Shown: piece after piece, positions 1-64,000 of the stretch
Position numbering within the stretch: the first letter of the stretch is position 1
Layout: the number at the start of each line of letters is the position of its first letter
NCBI RefSeq assembly: GCF_014636315.1
Contig: NZ_BMED01000007.1
Coordinates: forward strand, 1 to 64,000
Direction: 5' to 3'
From: Parundibacterium terreum
GTDB taxonomy: Bacteria > Pseudomonadota > Gammaproteobacteria > Burkholderiales > Burkholderiaceae_D
Length of the DNA: 64,000 nt
Position numbers and translations under genes: made by a program
The notes under the pieces: generated by a model
Told to the model about the DNA's origin: nothing
Seen by the model: only the letters and a program-made list of their open reading frames with translations
The model's database searches: none

Positions 1-2660
1 ACACGCTCCAGTTCAAGGACATCAACCCGGGTGACGTGACCCTGTTGCGCACGGAAGACCACCTCATTATTCAAGTCAACGGCACAACCGACAGTGTGTC
101 TATATCGGGTTACTTTACCGGAGATGGTAATGGCAACGGCGACTGGAAATATAAGCTGGACCAGATCAAGTTTGCCGACGGCACGATCTGGGGATATAGC
201 GATGTGATGCAGCAAATGGCCGGTGGAACAAACGGCGATGACAATTACATCGGCGACGAAGGCAATAACACCTATAACGGGCTAGGCGGAAATGACCAGA
301 TCCAAGGCCATGGCGGCGACGACATATTGAGCGGAGGCGACGGCAACGACTACCTATATGGACAGGAAGGTAATGACGTCCTCAACGGCGATGCTGGCGA
401 TGATTACCTCTATGGTGGCAACGGCAACGATCAATTGCTGGGTGGTGATGGCAATGATAGCCTGCAGGGTGATACGGGTGACGACATACTGGACGGTGGT
501 GCCGGCAGGGACTCGCTGGATGGCGGCAATGGGGCGGACACTTACCTATTCGGCCGAGGCTCAGGTGCGGACACAATCAGCAACAGCTCGTACCGTGACA
601 ACGGTATCGACACACTCCAGTTCAAGGACATCAACCCGGGTGATGTGACTCTGTTGCGAACGGAAGACCATCTCGTCATTCAGGTCAACGGTACTGCCGA
701 CAGTGTATTTATTGGGGGTTACTTCATCGGAGATGGCAATGGCAACGGCGACTGGAAATACACGCTGGACCAAATCAAGTTTGCCGACGGTACGATATGG
801 AATGTCGATAAAGTCAAAACTGAAGTAATCAAAGGCACTGCGGGAGCTGACAATCTGATCGGCTACGAAACGGCCGATACGCTGTCCGGCCTGGCGGGAA
901 ATGATCAAATCCAAGGCCATGGCGGCGACGATATATTGAGCGGAGGCGACGGCGACGACTACCTATATGGACAGGAAGGTAATGACGTCCTCAAGGGCGA
1001 TGCTGGCGACGATTACCTCTATGGTGGTAACGGTAATGATCAATTGCTGGGTGGTGATGGCAATGATAGCCTGCAGGGTGATACGGGTGACGACATACTG
1101 GACGGTGGTGCCGGCAGGGACTCGCTGAGTGGTGGCAATGGATCGGATACGTACTTGTTCGGCAGAGGTTCAGGTGCGGACACTATCAGCAACAGCTCGT
1201 ACCGTGACAACGGTATCGACACACTCCAGTTCAAGGACATCAACCCGGGTGACGTGACCCTGTTGCGTACGGAAGACCACCTCGTCATTCAGGTCAACGG
1301 TACGGCCGACAGCGTATTTATAGGGGGTTACTTCATCGGAGATGGCAATGGCAACGGCGACTGGAAATATAAGCTGGACCAGATCAAGTTTGCCGACGGC
1401 ACGATCTGGGGATATAGCGATGTGATGCAGCAAATGGCCGGTGGGACAAATGGAAACGACAACTATATAGGTGACGATAATAAAAACGTCTATAGTGGCC
1501 TAGGTGGAAACGACACTATATCGGGTCACGGTGGCGACGATCAGTTGGATGGAGGCGACGGCAATGACCGCGTAATGGGCGACGATGGCAACGACATCGT
1601 GCAGGGCGGCGCCGGCGACGACTACCTGTATGGCGGCAATGGCAATGATCAACTGTTAGGCGGAGACGGTGATGACACCCTGGGTGGTGATGCAGGAGAC
1701 GATACCCTCACCGGTGGTGCTGGTACGGATCGTTTATATGGTGGCTCGGGATCAGACACCTATGTTTTCGGGCGCGGCGCTGGCCACGACATTATCGATA
1801 ACACGTCTTATAACGAGACCAACAAGGTCGATACCCTCTTGTTGGATGGCCTGAATCCTGGGGACGTAGTTTTCAGTCGAGGTGACAACACACTGTATAT
1901 CAGCATCAAGGGCACAGCGGACTATGTAGAAGTGGGAGGCTATTTCACCGGCGACGGCACGGGTAATGGTCCATTCACTTATGCACTGGATCAAATCAAG
2001 TTTGCCGACGGCACAGTGTGGAATATTGATAAGGTCAAGACTGAAGTGCTCAAAGGTACAACTGCTGCCGATTATCTATTCGGTTACGAAACCAATGACA
2101 CATTGGCTGGTCTAGCAGGCAACGACACTATATCGGGTCACGGTGGCGACGATCAGTTGGATGGAGGCGACGGCAATGACCGCGTAATGGGCGACGATGG
2201 CAACGACATCGTGCAGGGCGGCGCCGGCGACGACTACCTGTATGGCGGCAATGGCAATGATCAACTGTTAGGCGGAGACGGTGATGACACCCTGGGTGGT
2301 GATGCAGGAGACGATACCCTCACCGGTGGTGCTGGTACGGATCGTTTATATGGTGGCTCGGGATCAGACACCTATGTTTTCGGGCGCGGCGCTGGCCACG
2401 ACATTATCGATAACACGTCTTATAACGAGACCAACAAGGTCGATACTCTCTTGTTGGATGGCCTGAATCCCGGGGACGTGGTTTTCAGTCGAGGTGACAA
2501 CACACTGTATATCAGCATCAAGGGCACAGCGGACTATGTAGAAGTGGGAGGCTATTTCACCGGCGACGGCACTGGTAACGGTCCATTCACCTACGCCTTG
2601 GATCAAATCAAGTTTGCCAATGGAGCAATCTGGTCATATTCGGATGTGAAGCGAATGGTT
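1..2660 (+). repeat. Long tandem coding repeats of 609-612 bp
   Basis: The same landmark (NPGDV followed by TLLR or VFSR) recurs at about 36, 645, 1254, 1866 and 2478, giving spacings of 609, 609, 612 and 612 bp. Units at about 1508-1835 and 2120-2447 appear identical base for base over roughly 330 bp. The earlier units form a second, slightly different subtype. Each unit holds one RTX block plus one HCBP-related block. Confidence 0.9.
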
Positions 2661-3443
2661 TTGCAAGGTACATCTGGCAATGATCAATTGATCGGCACTG
2701 AAGCTGGCGGTTTGTTAAGTGGCCAGGCAGGAAACGATATTTTGACTGTAAGCAGTGGGAACAATCTTCTCCAAGGAGGAGCCGGAATTGATAAGCTCAA
2801 CGGCGCAGCTGGAAATGATTTACTGATAGGCGGTAGCGGAGATGACACTATTGATCCAATGTCAGGTGCCGACGTCGTCGCTTTCAATCATGGCGATGGT
2901 CAAGACACTATAAAATCCTCTACTGGCAAGGACAATACAGTGTCTCTCGGAGGCGGCATCACTTATGCCGATCTGGCGTTCCAAAAATCAGGAAACGATC
3001 TCATTTTGACGACCGGATCAAACGAGCAAATGACGTTTAAAGATTGGTATGCTGATACCAACAACCACTCCGTTGCCAACTTGCAGATGGTGATAGACGG
3101 CACGAGTGAGTATGACGCAAGCTCGTCCAATGCGTTGAAGAACAAAAAGGTACAGGAATTTAATTTTGACGGCCTTGTATCAGCGTTCGACCAAGCTAGG
3201 GCTTCCAACCCGAACTTAAATAGTTGGTCTTTGTCGTCATCGATGTTGAATTTCTATCTGTCCGGTAGCGATACAGCAGTGATTGGCGGCGACTTGGCGT
3301 ATCAATATGCGATGATGGGGAATCTATCGAGCATCTCAATGGGGCCGGCACAAACGATGCTGAGCAACGCGAGCTTTGGCGCTAGCCCACAGAATCTGCA
3401 AACCGCATCAAGTTTGCAAGATCAGTCGCCTCGTTTGAGCTGA
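1..3443 (+). CDS. RTX repeat exoprotein, 5' end outside the window
   Basis: The reading frame is open from base 1 (first full codon at 3), so the N-terminus lies upstream; the GTG at 36 is internal. The visible part (about 1,146 residues) alternates glycine/aspartate-rich nonapeptides (GGDGND-, GGNGND-, GGAGDD-type), which bind calcium in RTX proteins, with about 70-residue blocks of the haemolysin-type calcium-binding related type (for example [13 protein letters not shown], then [11 protein letters not shown]). The last ~150 residues lack GGxGxD repeats, as expected for a C-terminal type I secretion region. Such proteins are exported by ABC/MFP/TolC systems and fold outside the cell with Ca2+. 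No transporter gene is visible, so the partner is unknown. Adhesin or enzyme roles cannot be separated because the N-terminus is missing. Confidence 0.9.
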
Positions 3444-3461
3444 TAGATATTTGCACCGCAT

Positions 3462-3499
3462 AACGCCTGCCTTCCGGAATAGAAGGTAGGCGTTTTTTT
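3462..3499 (+). terminator. Rho-independent terminator of the RTX gene
   Basis: A 13-bp stem (3462-3474 with 3482-3494, one G-U pair) with a short loop is followed by seven T residues, 18 bases after the RTX stop codon. Confidence 0.9.
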
Positions 3500-3816
3500 A
3501 GGGGGGGCTCTAATGCAATTCTGATTTTTCAAAGAAAATTAAACACGCTGACCCAATTGTCTAAACTACAAGATCTGAGAATTTTGTTCTGTGCGCTCCT
3601 CTGCGTGCGATCATCCCGAAATTAACCTTGGATTCCTTTCCTTATCGACTGGCTCAACGATGATGGAATTCATATCGTATCGGACATACGGCGCCCTTAC
3701 AGCGCCTCTTTATCCACCTGCTCCAGATCGTCCCGATGTTCTGCCAAGAAATCGGTGCTGAACTTTGGAAAATTCATTGGTTCCCAGTCGGGTTAATTAA
3801 TGTTCAGTCGGGTTAA
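3500..3816. other. Non-coding stretch with a possible gene remnant
   Basis: No convincing intact gene. On the minus strand a 26-codon frame (3777 down to 3697) encodes an acidic tail-like peptide (starts MNFPKFSTDF, ends QVDKEAL). It is preceded in the same frame by a few coding-like codons and then by the stop-rich direct repeat, so it could be the end of a decayed gene. Weakly supported. Confidence 0.3.
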
Positions 3817-3822
3817 TTAATG
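3785..3822. repeat. Short tandem direct repeat containing TTAATTAA
   Basis: An 18-bp sequence (cagtcgggttaattaatg) occurs at 3785-3802 and again at 3805-3822, a 20-bp period. It overlaps the 3' end of the 75-codon minus-strand gene and places stop codons in several frames. Confidence 0.85.
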
Positions 3823-4044
3823 GAAATGACACATACTCTGATACACCATCCTCGGATGCTCCCAAGATAGCGCAATGCGGTAATCATTGAGCACAAAGGT
3901 GGCGTAATCCCACCAGGTCAGCCGTTGGTCGTCGCCGTCATAGGCATGCCGGATGAGGATGCCCTGCTCGAATGGCGTACCGCGCTTGGTACGGTGGTAC
4001 CGTTTGGCCGATAGGCGCAGACGTTCAATAGGAGCATGTTTCAT
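3817..4044 (-). CDS. Small hypothetical protein (75 aa)
   Basis: Unrecognised. The product is basic at the N-terminus and aromatic in the middle (WWDYATFVLNDYRIALSW), without signal peptide or membrane segment. It lies 58 bp downstream of the AbrB-like gene on the same strand, so the two could be co-transcribed. Its final codons run into the direct repeat at 3785-3822, so the C-terminus may have been altered by rearrangement. No function is proposed. Confidence 0.5.
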   Translation of the reverse strand: MKHAPIERLRLSAKRYHRTKRGTPFEQGILIRHAYDGDDQRLTWWDYATFVLNDYRIALSWEHPRMVYQSMCHFH

Positions 4045-4102
4045 AAGTGAAATACCGTCAGAACTGCGGGTTAGTGGGTGGCGAAGAGTTTCTCGGGATG
4101 GA

Positions 4103-4513
4103 TCATCGGTGGTCGCCCCGCGCTATACTCACCCGCTCCAGGCTAAGCTGGCCCGGGGCCATAACGGAGATCCGAAGCACGTCGCCTTCTTCCCATCCAG
4201 CATAGGCGACCAAGTCGACCGGCAGTGGAAGGATACCGTCGCCGCTTCCATCCCGGGCATCCACGATTTGTCCGATAAACCGACGGCAAGGACCCGGGTC
4301 AGCCGATAGTGGCGACAGTTGTCGCAGTAAGGCTTGACGCAGGCTGTCCTCAAGGGCGTCCGGGCGCAACCAGGTCGCGCCAGCGGAAGCTGAATAGTCG
4401 GCCCAGGCCTGTACGATACGGCCCTTGCCCACGACGTAGCCGCCTCTCTCCAAACATTGGCGCATACGCTCGACGTCAGGGGCGTACTTTATGGCTAATT
4501 TCGATGGTGGCAT
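4103..4513 (-). CDS. Hypothetical protein with AbrB/MazE-like C-terminal part
   Basis: 136 residues, ATG preceded by a GAGGC-type ribosome binding site. Residues ~88-130 (DGILPLPVDLVAYAGWEEGD, then VLRISV and LSLERV) resemble the swapped-hairpin AbrB/SpoVT fold found in MazE-type antitoxins, where the pattern is I-P-L-P-x-E-L-L then G-W-x-x-G-D. The first ~85 residues are unrecognised. If the resemblance holds, this would be a DNA-binding regulator or antitoxin, and the 75-aa gene downstream would be the partner candidate. The family assignment is by pattern only. Confidence 0.5.
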   Translation of the reverse strand: MPPSKLAIKYAPDVERMRQCLERGGYVVGKGRIVQAWADYSASAGATWLRPDALEDSLRQALLRQLSPLSADPGPCRRFIGQIVDARDGSGDGILPLPVDLVAYAGWEEGDVLRISVMAPGQLSLERVSIARGDHR

Positions 4514-4644
4514 GGTTGCCTCGCTTCCTGTCGATCAAAAATCCCCTGGATAACATCAGGCAGGACATTCACAATCGACGGGCTAACTCAATAAAAACAA
4601 ATTCGATAATATAAAAATATTAATTGATCGATGCGGCTGCCGGA

Positions 4645-5442
4645 TCAAACAGCGGCCGGCCCCAGTTCGACAATGAAATTGGGATCAAAGCGGTGATTTT
4701 CAGCGCCACTACCGGGAATCCAATATCCACGTGGATTGCATATCACGCGTGCGCGCCCACGTAGATAGTCGGAACGGTGATGCAAATGGCCATGTACCCA
4801 GAGATCGGCTTGTGCCACCAAGTCATCCAGCCGAGAGGCGTACGCGGCGGCTTGCGGATTCTGCCGATCTTGTGGCTCTATGCTTTCCAGGCACGGTGCC
4901 ATATGAGTCGCTACTATCGTCTTGCCGGCGAAGGGTTCCGACAGCTTCCGTTGCAGCCAGGCTTTTTGTTCGGCATGGAAGCGGGCGGTATCGCTGGGGC
5001 GTATTGGACGGAATTTCTGGTTCTTGAGACGGATGCATTTGTAGTCAGGGCTGCCTTGCGCAACTTCCATCGCAATCTGCCTATCGGCTGGCTCGTCCGA
5101 CATCAGTCTGAAGTTGGTCCACAGCGTGCAGCCAAGGAATCGATTGTCGCCCAGTAAAATCTCTTCCGTATCGAGAAAGTGCACATTGGCTGTTCGCTTG
5201 GCTGCTTCTGCCATCTCACCCAATACGGTTTCCAGGTTCGCATCGTAAAACTCGTGGTTGCCGGCGACATAGATCACGGGGATGCCACGGAAAGTGCGAG
5301 CTGCCCAGTTGATGCCCCGCGCACCTTTGTGGATGTCGCCGACCAGAAGAACCACGTCGGGTCTGCTAAGCGCTAGATCAAATGTCGGACCGTCATCTTC
5401 CCAGAGGTCTAGATGAAGGTCGGACAATACTAGTAGCCTCAT
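4645..5442 (-). CDS. Calcineurin-like metallophosphoesterase
   Basis: 265 residues with the complete metallophosphoesterase signature: D8-L-H10, G35-D36, G61-N-H-E64, H180 in THMAP, and G218-H-L-H-H222. These residues bind two divalent metals and hydrolyse phosphomono- or phosphodiesters; the substrate is not predictable. No signal peptide, so cytoplasmic. The start overlaps the end of the preceding 158-aa gene by 4 bp, indicating translational coupling and a shared function. It sits in the accessory island next to truncated comM rather than in a conserved chromosomal context. Confidence 0.85.
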   Translation of the reverse strand: MRLLVLSDLHLDLWEDDGPTFDLALSRPDVVLLVGDIHKGARGINWAARTFRGIPVIYVAGNHEFYDANLETVLGEMAEAAKRTANVHFLDTEEILLGDNRFLGCTLWTNFRLMSDEPADRQIAMEVAQGSPDYKCIRLKNQKFRPIRPSDTARFHAEQKAWLQRKLSEPFAGKTIVATHMAPCLESIEPQDRQNPQAAAYASRLDDLVAQADLWVHGHLHHRSDYLRGRARVICNPRGYWIPGSGAENHRFDPNFIVELGPAAV

Positions 5443-5915
5443 AAGGAATCCGCTTCCCCAGACTGCCTGCTTGCCGGCACTTGATGCGTATTCGCCGATT
5501 CAGGGACCGGCCAGGAGAGCAAGCCGGCGATACGCTGGGTTATCCAGCGAGCCTCTTCCGGTGATGTCCAGTTCGTTTTAAGTAGCCGATCAAAATATTG
5601 ATCCAGGATGTCGACTTCCGGCAGGTGGGCGCGCTTACCTGCTTTTGATTCAAGGCACTTTTCTTTCAGTTGCTGAGCCATATCTTCGCAAACGTCCCAA
5701 CGCTCCCAGCGATCGCGCGGCGTCGATCCTTTTAAGTAGTATTTTCCTTTGTATTCAATCATCAATACTTTGGCTTGAAAGCCTCCAACGGTTCCCGAAG
5801 CTGGTGCTGGGATTGGAAAGTCGCTTGGCACACGGTCAACCCAGTCTGGATTCCACTCTTGTTGTTTATTTTCGGTAAATTCTGAACTCATACTGAAGAC
5901 GCCCCATCTGAACAA
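5439..5915 (-). CDS. Hypothetical protein coupled to the metallophosphoesterase
   Basis: 158 residues from the ATG at 5915; a second ATG at 5891 (MSSEFTEN) is an equally possible start and neither has a strong ribosome binding site. The product is hydrophilic, tryptophan-rich (WNPDWVDR, RWERWDVCEDM) and has no membrane segment. The stop overlaps the start of the metallophosphoesterase gene by 4 bp, so the two very likely form an operon. The family is not recognised; a role as partner or regulator of the phosphoesterase is inference from context. Confidence 0.6.
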   Translation of the reverse strand: MFRWGVFSMSSEFTENKQQEWNPDWVDRVPSDFPIPAPASGTVGGFQAKVLMIEYKGKYYLKGSTPRDRWERWDVCEDMAQQLKEKCLESKAGKRAHLPEVDILDQYFDRLLKTNWTSPEEARWITQRIAGLLSWPVPESANTHQVPASRQSGEADSL

Positions 5916-6155
5916 TCGAACGACGAAACTTTTCTATACCTTAGCTCCCGAACAGATCGCTCATGCTCTTTCGTGTTACTCAAATACGAACCAGACAGAA
6001 CTTTCTCTATACGGCGATACAGCTGAAAAACATCGCCATCGACGTGAATATTTTTGTGAAAATTAGAGATGTTTGGCATGTTTGGGTAGCTGTATTTTTG
6101 AATAAAACACGAGCAAGTACTTCCGCGTGCTTGAGCCGGAGCCGATTATTGGTCG

Positions 6156-6614
6156 TTACACTTCTACGGTTAATATGGACTCGTGCGGGCCTGTCTTCTT
6201 TAGGTGGAGGTTTGATCTAGAGTCCGATAATTCTCGCCCGTCTTTGGCGACATATACAAAGATTGGTACATTGCCACGCTTAACTTTTACCTGACGAATT
6301 TCACTGATGTCGACCATTTGCCAGCCTGCAGACTTGGTCATCCAGTTAGGGCAAATCATGGAGACTTGAGTTAGCCTTTTGGCGTCATCCGAGAGCACTT
6401 CACGGCAGTAATGTACGAGCCGGTCCAGTTCCCAAAATAAGAATGTGTGACCCAATTGTGGCGACTCGTCACCTGCCGCATATCCTAACAAATAGTATGG
6501 TCGGTTAAAGTCCAAACTCATAGATTGCCACATCGGAGTTCCTAGCCAGGGAACGAGCGCGGAAAGGGGGCGTTGGTCAGTATTAAAAATATGCATTGGT
6601 ATATGGAATCTCAC
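6156..6614 (-). CDS. Hypothetical protein (152 aa)
   Basis: Unrecognised soluble protein. It opens with GTG at 6614; the ATG at 6596 (MHIFNTDQ) is an alternative start. Centre contains a conserved-looking segment GHTFLFWELDRLVHYCREVL, and the C-terminal half is basic. It is divergent from the XRE regulator gene, with ~118 bp between them that would hold both promoters. This divergent layout suggests the regulator could control it. The surrounding sequence is AT-richer than the core regions further right, consistent with horizontal acquisition. Confidence 0.5.
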   Translation of the reverse strand: MRFHIPMHIFNTDQRPLSALVPWLGTPMWQSMSLDFNRPYYLLGYAAGDESPQLGHTFLFWELDRLVHYCREVLSDDAKRLTQVSMICPNWMTKSAGWQMVDISEIRQVKVKRGNVPIFVYVAKDGRELSDSRSNLHLKKTGPHESILTVEV

Positions 6615-6732
6615 CTAACAAAATTCGGGAGAGAAGAGATGGGTCGCTTTTATGCTTTTATAGATGTGATATGTTGATTTAAGAATAGACAGATTACATC
6701 CTTCTTGGAAAAAGGTAAAGAGTAGACCATAT

Positions 6733-7104
6733 TTGTTGGCTTATAACCCGGCAAATCAGGTCGTGAAAAAAAGAAAACCCTCCGAATTGATTCCCCGCGT
6801 TGGAAAAAATGTTGCGGCTCAGCGTAAGATGCTTGGGCTAACCCAAGATCAATTTGCTGGCCTGGTTGATGTCGAGGTAGAGACTATTTCTCGAATTGAA
6901 CGAGGCGCCACAGCCCCTTCATTAGCGCTATTAGAAGAAATAGCGGTGCAGTTGGAAATTCCGATTGCCGAATTGTTAGATTCGGGACCAGTTAAACGAA
7001 TTTCAGAGGCCGAAATTGTTAGTAATCTGGTCGGAAAAATGAAGCCGAAAGACCGATCCTTTGTTGTAGATTTTGTCAGGCTTTTTTTTGAAAGAAGCCG
7101 ATAA
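6733..7104 (+). CDS. XRE-family HTH transcriptional regulator
   Basis: 123 residues from TTG at 6733; the GTG at 6763 (VKKRKPSEL) is a plausible shorter start. Residues ~23-80 form a Cro/C1-type helix-turn-helix: RVGKNVAAQRKMLGLTQDQF then VSRIERG-type recognition helix (ETISRIERGATAPSL) and LEEIAVQLEIPIAELL. The remaining ~40 residues are helical and could mediate dimerisation. Such regulators typically repress their own and adjacent promoters in mobile elements. It is divergent to the 152-aa gene and is the last intact gene before the island boundary in comM. Confidence 0.85.
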   Translation: MLAYNPANQVVKKRKPSELIPRVGKNVAAQRKMLGLTQDQFAGLVDVEVETISRIERGATAPSLALLEEIAVQLEIPIAELLDSGPVKRISEAEIVSNLVGKMKPKDRSFVVDFVRLFFERSR

Positions 7105-7438
7105 CTTGCATGAAAATCTAAACAAAAACGGCCAATTTTCGTGATGAATTTTGGCGTAAATTGGCAGCATTCAATGAGTCAATGTGTCATCTTTAGGTCG
7201 GTATTAGCCGTCGACATTCCGTGGCGCAAGTTAGCCAGAGATGTTAAAAGTTGCCTATTGCGCCTCCAGGAAAAATCAATAAATTTCAATTTAATTCCCT
7301 AAGGAAATTTTTTGATTTATCTTTCTTTCATGCAATTAAATTGTTTTATGAAAGTCAAAAGCGGTTTAGCATGGCGCGAAACAGGATACGTATGTGCAGA
7401 GGAAAAGGCCGCAAATCGAGTTAACCAAAATCAGGCGT
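7105..7438. other. AT-rich non-coding stretch at the island end
   Basis: No supported gene. A 68-codon frame at 7312-7518 has no ribosome binding site, no recognisable product, and runs through the presumed element end, so it is not called. Confidence 0.5.
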
Positions 7439-7523
7439 TGTTTGTCTACATGGGGGCTAAAGCGCCCCCATACCCCGCAACTTCTACTCGATTCAAAATT
7501 TGGGTAAAAAGTGCTTGACTACA
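7439..7523. mobile_element. Putative terminal region of a Tn7-like element inserted in comM
   Basis: Homology to comM stops at about 7524-7527. On the comM strand the foreign sequence begins TGTAGTCAAGCA (7523-7512), and a similar TGTAGACAAACA lies at 7450-7439, matching at 10 of 12 positions. Tn7-superfamily elements begin with 5'-TGT and carry repeated transposase-binding sites near their ends, and some of them (Tn6022/AbaR type) target comM. A perfect 7-bp inverted repeat with a 6-base loop sits between (7451-7470). The other end and the transposase genes are outside the window, so this is inference. Confidence 0.5.
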
Positions 7524-7721
7524 TTTAATACGTTTTTGGGGGAATTCAAAACGCGCATTCTGCAAAGCTGCCCTGACCCTGTCCTTGGATTCTTTCACCT
7601 CGGTCTCGGGGAGACCGACAATAGTAAAAGAAGGTAGGCCGTTTGCCAGATGCACTTCAACGGTGACTTCCGGCGCTTGCATGCCTGACAGCGCGCGGCT
7701 CTTCAAAACGGCTAGGCTCAT
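7446..7721 (-). pseudogene. comM: comM/yifB, N-terminal fragment truncated by insertion
   Basis: Codons 1-65 (MSLAVLKSRALSGMQ through RFEFPQKRI) match the start of the ComM/YifB Mg-chelatase-like AAA+ family, a helicase that promotes branch migration in natural transformation. Intact members are about 500 residues. Here the frame passes into unrelated sequence (KCSQALFTQ onward) at about 7526 and stops at 7446 after 91 codons. The P-loop and AAA+ domain are absent from the window. comM is a known integration site for Tn7-like islands, so the most likely cause is element insertion. Unless an alternative copy exists, transformation efficiency should be reduced. Confidence 0.9.
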
Positions 7722-7906
7722 AGAATGGCTATTGTTGAATTAATTGTAACTGTAACAATAGCAGAATAGAGCCCTGAGCGTCAAAGTGACTTAAGCCGGG
7801 TAGGCGATTTGTGAGATGGCGGCATCGGTCGGACTTCGGCGTTTTGCACTGGATGACCCTGTTGCGCAGCGTGCCCGCAACACGCAAGCGGGCAGCCTTC
7901 AGCCCA

Positions 7907-9346
7907 TCAAGTCTTTCTTCTGTCTCCATACAGCATCGTGATATTGATGCGCCGGTTTTCGTAGCCTTCCTTGAAGTGGTAGTCGTCGGTACGATGGAAC
8001 AGGTCAGAATTAAAGATGGCGACCCGGTTCTGTTTGTGAGGTATGACGACCGGATTGGCACCGGACTCTTGCAGGAATTTATCTATGCGCGGTGCATTTC
8101 CGTTGTAGTCGCTAAAGTCCCAATCCCGCGGAGCTTCCTTGTCCCACACGATCAGGCCGCCTCGTTCAGGATTCAGATTGGCCGAATCCGGTGTTATCCA
8201 GAAATTGACATTGACCGCGGCATAGTCGGCATGCACAGAAATGCCGGACATCTTGCTATCGTATTTGTAGCCCCACAAGCCGGTAAGCCTGCTGTCATCA
8301 AATATACCCGGCAAGGCCAGTCTCTGCTCTTCAGCAATTTGAGCCAGCAGAGGGCAACCGAAACCTTGTTCATCAACACAGCCCAGGTAACCGTTCGAAT
8401 AGCGGTTCTCGAACCAGATGGTGGACTCAAGACAAAAACGCCGCAAGCTGGCCAGGGCTTCAGGCTTGAGAAAATTATCGATGAAAATGATGCCCGGCGC
8501 GTTGGTCACGTAGGCTGCCTCTATAGCGGCCCAATCCTGGTCCTGATTGAGTGCTCCGCCCGGAAGTGCAGGCGCATTGTAATGATTCAGCAAGCGGTTG
8601 TAATAGGGCGCCGCGATGGGTTTGATGTGTGCCGGGAACTCAGCCAGATGGCCTGTAAAGTAGGGCTGCATGGCTGTTTCCACCTGGTTTAGTGCCTGCA
8701 AAGCGGCTTTGACCGGCGGCCCTCCGATTTCTCGCTCCGCCAGGTAGGCAAGCTGCTCAACGTCATGCCGCAGCTTGCTGCGTGAAGTGCGGGTAAACTC
8801 CCCGTCCAGGATAAGCTCATCACCCAATTTATGCCGAGTGAACAGGGCGCGCTGAAAAGGTTCGAGAGCCTTGTAAGGATGGCCCAGCATTTTGTACAGG
8901 TTTCCAATGCTGTGGTTGGCTGCCCAAAGGGTGGGGTCAATTCTTACCGCTGCTTCAAAACTGGCTAAAGCCTTCTCATGCTCTCCCAGCATCTGCAAGC
9001 TCGCCCCCAGCAAGCTATGGGCATTGGCATTGCCGGGATTAAGTGCAGTAACTCGCTGCAATAGCTTCGCTGCGACGGCGAAATTCTTGTTGTGAAAATA
9101 AAGATTCGCCGCGACAAAATGCAGCTGGTCGGAGTCAGGATGCAGTTCCACTCCCGCCTGCAGCCAGTCCAGCGTTTCATTGAACCCTGAGCGTTTGACT
9201 TTTAACTCAAATGCCAGGTTCAGCACCATGCTGTCGCCTGGCGTTTGCCCTTGGCTGCCCTGGGATGCCTGTTCCAGATCATCTGGCTCATCTGTGTCCA
9301 GCGCTGAGGATGTCTTGCGTTGAAAGAGCTGTTTTAAAAGCCGCAT
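7907..9346 (-). CDS. TPR protein with 2-oxoglutarate/Fe(II) oxygenase-like C-terminus
   Basis: 479 residues. Residues ~55-170 carry tetratricopeptide repeats (for example NANAHSLLGASLQMLGEHEK and AANHSIGNLYKMLGHPYKAL). The C-terminal ~200 residues look like a double-stranded beta-helix oxygenase: H372-x-D374 (VHADYAAVNVNFW), a distal H451 (LFHRTDD) and R465/R466 that could bind 2-oxoglutarate. No signal peptide. A hydroxylase acting on a protein or small molecule is the likely role; the substrate is unknown. The gene stands alone, downstream of comM on the same strand with a ~185-bp gap. Confidence 0.75.
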   Translation of the reverse strand: MRLLKQLFQRKTSSALDTDEPDDLEQASQGSQGQTPGDSMVLNLAFELKVKRSGFNETLDWLQAGVELHPDSDQLHFVAANLYFHNKNFAVAAKLLQRVTALNPGNANAHSLLGASLQMLGEHEKALASFEAAVRIDPTLWAANHSIGNLYKMLGHPYKALEPFQRALFTRHKLGDELILDGEFTRTSRSKLRHDVEQLAYLAEREIGGPPVKAALQALNQVETAMQPYFTGHLAEFPAHIKPIAAPYYNRLLNHYNAPALPGGALNQDQDWAAIEAAYVTNAPGIIFIDNFLKPEALASLRRFCLESTIWFENRYSNGYLGCVDEQGFGCPLLAQIAEEQRLALPGIFDDSRLTGLWGYKYDSKMSGISVHADYAAVNVNFWITPDSANLNPERGGLIVWDKEAPRDWDFSDYNGNAPRIDKFLQESGANPVVIPHKQNRVAIFNSDLFHRTDDYHFKEGYENRRINITMLYGDRRKT

Positions 9347-9508
9347 GGGAGACCGTCGCTTGCAAGTGAGTAAGCTGACGATTATAGAGCCTTGTTCCCG
9401 GATTTGCTATGTTTCGCCGACCCAGGTTTGGCCTGAAAACTTGGGAAAATCCGTCGTCAAGTGCGGTGAGCTTGCATTGCAATCCCATGCTTGTTTTAAG
9501 ATAAAGCC

Positions 9509-10954
9509 TCAGCCTAGCTTGATCTGGCTGTCGTCTATCCCTACCAGCTTGATCGCAGCGCTGGTATCGGTCGGGGTAATTGCAGCGGCGATCGCCATGC
9601 CGCCGGTAATGGCGGCTTCAGGTGTCAGGAAATTCAGGCCCCAGGCTACTGCCACCTGGTCTGCCACGGCGATCTTGTTGTCCAGCAGGTCGGCTACCCA
9701 TCCCAGGCTGGGATCCCCTTTATAGGTATGGGCTGCATTCAGGATGGTGCTGACCAGCGATCCGTGGCTAGTCCCGTTGCCCAGCTCATGCAGCCAGTAG
9801 CTTAGGCCATCGGCGTCCGGGCCGTCGTTGCGTCCCAAGACGTTCTTGTACACCAGGGTGATGAAGTCGGTATCGGTCTGGCTGGACGAAAAACCGGTCT
9901 GCACCGGAAACTGCTGTGCGGCGCTAAAGAAGGAATTGCCTATCTGGCTGATCGATAGCCCGGCCTTGTATTGATGGATCCAGTAATCCAGTCCGTCGGC
10001 ATCCGGCACGCGATTGAAGAAGGCCACATACAGCTCTTCAATTGCATGGAGCTGGCCGCTGCTGATACTGCGCGCGTCGGCCTGTACGCTGAGGTTGAGG
10101 ATGTGGTCGCTAAATTGCAGGCGCTCCACCTGGCTCAGGCTATCGCTGCCATCGCGCGCCGCGACTTTGTCCTGCACTGTCAAACTGTTGGCATTGCCTG
10201 AGATGTTGTAGTCGCTCAGCTTGCCGGAATATATTGCGGTATCAGTACCGTCTCCGCCGTTGATGATGTCATTGCCGCCACCACCGGTAATCTTGTCGTC
10301 ACCGCCGCCGCCCTTGAGATTGTCGTTGCCGCTTGTACCGACGATAGTGGTGTTGTTCACTGTGCTAAAACTCAAGGTGCTGCCGGCGGCGAGGCTGTTG
10401 CCGGCCAGGTCCTTGACCGCGCCGCTATTGATCGTCACGTTATAGGTGGTGCCTAGACTCAGATCGGCACTGGGGTCGATTTTTAAGCTATTGCCCGATA
10501 CCGACACATTTGGGCTGGTCGCTATATCGTAAGTTGCTACCGGTGCGCCAGCCGCGGTAGTGATGACGATAGTGCCGCTGCCTTTGGCTATCGCCTCGCT
10601 GAAATTAATCAGTATGTCTTTGTCCGTTGGAACATTGACCGCGCTCGTCGCCGGATCAAAACCGGTAACGGTAGGCGCGACCAAATCAAAGAATTTGGTC
10701 AAATCCATCGTGACCGTGCCATTTGAAAATACCAGCTTTTCGACGTTGTACAAGGTCAGGTGGGCCTGGTCGCTCGCGCCTGAGATAGTGTCGACATGGA
10801 TGGCGCCATCGGCTGACTGGTTATATTCAAAGCTGCCCTGCGTTGCCAGCCCCATGATCACAGTGTCGATACCGCCTAATCCGTCTATGGTCGCGGTCAG
10901 TCCGCCGGTAAAGCTCCAGATGTCGTTGCCTGCGGTGCCTATAAGATTAGCCAT
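9509..10954 (-). CDS. Secreted Ig-like/RTX/DUF4214 protein
   Basis: 481 residues. Order: an RTX-like opening (GTAGNDIWSF, ~5-35), a bacterial Ig-like domain of the SbsA/Big_5 type (~92-198: VTGFDPATSAVNVPTDKDIL ... LSFSTV), an RTX nonapeptide block (~205-245: GTSGNDNLKGGGGDDKITGG), then a DUF4214 region (~303-430) with the paired motif FFNRVPDADGLDYW and VLGRNDGPDADGLSYWL. No N-terminal signal peptide, as is usual for type I-secreted or S-layer-like proteins with RTX repeats. Likely a cell-surface or secreted calcium-binding protein. Monocistronic, lying 54 bp downstream of apbE. Confidence 0.85.
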   Translation of the reverse strand: MANLIGTAGNDIWSFTGGLTATIDGLGGIDTVIMGLATQGSFEYNQSADGAIHVDTISGASDQAHLTLYNVEKLVFSNGTVTMDLTKFFDLVAPTVTGFDPATSAVNVPTDKDILINFSEAIAKGSGTIVITTAAGAPVATYDIATSPNVSVSGNSLKIDPSADLSLGTTYNVTINSGAVKDLAGNSLAAGSTLSFSTVNNTTIVGTSGNDNLKGGGGDDKITGGGGNDIINGGDGTDTAIYSGKLSDYNISGNANSLTVQDKVAARDGSDSLSQVERLQFSDHILNLSVQADARSISSGQLHAIEELYVAFFNRVPDADGLDYWIHQYKAGLSISQIGNSFFSAAQQFPVQTGFSSSQTDTDFITLVYKNVLGRNDGPDADGLSYWLHELGNGTSHGSLVSTILNAAHTYKGDPSLGWVADLLDNKIAVADQVAVAWGLNFLTPEAAITGGMAIAAAITPTDTSAAIKLVGIDDSQIKLG

Positions 10955-11008
10955 GATCTTTGCCTCTAGTAAGTAGTTAAATCAAATACCTAAATTCTGT
11001 AGAAAAAA

Positions 11009-11911
11009 TTACCGCGATTCTGAATGCGAGTCGGAGTGCATCCTGCCTTCGTTATCTATTGCCAGATAGCGCATGCCGGTGCTTTCCAGATAGGCCAGGC
11101 CATCCGTTTCTTTCAGCATCGCTATCGTGGTGCAATTACCTGCCACTACAGCCAAGGGCGCCAGTACGCTGACCGAGCGCCAGTGCGATACCGGCTGCCC
11201 GCTACGCGGATTGAGCACATGGCAGTAACGCTGGCCGTTTACCTCGAAATAGCGCTCATAGTCGCCGCTGGTTGCCAGGCCGCCCGCAAGCATGGGTATC
11301 GTCGCCGTCAGTGCGCCCTTCTTGCGCGGGTCCTGTATGCCCATCATCCAGGCTTGCCCGTCCGGTTTGGGGCCGATCACCCGGATATCTCCGCCCAGGT
11401 TGACGTAGCCATGCTGCACACCCTGATGCGATATCAGCGATGCTGCGCGGTCGCTCGCATACTCTTTTCCAAAGCCGCCGAAATCGATTTCCATGCCGGC
11501 TTTCGGGAGCTGTATCCGTTGCTCTTCCAGCCTGACACCGCCCCAGCCTATCAATTCTAGGACCTGCTCCAAATCCTGCCCTGCAGGTATCTGCGGCACT
11601 TTAAAATTCCATACGCGACGCAATACGCCGGAAGTAATATCAAACAACCCGTCACTCACCTGATACAGGCTGTCGGCATACTTCAGCAGCGACCAGGTTT
11701 CATCATCGCAGGTGACCGCTTCACGGCCCGCCGCCGCATTGATGCACGAGACGATGCTGTCCTCACGGTAGCGTGAATATTTCGTTTCAATACGCTGCAC
11801 CTCTGCTATCGCCTTTTGGGCGATGGCATGCGCATCGTCCTTGCTCTGCATCGCAATCACGACTTCGCAATGGCAGGCCATGGCGCGGAAGGGAATCTTG
11901 TAAATTTCCAT
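11009..11911 (-). CDS. apbE: FAD:protein FMN transferase ApbE
   Basis: 300 residues, matching ApbE, which covalently attaches FMN from FAD to Thr/Ser of target flavoproteins (for example NqrB/C, RnfG, FMN-binding domains). Seen: IETKYSRYREDSIVSCINAA near the N-terminus, the conserved EIDFGGFGKEYASDRA and GYVNLGGDIRVIG segments, and the C-terminal HVLNPRSGQPV...A..C motif. No signal peptide or lipobox is visible, unlike many periplasmic ApbE proteins, so location is uncertain. It is the last gene of the TlpA-DUF4266-DUF3570 cassette, starting 45 bp after the DUF3570 frame ends, which suggests that a member of the cassette or an unlinked protein is flavinylated. Confidence 0.92.
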   Translation of the reverse strand: MEIYKIPFRAMACHCEVVIAMQSKDDAHAIAQKAIAEVQRIETKYSRYREDSIVSCINAAAGREAVTCDDETWSLLKYADSLYQVSDGLFDITSGVLRRVWNFKVPQIPAGQDLEQVLELIGWGGVRLEEQRIQLPKAGMEIDFGGFGKEYASDRAASLISHQGVQHGYVNLGGDIRVIGPKPDGQAWMMGIQDPRKKGALTATIPMLAGGLATSGDYERYFEVNGQRYCHVLNPRSGQPVSHWRSVSVLAPLAVVAGNCTTIAMLKETDGLAYLESTGMRYLAIDNEGRMHSDSHSESR

Positions 11912-11956
11912 ATGTGGTCGTTATGTGAAGTGCCCGGGTATCCCTTCCTGCAACGC

Positions 11957-13156
11957 TCAAAACTGCCGCGCCAGGCCGAGCTGTATGCTGCGGGCATGGA
12001 AGTCCTGCAGGCCAGGGCTGCCATTGCCGAAAATCTGCAGCGACGCTTTCTGCGTATATTGTTCAAGCTTCAGGTCTATCGTCCATTTATCGCCCAGTTG
12101 TTTGGCCACCTTCAGGCCCTAGGTCAATGCACCAAAGTTGGCAAGGCGCTGGTCTTCCGAATGAAAAACAGCATCCGGCGGCGGACTTGGCGCGAACGGC
12201 AGTATCGACGGATCGGCATCGATATAAAACCGCGCCTTGGTTTGCGTGTACAGGCGCAGGAATGGGGTGATTGTCCAGCCGCCGGGCAGTTCCTGCACAT
12301 ATTCATTGTTGAAAGTGTGCGAATGGATGCTCCAGTTATCGCTGTAGTAGCGATAGCTGATGCGCAAGATGCCCCTGGTCGAATTCAGGTAATGGTTCCA
12401 GCGTGCGAGCAAGGTAGTGCTATCGCGCGAGCGCGGGCGGCTATCCAGGAACTTGTACGGATCGCTGAAGTAGCCGTTGCCGTCTGAATAACCGAGCGTG
12501 AATTGCACGATATCGTCAGGCGTCAGGATCTGCGTGACGCCCAGCAGGAAATCTGCGGTACGTTTATGTTCATGGCTGACGATATGGTTGTTTGGGTTGA
12601 TGTCGTCATTGTTCACGCCGAAACCGGCAGTCCATGTCGTGTTTTTATCTTCGCTGGACAGGCTGCCTTGCGCCGACAAGCCGCGCGACAGGTAATCCGA
12701 TTCGCCGGAGATATTGACGCCGATATTGATGCTGCCTCGCTGGAAGTAGCGTGTTACATCCACGTCGCCGGCACGGCGGAAGTCCTTCAGCTTGGTGATT
12801 GCCGAGGTATGAAATGCGGGTGATGCACCTGAAATGCTGTCGGTGACGACGCTGCCCCCGATTGCCCACTCCTCCGCGATGGGGGCAATCACCTGCAGCG
12901 CAGTCGCTTTCACACGGATGCGGTCTATGCCGGGCTGGTAATCCTGGTAGTCCAGATGTTTCAGGCTGATCAAGCCGTTTTCGGGCGCGGTTTCCGCATG
13001 GACTTGCGCAGAAAGCGGCAAAGCCAGTGCGGCGGCCATTAAAGCTGCGCCAACCGGACGTATAGCGCTTTCCTCGGCCTCCACTTCGACCGTGATACGG
13101 TTTTCTGAGGTGAGCTTGGAATATCTTTTCATGGGTTTGAGCATGGGTAGACTCAT
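11957..13156 (-). pseudogene. DUF3570 outer-membrane-like protein interrupted by an in-frame TAG
   Basis: Start chosen at the ATG 13156 (MSLPMLKPMKRYSK), just after the DUF4266 stop. A signal sequence follows (VGAALMAAALALPLSAQVHA) and then a beta-rich protein of the DUF3570 type (HLDYQDYQPGIDRIRVK; SGESDYLSRGLSAQGS; DDIVQFTLGYSDGNGYFSDP). After codon 345 there is a TAG (plus-strand cta at 12119-12121). Reading continues in the same frame for 53 codons with family-like sequence (GLKVAKQLGDKWTIDLKLEQ, then HARSIQLGLARQF) to a TGA at 11957. The terminal Phe fits an outer-membrane barrel signal. Thus the annotated product would lose its last strands. Either a recent nonsense mutation, a sequencing error, or readthrough. 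Confidence 0.8.
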
Positions 13157-13160
13157 CTTC

Positions 13161-13406
13161 TCAGTTGCAACCACAGCCGCCACCGCCGACACCCGCGCCT
13201 TTGGCGGCGGCTTCACGGCTGCTATAGATGTGCTCGCTAAACTTGCTGGCCAGCGCATCGCTACCCTCTATTGTCATGTCCGGGCGCGCCAGATTTCCTC
13301 TTTGCCAGGCTTGTACTGTCGACAGGCTGCTGCACGCGCTGCTGCAGGCTGCCAAGATGGTCAGCAGCAGCAGGCGGCCACTATTCTTAAAAGCTGGACG
13401 CTTCAT
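13161..13406 (-). CDS. DUF4266 small lipoprotein
   Basis: 81 residues: a lipoprotein signal with lipobox-like cysteines (LLLTILAACSSACSS), then the DUF4266 core (VQAWQRGNLARPDM, then FSEHIYSSREAAAKG) and a C-terminal glycine/cysteine tail (GGGGCGCN). It overlaps the end of the upstream thioredoxin-like gene by 4 bp and precedes the DUF3570 gene by 4 bp, so the three are translationally linked. The tail ending CGC is reminiscent of a thiol or metal site, and the neighbouring TlpA-like protein could act on it. Function otherwise unknown. Confidence 0.85.
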   Translation of the reverse strand: MKRPAFKNSGRLLLLTILAACSSACSSLSTVQAWQRGNLARPDMTIEGSDALASKFSEHIYSSREAAAKGAGVGGGGCGCN

Positions 13407-13963
13407 TGTTTGTCTCCAAAGAGGGAACTCAGGATTTTTTCCGAACGGCTGCGCGTGCGTTCATTGAATCCCTGATGCTCTACCAGTACTTTTCCATCGC
13501 TACCTATGATCAGGCTGGTCGGCATGGCCTTGACTTTGTACTGGCTGGCCACCGTCCCCTGAGGGTCCAGCGCGATATCGAAACGGGCCGGTACTTTTTC
13601 CAGGAATTTTTTCCATTCCTCGGCATTGGTATCCACATTGACGGCAATGACCTTGAAACCCTGCGGGCCGTATTTGGCCTGTAAATCATTCATCCATGGG
13701 AAGGATTGCTTGCAGGGGCCGCACCATGAAGCCCAAAAATCCAGATACACCACCTTGCCTTTGAAATCGCTCAACTGCAGGGGATGCGCGATACCCTGCA
13801 AGCTGAAATCTGGCGCCAGGCTGCCGGTTTCTACCGCGAATGCGAGGTTTGCCTGCAACGCGACAATGCCGGCGCATAGCAAGGCCAGCGCCGGCCGGAA
13901 TGGAGGGAGGGGTGCTTTTAAAGATATAAGGCCGTGTTCATGCTTTCTATTTTTATTCTTCAT
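13403..13963 (-). CDS. TlpA-like thioredoxin-fold protein
   Basis: 186 residues: basic N-terminus, one hydrophobic signal/anchor (LALLCAGIVALQANLAFA), then a thioredoxin domain with active site W80-C81-G-P-C84 and cis-proline at ~148 (AMPTSL). TlpA/ResA-type proteins act in the periplasm as disulfide reductases for particular targets such as cytochromes or copper proteins. First gene of the four-gene minus-strand cassette, overlapping the DUF4266 gene by 4 bp. The cysteine-rich DUF4266 tail is a candidate substrate (inference). Confidence 0.9.
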   Translation of the reverse strand: MKNKNRKHEHGLISLKAPLPPFRPALALLCAGIVALQANLAFAVETGSLAPDFSLQGIAHPLQLSDFKGKVVYLDFWASWCGPCKQSFPWMNDLQAKYGPQGFKVIAVNVDTNAEEWKKFLEKVPARFDIALDPQGTVASQYKVKAMPTSLIIGSDGKVLVEHQGFNERTRSRSEKILSSLFGDKQ

Positions 13964-14269
13964 TAGTCACCTGTAGACGGTCGTTTCAACGCAATGCCAG
14001 CGCTGTTTATAAATGAGTTCTAAGCGTTAATACCGGCCAGTCTCATCCCGGTTCAAACCAGGTGGTGTTATTTGGAAATTTTTTTTAAGCGAATGATTTT
14101 TGCCGAAGAGCAGCATTGATGCCGGACGCTAGAGAGCATTACCTGGCTGGAGAATGGAGGAATGTTGTTTTCGTGATATCTGCAGGCTGAATTCTAGCCA
14201 TGCGAACCAGAACATGTCGCCGCTGAGCCTGGCCTGTCCCAACCTGTCCAACTGCGAACAATGGGGAAA
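13964..14269. other. Intergenic stretch upstream of the TlpA cassette
   Basis: About 306 bp between divergently placed gene ends; it should contain the promoter of the minus-strand cassette, but no clear -35/-10 pair, operator or RNA was recognised. Confidence 0.4.
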
Positions 14270-14854
14270 TTAAGCCTGGTACAGTATCCGGGCTATCTGC
14301 TCCCTGAGCTCAGGCAGCAATTCCGCCTGAAACCAGGGATTGCGCTTGAGCCAGATGTTATTGCGCGGGCTGGGATGGGGGAGGGGAATAATCGCCGGGC
14401 CATGCTCGCGCCAGGCCTGCACCAGTTCGGTCAATGTCGCTTTGTTGCCCGGCAGATGATAGGCCTGCGCATACTGGCCTATTACCAGGGTCAGTTCGAT
14501 ATTGGGCAACAGGGATAGCGCCTTTGCGCGCCAGGTGGCTGCGCATTCTGGCCGTGGCGGCAGGTCGCCGGACTTGCCGGTGCCGGGATAGCAAAAGCCC
14601 ATCGGCAATATGGCAACGATGGCGGGGTCGTAGAAAATCTCTTTCGACATGCCCAGCCAGTCGCGTAGGCGTTCGCCGCTGGCATCGTCAAACGGTGTGC
14701 CTGTAGCGTGCACTTTTCGTCCCGGTGCCTGGCCGGCGATCAGGATGCGGGCCGTGCTGCCCATCTGCACCACGGGCCGCGGCCCCAGCGGAAGATGCTC
14801 GGCACACAGCGTGCAGGCGCGTATCTCGGTCAGCAGACGGTCAAGCTTGTGCAT
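14270..14854 (-). CDS. Uracil-DNA glycosylase family protein
   Basis: 194 residues with the superfamily layout: N-terminal CTLCAEHLPLGPRPV (two cysteines), the motif-A loop GQAPGRKVHATGTPFDD followed by SGERLRDWLG, a central PECAATWRAKALSLLP helix, and a C-terminal HPSPRNN motif. The GQAPG loop and HPSPRN are typical of the single-domain UDG-like proteins common in proteobacteria. Role: probable excision of uracil or related bases from DNA, or a related function; activity is unproven for this subfamily. Single gene downstream of sodC on the same strand. Confidence 0.85.
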   Translation of the reverse strand: MHKLDRLLTEIRACTLCAEHLPLGPRPVVQMGSTARILIAGQAPGRKVHATGTPFDDASGERLRDWLGMSKEIFYDPAIVAILPMGFCYPGTGKSGDLPPRPECAATWRAKALSLLPNIELTLVIGQYAQAYHLPGNKATLTELVQAWREHGPAIIPLPHPSPRNNIWLKRNPWFQAELLPELREQIARILYQA

Positions 14855-14873
14855 GGGGAATTACGAAGAAAGG

Positions 14874-14916
14874 AGGCAGAGCGGCAAACCTATGTCGTAC
14901 AAACCGCGCTCTGCCT
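14874..14916 (-). terminator. Hairpin between sodC and the UDG-like gene
   Basis: A perfect 10-bp stem (14874-14883 with 14907-14916) with a 23-base loop. On the minus strand it is followed by a T-rich run (cctttcttcg), 30 bp after the sodC stop. Possible terminator or attenuator; the loop is long. Confidence 0.45.
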
Positions 14917-14945
14917 ATTACTGCTGTATCTGAGTGCAGGCTCTC

Positions 14946-15470
14946 TTATTTCAGAGCAACCACGCCGCAGGCCAGCCGTTTGCCGGAATTACCGGTAGGC
15001 TGGGTCACGTAGTCGTCCGGGTCTGCATGCACGATCAGGCCTTTGCCTATCACGCTGTTCGGCGCGTCTTTTGCCAGCGTGATCTGGCTAGCGGGGATGC
15101 TGAGTTGCAGCACGGCTTTGCCATTCGCATCTGCCGTCAGATTGCCGAAGTCGCCGCCATGGTGTTCCGCATGGGCCGGGTCGCCGTGCGGCTTGCTTGA
15201 TGGATTGAAGTGGCCGCCTGCGCTGGTGCCATCCGAGGCGCTGCAGTCGCCTTTCTCATGGATATGAAAACCGTGCAGGCCGGGCGTCAGGCCCTCTAAG
15301 CGCGCTTCCACCTGTATCGCATCGCCTTGCTGCACAAAGCTGACAGTACCGCTGACGGTATTGCCCTGGGTCGGCTTCATGATTGCTTCTGCCTTGGGCG
15401 CAGAGCTGGATAAGCCTGCGCAGCCTGCGATCGCTGCAGCGCTTACAAGTGCAATGGGGATCAATTTCAT
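14946..15470 (-). CDS. sodC: Superoxide dismutase [Cu-Zn], lipoprotein
   Basis: 174 residues. N-terminal lipoprotein signal with lipobox cysteine C17 (SAAAIAGC). The metal ligands are visible: H69 and H71 (GFHIHEKGDC), bridging H87 (GGHFNP), the H95/H104 region and D107 (HHGGDFGN), and H148 (LIVHADPDD). C76 and C168 can form the conserved disulfide. It dismutates superoxide in the periplasm, protecting against external oxidants. Single gene, with a ribosome binding site ending in gagaacc just before the ATG. Confidence 0.95.
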   Translation of the reverse strand: MKLIPIALVSAAAIAGCAGLSSSAPKAEAIMKPTQGNTVSGTVSFVQQGDAIQVEARLEGLTPGLHGFHIHEKGDCSASDGTSAGGHFNPSSKPHGDPAHAEHHGGDFGNLTADANGKAVLQLSIPASQITLAKDAPNSVIGKGLIVHADPDDYVTQPTGNSGKRLACGVVALK

Positions 15471-15951
15471 ACTGGTTCTCCTGTGGTGGTTATTCGCAAC
15501 AGCCTGTTACTGATACTGCTTGCCAGTCCTGATTCAAGAGGAAATCGGGCTGATGCAAAAAGAATACATCGCGTCGGCACCGAAAAAAGCTTGGCGTTAG
15601 AATTTTATCGCCATCTGTCAAAACAACCTGCAATTCCGGCTCAAGAAACGGGCCTGCAGTCGCCATCCACCGTGAATGATAAGCATGTTATCCGATTGGT
15701 GATAAGGCGGTTGATGATAATTGATTTTTAAAACCGGTGTTGCCAGAACTATTAACAGTCCCGTGGCTAGCTCAGGGGAAGCACTCTTTGTTTTGCCATT
15801 ATAGCGAATGGCTATCGGCGTAGTTGGCGCAATCAAATTCACTCGAAAACGCTTGCTGGGTAACATGATGTTCCATCGGGAAATATTTATGGCTACTGAG
15901 AGCCAGGCAAGTCATGTTGACGGCAAGTGCCGTACATGCAGGAGTATCTGA
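15471..15951. other. Divergent intergenic region sodC / GAF-EAL gene
   Basis: About 480 bp with no convincing gene. It must hold the promoters of both flanking genes; no operator or hairpin with a T-run was recognised. Confidence 0.4.
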
Positions 15952-17823
15952 ATGAATATGAGCACAAGCACAGACACCATCATGCAAGAAAATTCTGAAG
16001 CCGAGAGGCTGGCAGCCTTGCATGAACTCGGAATACTGGATACCAATACCTCGGAATATTTTGACTCCATTACCCGGCTGGCGGTGACCCTGTTCGGCAT
16101 GAGTGCATCATACGTATCCCTGGTCGATCGCGACCGGCAATGGCTGAAATCCAATGTTGGAATTTGCCCGCACGATGGCAAACTGGGAGAGTCTTTTTGC
16201 GCGCATGCCATCAATGCGAGCAAGGTGATGGTGGTGGAAGATACCTTGCTGGATGAGCGCTTCAGGCACAATGAAATGGTGACCGGCCCCGCCGGGACGC
16301 GCTTTTATGCAGGGGCGCCAATGCTGACCCGCGAGGGTGATGCAATAGGTGCCTTATGCGTGACGGATACCAAGCCGCGGCGGCTGGATGAGGAGCAATT
16401 GGCCAAGCTGCAGAGCCTGGCATCGCTGGCGATGTCGCACGTGTCGCTACGCCGCACGGTGGGCCATGTAGATGCAGTCAGTGGCATGCCGAACAAATAT
16501 CAGCTGGAAGAAGATCTGGTTGCATTGCAGACAGAGGCCGCCGGACAGCGGCGCGTGCTGGTGTACCTGGATATGCCGGATGCCGCCACTGCATTTGAGA
16601 TCGCGTCGGTATTGGGCCCCGCCGTCTATGACGAGCTGATACGCAGCGTTTCGCTCAGGCTGAGAAGGCTGTTTATCGGTAAGGCCCGTGTCTACCATGT
16701 GACCGATGCCAGGTTTGCGATCTTGTCCAGCGATGCCGATACGGCCGGCTTTGTCCGCTTCGTGTACGGGCTGGAACCGGCTTTGCATGAGCCTGTGCAC
16801 AGCCGGGAGGTGCCATTGAACTTGCCTGGCTTTGGCGGCATCGTCGAGTTTGATGTCGATGCGCACAGTGCGCTAGAGGCTCCGCGCAAGGCCTTGTCTG
16901 CGGTGAACCAGGCCTTGCTGCTGCAGCAACGCTGGTCCGTCTACAGCATAGTGGAAGATAGCAGCCACCAGCGCTCGTTCAGGTTACTCAATGACGTGCA
17001 TGATGCAATCCGCGATGATGGCCTGCACCTGGTTTACCAGCCCAAGCATGATCTGCACAATGACAGCTGCGCCTCGGCTGAAGCATTATTGCGCTGGACC
17101 CACCCTGAATTGGGGCCTATCTCGCCGGCGGAATTCATACCGCTGATAGAAAAAACGGCACTGATAAAGCCGCTGACCGACTGGGTCATACGGACTGCAT
17201 TCCGGCAAGCCGGCGCCTGGCACGCGGCCGGCCACAAAATAAAGATAGCGATCAATCTCTCTGCGCACAATTTTGAAGAGGAAGATATCTGCGAGCGCCT
17301 GGAGGCGGCCAGCAAGGAAGCCGGGCTGGAGCCGCAGTATATAGAGATAGAATGCACCGAAGGCATATGGATGGAAAGTCCGCAGATCATCCAGACGCTG
17401 GAGGCGATACGCGCACTGGGCATGGGCCTGGCGCTGGACGACTTCGGCACCGGTTACAGCAATTTCTCTTATCTGCAAAAGGTGCCTGCCAGCGTAGTCA
17501 AGCTTGATCAATCCCTGATACGCAATGTGCACACCAGCCTGCGCGACCAGCGCATAGTCCGCTCCCTGATCGCGCTGGCGAAAGAGCTGGATTACCATGT
17601 AGTCGCTGAGGGAGTGGAAACGGCCGACTCATTGGCCATGATACGCAGCTGGGGCTGTGATGTAGCGCAGGGCTACCATTTTTCGCGTCCGCTGCTTGCT
17701 GAGGAGTTTTTACGGCATGTGCAGAAATTTACCGGCACGCTGGCTGCCATTTCGCCCATGCCGGCGGAAAAAGGCAGCCTACATCCGGTCTTCGGCCCGT
17801 TGCTCAGGAGTGTTGCAGGTTAA
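15952..17823 (+). CDS. GAF / degenerate GGDEF / EAL signalling protein
   Basis: 623 residues, cytoplasmic. GAF domain ~20-165 (IGALCVTD at its end); a GGDEF-like domain ~170-335 that lacks the GGDEF signature, so it is unlikely to make c-di-GMP; EAL domain ~345-590 with E377-A-L-L-R-W, INLSAHNF, IECTEG, D496-D-F-G-T-G-Y-S, K518 and AEGVET. The EAL catalytic residues appear complete, so c-di-GMP phosphodiesterase activity controlled by the GAF sensor is likely. It may affect PilZ-domain proteins such as the two in this window. Monocistronic. Confidence 0.9.
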   Translation: MNMSTSTDTIMQENSEAERLAALHELGILDTNTSEYFDSITRLAVTLFGMSASYVSLVDRDRQWLKSNVGICPHDGKLGESFCAHAINASKVMVVEDTLLDERFRHNEMVTGPAGTRFYAGAPMLTREGDAIGALCVTDTKPRRLDEEQLAKLQSLASLAMSHVSLRRTVGHVDAVSGMPNKYQLEEDLVALQTEAAGQRRVLVYLDMPDAATAFEIASVLGPAVYDELIRSVSLRLRRLFIGKARVYHVTDARFAILSSDADTAGFVRFVYGLEPALHEPVHSREVPLNLPGFGGIVEFDVDAHSALEAPRKALSAVNQALLLQQRWSVYSIVEDSSHQRSFRLLNDVHDAIRDDGLHLVYQPKHDLHNDSCASAEALLRWTHPELGPISPAEFIPLIEKTALIKPLTDWVIRTAFRQAGAWHAAGHKIKIAINLSAHNFEEEDICERLEAASKEAGLEPQYIEIECTEGIWMESPQIIQTLEAIRALGMGLALDDFGTGYSNFSYLQKVPASVVKLDQSLIRNVHTSLRDQRIVRSLIALAKELDYHVVAEGVETADSLAMIRSWGCDVAQGYHFSRPLLAEEFLRHVQKFTGTLAAISPMPAEKGSLHPVFGPLLRSVAG

Positions 17824-17898
17824 AGCGGCCATGCACTTAAGCCCCACGCTGCGAGCTGCAGACAGCTGCCGCAAGCGCCGCGCGACGGTAACAAGTGT

Positions 17899-18138
17899 TT
17901 ATTTGTCCAGTTTGGCTTCCAGTGCCGCCACCCGTTCTTCCAAAGCTTCGAGTTTGGCGCGGGTCTTGGCTAATACCTGTGCCTGGATGTCGAATTCTTC
18001 GCGGGTGACCAGATCCAGCTTGGCGAAGCCCTGGCTCATCATGGCCTTGACGTTCTTTTCTATGTCCTTGGCGGGAGAGTTTTCCAGAACCTGATTGATC
18101 TTGGCCTGCATGTCATTAAAGAAATTTTGCTTGTCCAT
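17899..18138 (-). CDS. ubiK: Ubiquinone biosynthesis accessory factor UbiK
   Basis: 79 residues, all helical: MDKQNFFNDMQAKINQVLEN, then FDIQAQVLAKTRAKLEALEE and a C-terminal coiled coil ending LEAKLDK. This matches the UbiK/YqiC (BMFP) family, which binds UbiJ and supports the aerobic ubiquinone-making complex and membrane association. The AGGATTCCC-type leader precedes the ATG. Gene is alone, divergent from the torF-glnK-amtB operon. Confidence 0.92.
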   Translation of the reverse strand: MDKQNFFNDMQAKINQVLENSPAKDIEKNVKAMMSQGFAKLDLVTREEFDIQAQVLAKTRAKLEALEERVAALEAKLDK

Positions 18139-18212
18139 GGGAATCCTTTGTTGTGGCTAATACTTAATTTGCACGATCTTGGTGCGGGCTTTGGCGCTGA
18201 CACCCAATTTCC

Positions 18213-18231
18213 TTGCGTCAATCTGGTGCGG
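18213..18231 (+). promoter_or_regulatory. Possible NtrC enhancer site
   Basis: The sequence ttgcgtcaatctggtgcgg has the GC(A/G)(C/T)-N7-GTGC dyad expected for NtrC binding, with one half imperfect. It lies about 200 bp upstream of the sigma54 promoter, a normal enhancer distance. Tentative. Confidence 0.4.
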
Positions 18232-18412
18232 CACACTGATATGTGGCGTTTTATCCCGCTGGCCGCGTCATTTTTTACTGCTTGATATTCTCCGCGCATT
18301 TCTAGAATCATAACGCATGCAGCACGGAATAGCAGGCTAACAAGAAATGCCATCCGTAATCTTCCTGCTATCTATCGGCTATTTGCCAAATTAAATTTTG
18401 CAAATGCAGGGC

Positions 18413-18429
18413 TTGGCACGACTTCTGCT
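18413..18429 (+). promoter_or_regulatory. Sigma54 promoter of torF-glnK-amtB
   Basis: ttggcacgacttctgct matches the -24/-12 consensus YTGGCACGRNNNTTGCW at all but one position, with GG (18415-18416) and GC (18427-18428) separated by exactly 10 bases. It is about 60 bp upstream of the first gene. Consistent with nitrogen control by NtrC. Confidence 0.85.
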
Positions 18430-18490
18430 AATACCAGCCTGAAGTATATCAATTCGGGCAATGGGATATTAACTAGAAGAGGGAAGCGTT

Positions 18491-19252
18491 ATGAAGAAAC
18501 TGATACTTGTAGCAGCCATTTCTGCAGCCTTCATCAGCAGTTTTGCGCATGCGGAAGATGCAAAACCAGAAGAAGCAAAGCCGGACAATGAAGTAAGTTT
18601 CAATATTGGTATCGCGAGCGAATACCGTTATCGCGGTATCACGCAATCACGTTTTGACCCGGCAGTGCAGGGCGGCGCCGACTACACCCACAATCCTACC
18701 GGTTTCTACGCAGGTACCTGGTTGTCCAGCATCAAGTGGACCAAGGATGCCGGCGGCAGCGGCGATGTGGAATGGGATCTGTATGCCGGTAAGCGCGGCG
18801 AGCTTGCCAAGGACCTCGGCTATGACGTCGGCGTACTGAGCTATGTCTATCCTTCCAACGGCCTGGGCAAGGTGCCCGGTTTTGCCAATGCCGATACAAC
18901 TGAAGTCTATGCCCAGCTTTCTTACGGTATCGCTTACATCAAGTATTCCTACTCGCTGACCAACCTGTTCGGCTTTGTCGATAGCAAAAACAGCAGCTAT
19001 CTGGACATCGGCGCCAATTTCGATATGGGTAACGGCTATACGGTTGGTACGCACATCGGTAACCAGGTCATCAAGAACAATCCTATCGCCAGCTACTGGG
19101 ATTACAAGATCGGCGTCAGCAAGGAGTTCTTCGGCGTCGGCTTCAATTTGTCCGCGATCGGCACCAATGCCGAAAGGTCTGCGTATGTCAGTCCGCAAGG
19201 CAAGTTTACCGGCAAAAGTTCGATTGTCCTGACAGCCGTGAAAACATTTTAA
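18491..19252 (+). CDS. TorF family putative porin
   Basis: 253 residues: signal peptide (KKLILVAAISAAFISSFAHA), then the Gcw_chp/TorF-type barrel start (VSFNIGIASEYRYRGITQS) and a C-terminal aromatic end (SIVLTAVKTF) typical of outer-membrane barrels. Predicted to allow small solutes through the outer membrane. First gene of a sigma54-driven operon with glnK (31 bp downstream) and amtB, suggesting a role in uptake of ammonium or another nitrogen source under limitation (inference from context). Confidence 0.88.
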   Translation: MKKLILVAAISAAFISSFAHAEDAKPEEAKPDNEVSFNIGIASEYRYRGITQSRFDPAVQGGADYTHNPTGFYAGTWLSSIKWTKDAGGSGDVEWDLYAGKRGELAKDLGYDVGVLSYVYPSNGLGKVPGFANADTTEVYAQLSYGIAYIKYSYSLTNLFGFVDSKNSSYLDIGANFDMGNGYTVGTHIGNQVIKNNPIASYWDYKIGVSKEFFGVGFNLSAIGTNAERSAYVSPQGKFTGKSSIVLTAVKTF

Positions 19253-19268
19253 GTCCTGAGGTTTTTAA

Positions 19269-19622
<354 letters not shown>

Positions 19623-19642
19623 CCGACACTCAGGGAGAACAC

Positions 19643-21223
19643 ATGAATAAGATGTTGAGTAACGTACTGGCCGCGTGCGCGCTGCTGGTGTCCATAGGCC
19701 TTGCGCCTTCCGTGATGGCGGCCGATGATGCAGCAGCCAGTGCAGCTTCCGCACCTGCGGCATCGGCTCCGGCACCTGCCGCGGCCTCCGCTGCAGCAAG
19801 CGCAGCTGCTCCAGCCCCGGTTGCTGCAGCAGCAGCGTCCGCACCAGCGGCGGCAGCAGATCCGGCGGCCGCTTCTGCAGCCGCACCTGCGCCAACGCCA
19901 AACAAGGGCGACACGGCCTGGATGATGGTATCGACGATGCTGGTTATCCTGATGACGATTCCTGGCCTGGCACTGTTCTACGGCGGCTTGGTACGTTCGA
20001 AGAACATGCTGTCCATCCTGATGCAGGTCTTCATGATCTTCGCAGTGATCATCGTTCTGTGGTGCATCTACGGCTATTCGCTGGCATTTACCGAGGGTGG
20101 CAAGTTCATCGGTTCCTTCGATCGCGCTTTCCTTAAAGGCATCTGGGATCCGGTCAAGGCGACTTTCTCTACTGCGGCAACCTTCAGCAAGGGTGTTGTG
20201 ATACCTGAATTTACTTTCGTCGCCTTCCAGGCTACGTTTGCAGCGATCACTTGCGGCCTGATCATCGGTGCTTTTGCAGAACGCGCCAAGTTCACGGCAG
20301 TACTGTTGTTCGTCGTACTGTGGTTCACTTTCAGCTACCTGCCTATCGCTCACATGGTCTGGTTCTGGCCTGGCCCTGACGGTATCAAGGATGCAGCAAC
20401 ACTGGCATCTGAAACTGCAAAAGGCGGCTTCCTGTGGCAAAAAGGCGCGCTGGACTTCGCCGGCGGCACAGTAGTACATATCAATGCTGCGGTGGCTGGC
20501 CTGGTTGGCGCTTACCTGATCGGCAAACGCGTAGGCTACGGTAAAGAATCGATGGCTCCGCACTCGCTGACAATGACAATGATCGGCGCTTCGCTGTTGT
20601 GGGTGGGCTGGTTCGGTTTCAACGCAGGCTCCGCGCTGGAAGCTGGCGACGTTGCTGCCCTGGCTTTCGTCAACACGTTGTTGGCAACTGCTGCGGCAAC
20701 CGTATCCTGGGTCTTCGGTGAGTGGATGTCCAAAGGCAAGCCTTCTATGCTGGGTGGCGCCTCCGGTGCTGTTGCCGGCCTGGTAGCAATTACTCCTGCT
20801 TGCGGTTTCGTCGGCCCTATGGGCGCACTGATCATCGGCTTGCTGGCAGGTCTCATCTGCTTGTGGGGCGTGAATGGCCTGAAACGCCTGCTCGGCGCGG
20901 ATGACTCCCTGGACGTGTTCGGCGTGCATGGCGTGGGCGGTATCCTGGGTGCTTTGCTGACTGGTGTATTCGCTGCACCATCACTCGGCGGCCAAGGCAT
21001 TTTCGACTATGTCAGCAACAAGATGTCCGCTGATCCATACTCGATCATGGATCAGGTTATTACACAGGCAACCGGCGTGGGCGTCACCATTGTCTGGTCC
21101 GGTGTGGTTTCCCTGATTGCCTACAAACTGGTTGATCTGGTCATCGGTCTGCGCGTACCTGAAGATGAAGAACGCGAAGGCCTGGATATCACCAGCCACG
21201 GTGAATCGGCATACCACGCATAA
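19643..21223 (+). CDS. amtB: Ammonium transporter AmtB with long N-terminal leader
   Basis: 526 residues, ~100 longer than compact AmtB. A signal peptide (LAACALLVSIGLAPSVMA) is followed by an Ala/Pro-rich stretch to about residue 88, then the 11-segment transporter (DTAWMMVSTMLVILMTIPGL onward). The pore histidines are visible in GGTVVHINAAVAG and DVFGVHGVGGI, and the ammonium-binding region in ITCGLIIGAFAERAKF and HMVWFWPGPD. It conducts ammonium into the cytoplasm and is gated by GlnK encoded upstream. The low-complexity linker would lie in the periplasm. A strong terminator follows. Confidence 0.95.
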   Translation: MNKMLSNVLAACALLVSIGLAPSVMAADDAAASAASAPAASAPAPAAASAAASAAAPAPVAAAAASAPAAAADPAAASAAAPAPTPNKGDTAWMMVSTMLVILMTIPGLALFYGGLVRSKNMLSILMQVFMIFAVIIVLWCIYGYSLAFTEGGKFIGSFDRAFLKGIWDPVKATFSTAATFSKGVVIPEFTFVAFQATFAAITCGLIIGAFAERAKFTAVLLFVVLWFTFSYLPIAHMVWFWPGPDGIKDAATLASETAKGGFLWQKGALDFAGGTVVHINAAVAGLVGAYLIGKRVGYGKESMAPHSLTMTMIGASLLWVGWFGFNAGSALEAGDVAALAFVNTLLATAAATVSWVFGEWMSKGKPSMLGGASGAVAGLVAITPACGFVGPMGALIIGLLAGLICLWGVNGLKRLLGADDSLDVFGVHGVGGILGALLTGVFAAPSLGGQGIFDYVSNKMSADPYSIMDQVITQATGVGVTIVWSGVVSLIAYKLVDLVIGLRVPEDEEREGLDITSHGESAYHA

Positions 21224-21284
21224 GTTTGTTTCTTCAAAGCTAGTATCCTCAGTGCATGTTTAGAGCGCATGCCACTGATTTGAC

Positions 21285-21315
21285 AGGCACCTCCTCAGGA
21301 GGTGCCTTTTTTTTT
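21285..21315 (+). terminator. Terminator of the torF-glnK-amtB operon
   Basis: A 10-11-bp GC-rich stem (aggcacctcc with ggaggtgcct) followed by at least nine T residues, ~60 bp after the amtB stop. Confidence 0.93.
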
Positions 21316-21488
21316 GTGCTAAGTGATGAGGAATGCTTTCAGTTGCCAGCCCTCACGCTCAACTGCATCTGCCATTGAATGGGAATGAAATATGGGGCGT
21401 CAACAAGATGAGGGAAGACGAGGGTGGGCTTGTGCAGGCCGGGTTGAGCCCGGCTTTTTCCTTTAACGTCGGGGCAAGGTGTTAGCTC

Positions 21489-21522
21489 AAAAATAAAAAG
21501 GGCTATCTGTCGATAGCCCTTT
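21489..21522 (-). terminator. Terminator of the TonB/ExbBD/TPR operon
   Basis: An 11-bp stem (aaagggctatc at 21497-21507 with its complement at 21512-21522); on the minus strand the hairpin is followed by a T-rich run (the A run 21489-21499), ~40 bp after the end of the TPR gene. Confidence 0.9.
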
Positions 21523-21563
21523 GCTACAGCACTACCGCATACTGCCGGTAGCTATTGCCTGGA

Positions 21564-22832
21564 TTATTTCTTGGCCAGCAGCCACAGTCTCGCCAGGTCG
21601 GCAGCACCGTCCGTACCCTGGATGGTGTTGAAGATTTCTTCCGCTTTGGCGCGGTTGCCGGACTGCAGGTAGGCTACGCCCAGGCGCAATTTGGCATCAT
21701 CCGCATTTTTCAGGCCGCCCTTGGCGATACCTTGTTCCATCATAGGAATGCCTTTGTCGAACTGGCCGTACACAGTGTAGTTGTAGCCGATATTCAGCAG
21801 GCCGGTACCGGTCTTGGCTTTCTGGGCCTGGGCTTCGCCATCGCTCAAGGATTTTGCGTCATCGGCAGCTTGCTTGGTGACCTGATCGCGCAGTTGCTTA
21901 TGCCTTGCCGCATCCTTGCCTGTGCCCAGTACATTGTCTGCATAGCCCTTGTCGATGACTTTTTTCGCTTCGCCAGGGATACCAGCCTGTTGCAGCAACT
22001 GCACCATTTCTACAAAACGGCCGGCTTCATTCAGGTTGTCCACCGCAAATTCCAGACGGTATTCATCCAGGCGCAAACGATCGGTAAAGCCAGGACGGGT
22101 TTCTGTCTGATACAGCAGGTCAGCCCAGTAATCCTTGCTCGGGTATTCTTTTACCAGGCGCTCCAGCACTCTCCTGTAGCCGTTCTTGTCTTTCAACTGC
22201 TGATAGGCACTGGCTTGCAGGCGCAGTGTTTCTTGTGTGGTCGGACGGCCGGCGGCATCGTCGGACTTGATGATTTCATCGATCTGCTTGGCCGCACCGG
22301 CGAAGTCGTCTTGCAGGTACAGGATGCGTGCCAGCAGGTTGTAGATTTGCGGGTTGGTCTTGTCCAAGGCGATATAGCGCTCTGCCCAGATCTTAGCGTT
22401 TGGATAGTCTTTGGAGTTGAAGAAGGTCGACGCCATGCCATCGGTGAACTTCAGCACGTCGGCATTGGCCAGGCGTTTGCTGGCGATCATGTTTTCGAAC
22501 GATTTTGCCAGCAAGGCATTGTCATTGCTGCCCGAACCGATGATTGCGTTGGTGCGGTCTATCATGAAAAGCTCGCCGGGCGTTTTGTTCGGAACTGCGT
22601 CCGTCAGTTTTACCTTGGCCAGTGCTTCTGCAAATTCTTTCTTGTTGATCAGCTCTTGCGCTTCGCTCAGCGGCTTGGCGATTTCCATGCGTATCGTTTC
22701 AGGTTTCGCATCTGCTGCAGCGGCTTGCTGCGCATAGGCTGTCGATGTGGCGAAAGGGAGAGCAGACGTGCCCAGCGCGACCAGCAGCGCGGCAGCGGCA
22801 ATAGTGGAATTTTTTTTCATGAAAACTTGCAT
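21564..22832 (-). CDS. Periplasmic TPR protein of the TonB/ExbBD cluster
   Basis: 422 residues; the start may be the ATG at 22832 or 22820 (MKKNSTIAAAALLVALG), the latter giving a cleaner signal peptide. The exported part is helical, with TPR-like units (NPQIYNLLARILYLQDDFAG; ETLRLQASAYQQLKDKNGYR; ADDAKLRLGVAYLQSGNRAK). Last gene of the tonB-exbB-exbD-exbD group on the same strand. TPR proteins in such clusters may link the inner-membrane motor to cell-wall or outer-membrane partners; the exact role is unknown. A hairpin lies between this gene and exbD. Confidence 0.8.
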   Translation of the reverse strand: MQVFMKKNSTIAAAALLVALGTSALPFATSTAYAQQAAAADAKPETIRMEIAKPLSEAQELINKKEFAEALAKVKLTDAVPNKTPGELFMIDRTNAIIGSGSNDNALLAKSFENMIASKRLANADVLKFTDGMASTFFNSKDYPNAKIWAERYIALDKTNPQIYNLLARILYLQDDFAGAAKQIDEIIKSDDAAGRPTTQETLRLQASAYQQLKDKNGYRRVLERLVKEYPSKDYWADLLYQTETRPGFTDRLRLDEYRLEFAVDNLNEAGRFVEMVQLLQQAGIPGEAKKVIDKGYADNVLGTGKDAARHKQLRDQVTKQAADDAKSLSDGEAQAQKAKTGTGLLNIGYNYTVYGQFDKGIPMMEQGIAKGGLKNADDAKLRLGVAYLQSGNRAKAEEIFNTIQGTDGAADLARLWLLAKK

Positions 22833-22965
22833 AGATAAATGGAAGTAATGTGCCTGTCGTCCAGTGGCCGGCAGGGCGGGTTTATATTCAACCGAATATG
22901 TTGTAGTGGCTGGGTGTTGCTAAAAAAACACTGCGCCCCTGATACTTCGGCATTATATATGACAG

Positions 22966-22992
22966 CCGCCCGGCTGACACCACACCGGGCGG
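22966..22992 (-). other. GC-rich hairpin between exbD and the TPR gene
   Basis: Perfect 8-bp stem (ccgcccgg / ccgggcgg) with an 11-base loop and no T-run. It could stabilise mRNA or attenuate transcription within the operon. A TATAAT hexamer lies beside it on the minus strand, but no good -35 box was found. Confidence 0.4.
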
Positions 22993-23074
22993 ATGGAATG
23001 TAACGAGGCGTTACCGGGACTTATCTCACTCCTGCTGATGAAATGAATGCCTGGCCTTAGTCAATTGTCCGAAA

Positions 23075-23509
23075 TCAATCGTTGATGAACTGCTCGTTGC
23101 CTATCATGCCTATCTTGGTCACGCCCAGGCGCTGCGCTGCCGCCATCACTGCCGCCACCGACTTGTAAGCTACCAGTTTGTTGGGCTTCAGATGCACTTC
23201 CGGCTGATCCGGTTGCGCCGCTACTTCACGCAGCTTGGCTTCCAGTTCGCTGCGGCCGCCGCTCAGGGCAACGCCGTTCCACAGTACTGTGCCGTCAAAG
23301 TCCACGTCTATCGTGATCACCGTTGGCTCCGTCAGCGGTTTGGCTGGCGAACTGGTTGGCATGTTCAGATTGACTGCGTGGTTTTGAATCGGGATGGTGA
23401 TGATCAGCATGATGATCAGCACCAGCATCACGTCAATCAATGGCGTCATGTTCATTTCTATCATTACATCGGGTTCGGCCGAACTTCCTGAGCCTACGTT
23501 CATTCCCAT
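23075..23509 (-). CDS. exbD: ExbD/TolR-type biopolymer transport protein, second copy
   Basis: 144 residues from the ATG at 23509, chosen because AAAGGAG lies just upstream. One transmembrane helix near the N-terminus (DVMLVLIIMLIITIPIQ) contains the essential aspartate in MTPLIDVM, followed by a periplasmic domain (VHLKPNKLVAYKSVAAVMAA). ExbD pairs with ExbB to couple proton flow to TonB. Two ExbD paralogues in a row suggest a heteromeric motor or specialised substrate set. Confidence 0.92.
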   Translation of the reverse strand: MGMNVGSGSSAEPDVMIEMNMTPLIDVMLVLIIMLIITIPIQNHAVNLNMPTSSPAKPLTEPTVITIDVDFDGTVLWNGVALSGGRSELEAKLREVAAQPDQPEVHLKPNKLVAYKSVAAVMAAAQRLGVTKIGMIGNEQFIND

Positions 23510-23565
23510 GGGAACTCCTTTTATCAAATTTTCCTTGTCTCTCGCCGGAAACAGGGCCTTCTACA

Positions 23566-23997
23566 CTAGCCCCCGCGCGGCGGCGGTTCTATGACAAAGG
23601 CGACTTTGGCTATCCCTGCGCGCTGTGCTGTCAGGATTACCTTGCCGACATACTTATACTGGGCGTTCTGGTCGCCGCGTATATGCAATTCCGGCTGCGG
23701 TACCATGACGGCGATTTTTTTCAGCTTTTCCAGCAATGCCGGAGTATCCGGCACCAGGGCTTCGTTCCAGAACATCTGGCCTTCCTTGTCGATGGCCAGG
23801 TTGATATTTTCCGGCTTGGTCTTGTACGGCTGATTCATCTCAGCCGGCAGCTTGACCGGCACCGTGTGTGTGACGACGGGAATGGTGATCAGGAAGATGA
23901 TCAGCAGTACCAACATCACGTCAACCAGCGGCGTGGTGTTGATGGTGCTGTTGACTTCGTCTTCGCCGTCGCCGTCATTGCCGATTGCCATTGCCAT
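23566..23997 (-). CDS. exbD: ExbD/TolR-type biopolymer transport protein, first copy
   Basis: 143 residues. N-terminal acidic stretch, then the helix with the conserved aspartate (TTPLVDVMLVLLIIFLITIPV) and a periplasmic domain (PELHIRGDQNAQYKYVGKVI). It starts three bases after the exbB stop, so the two are co-translated. Works with ExbB and TonB in energising outer-membrane receptors. Confidence 0.93.
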   Translation of the reverse strand: MAMAIGNDGDGEDEVNSTINTTPLVDVMLVLLIIFLITIPVVTHTVPVKLPAEMNQPYKTKPENINLAIDKEGQMFWNEALVPDTPALLEKLKKIAVMVPQPELHIRGDQNAQYKYVGKVILTAQRAGIAKVAFVIEPPPRGG

Positions 23998-24000
23998 GAT

Positions 24001-24951
24001 TTACCCCACGCGTTTGATATTGGCCTGGCCTACACCAGGCGTAACTGTGCTCATTGCGCCGGACAGCAAGACCGAATGCAGATCCGCACCGAAAGTGCGT
24101 ACATCTTCCATCGCTGTCTTGTTACGGCGTACCAGGAAATTGTAGCCCAATACGGCTGGTACCGCGACACCAAGACCGATCGCGGTCATGATCAGCGCTT
24201 CACCCACTGGACCTGCTACCTTGTCGATCGATGCCTGGCCTGCTACACCAATCGCCGTCAACGCATTGTAAATACCCCACACTGTACCGAACAGACCGAC
24301 GAACGGTGCTGTAGAACCGACGGTCGCCAGGAAAGCCAGGCCGTCTTGCAGGCGGCTTTGTACCTTTTCCATGGAGCGCTGTATCGACATGGAGACCCAG
24401 GAATTCAAGTCTATCTGTTCCAGCAAGGCGCCTTCGTGGTGTTCTGAAGCCTTGGTGGCACTTTCGGCGATGAAGCGGAAAGGGCTGCCTTCCTTCAAGC
24501 TGTTGACCCCAGCTTGCACGGAGGGTGCTTTCCAGAATTTGTTTTTTGCCTCTTTGGATTGACCACTCATCTTGATCGAATCAACAAATTTAGTGATCAG
24601 GATGTACCAGCTACCCATGGACATGATGGCCATGATGATCAATGTGGAGCGCGCTACGAAGTCGCCGCCTTTCCACAAGGCATCAAGGCCATATGGATTT
24701 TCCACCGTTTCCTTTACCACGGCAGGCGCCGGTGCAGCGATGTCGGTGGGAGCCGAGACCGGTGCTGCGGCATCAGCCGCAGGAGTTGAAGCGGCAGCGG
24801 CGGGTGCAGGTGTAGTTACGGCACCATCGGGAGTCGTCGCACTGGCAGCTGGCGGTGCGTCCGCCGCGGGGGTTTGCGCGAATACGGCTGGACTGGCGAT
24901 GGCCGCGGCAAGCAGGCCGGCAGCGAGCAGGGAGGAATATGTAGTTTTCAT
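24001..24951 (-). CDS. exbB: ExbB/TolQ/MotA proton channel protein with Ala/Pro-rich leader
   Basis: 316 residues. A signal peptide (LLAAGLLAAAIASPAVFA) and a ~60-residue Ala/Pro-rich periplasmic stretch precede three transmembrane helices: ARSTLIIMAIMSMGSWYILI, LAFLATVGSTAPFVGLFGTV and ALIMTAIGLGVAVPAVLGYN. The GSTAPFVGLFGTVWGI signature is that of ExbB/TolQ. It forms the pentameric proton channel with ExbD that powers TonB. The extended exported N-terminus is found in some betaproteobacterial ExbB proteins. Confidence 0.93.
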   Translation of the reverse strand: MKTTYSSLLAAGLLAAAIASPAVFAQTPAADAPPAASATTPDGAVTTPAPAAAASTPAADAAAPVSAPTDIAAPAPAVVKETVENPYGLDALWKGGDFVARSTLIIMAIMSMGSWYILITKFVDSIKMSGQSKEAKNKFWKAPSVQAGVNSLKEGSPFRFIAESATKASEHHEGALLEQIDLNSWVSMSIQRSMEKVQSRLQDGLAFLATVGSTAPFVGLFGTVWGIYNALTAIGVAGQASIDKVAGPVGEALIMTAIGLGVAVPAVLGYNFLVRRNKTAMEDVRTFGADLHSVLLSGAMSTVTPGVGQANIKRVG

Positions 24952-25010
24952 AATGGGTATCCTTAAGCTATTAATGATAGTACCTATGGCGTAAAGTAAA
25001 AGCCCGGCAC

Positions 25011-25667
25011 TTATTTATTGTCGAGTGACCAGACATACTGCATCTTGGTCCAGAACTGCTCGGGTTTGCCGTCTACTGTGCCCGGAACAAATTTGCATAG
25101 GGCCAGGCCGGCGCGGGCAGCATTGTCCAGGTTACGATAACCGCTGGATTTTTCAATTTTGGAATCGATCACCTTGCCGTCGACGCCGACCAGGAAAGAT
25201 AGGCTGACGGTACCGGTTTCTTCATTTCTCAGAGATGCGACTGGATAAGGCGGTTTGGCGCATGCGCGCGAATCCACCACAGCTGCTATCCTTACTGGCC
25301 CGGTGGCCTGGGAGTCGGTATTGGCAGGTGCTGTCGAAACGCTGGTTGCGACAGGTTCAGCCGTGGCAACGCTGATAGTGTCTTGCTGTACCGGTGTCTG
25401 TACCTGCACTTCCGGCGGTGGGATGAAAGGCTGCGGCGCGGCCATTTGTGGAGGCGGCGGCGTATCTGGCACTGCAGGCGGTGGGGGTGGTTGTTGCACC
25501 TCTTCTACCAGTTGCACATTTAAAGGTTCCTGGATGACCTGGATAATTTTATGGCCTAGTCCGTGCAGCAAGCCGTACACCAGTACTGCGTGAAATAGGA
25601 TGACTAATACCACGCCGGTGAATTTTTTGGCCGGCATTCCCCTGTCGTCTATGGTGAAATCCATCAT
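25011..25667 (-). CDS. tonB: Energy transducer TonB
   Basis: 218 residues with AAAGGAG before the ATG. Inner-membrane anchor (FTGVVLVILFHAVLVYGLLH), a Pro-rich spacer (VQQPPPPPAVPDTPPPPQ), and the C-terminal TonB fold (CAKPPYPVASLRNEETGTVS ... SSGYRNLDNAARAGL ... FWTKMQYVWSLD). It spans the periplasm and transmits ExbB/ExbD energy to TonB-dependent receptors. First gene of the operon tonB-exbB-exbD-exbD-TPR. Confidence 0.94.
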   Translation of the reverse strand: MMDFTIDDRGMPAKKFTGVVLVILFHAVLVYGLLHGLGHKIIQVIQEPLNVQLVEEVQQPPPPPAVPDTPPPPQMAAPQPFIPPPEVQVQTPVQQDTISVATAEPVATSVSTAPANTDSQATGPVRIAAVVDSRACAKPPYPVASLRNEETGTVSLSFLVGVDGKVIDSKIEKSSGYRNLDNAARAGLALCKFVPGTVDGKPEQFWTKMQYVWSLDNK

Positions 25668-25824
25668 GCTCTCCTTTTCTAGGTAGATGCAGGACAGTAT
25701 TCAGCGAATTGCTCGCATGGGTCAGTGTGCTAACGCACAGAAACAGCTAAACGGAAATTACGATAGGGAAAGTTGGTAGGCGGGAATATCTGGATGCTCT
25801 GGCTGCGGCTACCGGCCTTTGAAG

Positions 25825-26412
25825 TCACCATTTGCAGCCTTTGCCGGTCACAGTATCCTTTAAGACAAATAGCGGCGCCAGCAAGCCGGTATCGGAATGT
25901 GCTGTCAGGCAATCCTTGCGTGCCGCGCCTTCGGCCGCAGCAGCGATCTTTGCCTCGATGCTGACATCGCGTTGTTCTTTGGCCTGTATCTGTTCAGCTA
26001 GTGTCATTTCGCGCTTGCTGTCATTTTTGCGCGCCTGCGCGCGCAGGCTATCCAGATCCAATCTTTTTTCCTCGACATGTGCGGTGGGGCGTTCCGGTTC
26101 TGCTGCGGGTAGTACTTCCATCCTTGGTACAGCCATGATTGGCTGGCTTTGCGGCGCTGATTGTTTGGTGCGCTTGGCAAGAACCGCAGGCTGAGTGCTT
26201 TTGTCCGGTGACAGCGTAGATGGCATGGGCGGTGGTGGGGGAGCTTTAATACTCCTGATGTCCATATAAACCACTGCGCCGTCTATGGACGTTTTGCGCG
26301 TGAGCATGCCCTGGCCCAGCAGTGCGTAAAGCGCCACCGTATGGAATAATGCGACGAGAGCCAGGTAGATAACTGGACGGCGCGAGCGGGCATGCTCTGG
26401 CGAAAATTGCAT
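25825..26412 (-). CDS. TonB-anchor-like hypothetical protein
   Basis: 195 residues. The N-terminus resembles a TonB anchor (RRPVIYLALVALFHTVALYA) followed by a Pro-rich segment (IRSIKAPPPPPMPSTL), but the C-terminal part is charged and helical (RAQARKNDSKREMTLAEQI) with two cysteines, and the TonB C-terminal fold is absent. It lies ~160 bp upstream of tonB on the same strand. It may be a shortened TonB relative or an accessory to the same motor. Confidence 0.65.
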   Translation of the reverse strand: MQFSPEHARSRRPVIYLALVALFHTVALYALLGQGMLTRKTSIDGAVVYMDIRSIKAPPPPPMPSTLSPDKSTQPAVLAKRTKQSAPQSQPIMAVPRMEVLPAAEPERPTAHVEEKRLDLDSLRAQARKNDSKREMTLAEQIQAKEQRDVSIEAKIAAAAEGAARKDCLTAHSDTGLLAPLFVLKDTVTGKGCKW

Positions 26413-26614
26413 ACGACTCCATTTCTTGAACAGAATGTCCGGGGCTTACTATGACTAGGATGGACTAGGGCGTAAAAAGTTTCAATTTCATCAATCGCAA
26501 GCAATTGCGTCGGTGCAAGCTGCGTTGCCGCTAATCCTTTATACTTTCAGCCTAGATTCCTTTCTGTCTTTCCTCAATAAAATCACCTCATTTGCTATCG
26601 TGCTGAAAGCCTCC

Positions 26615-27637
26615 ATGTCTACTATAGATCTTCGCAGTGATACCGTTACCAAACCTGGCCCCGCGATGCGCGCGGCGATGCTGGATGCCCCAGTCGGGGA
26701 TGATGTTTATGATCAGGATCCTACCGTCCATCGCCTTCAGCATGTAATGGCGGAGCAGTTCGGCTTCGAGGCGGCGCTGTTTTTTCCTACCGGCACGCAA
26801 AGCAATCTGGCAGCCTTGCTGGCGCATTGCCAGCGCGGCGAGGAATATATCGTTGGCCAGGAAGCGCACACCTATAAGTATGAAGGCGGCGGCGCTGCAG
26901 TGCTTGGCAGCATACAGCCGCAGCCTTTGCTCAACCAGGCGGATGGATCGATTGCACTGCAGGATATAGAAGCCGCGATCAAGCCGGATGATATCCACTT
27001 CGCGCGTACCCGCCTGATCGCACTGGAAAATACGATAGGCGGGCGGGTGTTGCCAATGTCCTATTTATCCGAAGTCAGGCAACTGGCGGCTAAGCATGGC
27101 TTATCCGTGCATCTGGATGGCGCGCGTGTCTTCAATGCGGCGGTCAAGCTGGGCCTGCCTCCGGCAGAGGTATGCCGCGGGCTGGATTCGGTGTCGGTTT
27201 GCCTGTCCAAGGGCCTGGGTACGCCCGCAGGTTCGGTGTTATGCGGTAGCAGCGCATTGATCAAGGATGCCAAACGCTGGCGCAAGATGCTGGGCGGCGG
27301 CATGCGGCAGGTGGGGATACTGGCCGCTGCCGGCCTGTATGCGCTGGAACATCATGTGCAGCGTCTGGCGGAAGATCATCAGAATGCCAGCCTGCTGGCT
27401 GCCGGCCTGGCAGAGATAGACGGTTTGCCGGTAGAGCCGGTGCAGACAAATATCGTGTATGTGCATATAGATGCTGCAGATGTCGTACCGCTAGCGAGCT
27501 ATCTGGCGGGCCGCGGCATCGTCGCCAGCATAAGCAAGAGAACCAGGCTGGTCACCCATCTGGATGTCTCTGCGGCGCAGGTGCGCGAGACGGTGCAGGC
27601 ATTCAAGGACTATTTCAGCAGCAGGGGCCAGGCCTGA
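26615..27637 (+). CDS. ltaE: Low-specificity L-threonine aldolase
   Basis: 340 residues from ATG 26615 (MSTIDLRSDTVTKPGPAMR), which matches the family start; the longer open frame upstream is not needed. PLP fold type I features: DDVYDQDPTVHRLQ, the PLP-lysine region SVCLSKGLGTPAGSVLCGS, and LHLDGARVFNAAVKLG with the Asp/Arg that hold PLP. It cleaves L-threonine and L-allo-threonine to glycine and acetaldehyde. Single gene with a terminator following. Confidence 0.93.
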   Translation: MSTIDLRSDTVTKPGPAMRAAMLDAPVGDDVYDQDPTVHRLQHVMAEQFGFEAALFFPTGTQSNLAALLAHCQRGEEYIVGQEAHTYKYEGGGAAVLGSIQPQPLLNQADGSIALQDIEAAIKPDDIHFARTRLIALENTIGGRVLPMSYLSEVRQLAAKHGLSVHLDGARVFNAAVKLGLPPAEVCRGLDSVSVCLSKGLGTPAGSVLCGSSALIKDAKRWRKMLGGGMRQVGILAAAGLYALEHHVQRLAEDHQNASLLAAGLAEIDGLPVEPVQTNIVYVHIDAADVVPLASYLAGRGIVASISKRTRLVTHLDVSAAQVRETVQAFKDYFSSRGQA

Positions 27638-27652
27638 TTCCATGCCTGCATG

Positions 27653-27677
27653 CGGCGGCCGGTAAAGCCGCCGTTTT
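27653..27677 (+). terminator. Terminator after ltaE
   Basis: Perfect 7-bp stem cggcggc/gccgccg with a 7-base loop followed by TTTT, 15 bp after the ltaE stop. Confidence 0.7.
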
Positions 27678-27701
27678 CATTTCATGCTTCTGTGTTGTGC
27701 C

Positions 27702-28034
27702 TTAGTGCAGCACGCGGTTTTTTGTGTCTTCCGCTGGCGGTTTGCGGTGCTGTACCAGGATCCAGGGCCGGACTACAACGGTCCACAGGCTGGCGTTATC
27801 GTCCAGCCAGGCCTTGGCCTGCAAGTCGCTGACTTTTGCCAGGTCGCCCGAGGTGAGCCAGCGTGTCACCGCCTCCTTGTTATCCTTGGTCACTTGCAGC
27901 GCGGCCTCGATCAGGTCCAGTTCAGGACTCACGGCAATGACGGTACCGGCCGCAAAATGGCGTAATAATTCTTTCCAGGGAAATTGTGCGGTTTCCTGTA
28001 TCAGTTTGGTCTTCAGTATGTCGTCTGTTTCCAT
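27702..28034 (-). CDS. DUF2288 family protein
   Basis: 110 residues from ATG 28034 (METDDILKTKLIQETAQFPW). Matches DUF2288, a small cytoplasmic family: FPWKELLRHFAAGTVIAVSP, DLIEAALQVTKDNKEAVTRW and the C-terminal WTVVVRPWILVQHR. Function unknown. It lies 65 bp downstream of the MFS gene on the same strand and may be co-transcribed with it. The longer in-frame extension upstream to 28184 is basic, coding-poor and overlaps the MFS gene, so it was rejected. Confidence 0.85.
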   Translation of the reverse strand: METDDILKTKLIQETAQFPWKELLRHFAAGTVIAVSPELDLIEAALQVTKDNKEAVTRWLTSGDLAKVSDLQAKAWLDDNASLWTVVVRPWILVQHRKPPAEDTKNRVLH

Positions 28035-28099
28035 AAGCGTGCAATAGCGATGCGGTCGTGAGTGATAGTGAATTTTAACGCTTCGGCGGCGTATCGGCC

Positions 28100-29356
28100 T
28101 TATTTGTCTGCAGGATCTTTGCCGGATTCTGCGGCTTTGGGAAATGCGTGCATATTGCGCAACACAGGGAAGCCGAACATCCACAGTCCGGTGACGACAA
28201 GGGTGGCCACGCCGCCCAGCACCAGCGCCGGCACCAGGCCGAACCAGCCGGCGGTGATGCCGGATTCAAATTCGCCCAGTTCATTGGAGGCGCCAATGAA
28301 GACGGCATTGACGGCGCTGACACGGCCGCGTATTGCGTCCGGCGTTTCAAACTGTACCAGCAAGTGACGGATATACACACTGACCATATCGCCACTGCCC
28401 ATCAGGAACAGCATCAGCAGTGCCAACGGCAGGTTGCTGGTAGCGCCCATCACGACAGTGGATGCGCCGAACAAGGCCACGCCGCCGAACATCCAGCGGC
28501 CGACCTTATGCTTGATAGGCCAGAAGGCCAGCACGATCGAGGTCAGCGCAGCGCCCACGCCTGGTGCCGTGCGCAGCAAACCGAGGCCGGTAGGGCCGGT
28601 ATGCAGCACATCGTGCGCATAGGCGGGCAGCAGCGCCGTCGCACCGCCGAATAGCACCGCGAACAAGTCCAGCGAAATAGCACCGAGTACGACCGGCCGC
28701 GACCAAACAAAGCGCAGCCCTTCCAGCAGGCTATGCAGAGTGGCAGGTTCCTTGCGAACGGCAGGGCCGACGATCTTGGTTCTTGTCATCAGTATCACCG
28801 CCAGCGTCAGCAGTACTGCAACAACTGCATACACGGCTTTGGGGCCGGCCAGGTACAACAGGCCTCCAAGTACCGGGCCCAGGATTACCGCTACGTGAAA
28901 GCTGGACGAACTCAGCGCGACCGCGTTGCTGAAATTTTCTACCGGTACCAGGTTCATCAGTATCGCCTGGGAAGCCGGCATCATGAATGCGCGCGCGCTG
29001 CCGAATAGCACCAGCACCGCGAACACCGGCCACACCCTGGTGATACCGGACAGGGTAAAAGCCAGCAGCAGCGCGCCGCACAGCAATTGCGCCAGCAGGC
29101 ATAGCAGGATGATGCTGCGGCGGTTGTAGCGGTCCGCCACGTGGCCGGCAAACAGGATCAATACGAAGAAGGGTGCAAACTGGGCCAGCCCTATCATGCC
29201 CAGATCAAACAGGCTGCCAGTCAGTTGATACACTTGCCAGCCTATCGCCACGCTTTGCATTTGTACGGCAAGCGTGCCCAGTACGCGGGCGGAAAGATAA
29301 TTTGCGAAATTGCGGTTTTTTAAAACGCTGAAGCCGTTGGCGAGGGTATTGGACAT
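28100..29356 (-). CDS. MFS transporter (EntS-like family)
   Basis: 418 residues with about 12 transmembrane helices. N-terminal FANYLSARVLGTLAVQMQSV and the loop-2/3 motif GHVADRYNRRSI are typical of the MFS_3 group that includes the enterobactin exporter EntS. Substrate cannot be inferred; many relatives export siderophores or drugs. Located away from any siderophore genes in this window. Confidence 0.88.
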   Translation of the reverse strand: MSNTLANGFSVLKNRNFANYLSARVLGTLAVQMQSVAIGWQVYQLTGSLFDLGMIGLAQFAPFFVLILFAGHVADRYNRRSIILLCLLAQLLCGALLLAFTLSGITRVWPVFAVLVLFGSARAFMMPASQAILMNLVPVENFSNAVALSSSSFHVAVILGPVLGGLLYLAGPKAVYAVVAVLLTLAVILMTRTKIVGPAVRKEPATLHSLLEGLRFVWSRPVVLGAISLDLFAVLFGGATALLPAYAHDVLHTGPTGLGLLRTAPGVGAALTSIVLAFWPIKHKVGRWMFGGVALFGASTVVMGATSNLPLALLMLFLMGSGDMVSVYIRHLLVQFETPDAIRGRVSAVNAVFIGASNELGEFESGITAGWFGLVPALVLGGVATLVVTGLWMFGFPVLRNMHAFPKAAESGKDPADK

Positions 29357-29590
29357 TGTTGATAGAGTGGATATTCAGGATTGATTCATGCCATCCCTCC
29401 CGTAGCCATCCTGTAGCGGCGAAAGAAAATGAGCAGGCAGACAGGCGGATATATCGCCTTGCTTACCACGTATAGCCGGGCAGGGGCTTCATGGCTATAG
29501 CGATACCAGGAATGGTAGCCGATTTTCGGAAAAGACGATGCCGTCGTGCAATTTCTTGCACTCCTCATTCCCCATTCTTGCTAGGCGATG

Positions 29591-30457
29591 CTAATCGTTG
29601 CCGCGCGTATTGATCCAGTCTGCAGTCCACTCAGCCACTTGATCGCGCCATACCCGGCGTGAAAAAGTGTGGTCGGCGTCGGCTATTTCACGCCGGCTGA
29701 CGCGTGGTGATGCCAGCAATTTTTTCAGGCTGCCTGAGGATGCCGCGAGGTCCGAAAATTCTTGCGCGGTCAGGTCTTTGCCCGCCAGGATGATCAATAC
29801 CTTGCCGCTAAAGCCGGCCAGGCCGTCAATCATGCGCTGCGGCAGATCTGCATCCTGCGGCTCATCATCAATTGAGGCCGTGCGCTTGCCGCGTGCTGCC
29901 AGCTTGGAAACCAGGCCTGCAAATGAGGAGGCGGCAGAGGAAAAGCTGAAGCGGCCGGAAAATATCTTCTTCCACAAATCAGCCTGGAACAGGCGGTCGC
30001 GATAGTAGTGCTTCAGGTAGGCCTTGGCCATGCCTTGCTCGGTCCTGACCCAGGGGTTTAATAGCACCAGGCCGGTGACGCGCTCGTCCTGCGGCGCATA
30101 GAACAAGGATGCGGAAGCGCCATCGCACAAGCCCCATAAGGCGACCTCGCGCAGACCGGGTACGGCGGCAAAAAACTGGTCCAGCGCAGTCCGCACATCG
30201 TCATGGATGTCGTCGAAAGTACTTTGCGGGCCTTCGCTGTCACCCATGCCGCTGTAGTCGAAACGCATCATAGGGATGCCACGTTCGGCCAGATGTCTGG
30301 CCAGCAAGGTGAATTGACGGTGACTGCCGACGCGGTATTGAGGGCCGCCGACGATGACCAGCACGCCGCTGCTTCCTGCTTGTTCAGGCAAGCTCAGGAT
30401 GCCGTGCAGGCGGTTCGCCAGTGAATCGAAACTGAGTGCAGATTCGGTAAATTTCAT
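29591..30457 (-). CDS. Alpha/beta hydrolase 1, exosortase A system-associated
   Basis: 288 residues from ATG 30457 (MKFTESALSFDSLANRL). Alpha/beta-hydrolase core with VIVGGPQYRVGSHRQFTLLA, MMRFDYSGMGDSEG and a nucleophile-elbow-like WGLCDGASASLF; histidine in DADHTFSR near the end. Fits the hydrolase-1 family (TIGR03100 type) found only with the exosortase A/PEP-CTERM system. It starts one base after the hydrolase-2 stop, making an ACP-hydrolase2-hydrolase1 operon. Likely acts on an acyl or thioester intermediate of the associated small-molecule pathway (inference). Confidence 0.9.
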   Translation of the reverse strand: MKFTESALSFDSLANRLHGILSLPEQAGSSGVLVIVGGPQYRVGSHRQFTLLARHLAERGIPMMRFDYSGMGDSEGPQSTFDDIHDDVRTALDQFFAAVPGLREVALWGLCDGASASLFYAPQDERVTGLVLLNPWVRTEQGMAKAYLKHYYRDRLFQADLWKKIFSGRFSFSSAASSFAGLVSKLAARGKRTASIDDEPQDADLPQRMIDGLAGFSGKVLIILAGKDLTAQEFSDLAASSGSLKKLLASPRVSRREIADADHTFSRRVWRDQVAEWTADWINTRGND

Positions 30458-30458
30458 G

Positions 30459-31301
30459 TTATGGCCTCTGGAAGACATCCGTCGTGGCACTGATCCACTC
30501 GGGCGCATCGACCGTTTCCTGTGTTGTCCAGAATGCAGGACCATGCACAAAATCCACCCACAGGCTGGCGCCTTGCTGCATCCAGGCGTCGGCCAGTTTT
30601 TTTCTGGCAGGCGGCAGGGAGGGATTGCCCGGATTGACGTTTTCCAACCAATATACGGGACTACCTGGAGGAGTCCAGTCGGAAACCTCAAGTTTATCGA
30701 TGCCGGCGACCAGCTCCGGCGCGATATCGTAGCCGGCGATTTCTATTTTTTCTCCGGCCAGCAGGGCCTGGCGTATGCCCTGGGTGCCGCCATTTTTTTG
30801 CTCCGCACCGTTGATCATATCGTTGGCCAGCAACAGTCTGAAAAACTGGTTCAGGTATTGGCTGCCGTTGAAGACCGGCTGCCACAGAACGATTTTCTCG
30901 ATGTCGGAACGGGCGTCGCGCGCAAAATCCAGCGCCAGCAGCGCGCCCATGCGTACCCCCCACAGCGACAAGGGTTCCTCACCGCGCATCATCAGCCAGT
31001 GCTGCGCGCGATGCAGATCATCCTTCCAGATATCCCAGCGCGCATCGCCGAAATCACCGCTGCTGTCACCGCAGCCATACAGGTCGATTTGCAACACCGC
31101 ATAGCCAGCGGCAGCCAGCGCCCTGGACTGCAGGGCAGCCATGCGCCGCGATTTGTTCATCTCTTCGGCAAAGGGATGGACATGGATCACTGTGCCGCGG
31201 CAGGTGACGCCCGGCGGGCAGGGATGGAACAGGCAAAAACGCTGGTCTGCCCCCGCATCGAGGAAAAAGGCTTCAGCGCCGGTATCCCCCGGGGACCTCA
31301 T
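30459..31301 (-). CDS. Alpha/beta hydrolase 2, exosortase A system-associated
   Basis: 280 residues of the hydrolase-2 type (TIGR03101 type): VIHVHPFAEEMNKSRRM, LQIDLYGCGDSSGDFGDARW and LWGVRMGALLALDFA, where the usual nucleophile position reads R in GVRMG rather than Ser. The N-terminus overlaps the ACP gene by 4 bp and hydrolase 1 follows at once. The elbow lacking a clear serine suggests an atypical or non-classical activity. Confidence 0.9.
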   Translation of the reverse strand: MRSPGDTGAEAFFLDAGADQRFCLFHPCPPGVTCRGTVIHVHPFAEEMNKSRRMAALQSRALAAAGYAVLQIDLYGCGDSSGDFGDARWDIWKDDLHRAQHWLMMRGEEPLSLWGVRMGALLALDFARDARSDIEKIVLWQPVFNGSQYLNQFFRLLLANDMINGAEQKNGGTQGIRQALLAGEKIEIAGYDIAPELVAGIDKLEVSDWTPPGSPVYWLENVNPGNPSLPPARKKLADAWMQQGASLWVDFVHGPAFWTTQETVDAPEWISATTDVFQRP

Positions 31302-31549
31302 TGGCTCAGCTTGCTTTCTACAAAAGCGGCAAGGCTGCCCAGTGTCTCAAAAGTCTTGCCGTTGATTTCATCGTCTTCCACGCTGAAACCAAAGTGCTCT
31401 TCAATGGCGGCGATGACATTGACGACGGCCATGGAGTCCAGCTCGGCCATGCCGCCAAGCAGTACGGTGTCCGTATCCAAGTGCGCTTTTTGCGGTCCCA
31501 GATTCAAGGTCTCGTCCAAAATATCTTTCAGATATTCAATTGCTTGCAT
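31298..31549 (-). CDS. Acyl carrier protein, exosortase A system-associated
   Basis: 83 residues from ATG 31549 (MQAIEYLKDILDETLNLG). Acidic four-helix ACP with the phosphopantetheine serine in AELDSMAVVNVIAAIEEHF. First of a 4-bp-overlapping operon with two hydrolases. ACPs of this family carry an acyl group for the exosortase-associated pathway; the FeeM-like synthases encoded at 36.2-39.0 kb and the acyl ligase at 47.5 kb are natural partners (inference). The longer in-frame extension to 31708 is unlikely coding. Confidence 0.9.
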   Translation of the reverse strand: MQAIEYLKDILDETLNLGPQKAHLDTDTVLLGGMAELDSMAVVNVIAAIEEHFGFSVEDDEINGKTFETLGSLAAFVESKLSQ

Positions 31550-32094
31550 AAATAGTGTCCGGATTTGCCTGGTGAAACGATCAATATTTGCGAGCGTGGC
31601 CAGCTTGACCGTATCAGGCGAGGCGCTCGGTTTTTTAATAATTACCGTAACGACATGATACCCGAAGCAGCTTGCGGAAAAGCCGGCGGTAAGTGTTGCT
31701 TGCCGCAAATGTGCAAATTTAACCGGAATTTACCATTACCCACGAGCGGATTCTCTATAATACAAAGAGACCGGTTTTTCACGGGGTTGGTTCCTGTGCG
31801 CACGCAATGCAGCATCTTCGGGAGATAATTGCCGGACCACACAAGATATTCCATGCAAATGTCTTAATAGCAATCGCCGTTTGTCGAAAATTTTTACGCT
31901 TTTTCGAAAAAATAGCCACAGGAAAATATTTTCCTTGATTGACGCACGTAAGTCATTGATAATTAAAGGGTATTGCTAGGCAGGAAAAGTTGGAATGTAT
32001 CTTGCTTACTACTCAGGTAAGAATCGCAAAATGAACAGGAATAGCAGTTTTTGATATTTCTTGGCGAAAATAAAATGCAGGGATGGAGAGTGTC
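31550..32094. other. AT-rich divergent intergenic region
   Basis: About 545 bp between the ACP operon and the Tat-signal gene. It must hold two promoters. A few A/T tracts are visible, but no consensus sigma54 or well-spaced -35/-10 pair was found. Confidence 0.45.
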
Positions 32095-32733
32095 ATGACT
32101 ACTGAGCAACCACAACACGACAGCAACGAAAAACACCCGCCGCAAGGAATGGTCGAACAGATCACCCCTGCCGGTGAATCGCGTCGCCGCTTTACCAAGA
32201 CAGGTATTGCTGCATCGGGTGTGCTCGTTACTTTGGCTAGCCGTCCGGCACTGGGCTGTACTGTCGGGGTGTCACCTTCTGTCTATTGCTCAGGTAATGT
32301 CAGCGGTCACGGACCTAAAGATACGAGCCACCCAGGCTGCCCGCCGAATTACTGGTCAGGTAATTGTGATCACGGCTGGCCTGGCAGTTGCAAGACCGAT
32401 ACGAAGTTTGAAACCTGCTTTACGGGAACCAACAGCACGTCTCCTTGCTATGGCTGGACATTGATACAAATCCTGGATCCGCAAAATAATTACAAAAAAG
32501 ATAAAAAAGGTAAAATCACGAGGTTTGTGGATACCAAAGGCGGCCTTGCCAAATATCTGGTTGCCGCTTACTTGAATAATATCGCAGGGAAAGCACCTTT
32601 CGTTACCCGCGCAAACATTATTAAAATGTATACTGATGTTTATCAAGGTGGTGGCGGCTACATCCCAACCAAGGGCGCTGCAGCGTGGTCCCCTTCATAT
32701 ATTATGACTTACCTCGGCGGTACCTGGGATTAG
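32095..32733 (+). CDS. Tat-signal, cysteine-rich protein; candidate substrate of the HPr-rel-A cassette
   Basis: 212 residues from ATG 32095 (MTTEQPQHDS), preceded by GGAGAG at 6-base spacing; the ATG at 32083 has no such site. Residues 29-35 read SRRRFTK, matching the twin-arginine S-R-R-x-F-x-K motif, followed by a hydrophobic run (TGIAASGVLVTLASRPALG). Then seven cysteines lie within residues 55-118 (55, 65, 82, 91, 99, 108, 118), interspersed with Gly/Pro/His. The C-terminal ~90 residues are a basic globular-looking part. It sits 46 bp upstream of the PqqD-like, HprK-like and nucleotidyltransferase genes. Exported by Tat and perhaps modified by these enzymes; this is inference. No family recognised. 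Confidence 0.8.
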   Translation: MTTEQPQHDSNEKHPPQGMVEQITPAGESRRRFTKTGIAASGVLVTLASRPALGCTVGVSPSVYCSGNVSGHGPKDTSHPGCPPNYWSGNCDHGWPGSCKTDTKFETCFTGTNSTSPCYGWTLIQILDPQNNYKKDKKGKITRFVDTKGGLAKYLVAAYLNNIAGKAPFVTRANIIKMYTDVYQGGGGYIPTKGAAAWSPSYIMTYLGGTWD

Positions 32734-32779
32734 CCCTGTTTGCAGGATTCGCTATTTCTTTTAGGATGATGGTTCAAGC

Positions 32780-33049
32780 ATGAAATGGCGAGCAATAGCG
32801 GGCGGTTCCTCAATGCGAAACTGGGGAGATGAGTATGTTGTCTACAATCCCCTCTCAGGAGATTCTCATCTCCTGGGTCTGGCCGGCGGCCAGATTTTAT
32901 TAAAATTACAGCAGGCCCCTCTGGATTCCAAGGCCTTGATGGAACAACTGGCTACTGACTGGCAGTTCGATTCCGAACAAGACGCGATCGCGCAAATAGA
33001 TGCTTTGTTGACGGACCTGGGTGCATTGGCCTTGATTGAGCGTGCCTGA
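32780..33049 (+). CDS. PqqD-like protein of the HPr-rel-A system
   Basis: 89 residues. The middle matches the PqqD/RRE fold (WGDEYVVYNPLSGDSHLLG, then LMEQLATDWQFDSEQDAIAQ and IDALLTDLGALALI). PqqD-type domains bind leader regions of precursor peptides and present them to modifying enzymes. This small family (TIGR04353 type) travels with an HprK-related kinase. Its stop is immediately followed by the kinase TTG start, so translation is coupled. Confidence 0.88.
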   Translation: MKWRAIAGGSSMRNWGDEYVVYNPLSGDSHLLGLAGGQILLKLQQAPLDSKALMEQLATDWQFDSEQDAIAQIDALLTDLGALALIERA

Positions 33050-33964
33050 TTGACAGTTTCTTCCTTAAAATTATCCGAGTTAAAAGCCAGGCTAAAGAAG
33101 GGTTTGTTCCTTCGCATCGGTCCAGTGACCATGGCCATCCGCAGTACTGTTCCCAGTGTGGTAGAGGGCGTGCGGCTGGTTTATGCCGATTACCCGCTTG
33201 CCGATGATGATTTCGCCGATTTCCACGTCACGCTGAATCCTCCACGTAACCTGCGCAGATGGCTCAAGCCGCAGGCGATGTTTGAACTGGATGGCGTTTC
33301 TCCTTTCAAGCCTTTGCCGTTCAAGCAGGCATTTCCGATGCTGGAATGGGGAATGAACTGGTGTGTCTCCACCCACATGCATGGTTACCTGATGATCCAT
33401 GCTGCAGTGATGGAAAGAGACGGCCACGCGGCGATCTTGCCCGCGCCGCCCGGCTCAGGCAAAAGTACCTTGTGTGCGACACTGGTCCACAAGGGCTGGC
33501 GGCTGTTATCCGACGAACTGACGCTGATACGCCTCGCCGACGGTGAAATTATTCCTTTGCCTCGTCCCGTCAGCCTTAAAAATGCGTCCATCGACATTGT
33601 GCAGCAATATGTGCCGTCTGCAGTATTGAGCCCAAAAGTCTACGACACCCTGAAGGGGACCGTGGCATTGATGAAGCCGCCTGCTGACAGCCTTGCCCGG
33701 ATTGCGGAAACGGTAAAGCCTGCCTGGATCATTTTTCCCAAGTACGAGGCCGGTGCTGCGACGCGGCTGGAAGCCATACCGCAATCACGCGCCTTCATGC
33801 GGGTCGCTGACAATGCCTTCAATTACAGCCTGCTGGGTGCAAGAGGATTTGAGGCCCTGGCTGGGCTGATCGACAAATCCACGGCGTTTGACTTCAACTA
33901 CAGTTCCCTGGATGAGGCGATAGAAACCTTCGCCTCATTGCAAACTCCTGCCCAAGCACTATGA
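33050..33964 (+). CDS. HprK-related kinase A
   Basis: 304 residues from a TTG start abutting the previous stop. HPr kinase-like C-terminal domain: H117 region MIHAAVMERDG, Walker A A132-P-P-G-S-G-K-S-T140, and DELTLIRLADGEIIPLPRPV that would hold the second metal/phosphate-binding element. HPr kinases phosphorylate serine on HPr, but no HPr or PTS gene is here. Homologous kinases phosphorylate lasso-type peptides in some clusters, so phosphorylation of a protein or peptide substrate is likely. Overlaps the nucleotidyltransferase gene by 4 bp. Confidence 0.9.
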   Translation: MTVSSLKLSELKARLKKGLFLRIGPVTMAIRSTVPSVVEGVRLVYADYPLADDDFADFHVTLNPPRNLRRWLKPQAMFELDGVSPFKPLPFKQAFPMLEWGMNWCVSTHMHGYLMIHAAVMERDGHAAILPAPPGSGKSTLCATLVHKGWRLLSDELTLIRLADGEIIPLPRPVSLKNASIDIVQQYVPSAVLSPKVYDTLKGTVALMKPPADSLARIAETVKPAWIIFPKYEAGAATRLEAIPQSRAFMRVADNAFNYSLLGARGFEALAGLIDKSTAFDFNYSSLDEAIETFASLQTPAQAL

Positions 33965-35040
33965 GCCAGCGCGAACTTATCCTCCAGGCTTTCCGGGCAC
34001 CGGATACTCTGGCCAAGCTGGAGTTACGCCACTGGGACTTGCTGCTGCGGCAGGCGTGGAAATCCAACCTGATGTCCAGCTTGTATTTTTTGCTGGAAGA
34101 CAAGCAGTTGCTGGCAACGATACCCGAGCAGGCGCAACGGCACCTGCAGTGGTCTTATTATCTGGCGCAAAGGCACACCCAGGCAGTATTGTGGGAAATC
34201 GGTTTTATTCGCAAGGCGCTGGAAGATGCCGGGCTGAGAATGGTGGTGCTGAAAGGCGCGGCCTACGTGCTGGCAAAACTGCCGCATGCAAGGGGGCGCA
34301 TATTTTCCGACATCGATATCATCGTTCCCAAGGAAAGCCTTGGCAATGCCGAAGGCAGCCTGATGCTGCATGGCTGGCACGCCAGCCATCACGACGAATA
34401 CGACCAGCGCTACTATCGCGAATGGATGCATGAAATACCGCCGATGGAGCATGCCAAGCGGATGACGGTGATTGACGTGCATCACGCCATTTTGCCATCG
34501 ACTGCGGCCATCCATCCAGATTCCGCCAAGCTGCTGGCGGCAGCCAGACACGTGGGTGAAGTGGAGAATACTTTTGTATTTTCTCCTGCAGATATGGTGT
34601 TGCACAGCGCCGTGCATTTGTTCCATGACGGCGAATACGATAATGGCCTCAGGGACCTGGTGGATATACACGGCTTGCTGCAATACTATGGAGATTCGCC
34701 GGAATTCTGGACCACGCTGACATCCAGGGGGCGCGAACTGGAACTGACGCGACCTTTATTTTATGCACTGCGCTATTCTGCGCTGTTGCTGCATACGCCG
34801 ATCCCGGCGGAGGCTTTGCGCGACGCTGACATAGGGCGGCCCGGCAACCTGCTGCTGAAGTGCATGGACAAACTGTTTACGCGGGCTTTGCTGCCGGACC
34901 ACTTCAGTTGTAACGACAGATGGACGGCGACAGCCAGGCTGATGCTATACATGCGCGCCAACTGGCTGCGGATGCCACCCTTGCTATTGGCGCGACATTT
35001 ATTTCATAAGGCTTTTCTTTCTCCCAAGAAAGAAGATTGA
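33961..35040 (+). CDS. Nucleotidyltransferase family protein (NTP_transf_5)
   Basis: 359 residues, first four bases overlapping the kinase gene. The nucleotidyltransferase signature is visible: K98-G-A in MVVLKGAAYVLAK, and S116-D-I-D119 after GRIF. Family members near modified-peptide clusters are thought to add a nucleotide or sugar to a phosphorylated product. With the PqqD-like protein and the kinase it forms a three-gene cassette downstream of the Tat-signal protein. Chemical target unproven. Confidence 0.88.
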   Translation: MSQRELILQAFRAPDTLAKLELRHWDLLLRQAWKSNLMSSLYFLLEDKQLLATIPEQAQRHLQWSYYLAQRHTQAVLWEIGFIRKALEDAGLRMVVLKGAAYVLAKLPHARGRIFSDIDIIVPKESLGNAEGSLMLHGWHASHHDEYDQRYYREWMHEIPPMEHAKRMTVIDVHHAILPSTAAIHPDSAKLLAAARHVGEVENTFVFSPADMVLHSAVHLFHDGEYDNGLRDLVDIHGLLQYYGDSPEFWTTLTSRGRELELTRPLFYALRYSALLLHTPIPAEALRDADIGRPGNLLLKCMDKLFTRALLPDHFSCNDRWTATARLMLYMRANWLRMPPLLLARHLFHKAFLSPKKED

Positions 35041-35192
35041 TTCAATCGTTTTTTTGTACGCAGTACGATCTTTTCATGCTACCCCGGCGATTAAGTGGCG
35101 GGGTGTCACGTGCCAGGCTTGACGCTGCTATTTTCATCAGGCCTTAAGCTACAACTTTCACGGCGCGGACGAGTTCGAGCGCGAGGTTCACC

Positions 35193-36086
35193 ATGGCGAA
35201 TGCCGCTTTTTTAAGACGTTCCACAGTTCTGTGTGCGCTGCTCTGCATGATGTGGGCAGCATCTGCGGCCGAGTTGCCGACGCCGGTAGCGATCGATGTC
35301 AGCGGCGTACTGAGTGAGTCCATGACGCTCACTGCGGAAGCCAGAAAATATGAAAATGCGGAAGGTGTTGCGCGTGACTACGCGCGGGCCGTGGAATTGT
35401 ATTGCGCTGCCGCCAAGCTGGGCTATGCGGATGCGCAGTATGCGCTGGGCTGGATGTATGCCAACGGCCGCGGCGTCCCCAGGAGTGATGAAATTGCCGC
35501 TCAGCTGTTTCAGGCAGCGGCGGAGCAGGGGCACAGCCAGGCGAAGGAGCTTACGCAATTTGTTCCCTCCCAGACCTTGGCCTTGCCGGCTTGCCTGCTG
35601 GAGGAAAGGATAGTCATAGAACAGCCGCAGGAAGATGCGGCGCCCGGCAATTATCCAAAAGCGATTGCCAAGCTGGTGGACAAGATAGCGCCGCATTATC
35701 GTATCGATCCCAAGCTGGTAATGGCTGTTATATCGGTAGAGTCAGGCTTCAATATCAAGGCTATTTCTCCCAAGAACGCGCAAGGCCTGATGCAGCTGAC
35801 CCCGGAGACGGCGCAGCGCTTCCGGGTCAAGGATGCGTTTGATGCCGAAGATAATATCAAGGGCGGCATCGCCTACCTTCAATGGCTGCTGGCCTATTTC
35901 AAGGGCAATGTGCCGCTGGTTGCCGCTGCCTACAATGCCGGCGAAAGGGCAGTCGAGAAATATCGCGGCGTTCCGCCCTATCTGGAGACGATAGAGTACG
36001 TCAAGAAAATCAACAGCCGTTACGGAAAATCCCGCCACGCCTTCCAGCGCAGCATCACTGAAGCTTCCCCGGTCGTCATGCGCTGA
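35193..36086 (+). CDS. Lytic transglycosylase with Sel1-like repeats
   Basis: 297 residues with GCGAGGT ahead of the ATG. Signal peptide (LCALLCMMWAASAAE), Sel1-type repeats ~57-115 (AVELYCAAAKLGYADAQYAL; GWMYANGRGV), then an SLT domain with catalytic E183 in ISVESGFN, AQGLMQLTPETAQRF and AAAYNAGERAV. It cleaves peptidoglycan between MurNAc and GlcNAc to make 1,6-anhydro ends, perhaps to let an exported assembly pass the wall. It follows the HPr-rel-A cassette by ~150 bp and may be co-transcribed. Confidence 0.92.
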   Translation: MANAAFLRRSTVLCALLCMMWAASAAELPTPVAIDVSGVLSESMTLTAEARKYENAEGVARDYARAVELYCAAAKLGYADAQYALGWMYANGRGVPRSDEIAAQLFQAAAEQGHSQAKELTQFVPSQTLALPACLLEERIVIEQPQEDAAPGNYPKAIAKLVDKIAPHYRIDPKLVMAVISVESGFNIKAISPKNAQGLMQLTPETAQRFRVKDAFDAEDNIKGGIAYLQWLLAYFKGNVPLVAAAYNAGERAVEKYRGVPPYLETIEYVKKINSRYGKSRHAFQRSITEASPVVMR

Positions 36087-36137
36087 TCTCTTTGCAATAC
36101 ACGCTGATTGCTTAAGGCTGCAATGCGCGGATGGCGC

Positions 36138-36172
36138 AAAAAAACGGCGCCAGAATTAACCGCGCCGTTTTC
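36138..36172. terminator. Bidirectional terminator between converging genes
   Basis: 8-bp stem aacggcgc/gcgccgtt (36143-36150 with 36162-36169) flanked by an A run on the left and a T run on the right. It lies between the lytic transglycosylase gene and the converging acyl synthase gene. Confidence 0.8.
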
Positions 36173-36193
36173 GTTATGGATTTGCCGAGCCGC

Positions 36194-37492
36194 TTACAAA
36201 AAGCTGCTCGCGTTTTCCAGGTCCTTATGTGTGCTGCCCTGGTACAGCGCCGACACAAAGGTTTTCCAGTTGGTGTCCGGCGAATCCAGTGTAAAGCCGT
36301 AAAAGTCCTTGCCTATGCTGCGCACTGCTTCCACCTGTAGATAGGAGATATCGGCCTTGCCCAGCTTGACCATCACATTGCCCAGGATTTGCAAAGGGAT
36401 AGGTGTACTGATGCTTGCCAGGAATCCCGATGAAGAAACCTGCACCACATCGATATCGACTTTCTTCTCGGCGCCATCAAGTGCGCGGATGGTCAGTTGG
36501 CCCGGGCAGCGCATCGAGAAGCGTTCGTGCCGGCGTATCGGTGCATGCGGGCGATTGCTGGTCAGCTTAGGCAGCACCGACAGATACTCCGGGATATCGT
36601 AAATGGAATGCAACAACAGCTTCTGGCGCTCGCTCAGATTGGCAAAGACCCGGGTGCGGTGATTGAAAAAGTGGTGCAATAGTTCGGGCGTCAGCACCGG
36701 ATCGTTCGTCGTGTAATAGCGGCGTTGCGGCAGCTTGATGTTCGGCATCTTCAACTGCATGAAATAAAAATGCAGGTTGCGGTTGGGCGGGCGCGAGCCA
36801 TAATGCTTTTTCATGATCTCGGGAATGTACTTGAGATCCAGCCAGGCACCGACTGCCGGCGCACCATTCACAAAGTCATAGTTTTTGATTGGTTGTGCCG
36901 TCAGCCTTTTGAAGAACAGCAGCGACTCATACATCTCTATATGATTGGGATTGACCGCGATCACCAGATGGCGCGTATCGAAGAAGGTCGTGCAATATTC
37001 ATACATGAACTTCATCAACGGGAACAGGATGCTGCCGCCGGTCTTGCGGAACCTCTTGTGCACAGCCAGCGCGGATACTTCAGCGATGTTGCCTTCGTGC
37101 TTGCGTACCTCGGTCAGGTCGAACACATTCTGCAGTGGGAAGCCCATTGCATTTTCCCTGATCAGCGACAGCGTACCGACGACTTCGCCATTGAGTTTGG
37201 CGCACAAGGTAGTCGTGGTGGGCAGTGCGTGATAGGGAGTAACGCGCATACCGGAGGGATCCGGATTCATGAAGCCGCTGCCTACATAGGCGTCATGCAG
37301 CAAAGCGAAACAGGCTTCCAGCTCTTCCTGGGTTTCTGCGATTTTCAATACCAGATGCTGGTTCGGTGCCGGATCGCAGCGAGCAAATGAGCGATACAGC
37401 GAGAATTTTTTTGATTGCGGCAACGCACCAGACAGCTTTCTCAGCGCTGTGTGCATGTGCTTTCTAAGGCCTGATATGCCCTTCTTTATCAC
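36194..37492 (-). CDS. FeeM-like N-acyl amino acid synthase with PilZ tail, copy 1
   Basis: 432 residues from GTG 37492, chosen because GAGGT lies 8 bases upstream; a TTG at 37507 is also possible. N-terminal ~260 residues have the acyltransferase fold of the PEP-CTERM/exosortase-associated family (TIGR03694 type): VLKIAETQEELEACFALLHD, EGNIAEVSALAVHKRFRKTG, YEYCTTFFDTRHLVIAVNP. FeeM-type enzymes join an ACP-borne long-chain acyl group to an amino acid. The C-terminal ~100 residues are PilZ-like (RRHERFSMRC, then QVSSSGFLA). Paralogous to the next gene. The acyl donor is probably the ACP encoded at 31.3 kb (inference). Confidence 0.88.
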   Translation of the reverse strand: MIKKGISGLRKHMHTALRKLSGALPQSKKFSLYRSFARCDPAPNQHLVLKIAETQEELEACFALLHDAYVGSGFMNPDPSGMRVTPYHALPTTTTLCAKLNGEVVGTLSLIRENAMGFPLQNVFDLTEVRKHEGNIAEVSALAVHKRFRKTGGSILFPLMKFMYEYCTTFFDTRHLVIAVNPNHIEMYESLLFFKRLTAQPIKNYDFVNGAPAVGAWLDLKYIPEIMKKHYGSRPPNRNLHFYFMQLKMPNIKLPQRRYYTTNDPVLTPELLHHFFNHRTRVFANLSERQKLLLHSIYDIPEYLSVLPKLTSNRPHAPIRRHERFSMRCPGQLTIRALDGAEKKVDIDVVQVSSSGFLASISTPIPLQILGNVMVKLGKADISYLQVEAVRSIGKDFYGFTLDSPDTNWKTFVSALYQGSTHKDLENASSFL

Positions 37493-37724
37493 TAGATTCA
37501 ACCTCAATAATGGCTATTCAGGTCCGACAAAAAAAGCGCCGGTAATTAGCCTGGAACTGCGAAAAAAACCTGCCCTCTTGCTGGATGCAACGCACCGGAT
37601 TTGCAGCCGGCCAGCTGGTGAAGGCAGAATTTTGGTTCGCCATTATTGCATGTAAATTCTGGAGTTGACGTTGTCAGTCGGGGAAATGGCTCGCAACAAA
37701 GTGCAAAGTCTGTAACAAGTTTCC

Positions 37725-39044
37725 CTAGGCCAATTTAATGTCTGCGACAAAGCGGCTCGGTTCATTCAGGTCCCTATGGGTTGTCCCCGAGTAGATCGCA
37801 TTCACAAAAGTTCTCCAGATCGCATCGGCCTGGCCTAAATGGAAACCGTAAAAACCTTTTCCTATGTCACGCACCGCCTCTACTTGCAGATGAGAAACTT
37901 CTGTTTTTCCCAGCCATACAGTCGCCTTCAGCGTTACCTGCATCGGTATCGGTTTCAATGCACGCGCCTGAAAACCTTCCAGCGAGACTTCGACAACATC
38001 GATGTCTATGTTTTCCTGGCCGTCGTTGACGATCTCTACTGTCACCTGGCCGGGACATTTCATCGAGTAACGCTCGTGCCTGCGCACATGTACGTCGAGA
38101 CTTCTGGTGGTCAATGGCGGCAATACCGGAATGTACTCAACAATATCGTAGATAGTGTGCAGTAACACTTTCTCGCGCTCGCTCAGATTGGCAAAGCCGT
38201 GAGTGCGCTTATTGAAGAAATGGTCCAGCAATTCCGGAGTCAATACCGGATCATTGGTCGTATAGTAGCGCCGTTCCGGCAGCTTGATATTGGCGAGCTT
38301 CACTTGCGTGAAATAGGCGTACAGATTGCGCTGCGGCGGCTTGGACGCATAATGTTTTTTCATGATCTCGGGGGCGAACTTCAAGTCCAGCCAGGCACCT
38401 ACTGCCGGTGCACCGTTGACGAAATCATAGTTGTCCACCGGGGTGGCAGTCAGTCGCTTGAAGAACAGCAGCGACTCATACATCTCGATATGATAGGGAT
38501 TGACCGCGATCACCAGATGGCGCGTATCAAAGAAGGTCGTGCAATATTCATACATGAACTTCATCAGCGGGAATAGGATGCTGCCGCCGGTCTTGCGGAA
38601 CTTGCGATGCACAGCCAATGCCGATACTTCCGCGATATTGCCCTCATGCTTGCGCACATCGGTCAGGTCGAAAATTTTTTGCAGTGGGAAGCCCAGCGCG
38701 CTTTCGCGTATCAGCGATAAAGTGCCGACGACTTGCCCGTCATACTTGGCGCACAGCGTGGTGGTGGTGGGAAGCGCATGGTACAGGGTGACCCGCATGC
38801 CGGACGGATCCGGTTTCATGAAGCCGCTACCGACGTAGGCATCATGCAGCAGCGCGAAGCAGGCTTCCAGTTCTTCCTGGGTTTCTGCGATCTTCAGTAT
38901 CAGGCGTTCATTCGGTTCTGGATTGCATTCGACGAAGGAACGATACACGGCAAACTTACCGCTCTTTGGCAAGAAGCTGAAGGCTTTTCTCAATGTCTGA
39001 TGCAGCAGCTTGCGAGCGTCTTTTATTAGTCGATTGTTCGCCAT
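37725..39044 (-). CDS. FeeM-like N-acyl amino acid synthase with PilZ tail, copy 2
   Basis: 439 residues from ATG 39044 (MANNRLIKDARKLLHQTL). Same design as copy 1: synthase part ~45-290 (AETQEELEACFALLHDAYVG; FDTRHLVIAVNPYHIEMYES) and a PilZ-like tail (VRRHERYSMKCPGQVTVEIV, EVSLEGFQARAL). The synthase halves of the two genes are much more alike, also at the DNA level, than the PilZ halves. Sits downstream of the PEP-CTERM gene and just upstream of copy 1 on the same strand, a tandem duplication. May differ in acyl or amino acid preference or in c-di-GMP response. Confidence 0.88.
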   Translation of the reverse strand: MANNRLIKDARKLLHQTLRKAFSFLPKSGKFAVYRSFVECNPEPNERLILKIAETQEELEACFALLHDAYVGSGFMKPDPSGMRVTLYHALPTTTTLCAKYDGQVVGTLSLIRESALGFPLQKIFDLTDVRKHEGNIAEVSALAVHRKFRKTGGSILFPLMKFMYEYCTTFFDTRHLVIAVNPYHIEMYESLLFFKRLTATPVDNYDFVNGAPAVGAWLDLKFAPEIMKKHYASKPPQRNLYAYFTQVKLANIKLPERRYYTTNDPVLTPELLDHFFNKRTHGFANLSEREKVLLHTIYDIVEYIPVLPPLTTRSLDVHVRRHERYSMKCPGQVTVEIVNDGQENIDIDVVEVSLEGFQARALKPIPMQVTLKATVWLGKTEVSHLQVEAVRDIGKGFYGFHLGQADAIWRTFVNAIYSGTTHRDLNEPSRFVADIKLA

Positions 39045-39441
39045 ATTCTCTCCGAAGACGGTTGGTTATCTTGCGTAGTCAAAGAGGAAAAAGCTAGCCT
39101 CAACACAGAACAGATACCAATATCATTATTATACGAACTCAGAGCGGAAATTGCTTGGTCCATGCATTGCTGAAACATTGAAATCGAATACGGATATTGC
39201 TTTTCACCAATCACTGTTGAACATCATGCCATAAGGATAGACAACTAGATATAGAAATTGAAAAGAGGAAATTGCTTTCGGCTATGAGTTTTCGCTGCAT
39301 TTAATTTCGGTGCCCTGCAGACATCAATGATTGAAAAATTTCGTCGCTTCCATCACTTGTTCCGCGCACGCGCCGCCAATCTCTGAAGATGTCAATGTCA
39401 GGTGATAACTGCCAATTATTTCGCATCAAGGATTTGGAAAT
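39045..39441. other. Intergenic region upstream of the FeeM-like pair
   Basis: About 400 bp without a supported gene; expected to carry the promoter of the synthase pair, but no sigma54-type GG-N10-GC element with the right flanks was found on the minus strand. Confidence 0.4.
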
Positions 39442-39467
39442 AAAAAAGGCCCTGCAAAAGCAGGGCC
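39442..39467 (-). terminator. Terminator of the PEP-CTERM gene
   Basis: Perfect 8-bp stem ggccctgc/gcagggcc with a 4-base loop (39448-39467), followed on the minus strand by six T residues. Confidence 0.92.
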
Positions 39468-39496
39468 CTCCTCAAAGCTGGGTGAACCCTAGCTAA

Positions 39497-40258
39497 TTAT
39501 TTTGCAGCGTTGCGACGACGCAGTACGCCAGCAGCCAGCATGCCCAGGCCGATCAAAGCCATGGAGCCTGGTTCAGGGATTGCACTACCGTTGAATGTGC
39601 CGGAACCTGTCGCAAACAAGATGGAATTGGTTGGGAAGGTTGTGAAGCTGTTGGTGAAGGAGAAGTCCGAACCGTCAGCTTGAGTATTTGTATTCAAATA
39701 GCTGTCAGCCAGGCCGCCAGTAACGTCCCATTGACCATTGCCCAGCAGACCGCCGACCAATTTGCTACCAGCCAGGCTTGTGAAATTAATACCTGTCAGG
39801 CTGGTGCCATTGATGTTGTGACCTGCCAATTGCAACCACAGTACGCCGTTAGTTGTATTTGCATCATTCAGGCCGAGCGCGCCAGCTGCAGTCGCGTCTT
39901 TCGATACGTCTACATAGATGGAGATAATGCCGCCTGTGTAGAAAATAGTTTGGCCAGTGCCAGCAGGGGTTGGAACTGTACCGGAGCTAACTGGTGTGTA
40001 GCCGGAATACTTGAATGTCAGTTCGCAGCCTGGGCAGAAAGTGGAATCAGTATTCAGCTTGGTGATGATACCGTAGCCGCTCAGTTCGCCAGTGCTAGGA
40101 TTGATCGATTGTGTGATCGTGTCTGTAGTGCCAGACAGGTTCAATGGTGCGTCCGGATCAAAAATAACGCCGCCGACGTTGATAGGTGTTGCGTGTACGG
40201 AGCCAACCAGAGCCATCGCAGCTGCAGCACCGAACATTGCTTTTTTCAGAAAGTTCAT
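39497..40258 (-). CDS. PEP-CTERM sorting-signal protein
   Basis: 253 residues from ATG 40258 (MNFLKKAMFGAAAAMALVG), with GGAG upstream. Signal peptide, then a Thr/Ser/Asn/Gly-rich exported body with a single pair of cysteines (TFCPGCEL), and a C-terminal sorting tripartite signal: IPEPGSMAL, a hydrophobic helix, and R-R-R-N-A-A-K. Exosortase A cleaves such signals and attaches or releases the protein at the cell envelope or matrix. The gene is monocistronic with its own terminator and a sigma54-type promoter, consistent with PrsK/PrsR control from the 44-47 kb operon. Confidence 0.95.
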   Translation of the reverse strand: MNFLKKAMFGAAAAMALVGSVHATPINVGGVIFDPDAPLNLSGTTDTITQSINPSTGELSGYGIITKLNTDSTFCPGCELTFKYSGYTPVSSGTVPTPAGTGQTIFYTGGIISIYVDVSKDATAAGALGLNDANTTNGVLWLQLAGHNINGTSLTGINFTSLAGSKLVGGLLGNGQWDVTGGLADSYLNTNTQADGSDFSFTNSFTTFPTNSILFATGSGTFNGSAIPEPGSMALIGLGMLAAGVLRRRNAAK

Positions 40259-40327
40259 TTTGTTTTCTCCAAGGAGTAAATTTTGTTTCGCTTTAGACGA
40301 CTTCGACAGTCTCTTGCCTTGGTATAA

Positions 40328-40344
40328 AGCATGTAGCGTGCCAG
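40328..40344 (-). promoter_or_regulatory. Sigma54-type promoter of the PEP-CTERM gene
   Basis: On the minus strand the sequence reads ctggcacgctacatgct, giving TGGCACG and TGC with GG and GC exactly 10 bases apart. Two of the 17 consensus positions mismatch. The start codon is ~70 bp further on. PrsR, encoded in this window, is a sigma54-dependent activator. Confidence 0.72.
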
Positions 40345-40393
40345 GAAATGTTGTTGCGGTGTAAGTCGTTGAAAACAAACAATAAATTAAAAA

Positions 40394-40522
40394 TTTTCCC
40401 AGGAAAAACAAGTTGGTTGTGGCGAAATATTTTGATCAGTGTAAAAAATATCGACAGTTAAAAATGGCCTTTCTCATAGTGCGCTTCTGGTAATTCTTAC
40501 AGTTCTGAAAAGAAAATTTTCT
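40394..40522 (-). promoter_or_regulatory. Inverted repeats upstream of the sigma54 promoter, possible PrsR sites
   Basis: Two short palindromes, ttttcccaggaaaa (40394-40407) and agaaaattttct (40511-40522), lie ~50 and ~170 bp upstream of the -24 element. Distances suit an enhancer-binding protein; binding by PrsR is speculative because the PEP-CTERM box sequence cannot be checked here. Confidence 0.3.
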
Positions 40523-40545
40523 TAAAACCATCATTTAAATGCGTC

Positions 40546-42141
40546 TTAACTGTAGCGGCCGGGAGCCAGGATATTCGCCGGATCAAGATGGTTTTTGAGT
40601 TTTCCGTGGAAATCGCGCGCATGATGTTGCAGCGAAGCCAAGTGTTGCATGGAGTGAATACCTACCCTGTAAGGGAAATAGCCCATCTGGCGCCCGGTTT
40701 CCAGCAAGTCCTGATAGCAGTTGTCGGCGGCAAGCTGTGCTTCCGGCTTTTGTTTTTCAAAAATGATAGGGACCGTACTGTCAAAGACCCGGTCGCTGAT
40801 CGAGGTCAGCGTGATCAGTGGTTCGATGCCGTGCTTTTGGGTGATTTTCTTGACCATCTCCACATAACTGCGTACCCCTGCAGGGCGCATGGGAACCAGC
40901 GGCGGATACCAGATCAGGCCGCATCCATCGGCTGCCGGATTGCGCAAGGCACCACCGGGAGGATGGGGGTTGCGCCAGTAAGCCAGCGGTAAAGCCGTTT
41001 CATTTGGGCGCCCCGCCACCAGTTGCAGTGACTTGGCCAGGGTATTGACTGTGCGTGCCAGCCTTTGTCCGCCGGCTCCCGGTATATAGCCCGCCACTTT
41101 TGCCAGCGTACCGGCTCGCTCCGGGCTGATGAAAAGTAGCCGGCTGGCAACTCCGGACAGCGCTGCGCGTATTTCTTTTTGTGCCGCCGCAACGACCCGC
41201 TTGCTGCCGTAGAGCGTGCCAAAACCGGTCCACGGAAAAATCTGGTACTGCTTGCCGAGTTCGCTGATCACCGCGGCCGGAATCATGCCGTTGGCGTCCA
41301 GCCTGTCATGCGGAAACGGCGCAGACATTGCCAGCACGCGGTGCTGGTTCATCAAATTGATGCCGCCTACTATGCCGGGAAATCTGGACAGAATGCCGCG
41401 TATTCTTTCCACTGCTGTCTCCAGCAGGCTGTCGTCCTTCAGGCTGAACAGGCAAGCCTTGATGCACTCTGGCCTGCGGGCCAGCGCAATGCTCATGCGC
41501 GTCACCACGCCAAAACCGCTTTGCGTGAACAGGCCGCTGGATCCCGGGCCTATTCCCCCTTTGAACAAGCGGGCGAGATCTTCTCCTCCTGCTTCACGCA
41601 TCGCAGTGCGATACAGCGAGCCGTCCGGCAGTACCGCTTCCAGATCGGTCACCGCAGCAAAATGGTCGGTGTACGGGGTGATGCCATAGCCCCGCTCCAG
41701 CGCATTGCCAAGCAGGCTGACAGTTGGACCTGCTCCCGTGACGGGTACCAGAAAAGGATGCGCGCCCTGGTCGAGGAAATCTGTCAGCATGCCCTGCGTG
41801 ACGCCCGGTTCAAGGGTGACGACACCTAACTCTGCATCAAAATGCACGATGCGTGTCAGCCTCGACAAGTCGAGGATCATGCAGTCGTTGCTTGCGGGCA
41901 ATGAGCTACCGTAACCCCAGTTTTTCCCGGTGCTGATCGGGTATACCGGTACTTTGTGGCGGCTGGCGATGCGCATGACTTCCGGCAGCAGCTCGCTGTC
42001 CAGTATCTGCAGCGCACCGTGCAGTCTGCGCGTTATGCCATTGGTATCAGCGCCGTAAGCAAGTTCGGCTGCGCGGGCATCCAATACCTGGGAGGCACCG
42101 AGCAAGCGGGCCCAATCTGACATGGCGGCTTCTGAATTCAT
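40546..42141 (-). CDS. FAD-binding oxidoreductase (VAO/4-cresol dehydrogenase type)
   Basis: 531 residues from ATG 42141 (MNSEAAMSDWARLLG) with AGGAG upstream. FAD-binding PCMH fold: the PP-loop VYPISTGKNWGYGSSLPASN, MILDLSRLTRIVHFD, VTLEPGVTQGMLTDF; then a C-terminal domain resembling vanillyl-alcohol/p-cresol oxidases (HDRLDANGMIPAAVI, ADGCGLIWYPPLVP, ending HLDPANILAPGRYS). It oxidises an alcohol, amine or phenol; the substrate is unknown. It lies between the PEP-CTERM gene and the sugar transferase operon and is likely part of the exosortase-linked small-molecule set. Confidence 0.88.
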   Translation of the reverse strand: MNSEAAMSDWARLLGASQVLDARAAELAYGADTNGITRRLHGALQILDSELLPEVMRIASRHKVPVYPISTGKNWGYGSSLPASNDCMILDLSRLTRIVHFDAELGVVTLEPGVTQGMLTDFLDQGAHPFLVPVTGAGPTVSLLGNALERGYGITPYTDHFAAVTDLEAVLPDGSLYRTAMREAGGEDLARLFKGGIGPGSSGLFTQSGFGVVTRMSIALARRPECIKACLFSLKDDSLLETAVERIRGILSRFPGIVGGINLMNQHRVLAMSAPFPHDRLDANGMIPAAVISELGKQYQIFPWTGFGTLYGSKRVVAAAQKEIRAALSGVASRLLFISPERAGTLAKVAGYIPGAGGQRLARTVNTLAKSLQLVAGRPNETALPLAYWRNPHPPGGALRNPAADGCGLIWYPPLVPMRPAGVRSYVEMVKKITQKHGIEPLITLTSISDRVFDSTVPIIFEKQKPEAQLAADNCYQDLLETGRQMGYFPYRVGIHSMQHLASLQHHARDFHGKLKNHLDPANILAPGRYS

Positions 42142-42583
42142 ATTGGCTCCTGTTTTCCTTCCTGAGGCGCAGCTGGCACGGAAAGCGCAGGCTGAGCTCT
42201 TTATTTCCAAGCGACGAAAGCGACGACACGGAATAGGCGGCATATTGCTGTAAAAAAGCCGTCAAATGGCTGGAGCCGTGATGATAGCTATAGACCCTAA
42301 GCATAGGCTCGGCAAGTATATTGCATCTACTTAAATTCTTTCTGGCAATTACCGCTGGTGATTCCCGTTAACGCGTGCGCAGCGAGGGAAATTGCCAAAA
42401 GGAAATAAAGCGAAAGTATCAGCCGCCGATTTACCCGTTCCTGTGTCAATACTGCCTACATCCGTAGGCTTAAAGCGCAATTATGGGCTGAAATAGGTTT
42501 AGTGTCTTATTGGAATGTAGTATCCTCCGATGAATGTTTTTATTGAATAATTTTGCTGTTTTCAGTTATTTGGAGAATTGATT
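42142..42583. other. Divergent intergenic region before the sugar transferase operon
   Basis: About 440 bp without a gene. It carries the ribosome binding site TGGAG at 42571. A TTCTGGCAATTACCG motif around 42340 looks like half a sigma54 element but lacks the GC at the right distance. Confidence 0.45.
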
Positions 42584-43978
42584 TTGCGGATCGCCAATCA
42601 CCACGTTTCACGGATTACGGCTTTTTTGCTTCTTGTTGAATTTGCGGTAGCAGTAGCGGCGGTTTATCTGGGGGCGGTGATACGCTTTTTTGACAAGCAT
42701 TCTCTGTATCTTCCCCAGTCCGACAAGTTTTTGCTGTCGGCGCTGGCGTTTGCAGCATCGATCATCTTCAGCATGAGCGCGCTGGGTATGTATCAGATCA
42801 ATTATCGGGAAGGCTTGCGCAACACCTTTTTGCGCCTGATGCCTTCCTTTGCGCTGGGTTTCGGCATTATCACGCTAGTTTTCTACCTGTTGCCGGAACT
42901 GTATTTTGGACGCGGCATTCTGGGCCTGGTAATGATTTTTGCCGCAATAATGATATTGGCCGCACGCGGTTTGATCTTTAAATTTTCTGAAGTCGGTCTG
43001 CTGAAATCCCGCATTCTGTTTTTGGGCAGCGGTGCACTGGCCAAGGAGTGCCGTGAGCTGGCAATGAATAATATTGCCTATCACCAATACGATGTAGTCG
43101 GCTTTGTTCCGTTGGCAGGCGAAGAATGCAAAGTGCCGGAATCCGCATTGATACCGCAAACCGAAAACCTCGCTTTACTGGCCCAACGCCTGAATGTGGG
43201 CGAGATTGTGGTTTCGGTGCAAAACCGGCGCGGCGGGCAATTTCCCTTGCAGGAGTTGCTGGATTGCAAGTTGGTCGGCGTTAAGGTAATCGATGCGGCC
43301 GCCTTCATCGAACGCGAAGCCTGCCAGATCCGCGTCGAGTCACTGCAGCCCGGCTGGCTGGTTTTTGGTGACGGGTTTAATCAAAGCTTTCTGCGTAAGT
43401 TCGGTAAACAATCTTTCGATCTGATCGTCAGCGCGCTGATATTTGCGATCACGCTGCCCATCATGCTGGCCACTGCCTTGCTGATTTTCATTGAAGACCA
43501 GGGCCCGATTTTCTACAAGCAGGAAAGGGTGGGCAAAAACGGCCGTACCTACATGGTCCTGAAGTTTCGTAGCATGGGAAGCGATGCGGAGAAATCCGGC
43601 AAGCCACAATGGGCAACCAATAATGACCCGCGCGTGACACGGATAGGAAAAATCATCCGCAAGCTGCGCATCGACGAACTGCCGCAGATCATCAATGTAC
43701 TGAAAGGCGAAATGAGCTTTGTCGGTCCCAGGCCGGAACGCCCATTTTTTGTGGATCAGCTTTGCAAGGAAGTGCCTTTCTACAATATGCGGCATAGTAT
43801 CAAGCCGGGCATTACCGGCATGGCGCAGGTCCGGTATGCATACGGCGCCTCGGTCGAGGACTCCGTACAAAAACTGCAATACGATCTGTACTACGTCAAA
43901 AACAATAGCCTGTTCCTGGATGCGTTGATCCTGATAGAAACCGTGCAGGTGGTACTGCTCGGCAAAGGTGCCCGATGA
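42584..43978 (+). CDS. TIGR03013 sugar transferase (XrtA/PEP-CTERM EPS locus)
   Basis: 464 residues from TTG 42584, chosen because TGGAG is 8 bases away (TTG 42578 would be too close). About five N-terminal transmembrane helices (RITAFLLLVEFAVAVAAVYL; LSALAFAASIIFSMSALGM), a CoA-binding-like middle, and a C-terminal bacterial sugar transferase domain (GPIFYKQERVGKNGRTYMVL, LRIDELPQIINVLKGEMSFV, GPRPERPFF). It moves the first sugar-1-phosphate onto undecaprenyl phosphate to start exopolysaccharide repeat synthesis. First gene of the run to 50.4 kb; a flippase is encoded at 57-60 kb. Confidence 0.93.
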   Translation: MRIANHHVSRITAFLLLVEFAVAVAAVYLGAVIRFFDKHSLYLPQSDKFLLSALAFAASIIFSMSALGMYQINYREGLRNTFLRLMPSFALGFGIITLVFYLLPELYFGRGILGLVMIFAAIMILAARGLIFKFSEVGLLKSRILFLGSGALAKECRELAMNNIAYHQYDVVGFVPLAGEECKVPESALIPQTENLALLAQRLNVGEIVVSVQNRRGGQFPLQELLDCKLVGVKVIDAAAFIEREACQIRVESLQPGWLVFGDGFNQSFLRKFGKQSFDLIVSALIFAITLPIMLATALLIFIEDQGPIFYKQERVGKNGRTYMVLKFRSMGSDAEKSGKPQWATNNDPRVTRIGKIIRKLRIDELPQIINVLKGEMSFVGPRPERPFFVDQLCKEVPFYNMRHSIKPGITGMAQVRYAYGASVEDSVQKLQYDLYYVKNNSLFLDALILIETVQVVLLGKGAR

Positions 43979-44036
43979 TCTTCGGCTGCCAATCTATGTT
44001 ATCGGAGTCAGCGGAGCGCGTACCGGCCCATCCACT

Positions 44037-46115
44037 ATGCTGAGCAGCGTAGTCTCCCTCAGCTACACGCTGGCGGCGCTGGCTTTTTTCCTGTTGTCCG
44101 TCATGTTGTTTACCCGGTGGCGCGGACGCCTGCACTGGCTGTCCCTGACCGTTGCCAGCATCGCTTCATTTCTATGGGCGCTGGTGCTGGCCCTGCATGC
44201 CTCGCACGGCATTGCCCCGGGCCTGCTGGCCAACACGCTGGAAATCGTCCGTGGCGCAAGCTGGGTTGTCTTCCTGTTGATGCTGCTGCGTCCTGGAAGC
44301 CAGAGCGACGTCACAGTATCTCCAAAGATGAGGGCTTACGCGAAGGGCATCCTTATTTTTCTGGGAGTGCTGGTGCTTGCCACCATATGGACCAGCTTTC
44401 CGGCCCTGTCTTCTCCCGCTTTGTTTGGCGCCGTCAATACGCTGGGCCGGGTAGCGCTGGCTGTCACCGGCATGTTGCTGGTCGAGCAATTATTCAGAAG
44501 TACTTCAGAAAAAGGGCGCTGGAGCATCAAGTTTGCCTGCCTGGGTCTGGCGGGCCTGTTTGCCTATGATTTTTACCTGTACAGCGATGCGATGCTGTTC
44601 CGCGTTATCAATGGAGAGATATGGGCTGCGCGCGGGCTGGTGGATGCGCTGACGGTGCCCTTGCTGGCGATCTCGTTGGCCAGAAATCCCAAGTGGACGC
44701 TGGGCATGCAGGTATCGCGCCGCATCCTGTTCCATTCCGCGACCTTGTTCGGCTCCGCCGTGTATTTGCTGATCATGGCGGCAGCCGGTTATTACCTGCG
44801 TTTTTTTGGCGGCGACTGGGGCTCGGTGTTGCAAGTGGCCTTTCTGTTTGGCGCTGCGATCGTGCTGCTCATTTTACTGTTCTCCGGTTCGGTCAGATCC
44901 TGGCTCAAGGTGTTTATCAGTAAGCATTTTTACAATTACAATTACGATTACAGGGAAGAGTGGATACGTTTCACCCGCATCCTGTCCGGTAGCGGGCCGG
45001 CCTTGGGCGAACGCGCGATCAAGGCCGTTGCTGCCTTGGTGGAGAGTCCGGGTGGGATGCTGTTTATTGCGAAAGAGTCGGGCAATTGCGAACCCGTCGT
45101 GCAGTGGAACATGGAAGAATCGGTTGGGCATGCGGAACCTGTCAACAGCAGCTTCTGCAAATTTTTGCAGGACAAGCAATGGGTCATCGACCTGCAGGAT
45201 TGCCAGATCCATCCAGACAAGTATGATGGACTGGAAACCCCGGAGTGGCTATTGAACGTAGTAAGGGCATGGCTGGTACTGCCGCTGGTATTCCAGGGCC
45301 GCCTGTTTGGATTTATCCTGCTGGAGCAGGCGCGCAGCAGGCTGGAGCTGAACTGGGAAGTGCTGGATTTGCTGAAGATTGCCGGCAGCCAGGCGGCCAG
45401 TTATCTGGCGCAGCAAGAATCGGCCAATGCCTTGATGGTGGCGCGCCAGTTTGAGTCTTTCAACCGCATGTCCACTTTCATGGTGCATGACTTGAAGAAC
45501 CTGGTGGCCCAGTTATCCTTGTTGCTGGCAAATGCGGAAAAGCATAAGGATAATCCCGAGTTCCAGAAAGACATGGTCGATACGATAGACAATTCTGTGC
45601 AAAAAATGAAAGTGTTGTTGCAGAAGCTGGCGCGTGGTTTTGATGCAGAAAAGTCCGAATCGCTGCCGCTGGATGAGCTATTGCGGCAGGCGGTGGAATC
45701 CAAGTCTCCTTATGAACCCAAACCTGTGCTTGAGATACAACAATCCAGAATTGCAGTGACCGCTAATTGGGAGCGCCTGGAGCGGGTAATCGGACATATT
45801 ATCCAGAATGCAGTCGAAGCAACGCCCAGGGATGGTAATGTCAGGGTATCGCTGAAAAAACAAAACAATACCGCCATCGTTGAAATCCGGGATACCGGCG
45901 TCGGCATGAGCGAAGAATTCATACGCGACAAGTTGTTCAGCCCTTTCGAGTCAACCAAGTTGGCCGGCATGGGCATAGGCGTGTTTGAAACCAAAGAGTA
46001 TATTCAGGAATTGGGTGGCACACTCGAAGTCAGCAGCCAGCCCTCAAAAGGTACGAGCTTTGTCATTACCTTGCCGTTGCAAGTTAAAGATGAACCTGCC
46101 TTGCAGGCAAATTAA
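44037..46115 (+). CDS. prsK: PEP-CTERM system histidine kinase PrsK
   Basis: 692 residues from ATG 44037 (MLSSVVSLSYTLAALAF), matching family N-termini; a GTG at 43968 inside the previous gene is possible. Many transmembrane helices in the first ~290 residues, then a GAF-like domain, a dimerisation/phosphoacceptor helix with the histidine in TFMVHDLKNLVAQLSLLLAN, and an HATPase domain (NAVEATPRDG; DTGVGMSEEFIRDKLFSPF). PrsK phosphorylates PrsR, encoded 17 bp downstream. Confidence 0.93.
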   Translation: MLSSVVSLSYTLAALAFFLLSVMLFTRWRGRLHWLSLTVASIASFLWALVLALHASHGIAPGLLANTLEIVRGASWVVFLLMLLRPGSQSDVTVSPKMRAYAKGILIFLGVLVLATIWTSFPALSSPALFGAVNTLGRVALAVTGMLLVEQLFRSTSEKGRWSIKFACLGLAGLFAYDFYLYSDAMLFRVINGEIWAARGLVDALTVPLLAISLARNPKWTLGMQVSRRILFHSATLFGSAVYLLIMAAAGYYLRFFGGDWGSVLQVAFLFGAAIVLLILLFSGSVRSWLKVFISKHFYNYNYDYREEWIRFTRILSGSGPALGERAIKAVAALVESPGGMLFIAKESGNCEPVVQWNMEESVGHAEPVNSSFCKFLQDKQWVIDLQDCQIHPDKYDGLETPEWLLNVVRAWLVLPLVFQGRLFGFILLEQARSRLELNWEVLDLLKIAGSQAASYLAQQESANALMVARQFESFNRMSTFMVHDLKNLVAQLSLLLANAEKHKDNPEFQKDMVDTIDNSVQKMKVLLQKLARGFDAEKSESLPLDELLRQAVESKSPYEPKPVLEIQQSRIAVTANWERLERVIGHIIQNAVEATPRDGNVRVSLKKQNNTAIVEIRDTGVGMSEEFIRDKLFSPFESTKLAGMGIGVFETKEYIQELGGTLEVSSQPSKGTSFVITLPLQVKDEPALQAN

Positions 46116-46132
46116 CCGCAAAAGGTCATACC

Positions 46133-47485
46133 GTGAGCCAGGAAAAAAAGAAGCTATTAATCATCGAGGATGATCTGGGTCTGCAAAAGCAATTGCGCTG
46201 GAGTCTGGATGCCTATGACGTGCTGGTCGCGGGTGACCGGGAGAGCGCGCTGGCCCAGGTACGGCGCCATGAACCGGCAGTGATCACCATGGATCTGGGT
46301 TTGCCGCCCGACCCTGATGGCGCGACCGAAGGCCTGGCCATACTGCAGCAAGTGTTGTCGATGGCGCCCGATACCAAATTGATCGTTTTGTCGGGCAACC
46401 AGGAAAGGGCTAATGCTGTGAAGGCGATCAGCCTGGGCGCCTATGATTTCCATCAGAAGCCTTGCGATCCTGAAATGCTGGGCCTGGTCATAGAGCGTGC
46501 TTTTTTTCTGCATACCTTGCAGCAGGAAAACCGCCGCATGTTGCAGACGCAGGCGGCTTCGCCGATGTCGGGCGTGATCACGCGTGATCCTGGCATGCTG
46601 AAGGTTTGCCGCAATGTGGAAAAGGTCGCTCCGTCCTCGGCATCCGTCATGTTGCTGGGCAGTAGCGGCACCGGCAAGGAAGTGCTGGCAAGAGCCCTGC
46701 ATCAACTGAGCCCCAGGGCGGATAAGCGCTTCATGGCCATTAACTGTGCTGCCATACCGGAAAACTTGCTGGAGAGTGAGTTGTTCGGCTACGAAAAAGG
46801 CGCCTTCACCGGTGCCGTGAAACAGAATATGGGCAAGATAGAACTGGCCCATGAAGGCACTTTCTTCCTGGACGAGGTCGGCGACCTGCCTATGCCGTTG
46901 CAAGCCAAGCTGTTGCGTTTCCTGCAGGAGCGAGTGATAGAGCGCATAGGCGGGCATAAGGAAATTCCCGTAGACGTGCGCATTGTCTGCGCGACGCACC
47001 AGAACCTGAAGGAGCTGACCACCACCGGCCGCTTCCGTGAAGACTTGTATTACCGTCTGAGCGAAATCGTCATCAATATCCCGCCGCTGGGCGAGCGTAC
47101 CGGCGATGCGGCTTTGCTGGCCCACCATTTCAAGAACAAGTTCAACGCCAAGGAAGGACGCCCGGGACTGAATTTCAGCCCGGAAGCATTGGCGATGATA
47201 GAGAGCCATCCATGGCCCGGCAATGTGCGCGAGATGGAGAACTGTATCAAGCGCGCGGTGATCATGGCGGACGGCCCGCAAATCACTGCCGACGACCTGG
47301 GCCTGTCTTCGTCGCCTAGCGAGGAAGAACCCATCAACTTGCGCCAGATACGCGAAGATGCGGAATATAAGGCTGTCGTCAAGGCGCTGGCGCGGGTAGA
47401 TGGAAACATCGCCAAAGCGGCAGAACTGCTGGGCATCAGCCGGCCCACCTTGTACGATCTGATGAACCGGCACGCGATCAAATGA
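46133..47485 (+). CDS. prsR: PEP-CTERM-box sigma54 response regulator PrsR
   Basis: 450 residues from GTG 46133. Receiver domain with phosphoacceptor D54 (VITMDLGLPPD) and acidic E12-D13-D14 pocket, an AAA+ sigma54-interaction domain (GSSGTGKEVLARALHQLS; FGYEKGAFTGAVKQ with the GAFTGA loop; FLDEVGDLP), and a Fis-type HTH at the end (NIAKAAELLGISRPTLYDLM). It activates sigma54 promoters of PEP-CTERM genes; the promoter at 40328-40344 is a likely target. Confidence 0.95.
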   Translation: MSQEKKKLLIIEDDLGLQKQLRWSLDAYDVLVAGDRESALAQVRRHEPAVITMDLGLPPDPDGATEGLAILQQVLSMAPDTKLIVLSGNQERANAVKAISLGAYDFHQKPCDPEMLGLVIERAFFLHTLQQENRRMLQTQAASPMSGVITRDPGMLKVCRNVEKVAPSSASVMLLGSSGTGKEVLARALHQLSPRADKRFMAINCAAIPENLLESELFGYEKGAFTGAVKQNMGKIELAHEGTFFLDEVGDLPMPLQAKLLRFLQERVIERIGGHKEIPVDVRIVCATHQNLKELTTTGRFREDLYYRLSEIVINIPPLGERTGDAALLAHHFKNKFNAKEGRPGLNFSPEALAMIESHPWPGNVREMENCIKRAVIMADGPQITADDLGLSSSPSEEEPINLRQIREDAEYKAVVKALARVDGNIAKAAELLGISRPTLYDLMNRHAIK

Positions 47486-47520
47486 ATGAGTCTGGCCCCT
47501 GGAGTGTGGCGGTATAGGCA

Positions 47521-49110
47521 ATGAGCGACCTGGTCCATGAATTAATCCGGCAAACGGCCGCGCTTACCCCTGCTGCGGAAGCGCTGTGCTATCAGGCACA
47601 AAGGCTGAACTACGCAGAGCTGGAAGAGCAGGTCGGACGGTTTGCCCAGGGTTTGCTACAGGCCGGTGCTGGCCGCGGCGATAGAGTTGCCGTCTATCTG
47701 GAGAAACGGATAGAAACCGTCGTTGCCTTATTCGGCGCGTCGGCTGCCGGTGCCGCCTTTGTGCCGGTGAATCCTCTGTTGAAGGCAGATCAGGTCGCCC
47801 ATATCGTCAACGACTGCGATGCCCGCATACTGGTAACGTCCGCCGACAGGCTGGCCGCTATTGCTCCTGTGCTGCAATCCTGCACCGGCTTGCATGCGGT
47901 GATCGTCGTCGGCAGCAAGCCAGGCATGCCTCCGGCTCTGCAAGCAAACACCGCTTGCAGCTTGCTGGCGTGGGAGAACTGCCTTCCGGCTGGCATATCA
48001 CCACTTACCCACCGATGCATAGACAGCGATGTCGCCGCGATCCTGTACACATCAGGCAGCACCGGCAGACCCAAGGGCGTAGTGCTATCGCATCGTAATA
48101 TTCTTGCTGGGGCGCAGAGTGTCGCCGGCTATCTTGGCAATCATTCCAAGGACAGGATATTGGCGTTGTTGCCGCTGAGTTTCGACTATGGCCTGAGCCA
48201 GCTTACGACCGCCTTCCTGAGCGGCGGCACTGTCGTGCTGATGAATTACCTGCTGCCGCGCGATGTCGTCAGTATCGTCACCGCAGAGCGCATCACCGGT
48301 CTGGCTGCTGTGCCGCCGCTATGGATACAATTGGCGCAGCAAGCCTGGCCGGCGGATTGCAGCTTGCGCTACCTGACTAACTCAGGCGGCGCGATGCAGC
48401 GGCCCACCTTGCAGGCATTGCGTGCAGCGTTGCCGGACGCCCAGGTGTACCTGATGTATGGCCTGACCGAAGCCTTCCGTTCCACCTACCTGCCGCCGTC
48501 GCAACTGGATATCAGGCCGGATTCCATGGGCAAGGCCATACCGAATGCAGAGATACTCGTGGTCCGTCCCGATGGCACCCCGTGCGCACCGAATGAGCCC
48601 GGCGAACTGGTGCACAGAGGCGCGCTGGTATCCCTTGGTTACTGGAACGATCCGCAAAAAACCGCAGAACGCTTCAGGCCCTTGCCGCAGACTTCGACCG
48701 CTTTGCCTTTCCCTGAAATTGCAGTGTGGTCCGGCGACACGGTGCGCATGGATGAAGAGGGCTATCTGTATTTTATCGGCCGCGAAGACGATATGATCAA
48801 GGTCTCCGGCTATCGCATCAGTCCAACCGAGGTGGAAGAAGTCATTTACAGTTTTCCGGATGTGGATGAGCTGGCGGCCGTGGGCGTAGCGCATCCGCAA
48901 CTGGGGCAGGCCATCGTTGTTGCGATAAAACAGAATGCCGCAGGCAGCTTGAGTGCCGATACATTGCGCAAAGAATGCCAGCGCCGCCTGCCGGCATTCA
49001 TGGTGCCTGCACATATAGAAATAGACGCCTCCAGCCTGCCGCGCAATCCGAACGGAAAAATTGACCGCAAGGCTTTGCAGGCCCGTTTTGCCGATCTGTT
49101 CAAACCCTGA
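47521..49110 (+). CDS. Acyl-CoA ligase (AMP-forming), exosortase A system-associated
   Basis: 529 residues of the ANL superfamily (TIGR03098 type). Motifs: A3 ILYTSGSTGRPKGVVLSH, A5 YLMYGLTEAF, A7-A8 YFIGREDDMIKVSGYR and the catalytic-lysine region NPNGKIDRKALQ. It adenylates a carboxylate and loads it onto CoA or a carrier protein, here likely the system ACP or an amino acid (inference). It starts 35 bp after prsR and is followed at 5 bp by the decarboxylase, so the two are co-translated. Confidence 0.92.
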   Translation: MSDLVHELIRQTAALTPAAEALCYQAQRLNYAELEEQVGRFAQGLLQAGAGRGDRVAVYLEKRIETVVALFGASAAGAAFVPVNPLLKADQVAHIVNDCDARILVTSADRLAAIAPVLQSCTGLHAVIVVGSKPGMPPALQANTACSLLAWENCLPAGISPLTHRCIDSDVAAILYTSGSTGRPKGVVLSHRNILAGAQSVAGYLGNHSKDRILALLPLSFDYGLSQLTTAFLSGGTVVLMNYLLPRDVVSIVTAERITGLAAVPPLWIQLAQQAWPADCSLRYLTNSGGAMQRPTLQALRAALPDAQVYLMYGLTEAFRSTYLPPSQLDIRPDSMGKAIPNAEILVVRPDGTPCAPNEPGELVHRGALVSLGYWNDPQKTAERFRPLPQTSTALPFPEIAVWSGDTVRMDEEGYLYFIGREDDMIKVSGYRISPTEVEEVIYSFPDVDELAAVGVAHPQLGQAIVVAIKQNAAGSLSADTLRKECQRRLPAFMVPAHIEIDASSLPRNPNGKIDRKALQARFADLFKP

Positions 49111-49115
49111 CAATT

Positions 49116-50363
49116 ATGACGAACACTAAACCCGTGCACGCAGCGCAAACCCAATTCCAGGTGTTGGATAATTGCCTGCAGATAGGCGGCATGGCTTTGA
49201 CGCGGCTGGCGCAAAGAGTAGGCACGACTCCTTTCTATGCCTACGACAGGAGCTTGCTGGGCCAGCGTGTGCAGTATCTGCGTACCTTGTTGCCGCCGCA
49301 ACTGGCGCTGCATTATTCCATCAAGGCCAATCCCATGCCCGCACTGGTGCAGCATATGGCCGGCCTGGTGGACGGGTTGGATGTGGCATCTGCAGGGGAG
49401 TTGAAAGTCGCGCTGGATACGAGCATGGCGCCAGCAGCCATCAGTTTTGCCGGTCCAGGTAAAACTGAGGCTGAGCTCAGCCAGGCGGTCGCTGCAGGCA
49501 TAGTCATCAATGCCGAGTCGCTGACGGAACTGGAAAGGCTGGAGCGTATTGCTTCCGCGCTGGGCATCACACCCAAAGTGGTAATCAGGGTGAATCCTGA
49601 TTTCGAATTAAAGTCCTCCGGCATGAAAATGGGCGGCGGCCCCAAACCCTTTGGCATCGATGCAGAAGTGGTGCCGCAAGCGATGCAGCGTATCCGCGCG
49701 ATGGGCCTGGAATTTCTGGGTTTTCACATCTTTAGCGGATCGCAGAATTTGAAACCTGCAGCGATCATCGAGGCGCAGCAGAAATCGTTTGAACTGGCCA
49801 TACGCCTTGCGCAAGATGCGTCGCAAGAAATTCTTTCCTTGAATATAGGAGGCGGTTTCGGCATTCCCTATTTTCCCGGCGAAGTGCCGCTTGATGTAGC
49901 GCCTATCGCTGAGCATTTGCATGCATCGCTGCCGCGCGTGCATGCGGAATTGCCGCATGCAAAGGTGGCGCTGGAGTTCGGCCGCTATCTGGTCGGAGAG
50001 GCTGGCATCTACGTCGCGCGCGTGACCGATGTCAAGCGTTCGCGTGGAGAGTTATTCATCGTGACCGATGGCGGCATGCATCATCATCTGGCGGCGTCAG
50101 GAAATTTCGGCCAGGTGATACGCAAGAATTATCCTGTTGCCGTTGGTAATAAGATGACTGCGGCTCAGGCTGGAGTTCCGGCGGAAAACGCCTCTGTTGT
50201 CGGCCCGCTGTGCACGCCGCTGGATATTCTTGCCGACCAGATGGCATTGGCGCATGCGGAGATCGGGGACTTGATTGTGGTGTTCCAGTCGGGTGCGTAT
50301 GGGTTGACGGCAAGCCCGACTGCGTTTCTGGGACACCGAATCGCAGCCGAAGTGATCGTTTAG
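49116..50363 (+). CDS. PLP-dependent decarboxylase, exosortase A system-associated
   Basis: 415 residues of the alanine racemase-fold decarboxylases (TIGR03099 type, related to diaminopimelate and ornithine decarboxylases). PLP-lysine K70 in HYSIKANPMPALV, the phosphate-binding LNIGGGFGIPYF, and the active-site cysteine in GPLCTPLDIL. It probably decarboxylates an amino acid or a carrier-bound amino acid supplied by the ligase encoded 5 bp upstream. Ends 22 bp before a converging acyltransferase gene. Confidence 0.92.
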   Translation: MTNTKPVHAAQTQFQVLDNCLQIGGMALTRLAQRVGTTPFYAYDRSLLGQRVQYLRTLLPPQLALHYSIKANPMPALVQHMAGLVDGLDVASAGELKVALDTSMAPAAISFAGPGKTEAELSQAVAAGIVINAESLTELERLERIASALGITPKVVIRVNPDFELKSSGMKMGGGPKPFGIDAEVVPQAMQRIRAMGLEFLGFHIFSGSQNLKPAAIIEAQQKSFELAIRLAQDASQEILSLNIGGGFGIPYFPGEVPLDVAPIAEHLHASLPRVHAELPHAKVALEFGRYLVGEAGIYVARVTDVKRSRGELFIVTDGGMHHHLAASGNFGQVIRKNYPVAVGNKMTAAQAGVPAENASVVGPLCTPLDILADQMALAHAEIGDLIVVFQSGAYGLTASPTAFLGHRIAAEVIV

Positions 50364-50385
50364 AGAAGTTAAATCCAGCCGGGTT

Positions 50386-51504
50386 TCAGGTACTTGCTTC
50401 TGGTACTCTGGCGCTGCCAAATTGGGGGGGCGGGTGGCCTGTAAACCGCTTCGCCCATCTTGAAAACGGCAACTCCACCAGGAAGCCGACTGCGGATGCG
50501 CTGATCAGGGCTCCTGTAACCGCGATCAGAAAAACGAGAAGCTCAGGTAGACGATGATATAGCCCAAGCTTGAGCATGATGCTGTAGATCAGGTTGATGA
50601 AAACTATGTGCGACAAATAGACAGAGTAGGAAACCGAGCCTAGCTTGTACATCAGCCTGGGAGTTTGAATGGTTTTATTTTTTTCCATTTCAACCAGACT
50701 GAATAGAATGATCGCCGCCGATAGCCCCAGCAATACCTGTCCTGCCGGTCCATGAAAGCTGGTTGCGATGGCCCGTTCGTAAAAGACCGAAGCAGCAAAA
50801 CCGGCTATCCCCACCATCAAGGTCGCTTTTCCGGCCCATTTGAAATCACGGCTGCTGACCGTAATGCCTGTAAGCACCCCAAATAAAAATTGCAGGCTGT
50901 ACGCGCTTAAAAAGCCGCCAAAAGAAGGTAATGACGGCGACACCAGTAATCGCCATATGATGGCCGCCGCCCAAAGTAAAAATAATCCACTCCCAAGCCG
51001 CTTTCCTAAAATAAGGATTGCAAATAGGCCGTAGAACATGATCTCGAATTGCAGCGACCAAGCTACTTCCACAAATAGCGGATCAGAGACCGGTAGCAGG
51101 AACAGGGTGCCCGCGATGTCATTCACACCAAAACCCAGCGGAGTGTTTTTGTGAAGAACAAATCGGCCGGCCAACAGAATGCCTATAGCGAGTGCGAGGC
51201 AAAACCAGTAGATAGGATAAATACGAAAAGCCCGGCGTTTCAGATAAGTCGTCAATTGTTGGTGGTGGCCAATATCTTCAAAGTGCACAAAGGAAATAAT
51301 AAAGCCGCTAAGTACGAAGAAAAAATCGACGCCCACGTACCCGAATCCAAATATTCCCGCCACGCCAACATGTCCGGAGAATTGCTCAACAGCCATCAAG
51401 TTTGCTGCATGCATTAATACGACCATAAAAGCGGCAACCCCACGCGCACCCTCAATGGAGCGCATGCGTCCGGCATTGCTTCTTCGTTCTCGGTAGGTGG
51501 TCAT
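50386..51504 (-). CDS. Membrane acyltransferase (Acyl_transf_3), copy 1
   Basis: 372 residues, about 10 transmembrane helices. N-terminal SIEGARGVAAFMVVLMHAAN with the conserved R and H of acyltransferase family 3, and GFGYVGVDFFFVLSGFIISF. Such enzymes O-acylate (often acetylate) sugars of exopolysaccharides, O-antigen or peptidoglycan during or before export. Converges with the decarboxylase gene. Placed at the start of the polysaccharide-decorating part of the region. Confidence 0.9.
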   Translation of the reverse strand: MTTYRERRSNAGRMRSIEGARGVAAFMVVLMHAANLMAVEQFSGHVGVAGIFGFGYVGVDFFFVLSGFIISFVHFEDIGHHQQLTTYLKRRAFRIYPIYWFCLALAIGILLAGRFVLHKNTPLGFGVNDIAGTLFLLPVSDPLFVEVAWSLQFEIMFYGLFAILILGKRLGSGLFLLWAAAIIWRLLVSPSLPSFGGFLSAYSLQFLFGVLTGITVSSRDFKWAGKATLMVGIAGFAASVFYERAIATSFHGPAGQVLLGLSAAIILFSLVEMEKNKTIQTPRLMYKLGSVSYSVYLSHIVFINLIYSIMLKLGLYHRLPELLVFLIAVTGALISASAVGFLVELPFSRWAKRFTGHPPPQFGSARVPEAST

Positions 51505-51917
51505 AAAATTCTTGTTGAATTGTTTGTTGATAGGTTGATGAGTTTATATAAATTTATTGCCAACCGAAAAAATATTTATCCGATGCGCAAGAATGGAGGT
51601 AACAGCGTTCTCGCCGGCCGTGCTACGAACTCTACAAGTGCGCGATGCGCTTGTTTCAATTCATTCAGACAACACCCGAGTACTCGTGATGGAATGGCTC
51701 ACTTTGAAAGTGTTTTCATCAGTATGTTTTTGTCTTTGTGCCATGTCAGAAATACATGTGATTATTGTGGAATAAGAACTAAGCTGTGGTTTGTTATAAA
51801 GCGTATCAGTCTTTCTGCACCGAATGATTACAATTTGTAAGAGTTGTAGACATTGATGATGCTGGGCAATGTATGCTCGGTCATTCTTCCAGCATTTTAA
51901 GGCGTCTCCCTCCGGTG
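51505..51917. other. Intergenic region before the RIFT-barrel lipoprotein
   Basis: About 410 bp, AT-rich, lying between divergent genes; an open stretch at 51520-51840 shows no ribosome binding site or family features. No promoter recognised with confidence. Confidence 0.4.
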
Positions 51918-54197
51918 ATGACAGATATGAAATTTAATCCTCCCGTCCGTTATATCAAGCTCATGAAGATAGTATCGACCTGTTCAATTAGCGTCTTGTT
52001 GTTCGCCTGCGGCGGCGGCGGCGGAAGCGCAGATGCAGGTTCATTATCCGTTCAGGCACCTAGTCTTCCTGCGGCATCACCGGTGGTCTTGCCTCCAACA
52101 GTAACGCCACCAGTCGTGACTCCCCCGGTCGTAACTCCTCCGGTTACAACCCCGCCGGTGATCGTGCCGCCTGTCGTGACACCTCCTGTGAATCCGGGAG
52201 ATGTTGTCATTACCAACGTCAGGATACAGAACACCGACACAGTGTCCAGAACGCAGACTAATGTACCGCTGACTTTCGGCCATATCTTCGCGCAAGGTGA
52301 TGTGCCAAATGCAAACGCCTTGTACGGAAAATTGAGCGATGGCACAGTCGTACCTTTGCAGGTTGATGTAAAAGCAAAGCATCCCGATGGTTCAGTGCGC
52401 CATGCGATTATTTCTTCCATGCTGACCAGCTTGCCGTATAACCAGACCCTGGCCATTACGCTGATCAAGGCTGCCACACCGACAGCACCCTCTGCGGCCA
52501 GCGCGACACCTGCATCTTTGCTGGCAGCGGGCTTTACTGCCGGCGTCAATATCACGCTGAATGGACAGCTATATACCGCATCTGCCGACAGCTTACTGAA
52601 GACAGCGCAGGCAAAAACTTGGCTGTCGGGTCCGCTGGTCAACGAGTGGCAGGTGTTCGCACCATTAAAAAATGCGCAAGGCGTTGCTCATCCTCATTTG
52701 ACCGCGCGTTTTGCGATTCGCTCCTACACAGGTTTGAACAAGGCAAGGGTAGACGTTACACTGGAAAACAACTGGGCCTACGAACCTAATCCTCAGGACT
52801 TTGCGTATGACGCGCAAATTCTGGTTGGCGGACAAACCGTGTATTCCAAGACCGGTTTAACGCAATATCACCACACTCGCTGGCGCAAAGTTTTCTGGTG
52901 GGGTGTATCGCCGCTCACCAATATCCAGCACAACACCTCATATCTGATCGCATCCAAGGCTGTGCCTAACTATGACCAGAGTTTCGCGGTTGCACAAGCT
53001 TCGCTTGCTACGCTCGCAAGCCAGTTCTCCGGCGCAGTGACCGAACCCATGGGGCCAGGCGTAGCTATACCCTACATGGGGCAGACTGGCGGACGTCCTG
53101 ACATGGCGCTGTTACCAGGCTGGGCCACTATGCACTTACTCAGCATGGACAAGCGGGCAAGGGATGCAACCCTGGGTACGGCAGATCTGGCGGGCAGCTG
53201 GTCCATCCATTACAGGGACAGGACAACAGATAAGCCGATCAGCATCAAGGATTATCCATACGCGACAACAAACAATCGCACCACGACGCTCAATCCGGCG
53301 ACAAAGAAAGATGAATTTTTACCAGTACCGGCCAGCTCAGCCAACCCTAATTCTGCAGATACTGCCCATGAGCCTGGCTTTGCTTATCTGCCCTATCTGC
53401 TGACAGGAGATTACTATTATCTGGAAGAGCTGCAATTTTGGGCTACCTACAATATGCTGGTATTTGCCGGAGCCTACAGAAACTATGATCAAGGCATCTT
53501 CCTAGGAGATCAAATCAGGGGGCAGGCCTGGGATCTGCGTACTCTCGGAGAGGCAGCATACATCACTCCCGACTCGGACACGCTGAAAGCCTATTTCACC
53601 AGTACCTTGACGAGCAACCTCGACTGGTACAACGCGCAATATACAAATAATTCCAGCGCCAATCTGCTGGGTGTGATCGTCAATGGCTATGCACTGGAAT
53701 ACAACGACAGTCGAGGTATGGCACCTTGGCAGGATGACTTCTTTACTTCTGCTGTCGGTCACATCGCGGAATTGGGCTTCACAAAGGCAAATCCTCTGCT
53801 GACATGGAAGGCGAAATTTTCCATTAGCAGGATGACGGCTCCAGGTTTTTGCTGGATTGACGGCTCTCTTTATGCTCTGAATATCAGAAGCTCGAGTACC
53901 GACCCTTCTTTCTACAAGACCATCGCTGAAGCATACAATGCAACAGAGATCACGGGCTTGGCATCGCTGGCGTGCAATTCTCCAGCGATGGCTACTTTTC
54001 TTGGTCTAAAAGTAGGCGAGATGGTCGGCTACTCCACTTCCAATACCGGCTATCCTTCCAATATGCAGCCTGCCTTGGCCTATGCTGCAGTTTCGGGAGC
54101 GACTGGCGGCGCAGATGCCTGGAAAATATTTATGGCGAGATCAGTCAGGCCTGACTATTCTACCGGTCCCCAATTCGGCATCATTCCACGCCAATAG
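51918..54197 (+). CDS. Lipoprotein with RIFT-barrel (PcRGLX/YetA-like) domain
   Basis: 759 residues from ATG 51918; the ATG at 51927 or 51963 could also serve. Lipobox in SVLLFACGGGGG, then a Pro/Val/Thr-rich linker of repeated PPVVT units (~60-110), then a domain resembling the N-terminal RIFT barrel of exo-rhamnogalacturonan lyase/YetA proteins (VPLTFGHIFAQGDVP; VPLQVDVKAKHPDGSVRHAI). The C-terminal ~400 residues contain many Trp/Tyr (YYYLEELQFWATYNMLVF) as in alpha-toroid polysaccharide enzymes. Likely a surface polysaccharide lyase or hydrolase acting on the exopolysaccharide made by this locus; enzyme class is inferred. Confidence 0.72.
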   Translation: MTDMKFNPPVRYIKLMKIVSTCSISVLLFACGGGGGSADAGSLSVQAPSLPAASPVVLPPTVTPPVVTPPVVTPPVTTPPVIVPPVVTPPVNPGDVVITNVRIQNTDTVSRTQTNVPLTFGHIFAQGDVPNANALYGKLSDGTVVPLQVDVKAKHPDGSVRHAIISSMLTSLPYNQTLAITLIKAATPTAPSAASATPASLLAAGFTAGVNITLNGQLYTASADSLLKTAQAKTWLSGPLVNEWQVFAPLKNAQGVAHPHLTARFAIRSYTGLNKARVDVTLENNWAYEPNPQDFAYDAQILVGGQTVYSKTGLTQYHHTRWRKVFWWGVSPLTNIQHNTSYLIASKAVPNYDQSFAVAQASLATLASQFSGAVTEPMGPGVAIPYMGQTGGRPDMALLPGWATMHLLSMDKRARDATLGTADLAGSWSIHYRDRTTDKPISIKDYPYATTNNRTTTLNPATKKDEFLPVPASSANPNSADTAHEPGFAYLPYLLTGDYYYLEELQFWATYNMLVFAGAYRNYDQGIFLGDQIRGQAWDLRTLGEAAYITPDSDTLKAYFTSTLTSNLDWYNAQYTNNSSANLLGVIVNGYALEYNDSRGMAPWQDDFFTSAVGHIAELGFTKANPLLTWKAKFSISRMTAPGFCWIDGSLYALNIRSSSTDPSFYKTIAEAYNATEITGLASLACNSPAMATFLGLKVGEMVGYSTSNTGYPSNMQPALAYAAVSGATGGADAWKIFMARSVRPDYSTGPQFGIIPRQ

Positions 54198-54240
54198 GCG
54201 AAGTAGTTTAGAGCTAATTAGGGCTGCGAAATATGCAGAG

Positions 54241-54282
54241 AAAGCTTATTGGCGACTATAAATGGTGCCAGTAAGCTTTTTT
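54241..54282 (+). terminator. Terminator after the RIFT lipoprotein gene
   Basis: 13-bp stem aaagcttattggc/gccagtaagcttt with one G-U pair and a 13-base loop, followed by six T residues (54277-54282). Confidence 0.85.
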
Positions 54283-54409
54283 GTTACGTATGCGTTTTAT
54301 TGTCGAGCATATTAATTTTTACTACAGCTGAAAATTGCAAAAACACTAAAAAATATTTTGATCATGATACACTTTCCGCTTTGCAATTTGAACAATAGCG
54401 GAGAGAGCT

Positions 54410-55444
54410 TTGGATCGTATTAAAAGTGTGGATGTGTTCAGATTGTTCGCGATTGCCGCGGTTATCGTAATTCATACCAAGCCTTTTCAAGGCGATGCCT
54501 GGGCCGATCAAAATGCATGGCAATATCTAGGAATATTCCTTAGCCAATTGGCCAGGTTTGCTGTGCCATTTTTCTTTGTGATCTCAGGGTATTTTTGGGG
54601 CGAGAAATTAAAAAAGGACCAGCCGATATCGCCAATTTCTATCGCCATGGCAAAAAGGGTACTTCTTATTTTTGCCGTCTGGTCGTTGGTGTATGCGCTT
54701 CCTTATAATTTAGGAGCAATTGCAGACTACGGCTTGGTGGGTCCTATAAAGTACGCCTATTGGACCTGGATGGCGGTATTGAATGACCCGTTAAGCTTCT
54801 TCATGCAGGGTACCAAAGTGCACCTGTGGTTTCTCATCGCATTGGTATTTTCCCTTGTCATTACCGCATGCTTTGTCGCGAAAAAGAAATTCAAGGCACT
54901 GATGGCCGTCGCTATCTTGTTATATCTTTTGGGACTTCTCTCAAAAGCCTATGCCGATACGCCGCTCGGAATTCATACTGATTTTGATACGAGAAACGGA
55001 CCGTTCTTCGGGACGATATTTTTTGCCTCAGGCTATTTTCTTTCTACGTACACGCCCAACTCTAGCTGGTTCTTAAAGGGGCTTTTAATTTTTGGCGCCG
55101 GTTTCATCCTGCATTTTTCCGAACTCTATTTTTTGTCTAATGCCTATGGAGTCAGCGTATACCAAGACTATGTAGCGGGCACTTACTTTATGGGAATGGG
55201 GATGGCAATTGCAGCCCTTTCCAATGCTGAATTTCTTCAATTTGACACCTTGAGCAAATATGGAAAATTTACGTTGGGCCTGTACGCTGTGCATATAATT
55301 TTTGTCGATGTACTCCGGCCTATAGGGCGATGGACAAATTTCTGGCTATGGGAATTCGTTTATGTAGCTCTCGTATTTTTACTTTCTGCTGTTTGTGTGC
55401 TTGCCTTATCCAGAATCAAGGCTACCAGGGCGTTTGTCATGTAA
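54410..55444 (+). CDS. Membrane acyltransferase (Acyl_transf_3), copy 2
   Basis: 344 residues from TTG 54410 with GGAGAG just upstream. About 10 transmembrane helices; SVDVFRLFAIAAVIVIHTKP with the conserved histidine and PFFFVISGYFWGEKL near the N-terminus. Probably decorates the polysaccharide with acyl groups. It is separated from the upstream gene by a terminator, and 141 bp from the FrhB-like gene, so these two may share a promoter. Confidence 0.9.
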   Translation: MDRIKSVDVFRLFAIAAVIVIHTKPFQGDAWADQNAWQYLGIFLSQLARFAVPFFFVISGYFWGEKLKKDQPISPISIAMAKRVLLIFAVWSLVYALPYNLGAIADYGLVGPIKYAYWTWMAVLNDPLSFFMQGTKVHLWFLIALVFSLVITACFVAKKKFKALMAVAILLYLLGLLSKAYADTPLGIHTDFDTRNGPFFGTIFFASGYFLSTYTPNSSWFLKGLLIFGAGFILHFSELYFLSNAYGVSVYQDYVAGTYFMGMGMAIAALSNAEFLQFDTLSKYGKFTLGLYAVHIIFVDVLRPIGRWTNFWLWEFVYVALVFLLSAVCVLALSRIKATRAFVM

Positions 55445-55585
55445 AGATATGTCAATTTCTTGCATAGTATGCTCGCGACACGCGTCTACAGAGGGGAATG
55501 CTTTTCGGTAAATTGCAGTTAGGATGATAGAATCCATGACAAGCTTTCAGTAAATTGAATTTTCATATCCCTACCTGGAAAACAA

Positions 55586-56998
55586 TTGAGCTCCATAGAA
55601 AAAGTCGTTGAAGGCGGATACTGTGTCGGTTGCGGTGCTTGTAAGGTGGCGAGCCGGGGCGCGATTACGATACAGTCTGACTCGCTCGGGCGTTTCGTCC
55701 CCAAGCTTGATGGTCTTAGCCAGCAGCTTTTATCAGAGGTTGATCCGGTATGTCCTTTCTCCGATGCGAGCCAGGACGAGACAGTTCTGGGGCGGGAGAT
55801 ATTTGGAGGAAAATCTTTGCCCCACGATGAGAGACTGGGTTTTTACCAGTCTTTGTATGCGGGAAGGATTACCGATTCGGCCTTCATAGAGCGTTCCAGT
55901 TCCGGCGGCCTGACCACCTGGCTTGCGGCTGAGTTGTTGAAAGCAGGCCTGGTGGATGGGGTCATCCACGTGGGCGAGCCTGAGCATCAAAGCGACCGCT
56001 TGGTGGGATATACGGTTTCTGAAAATTTGCAACAACTGCAATCCAGGACCAAGTCCCGTTACTACACGATAGAATTTTCCGATGTGCTGGCAAGCATTCG
56101 CGGTAATGGCCGAAGGTATGTATTTATTGGCGTGCCCTGCTTTGTGAAGGCGATGCGCTTGCTCAGCGCGTCCGATCCTGTACTGAAAGATCAGGTACTT
56201 TTTCACTTTGCGCTAATCTGCGGACATTTGAAAACTCCAGCCTTTGCCGAATTGCTGGCATGGCAGCTGGGTGTCCAGCCGGCGACGCTGAGCCGCTTCG
56301 ATTTTCGTGTGAAAGATCCTCAGCAGGGGGCCAGCCGCTATTCGGTTGCTGCCTGGGCGGATAGCGGCACCACCGCCAAATCCGGCCCTGCTTACAAGTT
56401 ATATGGCAGCAATTGGGGTCACGCTTTCTTTCAGTTAAAAGCCTGCGACGCATGTGACGATGTCATGGGTGAATTGGGCGACGTCACTTTTGGCGATGCA
56501 TGGCTGCCTGAATATGAGAAGGATTGGCAGGGCACGAACATCGTGATCTGCCGCTCATCTCAATTGCAGGATTTACTTAAGCAAGGTGTCAGTAGCGGTG
56601 CCATACAGCTGGATTTGATCAGTGCAGACCAGGTCGCGAAATCGCAGGACGGCAATTACAGGCATCGCTGGGACGGGCTCTCGCTGAGAGCCGCGGACGC
56701 AAAGCGCAAAGGGACGTGGTTTCCCCATAAGCGGATTGCTCCGGGCAGCCGCCACGTTGATTTTTTCCGCAAGCGCGTTGTTCGACTGAGAGCCCGCATT
56801 GCAGAAAAGAGCCATACGGAATTTCTGGCAGCAAAGAGCAAAAACGATTTATCGCTCTTTCTTGCGGCCATGGAACCGCTGACCCAGCAGATGCGCAATA
56901 TTTATGACTGGTCCTACCGCCTTAATCCTGACAGGCTGAAAAAATTGCTGAGTCCCGCCTTCGTAATGAGAAAGATACTATCGCGGCTGGGGATGTGA
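55586..56998 (+). CDS. Coenzyme F420 hydrogenase beta-subunit-like protein (EPS type)
   Basis: 470 residues from TTG 55586. N-terminal ferredoxin-like cluster C13-V-G-C16-G-A-C19 and VDPVCPF, then the FrhB N- and C-terminal type domains (YQSLYAGRITDSAFIERSSS, FIGVPCFVKAMRLL, FHFALICGHLKTPAFAELLA, and a second Cys set CDACDDVMGELGDVTFGDAW). FrhB-like proteins often lie beside polysaccharide pyruvyl transferases in bacterial exopolysaccharide loci, although these bacteria lack F420. Likely a flavin/Fe-S reductase acting on a sugar or its modification. The neighbour encoding the pyruvyl transferase domain converges. Confidence 0.85.
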   Translation: MSSIEKVVEGGYCVGCGACKVASRGAITIQSDSLGRFVPKLDGLSQQLLSEVDPVCPFSDASQDETVLGREIFGGKSLPHDERLGFYQSLYAGRITDSAFIERSSSGGLTTWLAAELLKAGLVDGVIHVGEPEHQSDRLVGYTVSENLQQLQSRTKSRYYTIEFSDVLASIRGNGRRYVFIGVPCFVKAMRLLSASDPVLKDQVLFHFALICGHLKTPAFAELLAWQLGVQPATLSRFDFRVKDPQQGASRYSVAAWADSGTTAKSGPAYKLYGSNWGHAFFQLKACDACDDVMGELGDVTFGDAWLPEYEKDWQGTNIVICRSSQLQDLLKQGVSSGAIQLDLISADQVAKSQDGNYRHRWDGLSLRAADAKRKGTWFPHKRIAPGSRHVDFFRKRVVRLRARIAEKSHTEFLAAKSKNDLSLFLAAMEPLTQQMRNIYDWSYRLNPDRLKKLLSPAFVMRKILSRLGM

Positions 56999-57000
56999 TG

Positions 57001-57026
57001 CCTCAATCTCCTTTCGGGGATTGAGG
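57001..57026. terminator. Hairpin between converging FrhB-like and flippase-fusion genes
   Basis: 11-bp stem cctcaatctcc/ggggattgagg (one G-U) with a 4-base loop right after the FrhB-like stop; no T-run, so a weak terminator or mRNA-end structure. Confidence 0.5.
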
Positions 57027-57070
57027 TAGCGTGCCACGATTCGACAAATTCCCGCCACCATACGCGGCAA

Positions 57071-59797
57071 CTAGCCCAACTTTTCCAGAGCGGTTTCCTT
57101 GATCTGCTGCGGCGCGGTCAGCGATAAGCATTCAGCGATAAACAGATTGGAGTCTATCTCCAGTAACTCACGCCTGGCCTTGATCCTTGCTCGCACGATG
57201 GTTTCCGCCGTCAAAATCTCCTGTGCAGTTTCGACGACCAGTTCAGGGTCAAATTCCACGCTGGAAAAGCAGTTTCGCTGTATATCCAGCAAACTGAAAA
57301 ATCCCGTGTGTTTGATGTCATAGGCCAGTGCGATGGTCGGCGCACCGGCACTTGTCGCCAGTATGTTCGAGTGCAGCATCTCGCCTATATGCAAATTCAC
57401 CCTGGCATAGTTTGCGGTTAATACGTCGGGATCCCCGGAGACTATTTCGGTATGGATGCCGCTCACAGACAATAAGGTGGGGATTATCTGTTCTGCGCCA
57501 TAGTGCTCAAAGTAGACGTACTTGCAGTTGGATAATTTTTGCAGCTTCTTGAGCGCGGTAACATACACAGGAAAATTGCGCTTCAACCGGGCATTCGCGG
57601 CAGGTCCATGCATCGCAAAATTGATACCTATGATGGGTCGGTGCTGTTCCGCCGGTTGATGCTGATCCGGGGCCTGCGACGTTTCCAGGTAATAAAGAGC
57701 CGGATCGCCGGTCAGGCTGATTGGCTTGTGAGTGAACTTGCCTAACAGGGTCCTTGATGCGTCATCCCGCACGCTGATGAATGAGGCCCTACTCAGGATG
57801 TCGCGCAAGTTTGTCGCACTGGATTCGGCGACATAGGTTCCATCAGTCTCGATACGGGATTCCAGCAACTGATTAACGCCTATGCCATACAGGACCATCG
57901 GTGCTGCAGTCCGGTGCAGCGCCTTCAAATCTTCCTCTATGCGTTCAGAGAGATTGCCTTTGCCGTCGAGCGATATATAACCGCTGCCTGCAATGACGAT
58001 CAAGTCTATCCCTTGCTGGGCTTCTTTCGCGATGGCCGTGCCGAGATCTCCCCAATTGACGTCAATGAATTCAAGGTAAGGATCATGGCGCAACAATTGC
58101 TGGCGCGTGGCGGCAGTAATTGCTTCGTCGCCTCTGTTGATTGAACCCAGCGTGAGGTAATTTTTATACTGAAGATGCCTTAATGATCCTAGCCTCCAAA
58201 ACAAGATGTCCCGGATTCTTGCCAGGGAAATCCTGGTACTGGATTTAAATGTTTGCCACGTATTTTCTGTCGCGGCCCGCGCGGAGACGGCTCCATAAAT
58301 GATGATGCGGCTCGACGATTTTGCTTTTGCCATTGGCCTCCTGGTGGCATTGGTTGGAAAATGGGATTTTATATAAGCCCATGCTGTAAGAACTTCTTCC
58401 TGCAACGGGTGCTTGAATAAAAATACCGCAAACAACCAGCCGGGAGTGATCCATAGCGCGGCAAGCAAAATACGGATCAGAGGCTGATGAATAGTCTGTA
58501 TCGCAAATTTAAGCAGCAGGACCTGTGCCAATATCAAGACGCATATTTTCAGGCTGCTACTGATGGCCTTGAACCAGTCGACAACCTTGAGACCTACATG
58601 CCTGTCTAGTAGATAGAGATAGATAGGGATTGCCAGCATTTCGGCGATCGCCACAGCCCGTGCAAACGAAATCAGATCGTCGCCGTCGAAACTGGCAATT
58701 CCCAATGTGATTTTTACTATCACCAACAAGGCTATCGGGAAGGCGCTGAGATACGGTTTATTCAGCGCAGTCAGCGCAGGCTGCAAGACGACAAAACCTA
58801 TCTGGATTGCCGCACATACGCAAAGCCACGGCACGATGGTCGCGCTTTCCACCCATGCTTCGCCATACAGTAGAGTAATGACACTGCTGGCCATGACAGC
58901 CATGACGATCAAGGCTGGCCACATGATTCCGGAAAGTAAGGCGATCGATCTGCCAACCTCTTGACCAACATTGGCTCCACCATGGTGGGCTTTGGCCAGA
59001 TAGGGCAGCGCGAAATAGTTGACTGTAGGCGTAGCGATACTATTAAAAATATTGACTGTCGAATTACCTCGACTGAAAATTCCCACGTCGTGCGTACCGC
59101 TGATCTTGCCCAGCAAAATATCCGGCAATGCCGCATCGACCGCTTTTAGCGCTGAAGTGGTCATGGCACCTGCGCCGAAATGCACGACACGCTTCCAGCC
59201 TTTGAACGAGGGCATCCTTGGCAAACCCTTCGGGCTTAAAAGCATGAGACCGGCGCTGGATGCGATAATATTGAGAAGATTAGCCCAGGCCATGCTCATG
59301 TAACTAAAGCCCATGTAGGCCAGTGTGATGCAGGTAGTGGCATACACAATGACCGATATAAAAGTCACGATCGTCGTTTTTTCCACTTCCAGTGTGCGGG
59401 ACAGCACTGCTTGCGGAATGCTGCCAAAGGGAATAATCAGAAAGCCTATAGCCTGGATATGCATGATCTGGACGATGCCAGGCTGCTTGAAATAGATGGC
59501 ACAGTAATCTGCCGAGATATATAACAAGGCCGCAATGATCCACGATGAAGTGAACAGAACGCCTATGGACGCGCGCAGTACATCATCGCTCAGGATTTTT
59601 TGCCTTCGGATGAATGCTGCCACGCCAAAATCCCGGAACACATGCGTAAAACTGACCAGGACAGCGGTAATGGAGAAGATGCCGATTTCGGAGGGAGAAA
59701 GCAGGCGCGACAACACTAACGACATGAAAAAATACGTTATTGTTGCGCTATTTGTTGCAAAAAATTGTATTCCAAGTTTTTTTCGGATCGAGCTCAA
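57071..59797 (-). CDS. Fusion of Wzx-type flippase and polysaccharide pyruvyl transferase
   Basis: 908 residues in one uninterrupted frame. Residues 1 to ~480 form a lipid-linked-oligosaccharide flippase with ~12-14 helices (QFFATNSATITYFFMSLVLS; VVHFGAGAMTTSALKAVDAA). Residues ~535-890 form a polysaccharide pyruvyl transferase domain (NYLTLGSINRGDEAITAATR; YGIGVNQLLESRIETDG; HIGEMLHSNILATSAGAPTI). The linker includes Met489 (MAKAKSSSR), preceded by AGGAGG. The flippase would move the undecaprenyl-linked unit, and the transferase would add pyruvate ketals. One reading is a fusion of two formerly separate genes; internal initiation at Met489 is possible. Confidence 0.9.
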   Translation of the reverse strand: MSSIRKKLGIQFFATNSATITYFFMSLVLSRLLSPSEIGIFSITAVLVSFTHVFRDFGVAAFIRRQKILSDDVLRASIGVLFTSSWIIAALLYISADYCAIYFKQPGIVQIMHIQAIGFLIIPFGSIPQAVLSRTLEVEKTTIVTFISVIVYATTCITLAYMGFSYMSMAWANLLNIIASSAGLMLLSPKGLPRMPSFKGWKRVVHFGAGAMTTSALKAVDAALPDILLGKISGTHDVGIFSRGNSTVNIFNSIATPTVNYFALPYLAKAHHGGANVGQEVGRSIALLSGIMWPALIVMAVMASSVITLLYGEAWVESATIVPWLCVCAAIQIGFVVLQPALTALNKPYLSAFPIALLVIVKITLGIASFDGDDLISFARAVAIAEMLAIPIYLYLLDRHVGLKVVDWFKAISSSLKICVLILAQVLLLKFAIQTIHQPLIRILLAALWITPGWLFAVFLFKHPLQEEVLTAWAYIKSHFPTNATRRPMAKAKSSSRIIIYGAVSARAATENTWQTFKSSTRISLARIRDILFWRLGSLRHLQYKNYLTLGSINRGDEAITAATRQQLLRHDPYLEFIDVNWGDLGTAIAKEAQQGIDLIVIAGSGYISLDGKGNLSERIEEDLKALHRTAAPMVLYGIGVNQLLESRIETDGTYVAESSATNLRDILSRASFISVRDDASRTLLGKFTHKPISLTGDPALYYLETSQAPDQHQPAEQHRPIIGINFAMHGPAANARLKRNFPVYVTALKKLQKLSNCKYVYFEHYGAEQIIPTLLSVSGIHTEIVSGDPDVLTANYARVNLHIGEMLHSNILATSAGAPTIALAYDIKHTGFFSLLDIQRNCFSSVEFDPELVVETAQEILTAETIVRARIKARRELLEIDSNLFIAECLSLTAPQQIKETALEKLG
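58331..58342 (-). promoter_or_regulatory. Internal Shine-Dalgarno-like site before Met489 of the fusion
   Basis: On the minus strand AGGAGG is followed by CCA and ATG (start at 58333). It is also two consecutive rare AGG arginine codons. Could start a separate pyruvyl transferase polypeptide, or slow translation between domains. Spacing of 3 bases is short for efficient initiation. Confidence 0.4.
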
Positions 59798-60016
59798 GCT
59801 ATGGTCTCACGATGCATTTATGTTTTCAGGGCCTCGCGAGCTTGCTGTATGCCCACGCAGTTCAATATTGTTTGAACGCAATTTAGTTTACCGCATCCAG
59901 CTTTGGTTTTGCTTCATTGCACCTATCGAGGGGTGTCACGCGGTTTGAAGTGTCAAAAATACTAATATACGGTGAATTTCAAGTCAATCGCGGTTACTCT
60001 CTGTTGCTGTCCCGGT

Positions 60017-60391
60017 TTAATTTGACCTGGCTACCAGCAGTACTCCACATAGTACCAGCAGGGTGCCGGTGATCCTGCCGATGCTGAGGGGTTCGCCTAA
60101 TAGAAACACACCGAAGGCCATCGTTAGCAGAAATCCCAGTCCGACAAAGGGGTAGGCCTGACTGACATCGATTTTGGACAGCACGCCCAGCCACAATATG
60201 GTGCCCAGCCCGTAAATGCACAAACCCAGCCACACATAGGGATTCATTGCGATGGCTTTTGCTGCATGAATGCCCCCCAGTGCCATTGCGCTTTTCATCG
60301 CCGTACCGGACATGCCCATTTTTAATACTATTTGCGCGACTGCAGACATTGATACCGACAGCAGGATCAGGGCAATAATGGTAGGGCTCAT
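60017..60391 (-). CDS. EamA/SMR-type small membrane transporter
   Basis: 124 residues with four transmembrane helices (TIIALILLSVSMSAVAQIVL; YVWLGLCIYGLGTILWLGVL; YPFVGLGFLLTMAFGVFLLG; RITGTLLVLCGVLLVARS). Resembles the EamA/SMR group that includes ArnE/ArnF, which flip aminoarabinose-phosphoundecaprenol. It is downstream of the HAD-UbiA and GT39 genes on the same strand, fitting a role in flipping a lipid-linked sugar for transfer (inference). Confidence 0.85.
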   Translation of the reverse strand: MSPTIIALILLSVSMSAVAQIVLKMGMSGTAMKSAMALGGIHAAKAIAMNPYVWLGLCIYGLGTILWLGVLSKIDVSQAYPFVGLGFLLTMAFGVFLLGEPLSIGRITGTLLVLCGVLLVARSN

Positions 60392-60459
60392 TTTTTTCTT
60401 TCTTTCGGGCTTAATTGCTCATTTGGGTCCGGCATGTCGGTCAGGCTAACCGGAGATAG

Positions 60460-61890
60460 CTAAATAGAGGCCAGCGTTACCGCGATCATGCCGCTGAAAA
60501 TCCACCAGCTTCCCTTATCCTTCAGGCTGAAGACCAGAGGGTCGTCATCCATTTCTCCGCGCGTGGTTTTGATCCATAAGCGGGATACCCAGTAGAGCAT
60601 CAGCGGGCAGAGCAGCCATAGCCTGCGCGGGTGCTGGTATTGATGCTGTATTGCGGGATTGTCTACATACAAGGCCAGTACCAGAACTGCGAGATAGCCG
60701 GCGGCAGTGCCCATACTACTGATGATCTGGTTGTCTCCGAGCTGATAATCGCGGCCTTTGGCCCCCGCGCGCGATAGCTTTTCCATGGCGACCAGCTCCG
60801 ATGATCTTTTCACCAGCGCGAGACTCAGGAAAGTAAACATGGAAAACGCCAGCAGCCATGATGATACCTCCACCTGAATGGCAATAGCACCGGCAATGAT
60901 ACGCACTGTATATAGTGAGGCAAGCAGCAGCACGTCTATCAGCACGTAGCTCTTAAAATAGAGCGAGTAGGACAAGGTGATGACGAGGTAGCTCAGCAAA
61001 GACATCAGAAACAAGGGTGAGATGCAGCTGGCGGTAGCCAGACCTGCGATTAGCATCAATCCCATACCTATAGAGCCTTTGGCAATGCCGAGGTTGCCTG
61101 CAGCAAAAGGGCGACGGCATTTACGCGGATGCCGCCGGTCGCTGGCAAGATCCAGCAAGTCATTCAATAGATAAGTGGCTGAGGCAACCAGGCCGAAGGC
61201 GATAAAGGCTTTAACGATCGCCAGCACGCTGCCGCCATTGAAGGCATGGGCGGTCAGCAGAGGCACGCCTATAAGCAGATTTTTCATCCATTGATATAAC
61301 CTGGTTTCTTTCACCCACACACGCCAGGCAGGTGGGCGGTCGTCAAAAACCTGTGCCACATGCGTGCGTTTTCTTGCTCCGCTTTCTACCCCCGCGCCGG
61401 GATTGACAACGATAGCTTGCCTTGCTTTGTCCCATACCGCGAAATCGGCCTTGGCATTACCTGCGTAGTCGAAAGGTCCGCCATTGGTGAGTTTCTGGAT
61501 TGCCGCCAGTTTAGCTTCGCTACGCAGATTATGGATACCGTCACTAGCCAGTACGCTGGTGAAGATGCCCAGCCTGTCCGCCACCGGTTGCGCGAGCCTG
61601 ATGTCGGATGCTGTCGCCAGGTGGAGTTCGCGTCCACTGGCGTGTTGCTCTTGCAGGAAGGCGACGAATTCGGCTTGCAGCGGGAAAGTATCTGCTTCCA
61701 TGCTGACCCGCTCGGCAATGCGCGCCTTCAAGTAGCTTTTTCCTTTCAATAGCCAGAAGGGCAGGGAAAAAACGATCCACGGCGATTGCTTGATCAAGAG
61801 CAGAGTGCTCTCCATCAGCAAGTCGGTTTTGATCAGCGTGCCGTCCAGATCGACAAATAAAGGGGGAGGGGAGTGTGTATCTGGCGTCAT
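60460..61890 (-). CDS. HAD-UbiA fusion prenyltransferase
   Basis: 476 residues. N-terminal HAD phosphatase domain with D14-L-D16-G-T (FVDLDGTLIKTD) and a distant FDYAGNAKADFAVW (D for metal). From ~200 a UbiA-family prenyltransferase with TYLLNDLLDLASDRRHPRKC (Asp-rich motif) and about eight helices. Relatives in other bacteria make decaprenyl/undecaprenyl-phosphate phosphoribose, a precursor of lipid-linked arabinofuranose. The fused HAD could remove the phosphate. It is flanked by a GT39-type glycosyltransferase and a small flippase-like protein, suggesting one lipid-linked-sugar pathway. Confidence 0.85.
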   Translation of the reverse strand: MTPDTHSPPPLFVDLDGTLIKTDLLMESTLLLIKQSPWIVFSLPFWLLKGKSYLKARIAERVSMEADTFPLQAEFVAFLQEQHASGRELHLATASDIRLAQPVADRLGIFTSVLASDGIHNLRSEAKLAAIQKLTNGGPFDYAGNAKADFAVWDKARQAIVVNPGAGVESGARKRTHVAQVFDDRPPAWRVWVKETRLYQWMKNLLIGVPLLTAHAFNGGSVLAIVKAFIAFGLVASATYLLNDLLDLASDRRHPRKCRRPFAAGNLGIAKGSIGMGLMLIAGLATASCISPLFLMSLLSYLVITLSYSLYFKSYVLIDVLLLASLYTVRIIAGAIAIQVEVSSWLLAFSMFTFLSLALVKRSSELVAMEKLSRAGAKGRDYQLGDNQIISSMGTAAGYLAVLVLALYVDNPAIQHQYQHPRRLWLLCPLMLYWVSRLWIKTTRGEMDDDPLVFSLKDKGSWWIFSGMIAVTLASI

Positions 61891-61972
61891 TGGGCGGCAG
61901 TCGGATGTGCTTGTAATTTAATTAATATCGGCGTGAATTTATCACGAATTTTCCACAATCAACAGCAGGGAT

Positions 61973-63586
61973 TTAGCGCACAGTGTTGATCGTCTTGCCA
62001 ATGATGGGCAGTCCAAGTTCCAGCGCCGACGGTTTATCGTTAACCTCGCCCAAATTCTTGTAGATGACTAGCTCCTTCTCATGCGCGTCGTAGTTCGAAG
62101 GAGTTGGGATGCGTGCTACCTCCTCAAATTTGCCGGTCGCCAGCATGTGCTCAAATTTTTTCATGACTGCCAGATCGGCCCAGAATCCCGGCTGTACTAC
62201 CAGATAATGAATGCCCAGCTGATTGATTTTGTCGTTAATTTCCGCCTCATTCAAATCCTTTTCTGCGACACCCAGCTCGCGTCTTACTGAAACGCTCAGT
62301 AACAGCTTGTCCGCTCGTATCACCGACATATCGCGCCTGTCTTCACGGCTGCGCATGTTGAATACGAAGGAGCCGTCGCGGTAGCCCGAAAACAACACCT
62401 TGCTTTTTTGCGGCGCATTTTTTGCAATATAATCCGCCGCGGCGGCGTAACCCTGCACATAATGAACCGGCCTGAATAGTACGGTCTGCATCACCAGTGC
62501 TGCCGTCAGCAGCATCAGCAATCCAGAGGAAAGCCGCGCCGGCGCTATATTCCGGATCAATAAGCTGGCTGCCAGTACCAGCGGCGGCAGGATGAAAATG
62601 CTGTGGCGTGCTTCTTTCAGGTCAATCAACGAGAAAAACAGGTAGCCGCAGAACAGCCACGACAACCAGAACAGAAGGTCTCCCTTTGTCAGTTCACCGC
62701 TATTGCGTCGTATCAGCGCGACGATAGCCGCCATTGCTGCCGTCAATGCCAGCGGCCATCCTAATTGACCTGGAAATTGTTGCAGATACCATAGCCAGCC
62801 GGCCAGGGTTTTGCGGGATGCGACAGAGTCTGCGACGCCGGTCACGGATTGCACATTAGCCTGCCCAAATTTCAGCGTGATGACAATCAGTGGAACCAGG
62901 CTTATCGCGGCGACAATAGCGACGATCCAGATATGACGGTCGCGCAATAGTTGCATGCGCCTCTCTGCCAGCAGGCTCAGCGCAAAGGCCAAACCCAGGA
63001 AAGCGGTGGAAATTTTGGTATACATGGCCAGCACAAGCAGGGCGGCGCACAGGTAGAGAAATACCGGTCTGGACTCTTTGCGGTAGCGGACAAAAAATAC
63101 CGCGCTCCACATCAGGAAGGCAAAGGCAGGAATTTCCAGCATGACCTGGCGCCCCCAGAAGGCCACTTCCGGTGCCGCAAGCAGCATCAGTGCGGCGAGC
63201 GCTGCCTGCCATGCAGTAAGCCAATTCTTGAATAGATACCAGCTGCCCCAGGCAAACGCAACATAGTGCAGTGCGACTACCAGTAATGCTGTATTTTGCG
63301 ATGCGCCAAACAGTGCATAAAAAGGTGCAGAGATGACATAGAAAAGCGGTGGATAAAAAAGTATCGTTAATGCCGGATACTGCGCATAGTAGTTATACGC
63401 AAATTCGGTAGGATTTTGAAAATGACCCGCGGTAAAGTAATCCTTCAGAAATACCCCGTTCAATGCATGGCGCGGTGCATCGCTCCAGTCAAAAGCACCG
63501 TGCGACGGCGCTCCGATGAACAGCAGAGCAACCGCGACTGCCAGCGCCAGCAATATGGACAGCTTTTGATAAATTTCTCGTGACAC
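61973..63586 (-). CDS. Glycosyltransferase family 39 / ArnT-like membrane protein
   Basis: 537 residues with about 10-12 transmembrane helices. The first periplasmic loop carries acidic residues (FDWSDAPRHALNGVFLKD), the usual catalytic site of GT39/ArnT enzymes, and PPLFYVISAPFYALFG follows. The C-terminal ~130 residues are a soluble periplasmic part (VQGYAAAADYIAKNAP; NQLGIHYLVVQPGF). Such enzymes transfer a sugar from a polyprenyl-phosphate donor to a polysaccharide, protein or lipid outside the cell. Upstream of the HAD-UbiA gene. Confidence 0.86.
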   Translation of the reverse strand: MSREIYQKLSILLALAVAVALLFIGAPSHGAFDWSDAPRHALNGVFLKDYFTAGHFQNPTEFAYNYYAQYPALTILFYPPLFYVISAPFYALFGASQNTALLVVALHYVAFAWGSWYLFKNWLTAWQAALAALMLLAAPEVAFWGRQVMLEIPAFAFLMWSAVFFVRYRKESRPVFLYLCAALLVLAMYTKISTAFLGLAFALSLLAERRMQLLRDRHIWIVAIVAAISLVPLIVITLKFGQANVQSVTGVADSVASRKTLAGWLWYLQQFPGQLGWPLALTAAMAAIVALIRRNSGELTKGDLLFWLSWLFCGYLFFSLIDLKEARHSIFILPPLVLAASLLIRNIAPARLSSGLLMLLTAALVMQTVLFRPVHYVQGYAAAADYIAKNAPQKSKVLFSGYRDGSFVFNMRSREDRRDMSVIRADKLLLSVSVRRELGVAEKDLNEAEINDKINQLGIHYLVVQPGFWADLAVMKKFEHMLATGKFEEVARIPTPSNYDAHEKELVIYKNLGEVNDKPSALELGLPIIGKTINTVR

Positions 63587-63743
63587 AAATCTCTCCTGAG
63601 TCTCGCTACCACTCTTTATGCCTGCGACGGATTACTCACACAGTATCGTTGATGAAATTTTTCGATGAAACAAATGCCGGTTTTTTCGGATGAGATGCTT
63701 AACAAATGCTGCCTCGGGGAGTGGGGCCCCGCCGGCATCCGGC

Positions 63744-64000
63744 TTAGCGCTGCCTTTTAAAGCGGGACAGTCCTTCCATCAGTAAAGCGCGCGGTATATA
63801 GGTCGCACTCTTGATGGGCCGAATACCAAAATAGGCGGCTTTTATAAACGGCGGTATGCTGGGCAGGAAGGCTCCGGCAAAAAACAGGTTACAACCCATC
63901 TGGAAGGACTGCGTGCCGCGAATGTGGCGCACTTCGCTGGAAGACAACTTGCTGTACTGCGTGACCAGGTGTCTTTCCAGCATGGGCTGGACGATAGTCT
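63744..64000 (-). CDS. C-terminal part of an unidentified protein, runs off the window
   Basis: The minus-strand frame is open to the window edge and ends at 63744. Visible residues (TIVQPMLERHL ... FQMGCNLFFAGAFLPSIPPF ... GIRPIKSATYIP) suggest a soluble protein with a hydrophobic patch near the end. The family cannot be assigned from this piece. It is likely the upstream neighbour of the GT39 gene in the same transcription direction. Confidence 0.55.
   Translation of the reverse strand, partial: TIVQPMLERHLVTQYSKLSSSEVRHIRGTQSFQMGCNLFFAGAFLPSIPPFIKAAYFGIRPIKSATYIPRALLMEGLSRFKRQR

Follow-up and report, generated by a model that had tools for sequence, protein, structure and literature searches.

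A Tat-signal protein encoded ahead of an HprK-related kinase

The locus analyzed here raises the question of what an HprK-related kinase acts on when its gene lies between those of a PqqD-like protein and an NTP_transf_5 protein, and whether the Tat-signal protein encoded just upstream is its substrate. The window, a 64,000-nucleotide stretch of Parundibacterium terreum DNA, carries these four genes in a row at 32095-35040, in the order Tat-signal protein, PqqD-like RiPP recognition element (RRE), kinase and NTP_transf_5 protein. The features discussed below are:

29591..31301, minus strand: exosortase-A associated hydrolases 1 and 2 (context; TIGR03100 and TIGR03101 over cut-off)
32095..32733, plus strand: Tat-signal protein P0001, probable substrate (212 aa; without Pfam or NCBIfam match at E up to 1)
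32179..32256, plus strand: twin-arginine signal region, probable leader (residues 29-54, SRRRFTK to ALG)
32272..32298, plus strand: SPSVYCSGN, probable acceptor site (residues 60-68; invariant S62 and S66; low pLDDT)
32332..32730, plus strand: folded helical mature domain, predicted (residues 80-212; block pLDDT 79-97)
32780..33049, plus strand: PqqD_rel_X, RiPP recognition element (TIGR04353; profile matches to TfuB1 and TbiB1; structure model)
33050..33964, plus strand: HprK-related kinase A with TTG start (TIGR04352; invariant H117, K138, D155 and E156)
33446..33472, plus strand: kinase P-loop region, PGSGKSTL (sequence and alignment)
33961..35040, plus strand: NTP_transf_5 nucleotidyltransferase-like protein (PF14907; conserved K98, G99, D117, D119 and D172)
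42578..46115, plus strand: XrtA-system glycosyltransferase and histidine kinase PrsK (context; TIGR03013 and TIGR02916 over cut-off)
47521..50363, plus strand: exosortase-A associated acyl-CoA ligase and decarboxylase (context; TIGR03098 and TIGR03099 over cut-off)

A preliminary description of this DNA had reported four open reading frames in a row, touching or overlapping junctions among the last three, and no lasso cyclase genes, all of which we recovered. The PqqD stop codon directly abuts the TTG start of the kinase, the start of the NTP transferase gene overlaps the kinase stop codon (ATGA), and 46 bases separate the Tat gene from the PqqD gene. Neither a macrolactam cyclase nor a leader protease B2 matched among the 25 window ORFs scanned, and the NCBIfam scan of these ORFs returned neither a SipW-like signal peptidase nor an MsbA-like exporter.

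The placement of the cassette inside an exosortase-A region is likewise borne out by the six associated families that exceed their cut-offs in the window and by the exosortase gene itself, located on the same contig beyond the window (G000:C7:78148-78921). In our computation the cassette co-occurs with XrtA. P0001 lacks the features of a PEP-CTERM/exosortase substrate (a PEP motif at the C-terminus, a transmembrane segment and a basic end); it ends in ...IMTYLGGTWD and matches no family.

An RRE and two enzymes with conserved catalytic residues

The family assignments proposed earlier for the three downstream proteins all hold. The PqqD-like protein belongs to PqqD_rel_X (TIGR04353, 60.1 bits; cut-off 35) and gave profile matches to TfuB1 (E 4.6e-5) and TbiB1 (E 2.6e-4). 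Its structure model (pLDDT 94; TM 0.81 to TbiB1) predicts a lasso-type RRE fold. The kinase is a member of HprK_rel_A (TIGR04352, 407.3 bits; cut-off 200) with the intact P-loop PGSGKSTL that had been noted, and H117, K138, D155 and E156 are invariant in 21 aligned kinases. Its His, P-loop Lys and first Asp align with those of HprK in a PDB profile comparison, a weak match over ~60 residues (E 0.0012), and the invariant Glu occupies the position of the second Asp of the HprK DD pair. The last protein matches NTP_transf_5 (PF14907, 184.3 bits; cut-off 31.2); K98, G99, D117, D119 and D172 are each kept in at least 152 of 153 NTP_transf_5 sequences, and the transferase is present at 152 of 164 loci.

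The Tat protein accompanies the kinase

Among 145 sampled genomes of the family, a Tat-signal gene lies upstream of the kinase in all 39 that bear one. A Tat homologue without the kinase was found in none of the 145, a count in which up to 15 or up to 6 candidates per genome were scored, depending on the search, so that kinase-negative genomes may hide a kinase. The association of Tat homologue with kinase is significant by Fisher's test (p 3e-34), with the reservation that the genomes are not independent. Elsewhere in the phylum, another 57 genomes with the kinase were examined; in 55 of them a Tat-signal gene lies next to the PqqD gene, and no Tat partner was found in the remaining two (G225 and G357). 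In six of eight genomes whose kinase had seemed Tat-less, a Tat gene lies beside PqqD. The preliminary description had named absence of the Tat protein from other genomes with the kinase cassette as evidence against its reading; these counts favor the link instead. The gene set thus occurs together far beyond chance, and the association between Tat protein and kinase is strongly supported.

Of 69 named loci among the matches listed, 62 are complete, three are without the Tat gene (no Tat partner was found at L212 and L243) and the rest are cut by contig ends; two contig-cut Tat copies exist besides the complete ones. Tat signals were counted by a looser scan combined with reading of ORFs. L184-L186, with a kinase below cut-off, and G316 and G332, with kinase fragments over cut-off, were left out of the counts, and removal of four repeats reduced the cassette protein set from 150 to 146. 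Gene-neighbor clustering, which long antisense ORFs blur in G+C-rich genomes, underlies no count, and the neighbors of eight named loci were inspected by eye only. The cassettes that were read showed no further short conserved gene.

A distinctive signal in front of variable cargo

As described earlier, P0001 contains a perfect twin-arginine motif, SRRRFTK, at residues 29-35. Read from the sequence (SRRRFTK...TLASRPALG), it combines this motif with an uncharged h-region and an AxA-like end, which is where we place cleavage, after ALG; neither of the Tat models TIGR01409 and PF10518 gave a match to P0001 with E of 1 or less. A profile of cassette signals scores the window signal at 42.3 bits and 14 ordinary Tat signals of the same genome at 16.2 bits or less (14 of 15 used; L285, without an anchor, was dropped). 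The best of these 14 is outscored by 38 of 39 family signals, in a model that includes other Oxalobacteraceae species of the named set and is therefore not independent of the family. The motif [TS][LIVM]x[SRPTN], picked post hoc after the signals had been seen, is mostly missing from the ordinary Tat signals of this genome. As an RRE docking motif, [YW]xxP was rejected: no more than 4 of the 146 N-terminal regions contain it, and P0001 has no Tyr or Trp before the cleavage site.

The preliminary description had also emphasized seven cysteines within residues 55-118. The number is correct (positions 55, 65, 82, 91, 99, 108 and 118), but the importance attached to them is not upheld, since a count of seven is specific to P0001 and the cysteines are not conserved. 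Conversely, the two Cys columns that relatives do keep (38/39 and 37/39) are occupied by G58 and H79 in P0001.

The mature parts of the cassette Tat proteins comprise several unrelated-looking kinds without a Pfam or NCBIfam family, and no NCBIfam model exceeded its cut-off for ten diverse Tat partners. The mature domain of P0001 could be assigned to no known fold: the best Foldseek match in the PDB had E 2.1, and a profile search of PDB sequences gave 0 matches up to E 1.

Invariant serines behind the signal

The alignment of 39 diverse class-1 proteins (20-36% identity to P0001) has just three invariant columns, R31, S62 and S66. The two serines fall within a tail of low pLDDT, predicted to be disordered, just behind the signal and ahead of the confidently modeled domain. 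The aligned sequences are class-1-like proteins chosen by eye. Class 1 itself, defined by S-x3-S anywhere in residues 41-110, is a mixed class that includes other-looking kinds (e.g., L152, L170, L182, L229, L239, L244, L249 and L255).

Classes 2 and 3 were each selected by their own C-terminal motif, which qualifies the presence of CW-x-S at the C-terminus of 30/30 class-2 proteins and of a similar motif in 9/9 class-3 proteins. An early Ser aligns in 26 of the 30 class-2 proteins. Because a C-terminal Ser is also conserved in classes 2 and 3, a single acceptor rule does not fit all classes.

Proposed mechanism and competing explanations

With moderate confidence, we propose that the four genes work together as a unit for protein modification, the Tat signal doubling as a RiPP-type leader and a tail serine being modified before export. 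In the cytoplasm, the PqqD-like RRE would bind the precursor at its signal region and offer its flexible tail to the kinase, which would phosphorylate one of the conserved serines (S62 or S66 in P0001). The NTP_transf_5 protein may then place a nucleotide or sugar on the phosphate, as PsmN of pseudomycoidin suggests by analogy. The signal suggests that the modified protein would leave via the Tat pathway and lose its leader to signal peptidase. In the weakest step, for which co-occurrence speaks, the decorated N-terminal tail might serve the exosortase-A/exopolysaccharide layer in many hosts.

The invariant serines, the modeled RRE fold and the conserved catalytic residues are in keeping with phosphorylation and a subsequent transfer of a nucleotidyl group or sugar. 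Counting against the unit are the docking motif of lasso and LPP RREs, which is mostly absent, the Glu in place of the second Asp, and the Tat-less loci. The original suggestion, that this set phosphorylates the Tat protein or a peptide derived from it and then adds a nucleotidyl group or a sugar, is supported in part: the association it requires stands (39/39, 55/57), while the emphasis on seven cysteines and the analogy to paeninodin alone do not. The odds seem to us about even for the general form of the proposal, in which widespread Tat-exported proteins of Pseudomonadota would be modified in this way on a conserved tail Ser, a single segment of ~25 residues addressing both the enzymes and the translocon, with unrelated cargo behind it. 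An orphan kinase system would thereby gain a family of candidate substrates, with particular serines proposed as acceptors, RiPP-style leader recognition would be joined with the Tat pathway, and exosortase-A exopolysaccharide layers may gain a chemical step. Since the Tat pathway carries folded proteins, an entire protein might in this arrangement be decorated in the cytoplasm before it is exported.

The same enzymes could instead modify the same substrate at another residue, namely the Ser of a C-terminal [ST]C[WFY]xS[FLV] motif in classes 2 and 3, comparable to the paeninodin type, and a Cys-x2-3-Ser in class 1, so that Cys-x-x-Ser, and not proximity to the cleavage site, would be the rule. 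Lasso kinases do target a C-terminal Ser, as stated in the portion of PMC9266682 used here, and the motif-selected classes 2 and 3 (30/30 and 9/9) together with the early Ser of 26/30 class-2 proteins speak for this reading. We nevertheless consider it unlikely, given that P0001 has no such C-terminal motif and that S62 and S66 are kept in 39/39 class-1 proteins while the adjacent Cys is lost in P0001.

Co-occurrence alone cannot distinguish a substrate from a partner, and in an exosortase-A/exopolysaccharide region the Tat protein might be an exported partner of the pathway, while the kinase and NTP transferase would have a sugar or some small precursor as their substrate. A leader-binding RRE, however, requires a peptide client, and the cassettes read offer no other short conserved gene for this role; the Tat genes recovered in six of eight seemingly Tat-less genomes, and the invariant serines and system-specific signal motif, which suit a client, make this explanation improbable. 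Phosphorylation could also act as an export gate rather than as a lasting decoration, the RRE shielding the Tat signal as long as the kinase and NTP transferase steps are incomplete. The conserved motif is part of the signal h-region, which the Tat receptor would also need, and unphosphorylated LPP precursor is poorly processed according to the excerpt of PMC13381572, but gating by itself gives no account of the NTP transferase found at 152/164 loci, and we regard it as very improbable.

Relation to known systems

Beyond paeninodin alone, the closest known system is the LPP family of linear polyphosphorylated peptides (lpp of Paenibacillus alginolyticus DSM5050; Nat Commun 2026, PMC13381572), and by analogy our modification unit is best read as its Pseudomonadota counterpart. 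The excerpt of that paper describes precursors of 35-200 aa, mainly from Bacillota, with a conserved N-terminus and a highly variable C-terminus, whose core Ser3 is phosphorylated by a system of RRE, HprK-like kinase and NTP transferase (PMC13381572). Both systems share a discrete RRE and an HprK-like kinase (likened by family rather than to the LppK sequence), as well as polysaccharide loci, variable cargo and the lack of a macrolactam cyclase; the PF14907 protein may be the counterpart of the LPP transferase LppN. The modified Ser of LPP lies close behind the leader, as the invariant candidate serines S62 and S66 follow the signal here. In the excerpt, LPP alone has its own SipW-like peptidase, MsbA-like exporter and YxxPxVL leader, whereas the four-gene set encodes neither peptidase nor exporter, its leader would be a Tat signal without [YW]xxP, and a folded domain may make up its mature part. 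Without phosphorylation, LPP precursor is processed inefficiently; deletion of lppN had no effect in the LPP test system, which makes transfer onto the phosphate the weaker analogy (PMC13381572).

With paeninodin and pseudomycoidin, the cassette shares an HprK-like kinase and nucleotidyltransferase-like tailoring enzymes acting on serine (PMC9266682, in excerpt), as well as a lasso-type, TbiB1/TfuB1-like RRE. The catalytic motif of the lasso kinases is given there as His-Lys-Asp-Asp. Unlike these lasso systems, the cassette has no lasso cyclase or B2 protease, and its cargo would be a secreted protein rather than a threaded peptide.

In open-licence literature we found nothing on HPr-rel-A or on the kinase and PqqD family names, nothing joining PqqD and HprK with twin-arginine, and nothing joining exosortase with kinase and PqqD. 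Judged from the listings, RiPP with a twin-arginine leader returned only carbonic anhydrase work, and combinations of HprK, RRE, exopolysaccharide and Tat returned the LPP paper as the sole relevant one. The window kinase and PqqD protein are over-cut-off members of HPr-rel-A (NCBIfam TIGR04352/TIGR04353), whose models name only a kinase and a PqqD-type chaperone, leaving the Tat partner outside them. With HPr kinase/phosphorylase HprK, the kinase shares the His, P-loop Lys and first Asp; the second Asp is Glu here, and the cassette contains no HPr gene. Class-1 sites such as CSISGFMS are reminiscent of the sequence around HPr Ser46, a resemblance we treat as a lead.

A four-gene cassette headed by a Tat-signal protein

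The preliminary description had read the cassette as a twin-arginine protein followed by PqqD-like, HprK-like and NTP_transf_5 genes in a row, and NCBIfam and Pfam name the latter three as such. In P0001, the 212-aa Tat-signal protein proposed as substrate, SRRRFTK occupies residues 29-35 and seven cysteines span residues 55-118, as claimed; the protein has no Pfam or NCBIfam match, generic Tat models included.

Genes of the cassette
32095-32733, +, Tat-motif protein P0001, 212 aa (twin-arginine motif in the ORF)
32780-33049, +, PqqD-like protein (PqqD_rel_X, NCBIfam, above cut-off)
33050-33964, +, HprK-related kinase, TTG start (HprK_rel_A, NCBIfam, above cut-off)
33961-35040, +, NTP_transf_5 protein (Pfam match)

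A profile of 38 PqqD-like proteins picks up RREs of lasso systems, TfuB1 (E 4.6e-5) and TbiB1 (E 2.6e-4), and the structural model (pLDDT 94) resembles TbiB1 (TM 0.81, probability 1.00, but a Foldseek E of no better than 0.006). Lower-ranked structural matches are PqqD and RRE domains from other RiPP enzymes. The kinase profile matches HprK at E 0.0012 with the His, P-loop Lys and Asp aligned, but has Glu where HprK has its second Asp. Of 153 NTP transferase sequences, at least 152 retain K98, G99, D117, D119 and D172; no convincing PDB relative was found (best E 0.12). A Sel1-repeat and SLT transglycosylase protein (35193-36086) lies immediately 3' of the cassette.

The Tat-signal gene accompanies the kinase

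Absence of the Tat protein beside the kinase in other genomes, the outcome named beforehand as refuting the proposal, was looked for in 145 sampled genomes of the family. A P0001 homologue (E up to 0.001) occurred in 38 and the kinase (above cut-off) in 39, all 38 being kinase-positive. The 39th (G119) encodes a more divergent Tat-signal protein immediately upstream of its PqqD gene, and all 39 kinase genomes of the family have a Tat-signal gene.

Across Pseudomonadota, the kinase scored above cut-off in 61 of 398 sampled genomes, which, less two family genomes already counted and two unfetched gene fragments, left 57 loci (L127-L183). A Tat-signal gene lies upstream of the kinase, with PqqD-sized room between, in 49 of these (script and reading). 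When the other eight genomes were searched for PqqD, six proved to have a PqqD gene with a Tat-signal gene next to it. In G328 the pair belongs to the kinase locus, in G281 it adjoins the kinase in divergent orientation, and in G213, G166, G269 and G411 it lies away from the kinase locus; in G225 and G357 this search found none. The expected co-occurrence is thereby seen in 55 of 57 kinase genomes. G328 has two separate Tat-signal and PqqD pairs (L257, L264), one of which immediately precedes the kinase; a single kinase may have several clients here. Outside these counts, a below-cut-off kinase ORF in G461 (L186) is directly preceded by a 69-aa twin-arginine-like ORF, hinting that the Tat-kinase link reaches beyond TIGR04352.

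A contig scan with the kinase alignment gave at least 69 named loci, with genera among the matches listed including Gallionella, Noviherbaspirillum, Massilia, Duganella, Thiobacillus, Methylomonas, Thioalkalivibrio, Ectothiorhodospira, Alteromonas, Paraglaciecola and Rheinheimera. Among these matches, a whole Tat-signal gene lies upstream of the kinase in 62 of 69; two copies are broken off by a contig end (L233, L226), two contigs end too near for the gene to be judged (L227, L241), and three loci (L209, L212, L243) have no Tat-signal gene in the usual upstream place. In the L209 genome, a Tat-signal gene precedes a second PqqD gene; no Tat partner was found for the named loci L212 and L243. 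On the planctomycete contig L243 (Phycisphaeraceae MAG), which carries PqqD and kinase genes, the usual Tat-gene place upstream of position 6001 shows, by eye, a transposase-like ORF. In at least 42 of the 62 loci, the interval from Tat gene to kinase contains a PqqD-like ORF, as picked up by a simple pattern. An NTP_transf_5 relative is present in 152 of 164 loci examined, a list in which four genomes were entered twice and several of the 12 negatives are broken by contig ends.

Variable cargo behind a constant signal

Judged from sequence, the cargo of the cassette differs between members while the signal stays constant. The 150 Tat proteins collected (146 distinct) were sorted by pattern into an S-x3-S class of 102, a mixed group that includes P0001 and in which GYWKNH-like motifs are common; a class of 30 with C-terminal [ST]C[WFY]xS[FLV]; and nine proteins forming a short class, whose conserved end is FTC[FY]ASLQ and which we take to be sphingomonad-like. 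Five fit none of the three, and ten diverse members had no Pfam or NCBIfam family above cut-off. With a profile built from signals other than those of the family survey, 38 of 39 family signals outscored every one of 14 ordinary Tat signals from the genome of P0001 (14.5 to 51.7 bits versus at most 16.2). [TS][LIVM]x[SRPTN] occurs in 117 of 146 cassette signals versus 1 of 14 ordinary ones; since other Oxalobacteraceae species contributed to the profile and the signals had been inspected before the motif was picked, the comparison is support rather than an independent test.

Probable acceptor serines

In an alignment of 39 class-1-like (S-x3-S) proteins, 20-36% identical to P0001, R31, S62 and S66 are the sole invariant columns, and the tail bearing S62 and S66 is the probable modification site. 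C-x2-5-S-x3-S follows shortly after the signal in 83 of 102 S-x3-S-class proteins versus a shuffled mean of 10.3, a margin favoured by selection of the class on S-x3-S in a wider region. P0001 belongs to the other 19: the usual Cys is missing and both Ser are kept. In its AlphaFold2 model (mean pLDDT 75.9), a confident, mostly helical domain begins near residue 80, with no matching fold in the PDB; the tail has pLDDT near 50, with S62-S66 modelled as a short low-confidence helix. An early Ser is conserved in 26 of 30 proteins of the C-terminal-motif class (best column) and 9 of 9 of the short class; as a C-terminal Ser is conserved in both too, either is a candidate acceptor.

Relation to known systems

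No printed description of a Tat-protein/kinase system was found in an open-licence library. The nearest studied system is the linear polyphosphorylated peptide (LPP) family (PMC13381572), whose clusters, found in capsule loci, combine an RRE, an HprK-like kinase and an NTP transferase with an exporter and a signal-peptidase-like protease. LPP precursors have a conserved N-terminus and a variable C-terminus, the kinase places phosphate on Ser3 of the core, and lppN deletion was without effect (PMC13381572). The review PMC9266682 reports that pseudomycoidin is phosphorylated by PsmK on its C-terminal serine and that PsmN adds hexoses there, a part for host enzymes being still possible.

By analogy with both systems, the Tat signal of the cassette protein would act as leader and a tail serine as acceptor, and Tat with signal peptidase would take the place of the LPP exporter and protease. 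Because the Tat pathway carries folded proteins, modification would precede export, provided that the enzymes are cytoplasmic.

Exosortase-A surroundings

The cassette was said to sit inside an exosortase-A region, and models for hydrolases 1 and 2, EpsB_2, PrsK, an acyl-CoA ligase and a decarboxylase around it bear this out, all above their cut-offs; the exosortase gene itself is beyond the window, some 44 kb away from the kinase on this contig. Among the 39 kinase genomes of the family, 37 have exosortase A (XrtA) above cut-off, versus 14 of the 106 others (Fisher p 1.7e-20, the genomes not being independent of each other). In kinase genome G036 the XrtA gene is partial, and a search of G091 found none. 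The tie of the cassette to exopolysaccharide rests on this co-occurrence; some named cassettes apparently lie outside polysaccharide loci (neighbours judged by eye).

Nearby, a PEP-CTERM protein (39497-40411, -) resembles flocculation-associated PepA at 55.7 bits (cut-off 80). Two similar adjoining proteins of 437 and 439 aa (36194-37507 and 37725-39044, -) are an apparent tandem duplicate, their match to NF011425 being partial and far below its cut-off.
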